A DNA stretch of 34,340 nucleotides, taken from assembly GCA_018699935.1 (NCBI GenBank), contig JABISF010000028.1:1-34340 (forward strand), given 5' to 3'. This stretch comes from Flavobacteriaceae bacterium. GTDB lineage: Bacteria; Bacteroidota; Bacteroidia; Flavobacteriales; Flavobacteriaceae. The notes under the pieces are model-generated. The model was not told the DNA's origin and did no database searches. It saw only the letters and a program-made list of their open reading frames with translations. Positions 1 through 34,340 of this stretch are shown here, in pieces (position 1 is the stretch's first letter; every line of letters begins with the position of its first letter). The position numbers and the translations under genes are program-made.

Positions 1-142
1 TAAAGATTTTCAATCCATCGATCGAAAAATTTTGGAGGGCGTGGACTATATTGTACCTTTAGATCAAGAAAAAACAGCTAGTAAACCATCGAGAATTATC
101 AAGATTGATCGAGACGGAGCTATCGAAATCATTCGCGAGTGA
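1..142 (+). CDS. C-terminal end of a Sua5/YrdC-type threonylcarbamoyl-AMP synthase (partial)
   Basis: The window opens inside a plus-strand reading frame (codons from base 2) that ends at TGA 140-142. The 46 visible residues include a GVDYIVPL segment, then KPSRIIKI and a final EIIRE. This pattern resembles the C-terminus of bacterial Sua5/YrdC/TsaC proteins, which make threonylcarbamoyl-AMP for the t6A37 modification of tRNA. The stop overlaps the GTG start of the next gene, a tRNA nucleotidyltransferase, so two tRNA-maturation enzymes would be translationally coupled. The catalytic dsRNA-binding-like fold lies outside the window. The call therefore rests on a short tail plus context and could be wrong. 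Confidence 0.6.
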   Translation, partial: KDFQSIDRKILEGVDYIVPLDQEKTASKPSRIIKIDRDGAIEIIRE

Positions 143-1578
143 GCCTGCAAACCGACTTTAGTACAATTCTACAACAGCCCATATTTCAAGCGTTAAAAAA
201 GACGGTTGCCGATAGGAACATTGAAGCCTATATCATCGGGGGATTTGTGCGGGATCATTTGTTGCAAAGAAATTTTAAAAAAGACATCGATATTGTGGTC
301 ATTGGTTCCGGTATTGATTTGGCCAAAGCGCTACAAAAACAATTGCCTGGGAGTCGACCGGTGCAAGTTTTTAAAAATTATGGCACGGCCATGTTGCAAT
401 GGAATCAACTCACCCTCGAATTTGTGGGGGCCAGAAAAGAGTCTTATGCCGCCGAGAGTAGAAATCCTTCGGTGCGTCCCGGAACGCTAGAAGACGATCA
501 AAACCGTAGAGACTTTACAGTCAATGCTTTGGCTATTAGTTTACAGGAAAAAAAATTTGGGACCTTACTTGACCCCTTCAATGGAATGGAGGATTTAAAA
601 AACAAAATCCTTCAAACACCATTGGATCCCGACCTTACTTTTTCAGACGATCCTTTGCGAATGTTACGCGCCATTCGCTTTGCTTCCCAACTGAATTTTA
701 ATATTCAACCCGCTGCATTAGATGCCATTTGTCGTAATGTCGAGCGGATTCAGATTATTTCGGAAGAGCGGATCGTGGATGAATTACACAAAATTATTTT
801 AACCGATACACCCTCCAAAGGGTTTATCCTTTTGGAACAAACGGGCTTATTGGAACGTATCCTGCCCGAGCTAGTTGCCTTAAAGGGGGTTGAAGAATTG
901 GAAGGGCAACGACATAAAGACAATTTTTATCACACTTTGGAGGTGGTGGATAATATCTGCCCCAACACCCAGCATCTTTGGCTGCGTTGGGCGGCTTTGT
1001 TGCACGATATTGGAAAAGCACCCACCAAAAAATTTAAGCATCCCAAAGGTTGGACCTTTCACAATCACGAATTTGTGGGTGCCAAGATGGTCTATCAACT
1101 TTTCAAACGCCTTAGAATGCCTTTGAACGAAAAAATGAAATACGTTCAAAAGTTGGTGTTTATGAGTTCGCGTCCCATTGTAATTGCAGAAGATCAAGTG
1201 ACGGACGCTGCCGTTCGGCGGTTGATTTTTGATGCGGGAGACTGCATTGACGATTTGATTACACTTTGTCAAGCGGACATCACTACCAAAAACGAACAGC
1301 GTTTTGAACGCTATCACAAAAACTTTGAAATTGTTCGCGAAAAAATTATATCGCTAGAGGAAAAAGATCATGTACGTAATTTTCAACCCCCCGTAAGTGG
1401 TGCGATGATAATGGCGTATTTTAATCTTAAACCCTCCAAAGAAATTGGCATCATCAAAGAAGCGATTAAAGAAGCGATCTTAGAAGGGATTATTCCCAAT
1501 GATTATGAAGCTGCCTTTGAGATGATGAAAACAAAAGGAAAACAACTCGGACTCACACCCCATGAAGAAAAGATTTAG
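139..1578 (+). CDS. cca: CCA tRNA nucleotidyltransferase / poly(A) polymerase family with HD domain
   Basis: A 479-residue class II nucleotidyltransferase of the Cca/PcnB family, which adds or repairs the 3' CCA of tRNAs using CTP and ATP. Motifs run in the expected order: GGFVRD at residues 34-39, the metal-binding D49-I-D51 pair, RRDFTVNAL at 123-131 (the nucleotide-binding neck motif), and an HD phosphohydrolase domain with LLHDIGK (H289-D290). The HD domain is typical of the longer bacterial enzymes and can act on 2',3'-cyclic phosphates. I accept the GTG start at 139 because it overlaps the upstream TGA as GTGA and puts the first motif at the usual distance from the N-terminus. The 3' end overlaps the next gene by 17 bases, indicating one operon. 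Confidence 0.93.
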   Translation: MSLQTDFSTILQQPIFQALKKTVADRNIEAYIIGGFVRDHLLQRNFKKDIDIVVIGSGIDLAKALQKQLPGSRPVQVFKNYGTAMLQWNQLTLEFVGARKESYAAESRNPSVRPGTLEDDQNRRDFTVNALAISLQEKKFGTLLDPFNGMEDLKNKILQTPLDPDLTFSDDPLRMLRAIRFASQLNFNIQPAALDAICRNVERIQIISEERIVDELHKIILTDTPSKGFILLEQTGLLERILPELVALKGVEELEGQRHKDNFYHTLEVVDNICPNTQHLWLRWAALLHDIGKAPTKKFKHPKGWTFHNHEFVGAKMVYQLFKRLRMPLNEKMKYVQKLVFMSSRPIVIAEDQVTDAAVRRLIFDAGDCIDDLITLCQADITTKNEQRFERYHKNFEIVREKIISLEEKDHVRNFQPPVSGAMIMAYFNLKPSKEIGIIKEAIKEAILEGIIPNDYEAAFEMMKTKGKQLGLTPHEEKI

Positions 1579-2575
1579 AGTATTTGTCAAAGGAAGTTTA
1601 GTATTGGTATATCTGGTCATCGCCGCTGGAGCCATTGTTCGTATGACCGGAAGTGGAATGGGGTGTCCCGATTGGCCAAAGTGTTTTGGTTATTTGATTC
1701 CACCCACCGAACGGGAACAATTGGATTGGCATCCCCATCAAACCTATCACAAAGGGGAAGTCATTATCGTGGAAGAAAGTTTGCGGGTCGCTAATCAGGA
1801 TTTTATTTCCGATACAAACTACAATCCTTCCCATTGGGAAGCCTACACCAAACATGATTACGCCCATTTTGACGTCTACCACACTTGGATCGAATTCATC
1901 AACCGATTGTTGGGAGCTTTGGCAGGACTGGCAACTTTATTATTACTCATAAGCGCGCTATTGCAGTGGAGCAAATCCAAAAGATTAACCCTAGTTGCGC
2001 TATTGATTGTACTGGGCATGGGCTTTCAGGCTTGGTTGGGAAAAACAGTAGTAGACTCTAATTTATTACCTTTTAAAATCACACTCCACATGGGCATGGC
2101 CTTATTGATCGTTGCCTTGCTGATCTATCTTTTGGAATACACGGCGACCAAAACCATCCAATGGCCCAAGATCAAAGGGTTCAAAACCCTTTCTTTATTA
2201 GGGTTTGTGCTTACGATGGCTCAAATTCTTATGGGTACCCAAGTTCGCCAGTATATTGACATAAAAATGGAAGCTTTTGATCCTTCGTTGTGGCTTGCCA
2301 CTCCCCCTGCTATTTTCTATCTCCACAGGAGTTTCTCTCTACTTATTTTGATTCTTTATTTGTATTTAGGTTATAAAATTTCTCAAGCTGGTGCGATTCC
2401 CAAAGTTTTTCAATGGATTTTGGGAATGCTTGGAATTTCAATAGTTACGGGAATATTTATGTACTATTTTGATTTTCCCTTTAGTTCACAGCCGTTACAC
2501 CTCATCCTTGCTTCACTATTATTTGGAGCACAGTTATATTTTATTCTTTCAATAGTTAAAAAACCCTCTACATGA
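1562..2575 (+). CDS. ctaA: Heme A synthase (COX15/CtaA family)
   Basis: A 337-residue integral membrane protein with about eight hydrophobic segments. It oxidises the C8 methyl group of heme O to the formyl group of heme A for aa3-type cytochrome oxidase. Family hallmarks are visible: MTGSGMGCPDWPKCFG near the N-terminus with a cysteine pair (C35, C41) in the first external loop, and four membrane histidines in two halves: H107 (YHTWIEFINRL), H176 (HMGMALL), H255 (HRSFSLL) and H313 (HLILASL). These are the expected heme ligands of the pseudo-two-fold fold. It starts inside the end of the tRNA nucleotidyltransferase gene and its stop overlaps the next start as ATGA. Its presence implies aerobic respiration. 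Confidence 0.95.
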   Translation: MKKRFRVFVKGSLVLVYLVIAAGAIVRMTGSGMGCPDWPKCFGYLIPPTEREQLDWHPHQTYHKGEVIIVEESLRVANQDFISDTNYNPSHWEAYTKHDYAHFDVYHTWIEFINRLLGALAGLATLLLLISALLQWSKSKRLTLVALLIVLGMGFQAWLGKTVVDSNLLPFKITLHMGMALLIVALLIYLLEYTATKTIQWPKIKGFKTLSLLGFVLTMAQILMGTQVRQYIDIKMEAFDPSLWLATPPAIFYLHRSFSLLILILYLYLGYKISQAGAIPKVFQWILGMLGISIVTGIFMYYFDFPFSSQPLHLILASLLFGAQLYFILSIVKKPST

Positions 2576-3072
2576 TTTATCGTATCCGAGTTATTTTAGA
2601 CGTAGAAGAAGATGTCCTTCGCGATCTCGAAATTGAATCTGATTCCAGCTTAGAAGTCCTTCACGATTCTATTTGTCAAGCTTTTGGATTTTTGGGAAAT
2701 GAGATGGCCTCTTTTTATGAAACCAACGATCGTTGGGAACAAGGAGATGAAATTCCATTGTTGACCATGGATCCAGAGATTCCCTCTCATGCGGACTCGC
2801 CTTTAGAAACCTTATTCTCTGCAGACAATCACAAATTAATATATGTCTATGACTTTTTTAATCTGTGGACCTTTTTTGTTGAGCTGATGGAAGTGGGCGA
2901 ACCTACCCCTGAAAAAGCATACCCTAGCCTTATTTATGCGCAAGGCGAGGTGCCTGAAGAAGCTCCCGAAAAATCTTTTGAAGGAGAAATCGATGAAGAA
3001 GACGCGCTTGGATTTGATGAGGATATGGAAGAAGACGGTCTATCCGACTATGACGACAGTTCATTTTACTAA
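2572..3072 (+). CDS. Plasmid pRiA4b ORF-3-like protein (IS1096 TnpR-passenger-type domain)
   Basis: A 166-residue soluble protein. Residues 1 to about 120 begin MIYRIRVILDVEEDVLRDLEI, followed by LEVLHDSICQAFGF and DRWEQGDEIPL, the look of the pRiA4b ORF-3 / IS1096 passenger domain that is common in chromosomes and on mobile elements. Its biochemical function is unknown. The last 45 residues are very acidic (EEDALGFDEDMEEDGL) and probably disordered. The start overlaps the heme A synthase stop by four bases, so it is the last gene of the Sua5-cca-ctaA run. Its stop (TAA 3070-3072) overlaps the stop of the convergent minus-strand gene. No transposase or inverted repeats are nearby, so it appears domesticated. 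Confidence 0.75.
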   Translation: MIYRIRVILDVEEDVLRDLEIESDSSLEVLHDSICQAFGFLGNEMASFYETNDRWEQGDEIPLLTMDPEIPSHADSPLETLFSADNHKLIYVYDFFNLWTFFVELMEVGEPTPEKAYPSLIYAQGEVPEEAPEKSFEGEIDEEDALGFDEDMEEDGLSDYDDSSFY

Positions 3073-4130
3073 AATTGACTGTGGGTGTCCACATCTTCGT
3101 AATGCTTGCGGACATATTCAAAAGAAGCTTTCATAACATCCCCCATCGAGTGGCTTTCTAAAAAGGCTTTTTCTTTGGTAAACTTGTATATTTCATTTTT
3201 GAGGCGCTCCAAATTCTCAGGCAATGTCAAGATTTCTTTCTGCATGGTTCTCACCAATTTTGTCAATCGGTTGCCCGAACTAATAATACGTCTTGCAACA
3301 ATGGAACGTTCTTCGATTTTATACTGATTGATGGAATTTTGAGTTAATTTACTTCGCACCAAATCCATAATGGGCCCATTTTCTTTAAAAAATTGTGGGC
3401 GATAGACCGAAAAACGACCTTCAAACGATTGCTGATCAAAATCAATGGGGCGAATTTTATAAACTACTTGATCAAAATCGTGCGTAGGAACCACCACATA
3501 ATTATAAGCGCGCATATCCCCCAACAAACGAATCATACTGCGTTCGTTGAACTTGACGTATTCTTTGGCGATCTGTGCTTTTTCTGGATCGGTACATTGT
3601 GGTAAAAAGTTTTTAATAAAAGTATCCCCGGGAATCCCAGCAATATGCTCTTCAATCAAAGTGTTGTCGTTCACCAAAAAATTTAAATTATAAGGGGAAA
3701 GCATGTGCTCAAATTCCAATCCATAGACGCGAGAGGCATCCGTTTTTTTGATGTAGTAATAGGTAAAATTGTCATTGAGTATATTTCTCACCTTGATGCG
3801 AAAAGGCTTGGAATTTCCAAACGTACAATAGTCAATGGCATCGATATTCAAATAAGGAATCCCACTCTCGTTTCCATCGGAGTGGAGTTGTGTATAAATC
3901 TTTTTGAGACTAAAATCGATTTCCCGCCGCTCGGTATCGGAATAAAACACGCGTACCCACAGGGTGTCTTGTTCATTTTTGTCATACACCACTATGGAAC
4001 CCGAAAAGCGCAACAGATCATCATAATAGATCGGTGTTTCTATCCAACGATCATAAATCTTTAAAAAACCAGCCAATTCCTCTGAAATTTTGTAAAACGG
4101 CTTTTTTTTAGAAATCAACTTTTCTTCCAT
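3069..4130 (-). CDS. Conserved hypothetical protein with protein-kinase-like motifs
   Basis: A 353-residue protein without signal peptide or membrane segments; I do not recognise a named family. Spaced motifs resemble a kinase or phosphotransferase fold: an antiparallel region ending YYYIKK (K129/K130, possible nucleotide lysine), an acidic EEHIAGIPGD hinge-like stretch (160-169), GDMRAYN (204-210, like the GDxxxxN catalytic loop of APH/HipA kinases), and RPIDFDQQ (228-234, like the metal-binding DFD). The C-terminus is helical and charged. The fold assignment is inference only. It converges on the upstream operon with overlapping stop codons and is divergent from the ABC transporter genes, with a TAnnTTTG box at 4144-4151 on its strand. 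Confidence 0.6.
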   Translation of the reverse strand: MEEKLISKKKPFYKISEELAGFLKIYDRWIETPIYYDDLLRFSGSIVVYDKNEQDTLWVRVFYSDTERREIDFSLKKIYTQLHSDGNESGIPYLNIDAIDYCTFGNSKPFRIKVRNILNDNFTYYYIKKTDASRVYGLEFEHMLSPYNLNFLVNDNTLIEEHIAGIPGDTFIKNFLPQCTDPEKAQIAKEYVKFNERSMIRLLGDMRAYNYVVVPTHDFDQVVYKIRPIDFDQQSFEGRFSVYRPQFFKENGPIMDLVRSKLTQNSINQYKIEERSIVARRIISSGNRLTKLVRTMQKEILTLPENLERLKNEIYKFTKEKAFLESHSMGDVMKASFEYVRKHYEDVDTHSQF

Positions 4131-4143
4131 CTTTGGGTTTTTT

Positions 4144-4151
4144 CAAAAATA
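4144..4151 (-). promoter_or_regulatory. Putative Bacteroidota -7 box for the kinase-like gene
   Basis: On the minus strand the sequence reads TATTTTTG, matching the TAnnTTTG -7 consensus of Bacteroidota sigma-ABfr promoters. No clear TTTG -33 partner is visible, and the box lies only about 13 bases from the start codon, so the leader would be very short. Weak evidence. Confidence 0.3.
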
Positions 4152-4197
4152 CTATTTAAAATGTAACATTTCACTTGTTAGATCGTTTAATAAGTCT

Positions 4198-5118
4198 ATG
4201 CCTGAAACACTGCTACAACTTCATGCGCTCACCAAAAAATACGGCTCCTTAACCGCTGTAAACGAACTCTCCTTGCGTTTGGAAAAAGGAAAGGTATACG
4301 GCCTTTTGGGACCCAATGGCAGCGGCAAATCCACCACTTTGGGAATGGTTTTAAATGTGGTCAACCCCAGTTCAGGAAGTTTTGAATGGTATGGCGGTAC
4401 CAAAACCACCCATCAGGCTTTAAAACATATTGGAGCCATAATTGAACGCCCCAATTTTTATCCCTATCTGACTGCATTTCAAAATTTAAAACTGATTTGC
4501 CAAATCAAACAATGCTCCGCAGCGCACATCCAAGAACAACTTGAATTGGTCGGTTTGTGGGCGCGAAAAGACAGTAAATTCAGCACCTATTCCTTGGGAA
4601 TGAAACAACGGTTGGCTATCGCAGCCGCCTTGGTAAATCAGCCCGAACTCTTGATTTTGGACGAACACACCAACGGTTTAGATCCCGAAGGAATTCACCA
4701 AATCAGAGCGTTGATCACTTCCATAGCTGCGCGGGGAACCAGTATTTTACTCGCTTCTCATTTGCTGGACGAAGTGGAAAAAGTCTGTACCGACGTCATT
4801 GTCTTAAAAAACGGAAATAAGTATTATGAGGGCTCAGTAGATGGTCTCAACCCCAGTTTTGGGTACTTTGAGATCGCTGCCCAATCCGAATCCTCACTTG
4901 TGACCTTTTTGGAACAGCACACAAGCATTGGAGAAATCTCAAAAAAGAAAGAGTGCTTCCATGTCCTCCTTACTGAGGAATTAAGTGCTGAACAATTTTC
5001 CCAACAGCTGCAAGAAGCCGGGCTGTTACTCACCCATTTTGTCAAAAAACAACCTTCTTTAGAAGACCAATTTTTACTATTAACCCAAAGCGAAAAGCAT
5101 GCGACTACTGCGCATTGA
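4198..5118 (+). CDS. ABC transporter ATP-binding protein
   Basis: A 306-residue nucleotide-binding subunit of an ABC-2-type exporter. Visible motifs are Walker A GPNGSGKST (K44), the signature SLGMKQRLAIAAAL, Walker B LLILDEHTNGLDP (D155, E156) and a switch histidine in LLASHLLDE. Residue 157 is His where this subfamily almost always has Pro (DEPTNGLDP); the catalytic Glu is intact, so activity is probably kept. The C-terminal 90 residues form the variable accessory region of this subfamily. It overlaps the permease gene by 20 bases, which shows they form one transporter. The substrate cannot be told from sequence. Confidence 0.92.
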   Translation: MPETLLQLHALTKKYGSLTAVNELSLRLEKGKVYGLLGPNGSGKSTTLGMVLNVVNPSSGSFEWYGGTKTTHQALKHIGAIIERPNFYPYLTAFQNLKLICQIKQCSAAHIQEQLELVGLWARKDSKFSTYSLGMKQRLAIAAALVNQPELLILDEHTNGLDPEGIHQIRALITSIAARGTSILLASHLLDEVEKVCTDVIVLKNGNKYYEGSVDGLNPSFGYFEIAAQSESSLVTFLEQHTSIGEISKKKECFHVLLTEELSAEQFSQQLQEAGLLLTHFVKKQPSLEDQFLLLTQSEKHATTAH

Positions 5119-5938
5119 ATTGTATAAACTCTGGCATCACAGAATTTCCAAAATATTGATTTTTGGGTATTTTATTTTGATTTTTAGTATTGCGATTCTA
5201 AGCACACTCAAAGTAGAATGGGGTCCGATTAAATTCCATTTGGCCGATCAGGGAATTTTTAATTTCCCCTATATATGGCATTTCAACACCTTTATGATCG
5301 CGCTTTTGAAAATCTTTTTTGCCATCATCATCGTGGCCATGATTGGCAATGAATATTCCTATAAAACTCTCAAACAGAATTTGATTGACGGTCTAAGTAA
5401 AGCAGAATTCCTCCGTTCAAAAGTTTATGCAATCCTGGCTTTTGTGTTGCTTTCCACCTTTTTGGTCTTTGCAATTTCGTTGCTGTTGGGCGGACTTTAT
5501 TCCGATTATACCGAGCTTTCCATAGTTTTTTCTGACTTGGAATATTTATTGGCCTATGCCGTCAAGCTCTTTGGATTTTTTACTTTTTGTCTTTTTCTTT
5601 CCCTACTGATTAAAAGATCGGCTTTTGCTTTGGGGTTTTTGGTCTTATGGCAGGTTTTTGAGGGGATTGTCTTTGGATTGATGAAATGGAAACTTTCGGA
5701 TTGGATTCCGGCACTGAGTGCAGAGCAAGTTTTTCAGTTCTTTCCATTAAATGCGATGGGAAACATAATCAAAGAGCCTTTTTCAAGGCTTTCAGCCATT
5801 AAAAATATTGCCGACCAAATTGGAGAAGGATTGGATAAAGATTATTCGGTTTCATTTTTCAGTCTCATTATCGTGTTGCTGTGGTCAGTGCTTTTTATTG
5901 CAGCTTCCTATCGTCTTTTAAAACAGCGAGATTTGTAG
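5099..5938 (+). CDS. ABC-2-type transporter permease
   Basis: A 279-residue membrane protein with about six hydrophobic helices, beginning MRLLRIELYKLWHHR, the short basic start typical of ABC-2 permeases paired with an adjacent ATPase. A GNEYSYKTLKQNLIDGLSK segment lies between helices 2 and 3, as in this family (the coupling-helix region that follows NEY). It overlaps the ATPase gene by 20 bases and is presumably co-translated. Members export drugs, lipids or peptides or act in gliding and resistance. Nothing here selects among these. Confidence 0.85.
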   Translation: MRLLRIELYKLWHHRISKILIFGYFILIFSIAILSTLKVEWGPIKFHLADQGIFNFPYIWHFNTFMIALLKIFFAIIIVAMIGNEYSYKTLKQNLIDGLSKAEFLRSKVYAILAFVLLSTFLVFAISLLLGGLYSDYTELSIVFSDLEYLLAYAVKLFGFFTFCLFLSLLIKRSAFALGFLVLWQVFEGIVFGLMKWKLSDWIPALSAEQVFQFFPLNAMGNIIKEPFSRLSAIKNIADQIGEGLDKDYSVSFFSLIIVLLWSVLFIAASYRLLKQRDL

Positions 5939-5979
5939 TTTCTCCCTCCTGTTTCTCTTCAACTCCGACTGATATTTCG

Positions 5980-5987
5980 TAATTTTG
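5980..5987 (+). promoter_or_regulatory. Putative -7 promoter box for uvrB
   Basis: TAATTTTG followed by C fits the TAnnTTTG(Y) -7 consensus of Bacteroidota and sits about 20 bases before the uvrB ATG, giving a short leader. The -33 region is poor (TTTC/CTTC rather than TTTG). A promoter is expected here because uvrB does not overlap the permease gene. Confidence 0.4.
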
Positions 5988-6006
5988 CCGTTTAGGAAAA
6001 ACCGCT

Positions 6007-7995
6007 ATGCCATTTCAACTTGTTTCAGAATTTCAGCCGACTGGGGACCAACCTCAGGCAATTAAAGAAATTGTGTCCCAATTTGAAAATGCCGACCCCT
6101 ATGTGACCTTAGCCGGAGTGACCGGTTCTGGGAAAACCTTTACGATGACCCATGTAGTGAAGGCTTTGCAACGCCCCACCCTTGTTTTGGCACATAACAA
6201 AACTTTAGCGGCACAATTGTATTCGGAATTCAAACAGTTTTTTCCCAACAATGCCGTGGAATATTTTGTTTCGTATTACGACTACTACCAACCTGAAGCT
6301 TATATACCCGTAACGGGAACCTATATTGAGAAAGACCTTTCCATTAATGAAGAAATCGAAAAACTCCGCTTGAGCACTACTTCTGCACTGCTTTCCGGAC
6401 GACGAGATGTATTGGTGGTGGCTTCCGTTTCTTGTTTGTACGGTATTGGAAATCCTGCCGAATTTGAAAAAAACGTTATCTCCATTGAACGGGATCAAGT
6501 GATTTCACGAACCCAATTCATGCATCGATTGGTGCAAAGTCTGTACGCTCGAACAACCGCCACTTTTGATCGAGGGAATTTTAGAGTTTTGGGAGATATC
6601 ATTGATGTGTTTCCAGGCTATGCCGATACCGCTTTTAAGATTCATTTTTTTGGAGATGAAATTGAACTGATTGAATCTTTTGACCCCATCAACAATGCGA
6701 TTCTGGAACGATTTGACAAAGTCAATATTTATCCCGCTAATATTTTTGTCACTTCACCAGACATTCTTCAAAATGCCATTCATCAGATTCAAGAAGACAT
6801 GGTCAAACAAGTGGATTATTTTAAGGAAGTGGGCAAACATCTGGAAGCCAAACGACTGCAAGAACGCACCGAATTTGATTTGGAAATGATACGCGAGTTG
6901 GGTTATTGTTCTGGAATTGAAAACTATTCCCGCTATTTGGATGGAAGAGCTCCGGGCACACGCCCTTTTTGCTTGTTGGACTATTTCCCCAAAGACTATT
7001 TGATGATCGTGGATGAAAGCCATGTCACGATTTCGCAAGTCCATGCCATGTATGGGGGAGATCGAAGTCGAAAAGAAAATTTGGTCGAATACGGTTTTCG
7101 TTTGCCCGCAGCCATGGACAATAGACCGCTCAAGTTTGAGGAATTTGAAGCCCTTCAAAATCAGGTACTTTATGTCAGTGCCACTCCAGCAGATTATGAA
7201 TTGGAAAAAACAGAGGGTGCTTTTGTGGAACAAATCATTCGACCCACAGGCCTTTTGGATCCGATCATTGAAGTACGTCCCAGTTTGAATCAAATTGACG
7301 ATTTGATTGAAGAAATCCAAGTGCGGGTGGAAAAAGACGAACGGACCTTGATTACCACACTGACCAAACGCATGGCGGAGGAATTGACCAAATATTTGAG
7401 CCGCGTGAACATCCGTTGTCGCTATATTCACAGTGATGTGGATACTTTGGAACGGGTTGAAATCATGCAGGATTTGCGCAAAGGTATTTTTGATGTGCTG
7501 ATTGGTGTAAATCTTTTGCGAGAAGGTTTGGACTTGCCGGAAGTTTCTTTGGTCGCGATTTTGGATGCCGATAAAGAAGGTTTTCTTCGCTCCCATAGAT
7601 CACTTACTCAAACCATTGGTCGGGCGGCGAGAAATGTGGAGGGAAAAGCCATCATGTATGCAGATGTCATTACGAAAAGTATGCAAAAAACGATAGATGA
7701 GACTAACCAACGTCGGGATAAACAAATGGCCTATAATCTAAAACACAAGCTGACCCCCACGGCACTTAACAAATCCTTGGACAATGCACTATCCAAAAAT
7801 TCTGTAGCCACTCATGTCCAGGAACGCGAAGCCCGAATTGCTGCAGAGGCGGGAAATCGATATTTGACCAAACCGGAAATTGAACAATGCATTCGTGAGG
7901 CCCGTAAAGCCATGGAAAATGCCGCAAAATCATTGGATTTTATCGTCGCTGCGGAGCTGAGAAATGAAATAAAAATGCTTCAAGAGCAGCTTTAA
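6007..7995 (+). CDS. uvrB: Excinuclease ABC subunit B
   Basis: A 662-residue protein, close to the usual UvrB length. UvrB is the damage-verifying DNA helicase-like subunit of nucleotide excision repair, loaded by UvrA and handing lesions to UvrC. Visible features: the N-terminal FQPTGDQPQAI (Q motif region), Walker A GVTGSGKT (37-44), the YYDYYQPEAYIP beta-hairpin that clamps DNA, the DESH box (336-339), helicase motifs including GVNLLREGLDLPEVSLV and QTIGRAARN, and a C-terminal UVR coiled-coil (about 628-660, EARKAMENAAKSLDF) that contacts UvrA/UvrC. All key residues are present. No uvrA or uvrC is in the window. Confidence 0.98.
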   Translation: MPFQLVSEFQPTGDQPQAIKEIVSQFENADPYVTLAGVTGSGKTFTMTHVVKALQRPTLVLAHNKTLAAQLYSEFKQFFPNNAVEYFVSYYDYYQPEAYIPVTGTYIEKDLSINEEIEKLRLSTTSALLSGRRDVLVVASVSCLYGIGNPAEFEKNVISIERDQVISRTQFMHRLVQSLYARTTATFDRGNFRVLGDIIDVFPGYADTAFKIHFFGDEIELIESFDPINNAILERFDKVNIYPANIFVTSPDILQNAIHQIQEDMVKQVDYFKEVGKHLEAKRLQERTEFDLEMIRELGYCSGIENYSRYLDGRAPGTRPFCLLDYFPKDYLMIVDESHVTISQVHAMYGGDRSRKENLVEYGFRLPAAMDNRPLKFEEFEALQNQVLYVSATPADYELEKTEGAFVEQIIRPTGLLDPIIEVRPSLNQIDDLIEEIQVRVEKDERTLITTLTKRMAEELTKYLSRVNIRCRYIHSDVDTLERVEIMQDLRKGIFDVLIGVNLLREGLDLPEVSLVAILDADKEGFLRSHRSLTQTIGRAARNVEGKAIMYADVITKSMQKTIDETNQRRDKQMAYNLKHKLTPTALNKSLDNALSKNSVATHVQEREARIAAEAGNRYLTKPEIEQCIREARKAMENAAKSLDFIVAAELRNEIKMLQEQL

Positions 7996-8053
7996 ATTTT
8001 AAAATATTAGAGAAGTATTTCGCTTTGGTACTATTTATGTTATTTTTAAAATC

Positions 8054-9547
8054 ATGAACAAGCACCCACTTCTTTTTCTCTTGCTCTTCCTTAGTCTGCT
8101 CATCGGACAAGGTCTTCAAAGTCAAGAAATAAATGCGGTTGTTAAAGACAGCCTGACTCAAGAAGTGATTCCTTATGCGAGTGTTTATTTATCCTCCGGA
8201 AAGGGTGTCATTGGAAATGAAGAAGGACGTTTTCGGTTGCAATTGAAAAATCCATCGGATAAAGACAGCTTGTCCATTTCCTGCTTGGGATATCAAACAA
8301 ATCATAATTTAGTTTCGCAATTTAAAGACAGTATTGTGTGGCTGTCACCCAAAGCCATTGCTTTGAATACTGTGATTTTGTCCAATAACCCTCGCAGTGC
8401 TGAAGACATCATTAAGGAAATAAAAAAAGACATTCCTTTAAAATACGAATTGGGATTGACTCGTAAAAAATTGTTTTTCAGAACGTCCGGAACTCAGGAA
8501 TTTAATACACTTAAAGCAACCCTCAAAAAATCTTCTATTGATGAATTTGATCAAACTTTTTGGGACAGTACCTTACAAAAAGTACCTCGGAAAAACGACT
8601 GGTATATAGAAGTTTTGGGGACTCTATACGGGGGACAAAAAAAAGAAAATCAAAAACTCGACATTGAAAAAGCCCTAGAATTGGAGGATAAAAAAACTTC
8701 AGCCATTTTTAAAAATATTGAAAAAGCATTTGATACCATTCTAAAACAAAATGTCAAAGCGGATTCTTATTTTAAAGTGCGCCTGGGAATTATAAGCAAA
8801 AAATTAGACGGTGTGGATTTTAATCCTTCCGAAAAAGACACCCTGAGCCCTGAGGAAAAAAAAGATAAAGAAAAACAAGATTTTTTAAATTGGCAGAAAA
8901 GTAGCATCACCTCAATACTCAATTCAATATTTGATGAAGATAAGCTGAATTTAAACATCCTCAAAAAGTCCTCCCAATACCATTTTGAACAAGTTGATTT
9001 TACGTTTTATGGGGAAACGCCTGTTTATGTTTTGCGATTTAGCCCGATCTCAAGGGGGAAATTTACTGGCAAACTCTATGTGGATGCCGATCAAATGACC
9101 ATGATCCGTATGGAATATAAAAACACTCGACCCCTTCGTGATTTTGATTTATTTGGATTGTTTTTCAAGTACCATCAAAAAGAGGTTGTTATTCAATTTA
9201 CAAAAATAAACTCCGGAAAATACAGTCCCCAATACCTTGAAATCAGCAACGGCTATAAAATGGGGGCGGATCGCTCATTTACCTTGTTGGAGAAGAACAA
9301 GCATGTTCGGGGGAGAAAAAAACAAAATGAATTAAAAATGGCACTGAATCTCCAGCAAGATCAATTTGAAAAATTCCAAATGGTGATTTTTGAAACCCTG
9401 CCCTTGACCCAGCAAGCCTATGATGCTGTTGATGAAAAAGCCCTAGTTGTTCCTGTAAATTTGACCCAATACGACCCCACTTTTTGGAAAGGACACACGA
9501 TTATTGAACCCAATCAAGCCATCAAAAATTTTAAAGTGTCCGAATAA
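8054..9547 (+). CDS. Secreted protein with carboxypeptidase-regulatory-like (CarboxypepD_reg) domain
   Basis: A 497-residue protein with a signal peptide (about residues 1-23, LLFLLLFLSLLIG core). Residues 25-105 match the beta-sandwich carboxypeptidase-regulatory-like domain seen at the N-terminus of many Bacteroidota envelope proteins: AVVKDSLTQEVIPYASVYL, GNEEGRFRL, and SISCLGYQT. The remaining 390 residues are a conserved-looking body of unknown function, rich in Lys, with charged helices at 210-260 and a C-terminal beta-rich region (GETPVYVLRFSPISRGKFTGKLYVD). No TonB plug or barrel is visible, so it is not a SusC. Probably periplasmic or outer-membrane-associated. The next small secreted gene begins 34 bases downstream in the same frame. 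Confidence 0.75.
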   Translation: MNKHPLLFLLLFLSLLIGQGLQSQEINAVVKDSLTQEVIPYASVYLSSGKGVIGNEEGRFRLQLKNPSDKDSLSISCLGYQTNHNLVSQFKDSIVWLSPKAIALNTVILSNNPRSAEDIIKEIKKDIPLKYELGLTRKKLFFRTSGTQEFNTLKATLKKSSIDEFDQTFWDSTLQKVPRKNDWYIEVLGTLYGGQKKENQKLDIEKALELEDKKTSAIFKNIEKAFDTILKQNVKADSYFKVRLGIISKKLDGVDFNPSEKDTLSPEEKKDKEKQDFLNWQKSSITSILNSIFDEDKLNLNILKKSSQYHFEQVDFTFYGETPVYVLRFSPISRGKFTGKLYVDADQMTMIRMEYKNTRPLRDFDLFGLFFKYHQKEVVIQFTKINSGKYSPQYLEISNGYKMGADRSFTLLEKNKHVRGRKKQNELKMALNLQQDQFEKFQMVIFETLPLTQQAYDAVDEKALVVPVNLTQYDPTFWKGHTIIEPNQAIKNFKVSE

Positions 9548-9580
9548 TTTTATAAATTTCTTTACACAAATCCTCAAATC

Positions 9581-9982
9581 TTGAAAAATTCAATCTTTTT
9601 GGGAATCTTTATTTTTTGTTTTCAGCTGCATTTTGGACAGGAAGATGAAGGGAGGGTGCTCGATGCTTCAAACGTACCCGAAATTATTCTGCAATTAAAA
9701 AAACAACCGACCAGCTTGGATCAGTTAAAACAGTTACAAGCACTGAATTTTTCTATTGAAAATTATCGTGAAGCGTTGAAATACAGCCTTCAACTATTGG
9801 AACTGGAGGAAACTGATGCGCATCGATATAAGGTTGCAAGGGGTTATGAAAAATTGGTTATAAAAAGTATGAATTATACTTACGAAGGTTCCGCTACAAA
9901 AAAGATTCGACCAAACTTAATTTTATCAAATCGAGAATGGGTGCCCTCAAAAAAAGTTGTTTTTAGACGGAAAAATTGTTGA
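9581..9982 (+). CDS. Small secreted hypothetical protein with TPR-like helices, 3' end possibly frameshifted
   Basis: A 133-residue ORF with a signal peptide (FLGIFIFCFQLHFGQ). The only usable start is TTG 9581, because an in-frame stop (that of the previous gene) and no ATG lie upstream. Residues 55-100 (LDQLKQLQALNFSIENYREA, then ALKYSLQLLELE) look like a TPR-type helical pair. The last 25 residues are basic and unconvincing. Adding one A to each of two A-runs (9898-9903 and 9949-9955) would instead give DSTKLNFIKSRMGALKKKL and FLDGKIVE ending at TAA 9984-9986, which reads more like a real C-terminus. I recognise no family. Confidence 0.5.
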   Translation: MKNSIFLGIFIFCFQLHFGQEDEGRVLDASNVPEIILQLKKQPTSLDQLKQLQALNFSIENYREALKYSLQLLELEETDAHRYKVARGYEKLVIKSMNYTYEGSATKKIRPNLILSNREWVPSKKVVFRRKNC

Positions 9983-10041
9983 ATAAGAAAAAAAAGTGTC
10001 GTATTGATTATTTCTTTTAAATTAGCTTAAAACAATTTTTA

Positions 10042-12546
10042 ATGAAAAACGTTCTTTCCACAATTCTTATTCTTTTCCTATTTTTATCCTGCCAAAGCCC
10101 AAATTCAGATCGTATTCCCGTTGAGTTCCAAATCCAAACTTTCGATGTCGCCAACAGCCGTATGGAAGTCGTTTTTTCAATTACCAATCCCACTCAAACA
10201 GTTTGGGAAGGTGGAGCGTGGTCTTTACATTGGAACTCCATTTACGGAGTGGTGGATTCCGAAAGTTTACCCCAAGGCATCCAATTCACCTATGTGGACG
10301 GTCAACATTACCAATATCTTGAATTTGGCGCGGATTTCTCGCTCCCACCCGATGAAACGCTCACACTCCCTGTTTCCATCAAAGGCATCGTAAATCGTTT
10401 GGTGATGGGTCCCGGTGGTTTTTTTGTTCACAATCATAAAACCCAAAAAAATATTGATTTAAAAAGCACTATTGTCTGGGAACAAGCCTTGGGTCTTGAG
10501 GGATTGAAAATCCCCTCGGCGGAAGTTCGTTTTCTACGTTACGAAGGAATGGAACGCTTGCCTAAAGAAGCTTTGCAGTGGGTCATCCCCACGCCTCAAA
10601 AACAAGATTTTAGGGGTGCTTTTCGGGTTCCAACGGATTTAAATATCGATTGGAGTGCATTTGCTATGGAGGAAGAATTTATGCAACAACGGCTGCAAGA
10701 AGCTTTAACTATAAAAATAACTGCCAATCCGCAGGTGCCTTTCAATCTGATCGTGAGCAAAAACGATGAATTGGCAGCGGAAGGGTATCATTTAAATATC
10801 CTTGAAGATCAAATTCACATAGAAGCCGCACAGGAAATCGGGGTATTTTACGCATTTGAGTCTTTACATCAAATTTTATGGATGGCACAAAACGAAGCGG
10901 GCAAATGGCCTTTACTACACATTGAAGATCAGCCTCGATTTCAAAATCGGGGATTCATGACCGATATTGCGCGGAATTTCTATCCAAAAGAAAAGATTTT
11001 CCAAATCCTCGACTATATGGCGCTTTATAAATTGAATCGTTTTGATTTAAAATTGACCGATGACGATGGTTGGCGTATAGAAATTCCGGGGCTTCCGGAA
11101 CTTACGGAAGTTGGGGGACACAGAGGATATACCACAGATGAAAGGGATCGATTGATTCCCATGTACAGCTCCGGTTCAGGCGATCAAAAAAATCAAGGTT
11201 CGGGCTTTTTGAGTACGCAAGATTTTGCGGACATCCTCCGATACGCCAAAAAACGCTATATCGAAGTCATTCCTCAAATCAGTTTTCCTTCCCATGCCCG
11301 AGCAGCCATAGTTGCGATGAAAGCGCGCTATGAAAACTATAAAGAACAAGGCGATTATAATGCCGCCGTTGAATACCTTTTGCATGACCCCGAGGACAGT
11401 AGCGAATATTTATCAGCACAACTGTACAGCGACAATGTGGTTTGTATTTGTGATCCTAGTGCCTACCGTTTTTATGAAAAAGTGATTCAAGAGATTTTTC
11501 AAATCTACCAAACAGCCGAAGTCCCCATGAAAGTCTTTAATATTGGTGCCGATGAATTGCCCTATGGGCCATGGCAAAAAGCCCCAAAGTGCGAGGCGTA
11601 CATCAAAGAAAATCCAGCTATTGAAGGCTATAGCGATTTATACAATTTTAATTTAAGACTACTCAATAAAATGATAAGTGAGGTGGGCGCAAAAATGGTG
11701 GGCTGGGAAGATGCGCTATTGGTGCACAGCGAGAATGAGCAATCAGAGATTGGGATCAACCCCGCTTTAACCGATTTGGATTTTACACCCTATGTTTGGA
11801 ACAACAGTTGGGGAGGGGGTCGTGAAGACATGATTTACCGTCTTTGTAACCAAGGCTTTCCTGCCATTATGAGTAATTCCTCTGCTTTTTATTTCGATAT
11901 GGTGGACGATCGGGACATGGAAAATGTTGGAATGAGTTGGTCCGGTTATGTCAGTTATAGAGACAGTTGGGGTACCGAACCACTCAACGTTTTTGCCAAC
12001 AAAGTCACTTTGGAGGCACAAGGAATTCGTGCGGAAGAGGTCGCAACCAAAGAAATGCTTCAGCCCGATTCTGTTAAAAATTTCTTGGGAATTCAGTCGC
12101 AACTTTGGACGGAAACCGCCACCAATGAATCCCAATTTGATGAAATGTTGATGCCCAACCTTATCATTTTCGCCGAACGGGCTTGGGCGAAAAAAGAAGC
12201 CTGGTTGGAGCTTCCCACCGCAGCAGCGCAAAAACCTTTACTCCTACAAAGTTGGAATCGATTCACCAATACTTTAGGACAACGACAACTCCCTTTTATC
12301 CAGCACGTATACGGAGGTCTCGCCTTTGAACTTCCCAAACCCGGCGGACAGATTGAGAAGGGCATGCTAAATGTTCGACAACAATTTCCCGGACAAACCC
12401 TTCGCTATAGTCTGGATGGCAGCAAACCCACTCCTTCTTCTCCAGAATTTGACCAACCCATTCCCGTAGATCCGGCAAATTCAAAAATTGGACTACGTAG
12501 TTTTGACGTCCGTGGCAGAGGGGGGAAAACAATATTTATTGATTAA
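10042..12546 (+). CDS. Glycoside hydrolase family 20 beta-N-acetylhexosaminidase (lipoprotein)
   Basis: An 834-residue chitobiase-like enzyme that removes terminal beta-linked GlcNAc/GalNAc by substrate-assisted catalysis. A lipoprotein signal ends at C17 (FLFLSC), so it is likely anchored to an envelope membrane. Domain order: an N-terminal CHB_HEX-like beta domain (about 25-150, with TNPTQTVWEGGAWSLHW-like sequence), a GH20b alpha/beta domain (about 190-295, ending GVFYAFESLHQIL), the catalytic TIM barrel from RGFMTDIARNFYPKEKI (R303, D308) with the D504-E505 pair in FNIGADELP, and a C-terminal chitobiase-type beta domain (LRYSLDGSKPTPSSPEF). The motif reads GADE rather than the common GGDE. 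It is followed 12 bases later by a NagX-like gene, which fits amino-sugar salvage from chitin, peptidoglycan or glycans. Confidence 0.93.
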   Translation: MKNVLSTILILFLFLSCQSPNSDRIPVEFQIQTFDVANSRMEVVFSITNPTQTVWEGGAWSLHWNSIYGVVDSESLPQGIQFTYVDGQHYQYLEFGADFSLPPDETLTLPVSIKGIVNRLVMGPGGFFVHNHKTQKNIDLKSTIVWEQALGLEGLKIPSAEVRFLRYEGMERLPKEALQWVIPTPQKQDFRGAFRVPTDLNIDWSAFAMEEEFMQQRLQEALTIKITANPQVPFNLIVSKNDELAAEGYHLNILEDQIHIEAAQEIGVFYAFESLHQILWMAQNEAGKWPLLHIEDQPRFQNRGFMTDIARNFYPKEKIFQILDYMALYKLNRFDLKLTDDDGWRIEIPGLPELTEVGGHRGYTTDERDRLIPMYSSGSGDQKNQGSGFLSTQDFADILRYAKKRYIEVIPQISFPSHARAAIVAMKARYENYKEQGDYNAAVEYLLHDPEDSSEYLSAQLYSDNVVCICDPSAYRFYEKVIQEIFQIYQTAEVPMKVFNIGADELPYGPWQKAPKCEAYIKENPAIEGYSDLYNFNLRLLNKMISEVGAKMVGWEDALLVHSENEQSEIGINPALTDLDFTPYVWNNSWGGGREDMIYRLCNQGFPAIMSNSSAFYFDMVDDRDMENVGMSWSGYVSYRDSWGTEPLNVFANKVTLEAQGIRAEEVATKEMLQPDSVKNFLGIQSQLWTETATNESQFDEMLMPNLIIFAERAWAKKEAWLELPTAAAQKPLLLQSWNRFTNTLGQRQLPFIQHVYGGLAFELPKPGGQIEKGMLNVRQQFPGQTLRYSLDGSKPTPSSPEFDQPIPVDPANSKIGLRSFDVRGRGGKTIFID

Positions 12547-12557
12547 AATTTGTATTT

Positions 12558-13661
12558 ATGAACGCAACCAACAACCGCTTACTTGCACTCGATATCCTCA
12601 GAGGGCTGACGATTATTTTAATGATCATCGTCAATGATCCCGGATCATGGAGACACAGTTATGCACCGCTCAAACATGCCACCTGGAATGGGATTACTCC
12701 CACAGATTATGTATTCCCCACCTTTTTGTTTATCGTTGGAGTGTCTATCGTATTGTCTTTAACCAAACAATTAGCCAATGGAAAAAGTCGCATGCAGCTC
12801 ACCAAAAAAATAGCTTGGCGTGCCCTTAAAATATATTTGGTGGGGCTTTTCTTGTGGTTTTGGCCAGAATTCAATTTTGGTGAACCCATTCGTTGGGTGG
12901 GTGTACTTCCGCGAATTGCCTTTGTGTTTTTTGCCTGTGCTTTATTGTTTTTATATACGAGTCGAAAGGCCCAACTGTATATTGGAATCGGAATTGTTCT
13001 AGGTTATTGGTTGCTGATGGCCTATGTTCCCATTCCGGGCATCGGTAGTCCCGACCTGAGTGTCCCCGAAAAAAATTGGGCGCATTATTTAGATCATTTA
13101 CTGCTTCCCGGAAAATTATATCGTCAAACTTGGGATCCGGAAGGTTTTCTGAGTACATTTCCCGCCATCGCCAGTGGTTTGATAGGAATGTTGGCCGGGT
13201 ATATATTACTTCAAAAAGACGAACTCAAAAATCGACTCAATCAACTTTTCTTCCTCGGGTTTATACTCCTGTTTGCCGGCGATTTTTTACAGTGGTTTTT
13301 TCCGTTTAACAAAAACGTTTGGAGCTCCTCCTTCACTTTGTTTATGGGAGGTATCGGTATGCTTTCCTTGGCTGCTTTCAGTTATTATTTTGACGTAATA
13401 CAAAGTAAATATCAATTTAAATTTGCCCAAGTATTTGGAGTAAATTCTATTTTCTCCTACTCCCTCTCCAGTCTGCTTACGATTATATTCTACAGCGCTG
13501 ATTGGTTGGGTCTAGCCCTCAACGAACGTTTTATGGCGGGGTGGGGAAATATCGGCTTACCGCTTGCCTTGGGTTCTTTATGTTATGCCTTGCTTTATGT
13601 GGTTGTGATTTGGTTACCCACCTATTATTTGTTTAAACGAAAGATTTACATCAAGTTGTAA
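12558..13661 (+). CDS. NagX/HGSNAT-like membrane acyltransferase (DUF5009 family)
   Basis: A 367-residue membrane protein with about ten hydrophobic helices. The start RLLALDILRGLTIILMIIVN and the GITPTDYVFPTFLFIVGVSIV helix are hallmarks of the DUF5009 / heparan-alpha-glucosaminide N-acetyltransferase-like family, known in bacteria as NagX. The HATWNG motif (H40) corresponds to the region holding the proposed acetyl-carrying histidine of human HGSNAT. Bacterial members occur in chitin and GlcNAc gene clusters, and their exact reaction is not settled. Here it follows a GH20 hexosaminidase by 12 bases, so the pair likely acts on amino sugars. A hairpin terminator follows directly after the stop. 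Confidence 0.85.
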   Translation: MNATNNRLLALDILRGLTIILMIIVNDPGSWRHSYAPLKHATWNGITPTDYVFPTFLFIVGVSIVLSLTKQLANGKSRMQLTKKIAWRALKIYLVGLFLWFWPEFNFGEPIRWVGVLPRIAFVFFACALLFLYTSRKAQLYIGIGIVLGYWLLMAYVPIPGIGSPDLSVPEKNWAHYLDHLLLPGKLYRQTWDPEGFLSTFPAIASGLIGMLAGYILLQKDELKNRLNQLFFLGFILLFAGDFLQWFFPFNKNVWSSSFTLFMGGIGMLSLAAFSYYFDVIQSKYQFKFAQVFGVNSIFSYSLSSLLTIIFYSADWLGLALNERFMAGWGNIGLPLALGSLCYALLYVVVIWLPTYYLFKRKIYIKL

Positions 13662-13667
13662 AAAAAA

Positions 13668-13689
13668 GTCGGCTCCCGAAGGAGCCGAC
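13668..13689 (-). terminator. Intrinsic terminator of the small heat-shock gene (also between convergent genes)
   Basis: Perfect 9-bp stem GTCGGCTCC / GGAGCCGAC with a CGAA tetraloop. On the minus strand it is followed by seven T (bases 13667-13661), a good intrinsic terminator for the heat-shock gene. On the plus strand no U-run follows (CAAACAAAAC), so for the NagX-like gene it would act only weakly, though it lies 7 bases after that stop. Confidence 0.85.
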
Positions 13690-13714
13690 CAAACAAAACA
13701 AATATTGAATTTAA

Positions 13715-14140
13715 TTATTGGATTTTAACCACCTTTTTAGGTTGGGGAAGTGCTTCTTTACGTTTGGGTAAGATCACACTTAAAATCCCTTCCGAATAAT
13801 TCGCTTCAATCTTTGTGAGATTCACGCTGTCTGGAATGGTAAACGTTCTGCGGAAACTGTTATAACTGTATTCCATGCGTGTGTATTTTTCGGCAGTGCC
13901 CTTTTTTTCTTCCGAAGTTTTAGAAGAAATCGACAATACGTTGTCATCAATTTCAACTTCGAAATCACTTTTTTGTTTTCCAGGAGCTGCCAAATCCAAG
14001 TGAAATGCAGTATCGGTTTCTTTGATGTTGACTGCAGGCACTGTGGTGGAGAATGAAGGCACATTAACTTGCCAATCATTTTTTAAAAATTCATCTACTA
14101 AAGATGGAAATAACGGTTTTTGACTTTTGATTAAATTCAT
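13715..14140 (-). CDS. Small heat-shock protein, Hsp20/alpha-crystallin family
   Basis: A 141-residue ATP-independent holdase chaperone. The alpha-crystallin domain covers about residues 36-127: VNIKETDTAFHLDLAAPGK, then SFRRTFTIPDSVN and the family motif YSEGILSVILPK. The last residues VVKIQ contain an I/V-x-I/V-like tail used for oligomer assembly. The short N-terminal arm (MNLIKSQKPLFPSLVDEFLKN) is typical of flavobacterial members. It is followed by a strong terminator and separated from sucC by 107 bases, so it is probably monocistronic. I found no CIRCE element upstream. Confidence 0.95.
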   Translation of the reverse strand: MNLIKSQKPLFPSLVDEFLKNDWQVNVPSFSTTVPAVNIKETDTAFHLDLAAPGKQKSDFEVEIDDNVLSISSKTSEEKKGTAEKYTRMEYSYNSFRRTFTIPDSVNLTKIEANYSEGILSVILPKRKEALPQPKKVVKIQ

Positions 14141-14247
14141 AACACAATTTTTTAATTAAACATTTGCATTACGTTTAGCAAAAGAAATACCATTTCACTT
14201 TTTTGTCATTTTGTCATGTTTTTTTAGAAAAAAACTGCCAATATGTC

Positions 14248-15444
14248 TTACTCGTTTAATGCTTCTTGTACTTTGTCAGCGGCTTCTTGGAAAGCAGTAG
14301 CGGAAAGGACATTCAATCCAGAATCGTCAATCAAGGATTTTGCAACATCGGCATTTGTTCCTTGCAAACGGACAATGATAGGCACTTGAATGACGTCCCC
14401 CATATTTTTATAGGCATCTACAATCCCTTGTGCCACTCGATCGCAACGAACGATTCCTCCAAAAATATTGATCAAAATTGCTTTCACATTGGGGTCTTTT
14501 AAAATCAAACGAAAAGCTGTTTCCACACGGGCTGCATCTGCCGTTCCTCCCACATCTAGGAAGTTGGCCGGTTCTCCCCCCGCCTGTTTGATTAAATCCA
14601 TAGTAGCCATAGCCAAACCAGCACCGTTGACCATACAGCCTACATTTCCTTCTAAATCGACATAATTCAGACCTACTTCACGTGCTTCCACCTCAACAGG
14701 GTTTTCTTCGCTTAAATCCCGTAGGGCTTCAAAGTCAGGATGACGGAACAAACCGTTATCGTCTAAAGTAACTTTAGCATCCACCGCAATAATGCGATCA
14801 TCGGACGTTTTTAAAACCGGATTAATTTCAAAAAGAGAAGCATCGGAACCCACATAGGCTTTGTATAAAGCACTTACAAATTTGGTCATGTCTTTAAACG
14901 CAGCACCGGAAAGCCCAAGATTGAAGGCCACTTTGCGGGCTTGAAAAGGCATCAAGCCGAGTGCCGGATCAATTTCTTCGGTAAAAATTAAATGGGGGGT
15001 GTTTTCTGCCACGGCTTCGATATCCATTCCCCCTTCAGTAGAATACATAATCATATTTTTTCCGGTAGCGCGATTTAATAAAACCGACATATAAAATTCA
15101 CTAGGTTCTGAGGCTCCCGGATAATACACATCCTCTGCTACCAAAACTTGGTGCACTTTTTTTCCTTCCGGAGGTGTTTGTGGGGTAATCAACTGCATCC
15201 CGATAATACTTTCGGCAATACGTTCTAATTCGCTAAGATTTTTAGCCAATTTTACGCCCCCGCCTTTTCCGCGACCACCGGCATGAATTTGAGCTTTCAC
15301 CACATGCCATGCGGTGCCCGTTGTTTCGGTTAATTGCTTACCGGCAGCTACAGCTTCGGCAGCTGTTTTGGCGACTATACCGCGTTGCACTGTAACGCCA
15401 AATCCTGCCAAGACCTCTTTTCCTTGATATTCGTGTAAATTCAT
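14248..15444 (-). CDS. sucC: Succinate--CoA ligase [ADP-forming] subunit beta
   Basis: The ATP-grasp beta subunit of succinyl-CoA synthetase (TCA cycle), 398 residues from the ATG at 15444. This start gives MNLHEYQGKE, the canonical N-terminus; an in-frame ATG at 15483 would add 13 residues and place the start upstream of the -7 box at 15465-15472. Motifs: HAGGRGKGGG (54-63) in the nucleotide-binding domain, FEINPVL (metal/nucleotide site), and GGIVRCDRVAQGI in the C-terminal CoA-ligase-like domain. The partner sucD is not in the window, which is common in Bacteroidota. Confidence 0.96.
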   Translation of the reverse strand: MNLHEYQGKEVLAGFGVTVQRGIVAKTAAEAVAAGKQLTETTGTAWHVVKAQIHAGGRGKGGGVKLAKNLSELERIAESIIGMQLITPQTPPEGKKVHQVLVAEDVYYPGASEPSEFYMSVLLNRATGKNMIMYSTEGGMDIEAVAENTPHLIFTEEIDPALGLMPFQARKVAFNLGLSGAAFKDMTKFVSALYKAYVGSDASLFEINPVLKTSDDRIIAVDAKVTLDDNGLFRHPDFEALRDLSEENPVEVEAREVGLNYVDLEGNVGCMVNGAGLAMATMDLIKQAGGEPANFLDVGGTADAARVETAFRLILKDPNVKAILINIFGGIVRCDRVAQGIVDAYKNMGDVIQVPIIVRLQGTNADVAKSLIDDSGLNVLSATAFQEAADKVQEALNE

Positions 15445-15464
15445 AGTAGTTTCTAAATCTGTTG

Positions 15465-15472
15465 CAAAAATA
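15465..15472 (-). promoter_or_regulatory. Putative -7 promoter box for sucC
   Basis: On the minus strand this reads TATTTTTG followed by C, an exact match to TAnnTTTGY. It sits 20 bases before the chosen sucC start and supports that start over the longer one. The -33 region shows no TTTG. Confidence 0.45.
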
Positions 15473-15564
15473 GAGAAACCCAAGCGGAAATGGAACCCAC
15501 ATCCCCAAAACTTTTGTTATAAATATAACATTCTGTTTAAATTTCATGTGCTTTCCTCTTTTCC

Positions 15565-15596
15565 TTTGTTCAATGAAATTTTACTTCCTATTTTTG
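15565..15596 (+). promoter_or_regulatory. Putative lysA promoter (TTTG - N20 - TATTTTTG)
   Basis: TTTG at 15565-15568 and TATTTTTG at 15589-15596, separated by 20 bases, fit the Bacteroidota -33/-7 consensus (TTTG, about 19-20 nt, TAnnTTTG) better than any other site in the window. The ATG follows 19 bases after the box, in an A-rich leader without a Shine-Dalgarno sequence. Confidence 0.6.
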
Positions 15597-15615
15597 GCCT
15601 CAATTAAAAATAAAA

Positions 15616-16839
15616 ATGAAAGAATCGGTATTGAAATCCATAGCGCAAAAAGTAGGAACCCCTACCTATGTATATGATGCTTCCAAAATTGAAGCCCAAT
15701 TTCAACGGCTTCAAAAGGCCTTTCAAGGCGTGGAACGACTTCGCGTGAATTATGCTTGCAAAGCCTTGTCCAATCTTTCCATTTTACGTTTGATGAAAAA
15801 AATGGGAGCAGGTTTGGACACTGTCTCGATACAGGAAGTCCAATTGGGCATCAAAGCCGGATTCGAACCTTCGGATATCATTTTTACGCCCAATGGCGTT
15901 TCTTTGGAAGAAATTGAAGAAACGGCAAAACTGGGGGTTCAAATCAATATTGACAATCTTTCCATCCTTGAACAATTTGGCACCAAATACCCCCATACCC
16001 CCGTTTGCATTCGAATCAATCCGCATGTGATGGCGGGTGGAAACAGCAATATTTCAGTGGGTCATATCGATTCAAAATTTGGGATTTCGATTCATCAAAT
16101 GCCCCATGTATTGCGTATCGTTGAAAACACCAATATGCGAATCAACGGGGTTCATATGCACACCGGCAGCGATATTTTAGACATCGAAGTCTTTTTATAC
16201 GCCGCGGAAATCCTTTTTGATACTGCACTTCAATTTAAAGATTTAGAATTTCTCGATTTTGGAAGCGGCTTTAAGGTTCCTTATCGACCCGGAGATATTG
16301 AAACCAATATTGAGGAATTGGGAGAAAAACTCAGCGAGCGCTTCCATCGGTTTTGCAAAACCTATGGTCGGGATTTGGAATTGGCCTTTGAACCGGGTAA
16401 ATTCTTAGTGAGTGAAGCCGGTTATTTTTTAGCCAAGGTGAATGCCGTCAAACAAACGACCTCCACCGTCTTCGCCCAAATTGATTCTGGCTTTAATCAT
16501 TTGATACGTCCGATGCTTTATGGATCGCATCATGAAATAAAAAACATCTCCAATCCCAAGGGTAAAGAGCGTTTTTATACGGTTGTGGGCTATATCTGTG
16601 AAACCGACACCTTTGGGAGCAATCGCAAAATTGCCGAAATTGTGGAGGGAGATGTTTTGGTCTTTCACAATGCCGGAGCCTATTGCTTTACCATGGCGAG
16701 CAATTACAATTCACGCTTCCGTCCCGCTGAAGTACTGTGGTACAACAATGAAGCGCATATCATTCGCAAAAGAGAAACTTTTGAAGATTTGGTACACAAT
16801 CAAGTCTTAATTGATTTTAAAGAAAAAGTAACGGTCTAG
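15616..16839 (+). CDS. lysA: Diaminopimelate decarboxylase
   Basis: A 407-residue PLP enzyme of the alanine-racemase-like fold III group. It converts meso-diaminopimelate to L-lysine, the last step of lysine synthesis. The PLP lysine is K49 in NYACKALSN. Other family motifs are visible: HMHTGSDI, FLDFGSGFKVPY (phosphate loop), AFEPGKFLVSEAGY, the cross-subunit CETDTF loop, and NAGAYCFTMASNYNSR near the C-terminus. The last motif and the Cys-Glu pair favour LysA over carboxynorspermidine or ornithine decarboxylases. Its stop codon overlaps the stop of the convergent gene within the palindrome CTAG (16836-16839). Confidence 0.95.
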   Translation: MKESVLKSIAQKVGTPTYVYDASKIEAQFQRLQKAFQGVERLRVNYACKALSNLSILRLMKKMGAGLDTVSIQEVQLGIKAGFEPSDIIFTPNGVSLEEIEETAKLGVQINIDNLSILEQFGTKYPHTPVCIRINPHVMAGGNSNISVGHIDSKFGISIHQMPHVLRIVENTNMRINGVHMHTGSDILDIEVFLYAAEILFDTALQFKDLEFLDFGSGFKVPYRPGDIETNIEELGEKLSERFHRFCKTYGRDLELAFEPGKFLVSEAGYFLAKVNAVKQTTSTVFAQIDSGFNHLIRPMLYGSHHEIKNISNPKGKERFYTVVGYICETDTFGSNRKIAEIVEGDVLVFHNAGAYCFTMASNYNSRFRPAEVLWYNNEAHIIRKRETFEDLVHNQVLIDFKEKVTV

Positions 16840-17783
16840 CCAATTGAGGGAAGTGCACTCAACTTGGCGTTATAATCCTCAATAAACGCTTTTACTATGT
16901 CCGCCGCAGGAACAAGGGTGTTGATTTGCGCAGCCACTTGCCCAATTTCCAATTCTCCTTCCACCAAATCACCTTCAAACATCCCCTTTTTGGCGCGTCC
17001 TCTCCCAAGCAGTTGACGCAGCTCTTCCACGCTTGCCCCTTGTGCGTATAATTCTTGAATTTTTTCGTAAAAGGGATTTTTTAACAGACGCACCGGAGTC
17101 AGTTCCTTCAACGACAATACGGTACTCCCCTGCTCTGCATTAAGTACTGCTTCTTTGAAGTTGGGATGCGAAGAAGCTTCGGGGGTAGCGACAAAACGCG
17201 AACCCACTTGCACTCCTTCGGCACCCAAGGCCATGGCCGCCAGCATTGCTGCTCCGCTTCCAATGCCACCTGCAGCAATCAACGGAAGGTGAATGGCTTT
17301 TTTGACTAAAGGAATTAAGGTCATGGTGGTCGTTTCTTCGCGACCGTTGTGTCCGCCTGCTTCAAAACCTTCTGCGACGATCGCATCTACTCCAGCAGCT
17401 TGGGCTTTGAGTGCAAATTGTACCGAACTGACCACATGCACCACGATGCAGCCATGGGATTTTAAATGTGCTGTCCAAAGTTTGGGATTGCCTGCTGCTG
17501 TAAAAACAATTGGAACTTTTTCTGCGACTACAATTTCCATCAAGGGTTCAATGTCGGGATACAACAAAGGAATATTCACCCCAAACGGTCGGGAAGTTGC
17601 TTTTTTACATTTTTGAATGTGTTCCAGCAGCACCTCGGGATACATGGAGCCTGCGCCAATTAAGCCCAGACCTCCAGCATTGGAAACCGCAGCTGCCAAC
17701 CGCCAACCACTGGTCCAAAGCATCCCCGCTTGAATGATGGGGTATTGAATATTGAAAAGTTCGGTAACCCGATTGTCAATCAT
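16836..17783 (-). CDS. Nitronate monooxygenase-like FMN flavoprotein
   Basis: A 315-residue TIM-barrel flavoprotein of the 2-nitropropane dioxygenase / FabK-like family. Motifs: YPIIQAGM near the N-terminus (FMN site), SNAGGLGLIGAG (34-45), EGFEAGGHNG (138-147, with the conserved His used as catalytic base in nitronate monooxygenases), AAGGIGSG (170-177) and VQVGSRF (191-197) for the FMN phosphate. Members detoxify nitronates such as propionate 3-nitronate or act as enoyl-ACP reductases; family-level naming is safest. It is the last gene of a four-gene minus-strand operon, with its start overlapping the previous stop by four bases. Confidence 0.85.
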   Translation of the reverse strand: MIDNRVTELFNIQYPIIQAGMLWTSGWRLAAAVSNAGGLGLIGAGSMYPEVLLEHIQKCKKATSRPFGVNIPLLYPDIEPLMEIVVAEKVPIVFTAAGNPKLWTAHLKSHGCIVVHVVSSVQFALKAQAAGVDAIVAEGFEAGGHNGREETTTMTLIPLVKKAIHLPLIAAGGIGSGAAMLAAMALGAEGVQVGSRFVATPEASSHPNFKEAVLNAEQGSTVLSLKELTPVRLLKNPFYEKIQELYAQGASVEELRQLLGRGRAKKGMFEGDLVEGELEIGQVAAQINTLVPAADIVKAFIEDYNAKLSALPSIG

Positions 17784-18697
17784 AAAAATTGATCCACTTT
17801 TTTATATGCATCAATAACCGCTTGCTCCCCCTCTTTGTCGGGACGAGAATTGCCGTGTTCCATCCCTAAAATCCCATCAAATCCTTTACTGTGGATGTAT
17901 TTAAAAATATTGGTGTAATTGATTTCCCCGGTAGTGGGTTCTTTACGTCCCGGGTTATCACCAATTTGAAAATACCCGATTTCATCCCAACATTTTTCAA
18001 TGTTCGGCAGTAAATTTCCTTCTTGAATTTGTTGGTGATAGATGTCAAATAAAATTTTGCAAGAAGGCGATCCTACGGCTTGACAAATTTGATACGCTTG
18101 TGGGCTTTCCGATAAGAATAATCCCGGATGGTTGTAAAAATTTAAAGGCTCCAAAACCATCACCAACCCATGGGGTTCCAACAAGGCAGCTGCTTGTTTT
18201 AAACTTTCCACCACATGCACCGTTTGATAATCCATGTTTTGGCGCGGATCAATATGCCCCGGCACCACTGTCATCCATTTGGCGTTCACTCTTTTGGCCA
18301 CCGGAATTGCTTTTTGAATATAATCCAAAAACTCTTCCCTGAGTGCCAAATCTCCACTGGCCAAATTGGGTTTTTGCCAATAGATTTCATGAGCGACAAA
18401 AACACCCATGCGGAGTCCTCTTTGCTCCATCGTCTGCGCCATTTTTTCTTGAAGTGCCACCTCCCTTTTGCGCATGTCGTTGTCCTCAAAGGCCGTAAAA
18501 CCTTGATCCGCCATAAAATTTAACTGATCAATCGGATCGGAACCCGCGTGATGACGAAACATCCCTAAATGGGGGGCATATTGTAAATTAAAGCGATGCT
18601 TTTCGTGCGTCTGTAGCGTTCTGGAAAAACCAGCAGTGCTGGACAAAAGTCCCGCACCCGTTAGTCCGGCCAATTGAGTGAAATGTCTACGGTTCAT
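17780..18697 (-). CDS. Sugar phosphate isomerase/epimerase-type TIM-barrel protein (hydroxypyruvate isomerase-like) with Tat-like leader
   Basis: A 305-residue xylose-isomerase-like TIM-barrel (AP_endonuc_2 fold). I chose ATG 18697 because it gives MNRRHFTQLAGLTGAGLL, a twin-arginine-type leader, and lies one base after the upstream stop; the longer ORF from 18751 would overlap that gene by 53 bases. Metal-ligand-type motifs include VLEPLN, ILFDIYHQQ, FQIGDNPGR and ILGMEHGNSR. This set, especially EPLN and FQIGDNPGR, is typical of hydroxypyruvate isomerase-like proteins. It probably acts on a keto-sugar or keto-acid in the periplasm together with the oxidoreductase encoded just upstream. Substrate unknown. 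Confidence 0.85.
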   Translation of the reverse strand: MNRRHFTQLAGLTGAGLLSSTAGFSRTLQTHEKHRFNLQYAPHLGMFRHHAGSDPIDQLNFMADQGFTAFEDNDMRKREVALQEKMAQTMEQRGLRMGVFVAHEIYWQKPNLASGDLALREEFLDYIQKAIPVAKRVNAKWMTVVPGHIDPRQNMDYQTVHVVESLKQAAALLEPHGLVMVLEPLNFYNHPGLFLSESPQAYQICQAVGSPSCKILFDIYHQQIQEGNLLPNIEKCWDEIGYFQIGDNPGRKEPTTGEINYTNIFKYIHSKGFDGILGMEHGNSRPDKEGEQAVIDAYKKVDQFL

Positions 18698-18698
18698 C

Positions 18699-20036
18699 TT
18701 ATACAAATTTAGTTTTTCCTGGGGTTGGGATGTCATAATTTCCATCGGCATCGGGCAGGGTCGGTGGTATACTGTCCCAAGTCATGGTTTCCGGCATCAG
18801 GTGTAAATCTGAGTTTAACGCCTGCTCAAAAGTGATTTGTTGTCCGCTGTAGGTTGCCATTCTTCCCAAGATGGCTGTAAGTGTACTTTTTGCACCATTT
18901 TCGGCATCGGCAATAACTCCTCCACTGCGAATGGACGCAAACAGTCGGTCGTGCTCCACTTGATAGGGATTGGGGTCTTCTCCCCATTTTTTGTCGTATT
19001 TATATTTGAGATTTCCTTCCAAGTCGGTGATTTCTCCTTTGCCAATAGTTATGCTGCCCAAGCTTCCTTGAAAGGTTTCGTCTACCCGACTCATGGTTTT
19101 TGGAATGTGTCGACATTGGCTGGCAATTACTGCCCCACTGGCATAAGTAAACTCGACAAAATGGTGATCAAAAATTTCACCATGATCTTTTCCGTTACGC
19201 ACTTGACGCCCACCCATTCCTTGCGCAGAAATTGGATAGTCCCCGACAAACCAGTTGGCAACATCGATGTTGTGAATGTGCTGCTCGAGGATATGATCTC
19301 CGCACAACCAGTTGAAATAGTACCAATTACGCATTTGGTATTCCAGTTCAGATTGTCCCGCTTCCCGCTTGCGCACCCAAACTCCAGAGCTGTTCCAATA
19401 TACTTGACCACTTCGGATTTTACCGATAGCACCAGCATCAATTTGTTTTTTAAGATCAAGATAGCGAGACTCATAGTGCCTTTGTAAGCCCACCACCACA
19501 TTTAATTTTTTGGCTTTGGCGATTTTGGCGGTTTCCAACACCTTACGCACACCTACGGGATCGGTGGCTACCGGTTTTTCCATAAAAACGTGTTTGTCGT
19601 TGGCGATGGCGTATTCAAAATGATAGGGACGAAAGCCTGGAGGGGTGGTTAGGATGACGACATCCGCCAAATCAATGGCTTTTTTGTAGGCATCAAAACC
19701 TGCAAAACGATTTTTTTCCTTTACATCTATTTTCTTTTCGCTGCCAAAATGTTCTTGAATGCTTTTTAAACTCTCTTCGATACGATCGGCAAAGGCGTCT
19801 GCCATGGCGACCAACTCAACGTTTTCATCGGCCGTAAGGGCTTGTACGGCTGCTCCGGAACCTCTTCCACCGCAACCCACTAGGGCGATTTTTAATTTTT
19901 GATTTCCATAAACATGTGCCATGGCATCTACACCCAACGGCAGGGTCATCATGGCACCTGTGGCCAATGCTGTTTTTTGAACAAAAGAACGTCTTGAATG
20001 TCCCATGTTCCCGATTGATTTGTTTTTAGTTTTCAT
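18699..20036 (-). CDS. Gfo/Idh/MocA family oxidoreductase with Tat-like leader
   Basis: A 445-residue NAD(P)-dependent oxidoreductase. The N-terminus carries a twin-arginine-like leader (SRRSFVQK, 14-21, then a hydrophobic stretch), as in secreted members of Bacteroidota and Planctomycetes. The Rossmann motif is ALVGCGGRGSG (51-61), followed by the catalytic-region EKP (153-155, HVFMEKPVATDP) and a GDHILEQHIHNIDVANW helix (247-263 region) holding the likely substrate histidines. Members oxidise or reduce sugar hydroxyls, for example at C3. It sits between the FGE-like gene (14 bases away) and the TIM-barrel gene (one base away), in one operon. The pairing with a sugar isomerase suggests a keto-sugar route, which is inference. 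Confidence 0.9.
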   Translation of the reverse strand: MKTKNKSIGNMGHSRRSFVQKTALATGAMMTLPLGVDAMAHVYGNQKLKIALVGCGGRGSGAAVQALTADENVELVAMADAFADRIEESLKSIQEHFGSEKKIDVKEKNRFAGFDAYKKAIDLADVVILTTPPGFRPYHFEYAIANDKHVFMEKPVATDPVGVRKVLETAKIAKAKKLNVVVGLQRHYESRYLDLKKQIDAGAIGKIRSGQVYWNSSGVWVRKREAGQSELEYQMRNWYYFNWLCGDHILEQHIHNIDVANWFVGDYPISAQGMGGRQVRNGKDHGEIFDHHFVEFTYASGAVIASQCRHIPKTMSRVDETFQGSLGSITIGKGEITDLEGNLKYKYDKKWGEDPNPYQVEHDRLFASIRSGGVIADAENGAKSTLTAILGRMATYSGQQITFEQALNSDLHLMPETMTWDSIPPTLPDADGNYDIPTPGKTKFV

Positions 20037-20049
20037 ACACTGCTATTAA

Positions 20050-21015
20050 TTAATTTGATTCGTAACTCCAATATTTTTTTTGTTCTTCAGGGCTCGGCAC
20101 CTCAACGGGACGGACAATGCGAAATCCAACAAAAGGGGCATCGGTATGCCACCATTTACTTTTTGGAATTTGCGGGTCGCGTTTTTTCCATTTACTGGAA
20201 GAAGGGCGACGTGCCGCCGATCGCAATCGCTGCGCTGCGTCTGTCCAAGCTCCACCACGAACGGTTCGAGGGTAGGTTTTTGTGGGGATTTCATAGGGAT
20301 TTTTCACCTTAGTTTCTCGTTGGTTGTAAGCTGTAGGAATATACTGATCGAGTGTCCATTCGGCGACATTGCCATGCATGTCATACAAACCCCAGGGATT
20401 GGGTTTTTTGGTTCCCACAGGGTGGTATTTTTCCGCACTGTTTTCAACCGACCATGCATATTCTCCCAATTGAGATACATCGTCACCAAACGAATAGGCA
20501 GAGGTGGTTCCCGCGCGACAAGCGTATTCCCATTCTGCCTCGGTGGGTAAGCGATAAAAATGTCCCGTCATAGCAGATAGCCATTCACAAAATTTCACCG
20601 CCGCCAACTGCGTCATCCCAATTGCAGGATATCCTGCAACTCCCATTCCAAAACTCATTTCCACATAAGGCGCAGTAGCTCCGGAAACGGCATCTACATC
20701 GACATTGGACTCCATCGTTACTGACTTGGCTATTTGATTTTGATCGATTTCACGGGTTACAAATAAATTGTAAATATCCCAGGGAATCTCATACTGCCCC
20801 ATCCAAAAGTCGCTTACTTCCACTTCATGTTGGGGTTCTTCATCGGCAAAATGTCCCTTTTCGGACTTGGAACTTCCCATAATATAACTTCCTCCCTTAA
20901 TATACTGCATCGGAATCTTAAATGCCACTCCCTTTATTTGCTCTTGATAGTTTTCTTGCCCAAGAGATAAATACCCCTTAAAAAAAAGAACAAAGACAAG
21001 AATACATTTTTTCAT
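20050..21015 (-). CDS. SUMF1/EgtB/PvdO-family (formylglycine-generating-enzyme-like) secreted protein lacking the FGE cysteines
   Basis: A 321-residue secreted protein (signal peptide about 1-19, VFVLFFKGYLSLG). The FGE-sulfatase fold is clear: GGSYIMGSS (41-49), EEPQHEVEVSDFWMGQYE, RLPTEAEWEYACRAGT (155-170), MHGNVAEW (213-220), RGGAWTDAAQRLRSAARR (253-270) and VGFRIVRP (296-303). In true formylglycine-generating enzymes two cysteines follow the RGG motif and bind copper. Here that stretch has none, so sulfatase activation is unlikely, and no sulfatase gene is nearby. It is the first gene of the four-gene operon with the oxidoreductase and TIM-barrel proteins. The role could be structural or a different oxidation. 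Confidence 0.85.
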   Translation of the reverse strand: MKKCILVFVLFFKGYLSLGQENYQEQIKGVAFKIPMQYIKGGSYIMGSSKSEKGHFADEEPQHEVEVSDFWMGQYEIPWDIYNLFVTREIDQNQIAKSVTMESNVDVDAVSGATAPYVEMSFGMGVAGYPAIGMTQLAAVKFCEWLSAMTGHFYRLPTEAEWEYACRAGTTSAYSFGDDVSQLGEYAWSVENSAEKYHPVGTKKPNPWGLYDMHGNVAEWTLDQYIPTAYNQRETKVKNPYEIPTKTYPRTVRGGAWTDAAQRLRSAARRPSSSKWKKRDPQIPKSKWWHTDAPFVGFRIVRPVEVPSPEEQKKYWSYESN

Positions 21016-21042
21016 AACGCTATTTAAACATTCTTAAAAGAC

Positions 21043-21098
21043 TAAATGTATAATTTATCTACAAACAAAAAAAATACATCTTAGCCATAAATGTATAA
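21043..21098. repeat. 11-bp direct repeat in the divergent intergenic region
   Basis: TAAATGTATAA occurs at 21043-21053 and again at 21088-21098, in the 216-base gap between two divergent genes. It could be an operator pair or chance in AT-rich DNA. No clear promoter was seen in this gap; ATAATTTG (21200-21207) and a minus-strand TACATTTA are imperfect -7-like boxes. Confidence 0.3.
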
Positions 21099-21231
21099 GA
21101 AAAAACTGGATTAGGTTTTAATGCAGAATTTTAGCTTAATGTTCCTTAAACGTTCGATCACAAAAAAATTGAATTTGGTTGATGTCGTTTTAAAAACAAA
21201 TAATTTGTAAATTCAACAAAAGAAAAATTAA

Positions 21232-23345
21232 ATGCCTCAAATTCTTAAATTCTTTTACTTACTGTCATTTTCAAGTTCGTTTTTTGTTTTTCAATTATCC
21301 TGCTCCTCCCACAACGCCTTTTCGGAGAATCAATTGGAAAAAGAATCGAGTCCATATTTACTTCAACATGCCAAAAACCCAGTACATTGGCAGCCCTGGA
21401 AAAAGGATGCCTATCAAGAGTTTAATCATGAAAAAAAACTGGTTATTGTCAGCATTGGCTATTCCAGTTGTCATTGGTGCCACGTCATGGAAGAGGAAAC
21501 TTTTGAGGATGCCCGAGTGGCGGATTTTATGAATAAAAATTTTATTAATATTAAAGTAGACCGAGAAGAAAATCCTGAGGTTGACAACATCTATATGACC
21601 GCCACTCAAATGATGACGGGCAGAGGTGGCTGGCCCCTGAATGTGATCTGCCTCCCTGATGGACGACCGGTCTACGGGGGGACCTATCACACCAAAGAAC
21701 AATGGATGGAAATTCTAAAAAAAGTGAATGAAATTTACAGTACCGATGAAAGTAAATTGATGACTATAGCCCGTGATGTAGCAAATGGAATTCAAGAGAT
21801 CAATACTTTTGAAGTTCCACAAAAGACGAGCCTCCTAAAGCCTGAAATATTTGAAAATGAAATGCAGCTGTGGGGGAAACAATGGGATGAGACTTATGGA
21901 GGCGAAAAGCAAAATCAGAAATTTATTACACCGGTAAAGTACAATTACATTCAACAATTTAAAACACTAAAAAAAGATACAGCAATCCAAAAATATTTTG
22001 AACACAGCCTGAACACGATTGCGCAAAGTGGAGTATACGATCCCATTGATGGAGGCTTTTTTCGCTATGCAACCGATTCGTTTTGGGAAGTGCCGCATTT
22101 TGAAAAAATGCTTTATGACAATGCACAAATCATTGGAATGTATGCGAACGCATTTAAGCAATCCAAAAATCCTGTTTATAAAGATCGTGTTTATCAAAGC
22201 TTTGCCTTCCTTCAGCAGCGAATGGCAAATGAAAATGGAGGTTATTATTCCGCCATTGACGCAGACAACAGTGCGGGTGAAGGCAGATTTTATCTTTTTA
22301 CCAAGGAAACACTGCAGCAAATTGCAGAAGAGGACCTTGAAATCTTTCTAAAATCTTTCCAAATCAATCTTGAAAAACCCCTAGACAATCACTTTTACAA
22401 TTTAAGAGCTCGTAAGATTGACACTGATTTTTTAAAAGAAAATAATAGCTCAAAAAAGGAATTTGAAAAAAATACAATTTATGGAGGAGCAGGATTAAAA
22501 AAATAGTCGGAAAAAGGGAATTTCCGCTTGTTGACTCAAAAATAATCACCTCCTGGAACGCTCTTGTGGTTGTGGGATTCACCCAAGCCTATGAGGCCTT
22601 CAATGATCCGGAATTTTTAATGAACGCCTTGGACACATATGCGTTTTTAAAAAACAACTGTTCCTACAAAAATCGCCTAGTTCATATTTTTAATAAGGAA
22701 ACCAAAAAAAAGGAGGGATTTTTAGAGGATTATGCATATATGATACAGGCTGCACTTCAATTGTACAAAAACACAGGTGACGAAAAATTTCTAAACGATG
22801 CTATAAGTTTCACCCAAAGTGTTCAAAAATATTTTAAAGATGACTCCTCCCCTTTTTTCACCTATACCGAAGCTCCTACTTTATTGACTAAAATTGTGAC
22901 CCTAGACGACAACGTGCTTCCTTCTGCTAATGCAATCATGGCTGAAAACCTGTGGGCATTGGGTCAATTGACCCCGCAAACAAATTATTACAATCAGGCT
23001 TTGACGATGATGCAAGGAATTCTTCCCTTTTTTCATCAAGGATATAGCAGTGACTATACCCAATGGGCACAATTGATGCTCAAAGAAGCTTATCCATATT
23101 TTGAAGTTGTTATTATTGGAAAAGAAGCGAAAGCACTTAGCGCAGCATTTCAAAAACAATACCTCCCAAACCTTTTAGTACAAATCAGTAGCCGTTCAAG
23201 TAACTTACCCCTTTTAAAAGATCGTTTTTTTGAAGACGAAACCTATATTTATGTTTGTCAAAACAAAGTTTGTTTACGTCCCGTAACCACAGTCCAGGAA
23301 GCTTTGGAGCTCCTCAAACCAACAAATGAAATTTTATTTTATTAA
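21232..23345 (+). pseudogene. YyaL/DUF255 thioredoxin-domain protein interrupted by a -1 frameshift
   Basis: Two consecutive frames, 21232-22506 (424 residues) and its continuation to 23345, together encode one YyaL/spermatogenesis-associated-protein-20-like protein of about 704 residues, the normal family size. The first part has a lipoprotein-like leader (FQLSC, C24), the DUF255 N-terminal thioredoxin-fold domain with SSPYLLQHAKNPVHW, C80-H-W-C83 and GGWPLNV, and the start of the (alpha/alpha)6 barrel (GGFFRYATDSFWEVPHFEKM). The second part resumes at KIVGKREFPLVDSKIITSWN, a conserved family block, and continues the barrel. The break is at the A7 run 22497-22503, followed at once by TAG; one extra A, or a -1 slip on A_AAA_AAA, restores the frame. 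Function of the family is poorly known. Confidence 0.8.
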
Positions 23346-23378
23346 GGTTTGTGAAAGAATTATTTGTGGCTATCCCAA

Positions 23379-23476
23379 CTTGAAGCAAGAATTAAAAAGA
23401 CAAAATGTATTACAGACCCATCAGTCGTAATGAGATCAACGAGAATCAATTACTGGAACAGAATCCCGGTTATTAA
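23379..23476 (+). pseudogene. Remnant of the 3' end of a second susD gene
   Basis: The stretch encodes DKMYYRPISRNEINEN then QLLEQNPGY and TAA, closely matching the last 25 residues of the intact SusD downstream (20 of 25 identical by hand count; 63 of 78 bases over 23399-23476). Weaker similarity continues back to about 23379 with one missing base, and the codon aligned to Trp is TAA (23393-23395). Most codon differences are synonymous, so the copy evolved as a working gene before it was truncated. Nothing upstream of 23379 resembles susD. It is followed by a hairpin also homologous to that of the intact gene. Confidence 0.85.
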
Positions 23477-23501
23477 TTATTTTTTAAACATATTTTAATT
23501 G

Positions 23502-23536
23502 ACATATCCTCCTTTGTTGGAGGATATGTTTTTTTT
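23502..23536 (+). terminator. Intrinsic terminator of the susD remnant
   Basis: Perfect 11-bp stem ACATATCCTCC / GGAGGATATGT with a TTTGTT loop, running into eight T (23529-23536). It is homologous in sequence to the hairpin after the intact susD and now probably stops transcription from the YyaL gene. Confidence 0.88.
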
Positions 23537-23657
23537 CACCTCTATCTTTTTGGGGGAAAGATCAGTTCTCAAGGAACAGCTTTCTAACTCCATTGCGATA
23601 AAGAGTTAAACAAAACCTTCATAACTAAATTTTTTATTCATTACATGAATAATTTTT

Positions 23658-23665
23658 TATATTTG
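23658..23665 (+). promoter_or_regulatory. Putative -7 promoter box of the SusC/D operon
   Basis: TATATTTG matches TAnnTTTG exactly and lies 41 bases before the SusC ATG, downstream of a terminator, where a promoter is required. The -33 region is T-rich but lacks a clear TTTG. Confidence 0.5.
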
Positions 23666-23706
23666 ATTTTTATTGAATCTAACTACTATAATTAATCTAT
23701 AAACTA

Positions 23707-26700
23707 ATGAAACAAAAAACGAAGTTGAATTTTGCTCAGCAATTGGTTCTTTCCATCGCTCTTTTTGTAGGAGGACTGACTTTTGCACAGCAAAATGTTT
23801 CTGGTGTTGTATCGGATGAATCCGGTCCACTACCCGGTGTAAGTATTGTTGAAAAAGGTACTTCAAATGGAACCGTTTCCAATTTTGATGGTGAATTCTC
23901 CATTACTGTAGCCGATGAGAATGCTGTCCTAGTATTTTCTTACCTTGGATTTCTCACCCAAGAAGCCACTGCTAATGCAGACTCCATTAACATTACTATG
24001 GAATCCGGCTCTGACGAGTTAGACGAGATTGTTGTTACAGGTTATGGAACACAAAGAAAAGCTACAGTAACCGGTGCGGTCACAGCCATCAAAGGAGAAA
24101 GTATTGTCAAATCTCCTGCGGTTGACCTAACCAACTCGCTTGCAGGGCGTTTACCCGGTATCACTGTCCGTCAAGGATCGGGAGAACCTGGTTATGACGG
24201 AGCTTCCATCTCCATTCGTGGGATCAACACGCTAGGAAACTCTAGTCCTTTGGTGGTTATAGACGGAATTCCTGACCGTGATGGTGGGCTTGGACGTTTA
24301 AACCCTCAAGACATTGAGAGCATCTCTGTATTGAAAGATGCTTCCTCTGCCATCTACGGGGCACGTGCAGCAAACGGGGTGATCCTGATTACCACAAAAA
24401 GAGGAACTACCGGAGAGCCAACGCTTGAATACAGCTTCAATGCGGGCTATTCTACTCCAACCGTTTTCCCTCAAATGTCAAATGCCTATGAGTATGCCAA
24501 CATCATGAATGAATTACCCATTTACAACTCTATTCCTGCCAACGAATGGGGAAGTGCTTGGTCAAGTATTCAGTCTTCTGGGAATTACAATTCTCCCACT
24601 GCTGGCGTGGCTTCATTAAATGCAAATTACAGCCCCGAAGCCGTTCAAGGCTATCAAACGGGTAATGACCCTTGGAAATATCCCGATACCGACTGGTATG
24701 GTGAAACTTTCAAAAACTGGGCACCGCAGCAACGACACAATTTACAGTTGTCTGGGGGTACTGAAAAAGTAAAGTATTTCACTTCTATGGGTTATGTCTA
24801 CCAAGATGCGATCTATGAAAACTCTGCAACTTATTACAATCAGTATAACTTGAGAATGAATCTGGATGCAGAAGTGAATGACTACATCAAAATGAATTTT
24901 GGTTTGATGACTCGTAGAGAGGATCGCAACTCCCCAACCGTTGGAGCGGGTGCCATCTTTAGAATGTTACAACGAGGACGCCCAACCGAACCCGCGATAT
25001 GGCCTACAGGTGAGGCTGGACCCGATATCGAAAACGGTCAAAACCCCGTTGTCGTAACTACGGGAGCTACAGGTTACCAACAAAATCCTAAAGATTATAT
25101 TCAAGTTAATTCTGGAATCAATATTACCAATCCTTGGATTGAAGGGTTAGAATTAATCATCAACGGTTCTATTGACGTCAACAGAGAAACCAACAAACGT
25201 TGGGAAACACCCTGGAAATTGTACAGTTGGAATGGAGTGGACAAAAGTTCTGCTGGACTTACAGGATCCATTCGTTCTCCTTTTACCGATGCAAGACTTC
25301 AAGAAAGTGCTAACTCTGTTTTGAATTCAACCTTTACCGGTCAGTTGAAATATGACTTCACCATCGGTGAAAATCATGACTTCGGTTTATTTGTTGGAGC
25401 AACACGGGAGCAGTTTACGGGATCAAATTTCTTTGCGTTTAGAAGAAACTACATCTCCCCTGCCATCGACCAATTGTTTGCCGGAGGTACTGCCGATCAA
25501 AACACGGGAGGTTCAGCTTACAACCGTTCTCGTTTGGGGTACTACGGTCGTTTACAATACAACTATAATGACACTTATTTGGTGGAATTATTGTTCCGTC
25601 GTGATGGTTCCTACATCTTCCCTACCGAAGGGCGTTATGGAAACTTCCCCGGTATCCTTGCCGGTTGGAACATCGGAAACGAATCTTGGTTTAATGCGGA
25701 ACAAGTACAATACTTAAAACTTAGGGCTTCTTACGGAGAACTTGGAAATGATCAAGTATTCTACAACGGCAGCCTGCAAGAATATGCGTTCTTATCCACT
25801 TTTGGATTTGGCGAATATCCTATCGACAGTCAAGTAGTGAAAACATTGTATGAAACCGTTCTTCCTAACCCCAGCTTTACTTGGGAGGTGGCAAGAAACA
25901 CCAACATTGGTTTGGATGCTAAAGTATTCAACCGTTTCAATTTGACCTTGGAATGGTTTAACAACCAACGGGATCGTATCCTAATCCAACAGCAAGGAAG
26001 TACGCCTGCATCTTCAGGGATCAGTCGTTTGTTACCTCCAACCAACTTTGGAAAAATGAACAACCGCGGTTATGAATTCTCTTTGAGCTATGACGGGGGT
26101 GATACGAACTATATCAATCCGGATGCCTTGCGGTATACTTTAGGAGTAAATGGAGGATATTCTAAAAACCAAGTGGTATTTATTGACGAAGTATCTGGAG
26201 CACCAGAATATCAACTTCAAGAAGGCAAGCCTTTGGGCGCTTATTTGTTGTATGAGGCCGATGGTGTTTTCTTCGATCAAAACGATATCGCAGCCAATAC
26301 TATTGACTACAGTGGTGTTACCTCGCAAATCAAACCCGGTGATCTTAAATTAAAAGATTACAACGGAGATGGTAAAATTGATGCGGATGACCAAGTACGT
26401 CAAGACAAAAGTTTTACACCTCGATTCCAATACGGATTCACTTTAGATATGAATTACAAAAATTTCGATCTATCTGTGCTTTTCCAGGGATCAACAGGTG
26501 CATTAGCATTATTTGATGGAGAGTTTGGAGACATTGGGAACTTCTACAAATGGCAATACGACAACCGTTGGAGTATTGACAACCCCAGTAGTGAGCACCC
26601 AAGATTGGCTTCAAGAGGAGACACCTATTATACAGGTGGTGGATTTGGGAACAATACCTATCGCTATTTCAGCACGGATTACTTCCGTTTGAAAAACTTA

Positions 26701-26883
26701 GAGATTGGATATACCGTTCCTGAAAGTGCTATAAACAAAGGGTTTATTTCAAATCTTCGTTTATATGCAAGTGGATTAAATCTTTTGACAATTTCAAAAT
26801 TTGATGTTTGGGATCCGGAAGTTGCGGGTCGTGGATATCCCATGTCAAAAGTTTTAAATGTAGGATTAAGAGCAACCTTTTAG
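23707..26883 (+). CDS. SusC/RagA-family TonB-linked outer-membrane transporter
   Basis: A 1058-residue outer-membrane protein. Signal peptide about 1-27 (LTFAQ); carboxypeptidase-regulatory-like domain 29-100 (VSGVVSDESGPLPGVSIVEK); TonB-box-like DEIVVTGYG (106-114); plug domain about 115-235 with SLAGRLPGITV, SIRGINTL and the SusC signature SAIYGARAANGVILITTKRG; then a 22-strand-type barrel ending in phenylalanine (LRATF), the usual BAM recognition end. A calcium-loop-like DYNGDGKIDADDQ occurs late in the barrel, as in many SusC proteins. With SusD it imports an oligomer using TonB energy. Substrate is not evident because no glycoside hydrolase, lyase, sulfatase or protease lies beside it in the window. 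Confidence 0.97.
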   Translation: MKQKTKLNFAQQLVLSIALFVGGLTFAQQNVSGVVSDESGPLPGVSIVEKGTSNGTVSNFDGEFSITVADENAVLVFSYLGFLTQEATANADSINITMESGSDELDEIVVTGYGTQRKATVTGAVTAIKGESIVKSPAVDLTNSLAGRLPGITVRQGSGEPGYDGASISIRGINTLGNSSPLVVIDGIPDRDGGLGRLNPQDIESISVLKDASSAIYGARAANGVILITTKRGTTGEPTLEYSFNAGYSTPTVFPQMSNAYEYANIMNELPIYNSIPANEWGSAWSSIQSSGNYNSPTAGVASLNANYSPEAVQGYQTGNDPWKYPDTDWYGETFKNWAPQQRHNLQLSGGTEKVKYFTSMGYVYQDAIYENSATYYNQYNLRMNLDAEVNDYIKMNFGLMTRREDRNSPTVGAGAIFRMLQRGRPTEPAIWPTGEAGPDIENGQNPVVVTTGATGYQQNPKDYIQVNSGINITNPWIEGLELIINGSIDVNRETNKRWETPWKLYSWNGVDKSSAGLTGSIRSPFTDARLQESANSVLNSTFTGQLKYDFTIGENHDFGLFVGATREQFTGSNFFAFRRNYISPAIDQLFAGGTADQNTGGSAYNRSRLGYYGRLQYNYNDTYLVELLFRRDGSYIFPTEGRYGNFPGILAGWNIGNESWFNAEQVQYLKLRASYGELGNDQVFYNGSLQEYAFLSTFGFGEYPIDSQVVKTLYETVLPNPSFTWEVARNTNIGLDAKVFNRFNLTLEWFNNQRDRILIQQQGSTPASSGISRLLPPTNFGKMNNRGYEFSLSYDGGDTNYINPDALRYTLGVNGGYSKNQVVFIDEVSGAPEYQLQEGKPLGAYLLYEADGVFFDQNDIAANTIDYSGVTSQIKPGDLKLKDYNGDGKIDADDQVRQDKSFTPRFQYGFTLDMNYKNFDLSVLFQGSTGALALFDGEFGDIGNFYKWQYDNRWSIDNPSSEHPRLASRGDTYYTGGGFGNNTYRYFSTDYFRLKNLEIGYTVPESAINKGFISNLRLYASGLNLLTISKFDVWDPEVAGRGYPMSKVLNVGLRATF

Positions 26884-26901
26884 ACAATTAAATTTAATCA
26901 A

Positions 26902-28767
26902 ATGAAATATTTCAATAACTTAAAAACAGTAATGGCAACAAGTGCGCTGGCAATGGCAACATTGTTTACGGCTTGTAATGATGATTTTTTGGAGACGACG
27001 CCACTGGATAAAATTTCCAGTTCTGCGACGTGGAGTGATGGAACGCTGGCTGAAGCCTTTGTTTTTAGCGTCTATTCCTATTTGGGATACGGCGGATTTG
27101 AAGAGCAAATGCTCGCCGTATATACCGATGAAGCGATGTTTACCCATGCCGGGCGAAACATCAACACCTTCAACGAGGGTTCTGAAACCCCTTCTAACTT
27201 AGCTTGGACCAGTGGTACCTACGAATGGGGAACTATGTACTCTGCAATTCGCCAAGCCAATGTTGCACTTCAGAGTATTCCTGAAGCAACCTTTGAAGAC
27301 CAGGCTTTAAAAGACCAGTTGATGGGAGAAGCGCACTTTCTAAGAGCGTATTACTACCAACAACTTGCACGTTTTTACGGAGGTGTTCCTTTAATCGACA
27401 GTCCGTATACTTTAGAAGACGATCTCGCTATTGCGCGCAACACTTATGAAGAAACCATCAACTTCATCATTGCCGATTTAGACAAGGCCGCCAATCTTTT
27501 AAATGGCAAAAACATGGCTGCGGGGAGAGCCAACCGTTTGGCTGCACTTGCACTAAAATCAAGAGTGCTCACCTATGCTGCGAGTGATTTACATGAATCC
27601 TCTAAAGCTCCAGCTGGATTTGGAACTAGCTTACACGCATACAGTGGTGGACAACAAGCCCGCTGGACAGCAGCGCAGCAAGCTGCCAAAGCCGTTTTGG
27701 ACCTTACAACGGGTTACAAAACAGATTTGAGTGCTCCTGTCTCTCATTCGGATGGTATTGCAAACGCAATCTCCATTGCAATGGGTGGAAAAAGTGCAGT
27801 TGCCGATGCCGGTGCAGGTTCGGAGTTAATCTTCCAACGTACTTTGTCTTCAGATTATAAACCCGAAGACAACTGGCCTCTAGGGGGTACACACTTTGGA
27901 GTAAACAATGGCCCGAATGGCTATCACAACTGGAGTGGGAATCCTCCAATTCAGCAATTGGTCGACGATTATGAACTTATGGATGGTTCTTCTTTTGATT
28001 GGAATAATGCTACACACAAAGCAGATCCTTATGCCAATCGCGATCCACGTATGTATGCTACGGTATTATACGATGGTTCCAAGTGGAAACCCAGACCCTC
28101 TGATGTTGTCTCTATCGATCCGAATGATGAAATTCAAACAGGATACTATGCTGACGGAAGTGGTGGATTTATTAATGGGGTAGATACTAGAGAATCTCCC
28201 ATTGAAAACTGGAACGGTAGTAGAACACACTACAACACCCGAAAATTCATCGATCCAGATCCTTCAATTGTTGAAAATCTAACCAGTCACCAATTAATCC
28301 CTTGGCCTTTTATTCGCTATGCTGAAGTCGTATTAAACTACGTTGAAGCGAGTATCGAATTAGGGCAAGAAGGCGAAGCACAAGCGTGGTTGAACAAAAT
28401 TCGTTTTAGAGTAGGAATGCCTGCTGTAACCGATTCGGGAGAGGCTTTAAAAGCAAGATACCGCAACGAAAGAAGAGTTGAATTGGCGTTCGAAGAGCAC
28501 CGTTATCACGATGCAAGAAGATGGATCATTGCTCCAGAAACGTTAGGTCGTGGAGTACAAGTAGTTAATGTAACGGCTACGTTAAAATCGGGTAAAGCTC
28601 CTTTGGTGCCTTATCGACATGACAAAGCGGTTTATGATTATGCGTATGAGGTTCAAAATAATACTGAAGTTGAAACACGTACTTGGAAAGACAAAATGTA
28701 TTACCGACCCATCAGCCGCGATGAGATGAATAAGAATGATTTGCTCGTACAGAATCCGGGCTACTAA
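26902..28767 (+). CDS. SusD/RagB-family surface nutrient-binding lipoprotein
   Basis: A 621-residue lipoprotein, the lid and substrate-binding partner of the SusC transporter. The signal ends at C25 (LFTAC) followed by NDDFLE, which fits the acidic surface-export signal known in Bacteroidota lipoproteins. Family features: ETTPLDKISS near the N-terminus, TPR-rich helices with EAHFLRAYYYQQLARFYGGVPLID-type sequence (residues about 148-170), LNKIRFRVGMP, and the C-terminal NERRVELAFEEHRYHDARRW block. The last residues KDKMYYRPISRDEMNKN then LLVQNPGY are duplicated in the remnant upstream. It starts 18 bases after SusC and is followed by a terminator. Confidence 0.96.
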   Translation: MKYFNNLKTVMATSALAMATLFTACNDDFLETTPLDKISSSATWSDGTLAEAFVFSVYSYLGYGGFEEQMLAVYTDEAMFTHAGRNINTFNEGSETPSNLAWTSGTYEWGTMYSAIRQANVALQSIPEATFEDQALKDQLMGEAHFLRAYYYQQLARFYGGVPLIDSPYTLEDDLAIARNTYEETINFIIADLDKAANLLNGKNMAAGRANRLAALALKSRVLTYAASDLHESSKAPAGFGTSLHAYSGGQQARWTAAQQAAKAVLDLTTGYKTDLSAPVSHSDGIANAISIAMGGKSAVADAGAGSELIFQRTLSSDYKPEDNWPLGGTHFGVNNGPNGYHNWSGNPPIQQLVDDYELMDGSSFDWNNATHKADPYANRDPRMYATVLYDGSKWKPRPSDVVSIDPNDEIQTGYYADGSGGFINGVDTRESPIENWNGSRTHYNTRKFIDPDPSIVENLTSHQLIPWPFIRYAEVVLNYVEASIELGQEGEAQAWLNKIRFRVGMPAVTDSGEALKARYRNERRVELAFEEHRYHDARRWIIAPETLGRGVQVVNVTATLKSGKAPLVPYRHDKAVYDYAYEVQNNTEVETRTWKDKMYYRPISRDEMNKNDLLVQNPGY

Positions 28768-28790
28768 TTCATTTTTTTTGTATATTTAAT

Positions 28791-28826
28791 AAAGCATATC
28801 CTCTTTCATTAGAGGATATGTTTTTT
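28791..28826 (+). terminator. Intrinsic terminator after susD
   Basis: A 10-bp stem CATATCCTCT / AGAGGATATG (28795-28804, 28811-28820) with loop TTCATT and six T after it; flanking AAA can also pair with the T-run. Same design and largely the same bases as the hairpin at 23502-23536. It separates SusC/D from the downstream VCBS-haloperoxidase genes, which may therefore depend on read-through or a promoter I could not identify in 28827-28868. Confidence 0.85.
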
Positions 28827-28868
28827 ATGACAATTTACAGTTACTGTCTCATCTCTTGATTCTATGTA

Positions 28869-31800
28869 ATGAAACATCCTCGAAGCACCCTTTTCAGTAC
28901 CAGCGCACTCCTCCTGCTCTTTTGTTTTTGCAGCCCTCAATCCGAAAAAAGCGAAACACTTTTTGTTAAACATCTGGCTCAAAAATCCGGAATTACCTTT
29001 CAAAACGATTTGACCGAAGGTCCCAACACCAATGTGTTGATGTACGAATATTTCTATAATGGTGGGGGTGTTGCCCTAGCCGATTTTAACGGCGACCAAC
29101 GCTTGGACATCTACCTTACCTCCAACATGCAAACCAATAAAATGTACCTCAACCAAGGAGATTTCCAATTTCAAGACATTACTGCCCTTTCCAAAACGGA
29201 AGGACGTTCAGGACCTTGGAAAACTGGAGTGACCGCCGTTGACATCAATGGAGACAGCCGCATGGACCTCTATGTTTGTTATTCTGGTGCGGTGAAAGAA
29301 AACAGTCGACGCAATCAGCTCTTTCTCAATATGGGCAATGACAATAACGGCATTCCCACCTTTACAGAAGTGGCAAAACTCTACGGACTCGACAGTCCAG
29401 CCTATAGCAATCAGGGCTATTTTTTTGATTATGACAAAGACGGTGATTTGGACATGTTGCTTCTTAATCACAATCCTAAATCCTTACCCGTTTTGAGTGA
29501 AGCCAAAACCAAAGTACTGTTGAAAGAGGACAGTCCTTCAAGTGGTTTGCGGCTCTATGAACAGCGAGATCGCTATTTTTATGACATTACTCCCAACACC
29601 GCCATCAATGGTTCCAGTTTGTCCTATGGTTTGGGAATCGCCCTTTCCGATTTCAACAACGATGGTTGGACCGATTTTTATGTCTGTAACGATTACACCA
29701 TTCCCGATTATTTGTATATCAATGATCAACAAGGAGGGTTTCGGGACGAACTCCAAAAAAGCATGCCCCACACCAGTCATTTTTCAATGGGAAATGATGC
29801 GGGAGATATTAACAATGACGGTTTAATCGACTTGATGACCTTGGACATGCTTCCGCAAAGCAACGAGCGCCAAAAAATCTTACGCGCCCCCGATAATTAC
29901 AACCTTTTTGATCTGAATTTAAAAAGTGGATTTCACTATCAGTATATGCGCAATATGCTCCACCTGAACAATGGCAACGGCACTTTTAGTGAAATTGGAC
30001 AACTCTCTGGCGTAGCCAACACCGATTGGAGTTGGGCTGCCCTTTTTGCCGATTACGACAATGACGGTTGGAGTGATTTATTGGTTACCAACGGTTATAA
30101 AAGAGATTATACCAACAGGGATTTTCTAAGCTATATGGAAGATTTTATTGAAAATAAATCCTCCAATCTTAAAAAAGAAGATGTTCTAGAAATCATCAAT
30201 AATATGCCCGCCTCCAATATCTCCAATTACAGCTATGCCAATCAAAAAGGAAAAGGTTTTTCCGATGTCACCCAATCATGGGGATTGTATGAAGCGGTAA
30301 ATAGTAATGGCGCGGCTTATGGAGACCTCGACAATGACGGGGATTTGGACCTCATCATCAACAACATCAACAGTCCTTTGGGAATTTATGAAAATACCGC
30401 CAACCAACGTGGCAATTATCTACAAGTAGCGCTTGCAGGAACTACGCCCAACACCCATGCCATTGGTGCCAAAATAAGTCTTTATGCCAACGACCAACAG
30501 CAAGTCAAGGAACAATACCCCGCACGAGGATATCTCTCCACAGTAAGTCCTATAGTGCATTTTGGCTTAGGAACAATTTCTCAAATTGACTCTCTAATTG
30601 TTCAATGGCCTGACGGACGAATTTGCAAACAATACGATCTTAAATCGCAACAGCGTATTCGTTTGTCGCAGGAAGCTGCCGAAGCGGTTGAACCCATCAC
30701 TCCAAAAGAGGTAGAACCGCTATTTGCTTCCGTTGCTCCAAAAATCACTTTCCAGCATCAAGTCAAAAATGTTTTAGATTTTGATCGTCAAAAGCTCTTG
30801 CATTTTCAACCTTCTTTTTCTGGTCCAACGATGATAAAAGCCGATTTGAATCAAGATGGTCGAGAAGACATCATCATCGGGGGTGGAGCAAAACAAGCAA
30901 CCGAAATATGGTGGCAAGCACCCTCGGGGAGCTTTAAAAAGTCTAACGACCCTATTTTTAATCAACATGCCGCTGCGGTGGTGAGTGATATTGCTATCTT
31001 GGACGCTAATCTGGATGGAAAACCCGATGTTTACATCGCTCATGGAGGCTATCATCAATTCCAATCCGACAGCCCCGAACTTCGAGATGTTATCTATCTC
31101 AATCAAGGTAATAGGACTTTTAAAATTGCCTCCGGCTTTAAAGCAGACCCTCATGTTACTTCCAAAGTTGCCGTATACGATTTGAATCAGGATGGTGCCC
31201 CCGATGTGTTTTTGGGTGGAGGGATCATTCCCGGAAGTTATCCCAATCATTATCCCAATCAAATACTATTGAACGATGGAAAAGGCAACTTTACTCCAGA
31301 TTCCACCCAACAAATAGCAATCAACAAGACCCCTGGCATCGTTCGAGATGCCCTTTGGGAAGACCTCGATGGTGATGGTCAAAAAGATTTGATCCTCATC
31401 GGCGAATGGATGCCCATTCAAGTGTTTCTCAACCGAAACGGCCAACTTGAATCTCAGGAGGATTATTTTAATTCCCCCTTAACACAAAACGGTTGGTGGA
31501 ATCGGATCCAATCCAGCGACCTCAACGGCGACGGAAAAACTGATTTTATCGTTGGCAATGAAGGCAGCAATACAGCCTATCAAGCTGCTTCCGAACAACC
31601 CGTACAATTGGATTTCGGTGATTTGGACAACAATGGAACCGTGGATCCTATACTTTCCTATTATATCGAAGGAGAATCCTATCCCATGGCCAGTAGGGAT
31701 GAATTGCTTGCGCAATGGGTCGCACTAAAAGCCAAGTACCCCTCCTATGCCTCCTTTTCCAAAGTCACCACTGCCCTGCTGCTGGAAAATCGGGAAGCTA

Positions 31801-32189
31801 CAGCTGAAATTCAACATTGGCAGGCAACACAACTCCAATCCATAGTGATATTGAGTAGCCCTGAGGGGTATTCTGTCAAAGCACTTCCGCGGGAGGCTCA
31901 GTTCAGTCCCATAACGGCTATTGCCGTGGAAGACCTCAATAAAGATGGCAACAAAGATCTTTTGCTCTTGGGAAATCGCTCCAATATGGCACTCAAACTG
32001 GGGCGTTATGATGCCAACTACGGTTGCACTCTTTTGGGAGATGGGAAAGGCAATTTTCAGTTACTCACTCCAAAAGCCTCTGGATTGCAACTGCAAGGGG
32101 ACATCAGTAATGTAATCACTATTGACAATACCTTTTTCTTCAGCACATGTAATGACTCCCTTGTCAATTATAAATTAAATACTCCATGA
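28869..32189 (+). CDS. FG-GAP/VCBS-repeat protein with ASPIC/UnbV domain (CRTAC1-like), secreted
   Basis: A 1106-residue exported protein (hydrophobic leader SALLLLFCFCSP, possibly a lipoprotein at C21). It carries 14 calcium-loop-type repeats of the form DxNxDGxxD, spread over the whole length (for example DFNNDGWTD, DLDNDGDLD, DLNGDGKTD), as expected for two beta-propellers of FG-GAP/VCBS blades. Between them, at about 515-597, lies an ASPIC/UnbV domain (IGAKISLY, YPARGYLSTVSP, VHFGLG, LIVQWPDG). Such proteins are calcium-rich secreted or surface proteins, often beside SusC/D genes in marine Bacteroidota; their biochemical role is not established. The stop overlaps the next start by four bases. 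Confidence 0.92.
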   Translation: MKHPRSTLFSTSALLLLFCFCSPQSEKSETLFVKHLAQKSGITFQNDLTEGPNTNVLMYEYFYNGGGVALADFNGDQRLDIYLTSNMQTNKMYLNQGDFQFQDITALSKTEGRSGPWKTGVTAVDINGDSRMDLYVCYSGAVKENSRRNQLFLNMGNDNNGIPTFTEVAKLYGLDSPAYSNQGYFFDYDKDGDLDMLLLNHNPKSLPVLSEAKTKVLLKEDSPSSGLRLYEQRDRYFYDITPNTAINGSSLSYGLGIALSDFNNDGWTDFYVCNDYTIPDYLYINDQQGGFRDELQKSMPHTSHFSMGNDAGDINNDGLIDLMTLDMLPQSNERQKILRAPDNYNLFDLNLKSGFHYQYMRNMLHLNNGNGTFSEIGQLSGVANTDWSWAALFADYDNDGWSDLLVTNGYKRDYTNRDFLSYMEDFIENKSSNLKKEDVLEIINNMPASNISNYSYANQKGKGFSDVTQSWGLYEAVNSNGAAYGDLDNDGDLDLIINNINSPLGIYENTANQRGNYLQVALAGTTPNTHAIGAKISLYANDQQQVKEQYPARGYLSTVSPIVHFGLGTISQIDSLIVQWPDGRICKQYDLKSQQRIRLSQEAAEAVEPITPKEVEPLFASVAPKITFQHQVKNVLDFDRQKLLHFQPSFSGPTMIKADLNQDGREDIIIGGGAKQATEIWWQAPSGSFKKSNDPIFNQHAAAVVSDIAILDANLDGKPDVYIAHGGYHQFQSDSPELRDVIYLNQGNRTFKIASGFKADPHVTSKVAVYDLNQDGAPDVFLGGGIIPGSYPNHYPNQILLNDGKGNFTPDSTQQIAINKTPGIVRDALWEDLDGDGQKDLILIGEWMPIQVFLNRNGQLESQEDYFNSPLTQNGWWNRIQSSDLNGDGKTDFIVGNEGSNTAYQAASEQPVQLDFGDLDNNGTVDPILSYYIEGESYPMASRDELLAQWVALKAKYPSYASFSKVTTALLLENREATAEIQHWQATQLQSIVILSSPEGYSVKALPREAQFSPITAIAVEDLNKDGNKDLLLLGNRSNMALKLGRYDANYGCTLLGDGKGNFQLLTPKASGLQLQGDISNVITIDNTFFFSTCNDSLVNYKLNTP

Positions 32190-33532
32190 ACTATTTTTGT
32201 GGTTTTGGTTTGATGAAACGATCGCTCCTACTTTTGGTTTTGGGAGTTGTACAATGTGACTCCCTCCCCGATGGGATACCCGATCATGAAGTTGCGGCAC
32301 AATGGGCAGATATGACGTTACACATTACCAAAGATACACCTGCCAACTCTCCCACTTTTGCTTCCCGTTGTTTGGGTTATATCGGACTTACCCAATACGA
32401 AGCTGTGGTGCATGGTTTTCCGGAATATCAATCCCTAGTGGGGCAACTCTCGGGATTGGAGGAGTTACCCTTACCCGAAGCCAATGCCCGTTATTCTTGG
32501 CCAATGGTTTTAAATCGTGCCGAAAGTGAAATCCTTGCGTCGATTTATATTCAAACCTCCGATCAAAACAAAAAGAAAATTGATTCTTTAGAAAAAAGAA
32601 TTTATGCGATACTAAAAAAATCAACAGATCAAGCCACAGCTGAGCGGTCCAATGCCTTCGGAACAGCACTGGCAAGAGCTATTTTCGAGTGGTCCACAAC
32701 CGACGGAGGACATCGGGGGTATTTAAATAATTTTGATACCGATTTTAAAAAAGAACCTTTTCCCGGGTCTTGGAAACCCCCGCTATTCGCACAATCTTTT
32801 AGCCATCATCCGCTTCATCCCTATTGGGGAGAAAATCGTCCTTTTGCTCCTCAAAACAAAAATCTCCCCCTCCCCGATTTCATTTCTTATGATCCTAAAG
32901 AAGGTAGTTCTTATTACGATCAATTTTTAAAGGTGTATGAAAAAGAACGGCAGTTGACGCAAGAAGAAAAAGAATTAGCCATTTGGTGGAGTGACGATCC
33001 GGATGTGACGTTTAGTCCCGGAGGGCATTTGTATTATTTAGCCAACGCCATGGTTCGAAAAAATCAACCCACTTTGATTCACAGTGCCCAGACTTTTGCC
33101 CGCGTGGGCATGGCAGTAGCCGATGCTTTTATCAACTGTTGGAAATGGAAATATCACTTTTTTTCAGAACGTCCCAACACCTTTATTCCACAATTTATCG
33201 ATCAGAAGTGGGAATCCTTTTGGCCTGACCCACCTTTTCCTGCTTTTCCCTCGGGACATGCCATACAAGCTGGAGCTGCTGCCACTGTCTTGATTTCGCT
33301 CTATGACAATAAAACGGCCATTATTGACAGTGCTCATGTAGGCAGAGAACGTGACCATGTGCGCAATACCGAATTTGTTGCGCAAAGCTTTGACTCGATT
33401 TGGCAAATTGCTCTTGAAACCGCAGACTCTCGGTTTTTTGGTGGTATACACACCCCCCAAGACAATCAAGTGGGTTTGGAACAAGGAAGCATCATCGCCA
33501 ATAATATCGTTATATTAGCATGGAAAAAATAG
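32186..33532 (+). CDS. Vanadium-dependent haloperoxidase / PAP2-superfamily lipoprotein
   Basis: A 448-residue exported protein with the three metal/oxyanion motifs of the vanadium haloperoxidase-PAP2 superfamily: K322-x6-R329-P330 (KYHFFSERP), P355-SGH358, and S415-R416-x5-H422-x3-D426 (SRFFGGIHTPQD). The order and the SRFFGGIH...DNQVGLEQG ending resemble bacterial haloperoxidase-like enzymes more than lipid phosphatases. It may oxidise halides with H2O2 or hydrolyse phosphoesters; sequence alone cannot decide. A lipoprotein signal ends at C24 (VVQC). ATG 32186 overlaps the upstream stop and has an A-rich leader; ATG 32213 (MKRSLLLLVL) would give a more compact signal peptide and is a real alternative. 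Confidence 0.88.
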   Translation: MNYFCGFGLMKRSLLLLVLGVVQCDSLPDGIPDHEVAAQWADMTLHITKDTPANSPTFASRCLGYIGLTQYEAVVHGFPEYQSLVGQLSGLEELPLPEANARYSWPMVLNRAESEILASIYIQTSDQNKKKIDSLEKRIYAILKKSTDQATAERSNAFGTALARAIFEWSTTDGGHRGYLNNFDTDFKKEPFPGSWKPPLFAQSFSHHPLHPYWGENRPFAPQNKNLPLPDFISYDPKEGSSYYDQFLKVYEKERQLTQEEKELAIWWSDDPDVTFSPGGHLYYLANAMVRKNQPTLIHSAQTFARVGMAVADAFINCWKWKYHFFSERPNTFIPQFIDQKWESFWPDPPFPAFPSGHAIQAGAAATVLISLYDNKTAIIDSAHVGRERDHVRNTEFVAQSFDSIWQIALETADSRFFGGIHTPQDNQVGLEQGSIIANNIVILAWKK

Positions 33533-34340
33533 GGAAATTGGTTACTAAAATTTTTAAAAACAACTTCCCCCTTACCTTCCTAATTGCATGGCTGCTTTCA
33601 TGCGGTGCGCTCCTTGCACAAGGGTTTACTGATATTTCAAAAGAAGCCGGATTGGAACACTATTTTGAAGTCTATGAGGGGATGTTTGGGGGGGGTGTTG
33701 CCGTCTTGGATTTCAATAATGACGGCTTTGAAGATTTGTATTTAACCGGGGGTATGCAACCCGATCAACTCCTGTTGAACCAAGGTGATGGTAGCTTTGA
33801 AGACCAACTTGAAAAAGCAGGGATGCTAAAGGTTTTGGACTTTGTCACCCAAGGCGTAGCTGCAGCTGACTTCAACCGTGATGGCTTTAAAGACCTTTTT
33901 ATAACCACCATTACCCTTAAAAATAAAAAGCAAAAAATTCCTCGTGCTCAGAATCTCATTTTCATCAATCAAGGCGATGGCACTTTTGTGGAGGAAAGCG
34001 TTGCTTTTGGGTTAGATCAAACGAGCTCTTTTAGTACGGGAGTTGCTGTGGGTGATGTCAATAGGGATGGATATCCAGATGTTTATGTGGGGAATTATTT
34101 TACCGACTATGATGGCGGTCTCAAAGAAATCAGCGATGCGACCATCGTCAATGCCGGAAAAACCGCCAAAGGCTATCTCTATATCAACCGTAAGGGGAAA
34201 AAATTGGTGGAATCTTATGAAGATTACGGACTCAATCACCGAGGCTTTAGTTTTGGAGGTGTATTCACAGATTTTGATAACGATCACGATATGGATTTGA
34301 TCGTTAATAACGATTTTGGATATAAAGCAAAACCGAGCTA
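33520..34340 (+). CDS. Second FG-GAP/VCBS-repeat (CRTAC1-like) secreted protein, 3' end outside window
   Basis: An open frame from ATG 33520 runs to the window edge without a stop (273 complete codons). It starts inside the last 13 bases of the haloperoxidase gene, so the two are co-transcribed. Signal peptide: NNFPLTFLIAWLLSCG then ALLAQ. The mature part begins FTDISKEAGLEHYF, the typical opening of CRTAC1-type proteins (compare VKHLAQKSGITF in the gene at 28869), and shows four calcium-loop repeats so far: DFNNDGFED, DFNRDGFKD, DVNRDGYPD and DFDNDHDMD. The C-terminal half, including any ASPIC/UnbV domain, is not in view. Confidence 0.88.
   Translation, partial: MEKIGKLVTKIFKNNFPLTFLIAWLLSCGALLAQGFTDISKEAGLEHYFEVYEGMFGGGVAVLDFNNDGFEDLYLTGGMQPDQLLLNQGDGSFEDQLEKAGMLKVLDFVTQGVAAADFNRDGFKDLFITTITLKNKKQKIPRAQNLIFINQGDGTFVEESVAFGLDQTSSFSTGVAVGDVNRDGYPDVYVGNYFTDYDGGLKEISDATIVNAGKTAKGYLYINRKGKKLVESYEDYGLNHRGFSFGGVFTDFDNDHDMDLIVNNDFGYKAKPS

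Follow-up and report, generated by a model that had tools for sequence, protein, structure and literature searches.

A susD tail with a terminator-like hairpin upstream of an intact SusC–SusD pair in a Flavobacteriaceae genome

Truncated gene relics, or pseudogene fragments, arise by duplication and deletion. The susD tail described here resembles such fragments in its partial homology to an intact neighbor, in lacking a start and a gene body, and in coding changes of the drift type. It differs from the usual ones in being very short and in having a terminator as its best-conserved part. As a fossil left by gene rearrangement it is ordinary and changes no general view, and its value lies in marking a rearrangement at a locus where two SusC/D types alternate among related flavobacteria and in offering a case of a terminator that has survived the loss of its gene.

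That Flavobacteriia exchange PULs with one another is supported in the accessible text of PMC6298971, which also describes a Muricauda PUL with two SusC/D-like pairs, and gene duplication and transfer are invoked for carrageenan loci in the accessible text of PMC5698469. Against this background of PUL gain, loss, and exchange in marine Flavobacteriia, a locus that alternates among type A, type B, and no SusC/D at all is as expected from horizontal transfer and duplication. Neither an orphan susD tail nor the present cassette is described in those portions of the two papers, and the literature searched yielded no published account of such a tail, which is no proof of its absence from print.

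The window is the whole contig analyzed (34,340 nucleotides, with the contig end at 34340) of a genome labeled G000, a draft assembly of 85 contigs that is 88% complete. It was compared with a genus set of 38 genomes, whose completeness of 54–98% means that an orphan tail could be missed in some, and with a wider Bacteroidota collection of 80 susD loci, many ending at contig edges. Type A denotes the SusD type of the intact G000 pair, and type B SusD is ~45% identical to it. The features are collected in Table 1.

Table 1. Features around the susD tail in the window
Feature	Position	Strand	Basis
YyaL (DUF255 thioredoxin domain), frameshifted, in two parts at 21232–22506 and 22566–23345; displaced neighbor	21232–23345	+	
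Rearrangement junction between YyaL and relic	23319–23376	+	YyaL C terminus against 8 relatives, by eye
Left edge of susD homology, out of frame through a one-base gap	23377–23398	+	local alignment; anchored score equaled by 3 of 5000 shuffles
susD relic, last 25 codons and stop; apparently dead coding sequence	23399–23476	+	63/78 bases and 20/25 residues identical
Hairpin resembling an intrinsic terminator, with T run, left from the lost susD	23501–23534	+	12-pair stem; -19.3 kcal/mol, z -7.65
SusC, intact	23707–26883	+	TIGR04056, 850 bits
SusD, intact; family from which the relic came	26902–28767	+	PF07980, PF14322
Terminator-like hairpin of intact susD, sister of the relic's	28795–28826	+	fold and pattern comparison
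Remainder of cassette: FG-GAP/UnbV_ASPIC protein, PAP2 protein, second FG-GAP protein (cut by contig end)	28869–34338	+	

The tail and its terminator

The coding part of the tail aligns with 28690–28767, the end of the intact susD, and the two share a final QNPGY-stop. The preliminary description of this DNA had given these identities, along with 14 changed codons of which nine are synonymous, and its counts are exact. Its proposal of a truncated susD 3′ end is supported, terminator included, and here the homology proves longer than was stated. It runs as an unbroken 158 bases through the coding end, the spacer, and the terminator, with 23377–23534 matching 28667–28826 at 78% identity over 161 columns (blastn, E 2.5e-27). 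This pair is the sole off-diagonal match at E 1e-3 when the window is compared with itself (blastn, word size 7, low-complexity filter on), and in the genome's own DNA the tail and the end of its own susD are the sole matches reported, the second at E 6.6e-28. The tail contains no complete reading frame, offering only an open frame of 26 codons, and one stop falls within the 30-residue match; its coding part looks dead.

The identity of the coding part is in itself unexceptional. When the intact susD is compared with that of G012 in 595 overlapping windows, 184 of them attain the level of 60 of 75 identical bases. The peptide likeness to other SusD proteins that the preliminary description had looked to is real, with up to 21 of 25 residues shared with four Bacteroidota loci outside the genus, while the genome's own susD shares 20 of 25. 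The coding match alone is not decisive, because the SusD C terminus is conserved across the Bacteroidota. As judged from these alignments, it is the untranslated part and the terminator that decide the case for a relic, rather than coding identity.

The stem of the relic hairpin, five of whose pairs are G–C, is followed by a T run, and its differences from the terminator of the intact susD are unevenly spread. The stem has two of 20 bases changed, which are both sides of one pair, with pairing kept; the T run has none of six changed, the loop two of six, and the spacer 12 of 29. Although the numbers are small, this pattern would suit a terminator kept as if still in use. The hairpin pattern CATATCCTC..GGATATG occurs in four of the 38 genus genomes at five places (twice in G000 and once each in G035, G012, and G002), every one of them either the tail itself or the downstream side of a type A susD; a reversed control pattern gave one match, in G028. 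A variant lies behind the susD of G024. In the wider collection, where 79 of the 80 susD loci have a 3′ flank of 100 bases or more, the hairpin lies within 200 bases of susD at two loci, both of this genus, and most other loci inspected by eye end in hairpins of different sequence. Rfam gave no matches at gathering scores. Since within the genus this hairpin is found only behind type A susD, the tail descends from such a gene, and comparison of the two copies identifies the stretch as the relic of a second type A susD 3′ end with its terminator.

An orphan tail occurs in G000 only among the 38 genus genomes, many of them incomplete. The preliminary description had held that a relative with the same short tail, and no second SusC/D in any related strain, would count against its reading; no such tail turned up in these relatives. 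With the last 100 SusD residues as query, 25 of the 38 match at E 0.01, and the tail is the sole match with an open frame shorter than 156 codons. A DNA search of 60 genomes (37 from the genus and 23 from the order) matched, besides G000, only G035, over its terminator. A family-wide DNA search, in which two candidates were scored per genome, matched 106 of 397 genomes at E 0.01, far above the E-value expectation. Among the matches listed, nearly all span 19–50 bases, and in G097, G345, G442, and G356 a stretch of 79–90 bases within the coding part is matched; a full-length match was confined to G000. A tail-specific 30-mer had no matches in viral contigs.

Changed gene order around the tail

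The left ~22 bases of the homology align only with a one-base gap, and without it 12 of 22 differ. Of 4858 positions in the window, only the susD locus reaches their anchored score. A match between 23346–23398 and susD further upstream was dropped, as 1254 of 2000 shuffles did as well. The preliminary description placed a breakpoint near 23379, after YyaL, and this is borne out with bounds at the last codons of YyaL (~23319, by eye) and at 23377. From ~23319 the last residues of YyaL diverge, by eye, from those of the eight relatives compared, and since they are unlike the relatives' ends, the junction probably trimmed the C-terminal end of YyaL.

YyaL itself is probably a pseudogene or the product of an assembly error. 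Its frameshift lies before 22506, amid several runs of A, and its branch length is 0.59 against 0.11–0.13 in its sisters, while the core genes of this genome have 0.22 against ~0.1. The long branch is in keeping with loss of function, though a single frameshift may also come from faulty assembly.

Most relatives share one gene order, namely a divergent FGE-sulfatase-like gene, SusC–SusD–FG-GAP/ASPIC–...–NHL–YyaL (the NHL gene being named from its Pfam repeats), and then MnmA. SusD (at E 1e-30) and YyaL are both matched in 15 other genus genomes. In 13 of these, YyaL follows SusD at a distance of 5–8 kb, sharing its strand and contig, and the remaining two, G001 and G008, have the genes on separate contigs. 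MnmA directly follows YyaL in eight of 12 relatives mapped gene by gene. In G000 the order is instead the frameshifted YyaL, the susD tail, and then SusC–SusD and its partners up to the contig end. The preliminary description had looked to relatives for a second SusC/D between YyaL and SusC; none of the 38 genus genomes has two SusD of this type, and the relatives show instead a switch of YyaL from one side of SusC/D to the other, which the window alone could not reveal. The relatives' MnmA and NHL genes have no match in the 88% complete G000 assembly. Likewise, 23320–23400 has no blastn match to the relatives' stretches holding MnmA, and traces of MnmA after YyaL were found neither by eye nor by blastn at E 0.05. 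Possible cassette remnants between the FGE-sulfatase gene and YyaL (21016–21231) were dropped, as they came to two matches at E 0.04, one 19 bases long and the other 33.

The SusC/D types vary at this locus. A type A SusC/D precedes YyaL in G012, and in G006 type A partner genes do so, with SusC/D past the contig edge. G035 has a type A set and no YyaL before MnmA, and G024 has the set in a different context. Type B SusC/D are found in G023, G033, G003, and G031, and in G007 no SusC/D lies between the FGE-sulfatase gene and YyaL. At the equivalent site beside the FGE-sulfatase gene, L056, L066, and L186 (from G023, G033, and G031) hold one type of SusC/D and L054 and L062 (from G012 and G035) the other.

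Between the same two genes, G007 (L058 and L059 joined) has a 114-codon piece at 19040–19384 whose relative in the type B sets is a small gene (cluster c9); a type B set may once have stood here and left this trace. In G030 the corresponding interval holds a susC stub with stops (L060, ~15955–16233), so that SusC/D loss has independently left a remnant at this locus there too. Typing of this stub was abandoned, with 44 of 60 residues identical to the SusC of G000 and to the type B SusC of G033 alike.

The distribution of SusC/D types beside the FGE-sulfatase gene conflicts with the core-gene tree. In the core tree (concatenated g00–g17), G000 groups with G007, G030, G023, and G031 (96/99, four of the eight rows being less than half filled), and in the YyaL tree it groups with G030, G023, and G007 (98/99, with G000 flagged as a long branch). 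The SusC, SusD, and g22 genes of G000, in turn, group with those of G012 and G035, and G033, which has type B, sits with G012 and G035 in the core tree. To judge from these trees, the type A and B sets are scattered over the core phylogeny as they would be under gain, loss, or exchange at the locus.

Substitutions and timing

The coding end of the tail differs from that of the intact susD at 15 bases. The preliminary description took the predominance of synonymous codons as a sign that the lost gene had evolved under selection before truncation, and this argument does not stand once the changes are polarized by the majority of four susD genes (G012, G035, G024, and G002). The tail branch then carries three synonymous and six replacement changes and the branch of the intact gene three and none, with three synonymous changes assignable to neither, so that all six replacement base changes fall on the tail. 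At neutral synonymous shares of 0.19–0.27, the pooled differences (9 of 15 synonymous) give p 0.0005–0.007, which suggests constraint, but the intact branch adds only synonymous changes. The tail branch alone (3 of 9) gives p 0.24–0.46, and with all three ambiguous changes added (6 of 12) p 0.015–0.08. Selection before truncation is thus neither established nor excluded, with p spanning 0.015 to 0.46 according to assignment and neutral share; the tail branch alone fits drift. An Asn at codon 11 and an Ile at codon 13 of the tail recur in G024 or outside the genus, and some of the changes counted to the tail may be old.

An unrooted six-row tree of the coding end and terminator joins the intact copy and the tail (99/98; 989 of 1000 bootstraps), with a branch length of 0.39 for the tail and 0 for the intact copy. 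Because the tree is unrooted, this split gives no date for the duplication. The intact copy shares 105 of 136 bases with the tail, 98 of 137 with G012, and 101 of 137 with G002. A dead copy should evolve no more slowly than a live one, so the closer match to the tail than to G012 would point to an origin after the G012 split, but column resampling kept the tail ahead of G012 in only 4385 of 5000 draws and ahead of G002 in only 3760 of 5000. Rooting with outgroups was given up as uninformative for the timing; over the 75 coding bases alone, just 124 of 1000 bootstraps joined the intact copy and the tail, and a Maribacter sequence was the tail's partner in the best tree.

Origin of the tail

The reading that we favor, with moderate confidence, is that this lineage gained a second copy of SusC–SusD by duplication, and that one of the two was later reduced to its tail and terminator. 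Duplication of the unit would have set a SusD end with its terminator directly before a SusC promoter, and a later rearrangement would have deleted all but the end of the first SusD along with the first SusC, bringing YyaL up against the tail. The remnant peptide would have no function and would be drifting, and the hairpin, a predicted terminator, would now stop transcripts from the frameshifted YyaL ahead of SusC. Duplication followed by deletion is preferred because it is the simplest route to that arrangement. In its favor are the homology running on through the terminator, the type A hairpin, the tree joining the two copies, the confinement of replacement changes to the tail, the nearly unchanged stem, and the susC stub of G030 and missing SusC/D of G007. 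The tandem SusC/D ancestor envisaged in the preliminary description is possible; the survey of relatives counts against it. None of the 38 genus genomes has two type A SusD, and no second same-strand susD match was seen at the 80 Bacteroidota loci, many of them cut by contig ends, although a distant same-strand susC match was found at two of the 80, and at L152 a divergent pair occupies the opposite strand. The position of YyaL upstream of SusC would also require a further event.

It is possible, though less probable, that an insertion took place and that the tail marks its left-hand boundary. A susD end, its terminator, and SusC–SusD with what follows would then have come from an unsampled relative and been placed between YyaL and MnmA, in a lineage without SusC/D between the FGE-sulfatase gene and YyaL. 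Several of the observations above suit such an insertion, among them the split placement of G000, by its core genes and YyaL near G007, G030, and G023 and by SusC, SusD, and g22 with G012 and G035. Its core-tree neighbors have no SusC/D here (G007), only the dead susC stub (G030), or type B (G023 and G031), and YyaL commonly leads directly into MnmA. An insertion would need a donor in which susD immediately precedes susC, an arrangement seen in no relative, and its right-hand junction lies beyond the assembled contig. Duplication and insertion alike require an array absent from the relatives searched.

A more doubtful suggestion concerns why the relic persists. It may have been kept for a reused terminator, which would end YyaL transcripts and insulate the SusC promoter, with the susD repeat serving as a homology patch for exchange or loss of SusC/D.

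The absence of a tandem pair from all relatives searched would also suit a case in which no second full SusC/D had ever existed and only ~160 bases of susD end and terminator had been copied upstream of SusC by template switching or repair. The homology stops just past the T run, in keeping with such a small copy, but at its left edge the similarity peters out in a shifted frame, as expected of decay, and the displaced YyaL points to a larger rearrangement, making this origin unlikely. Chance or convergent similarity or an assembly artifact, for which one might cite the widely conserved C-terminal peptide and the draft state of the assembly, is highly improbable, since the E value of the match, noncoding bases included, refutes chance and copies differing by more than 20% are not one sequence assembled twice.

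Two side observations concern the cassette itself. In G035 (L062), a 527-codon gene at 9928–11511 lies between the FGE-sulfatase gene and SusC and is without counterpart in the window. The set at 23707–34338 (SusC, SusD, FG-GAP/UnbV_ASPIC, PAP2, and FG-GAP) is widely kept in the Bacteroidota; among the 58 of the 80 loci with at least 7 kb downstream of susD, 48 have all three partner genes there.
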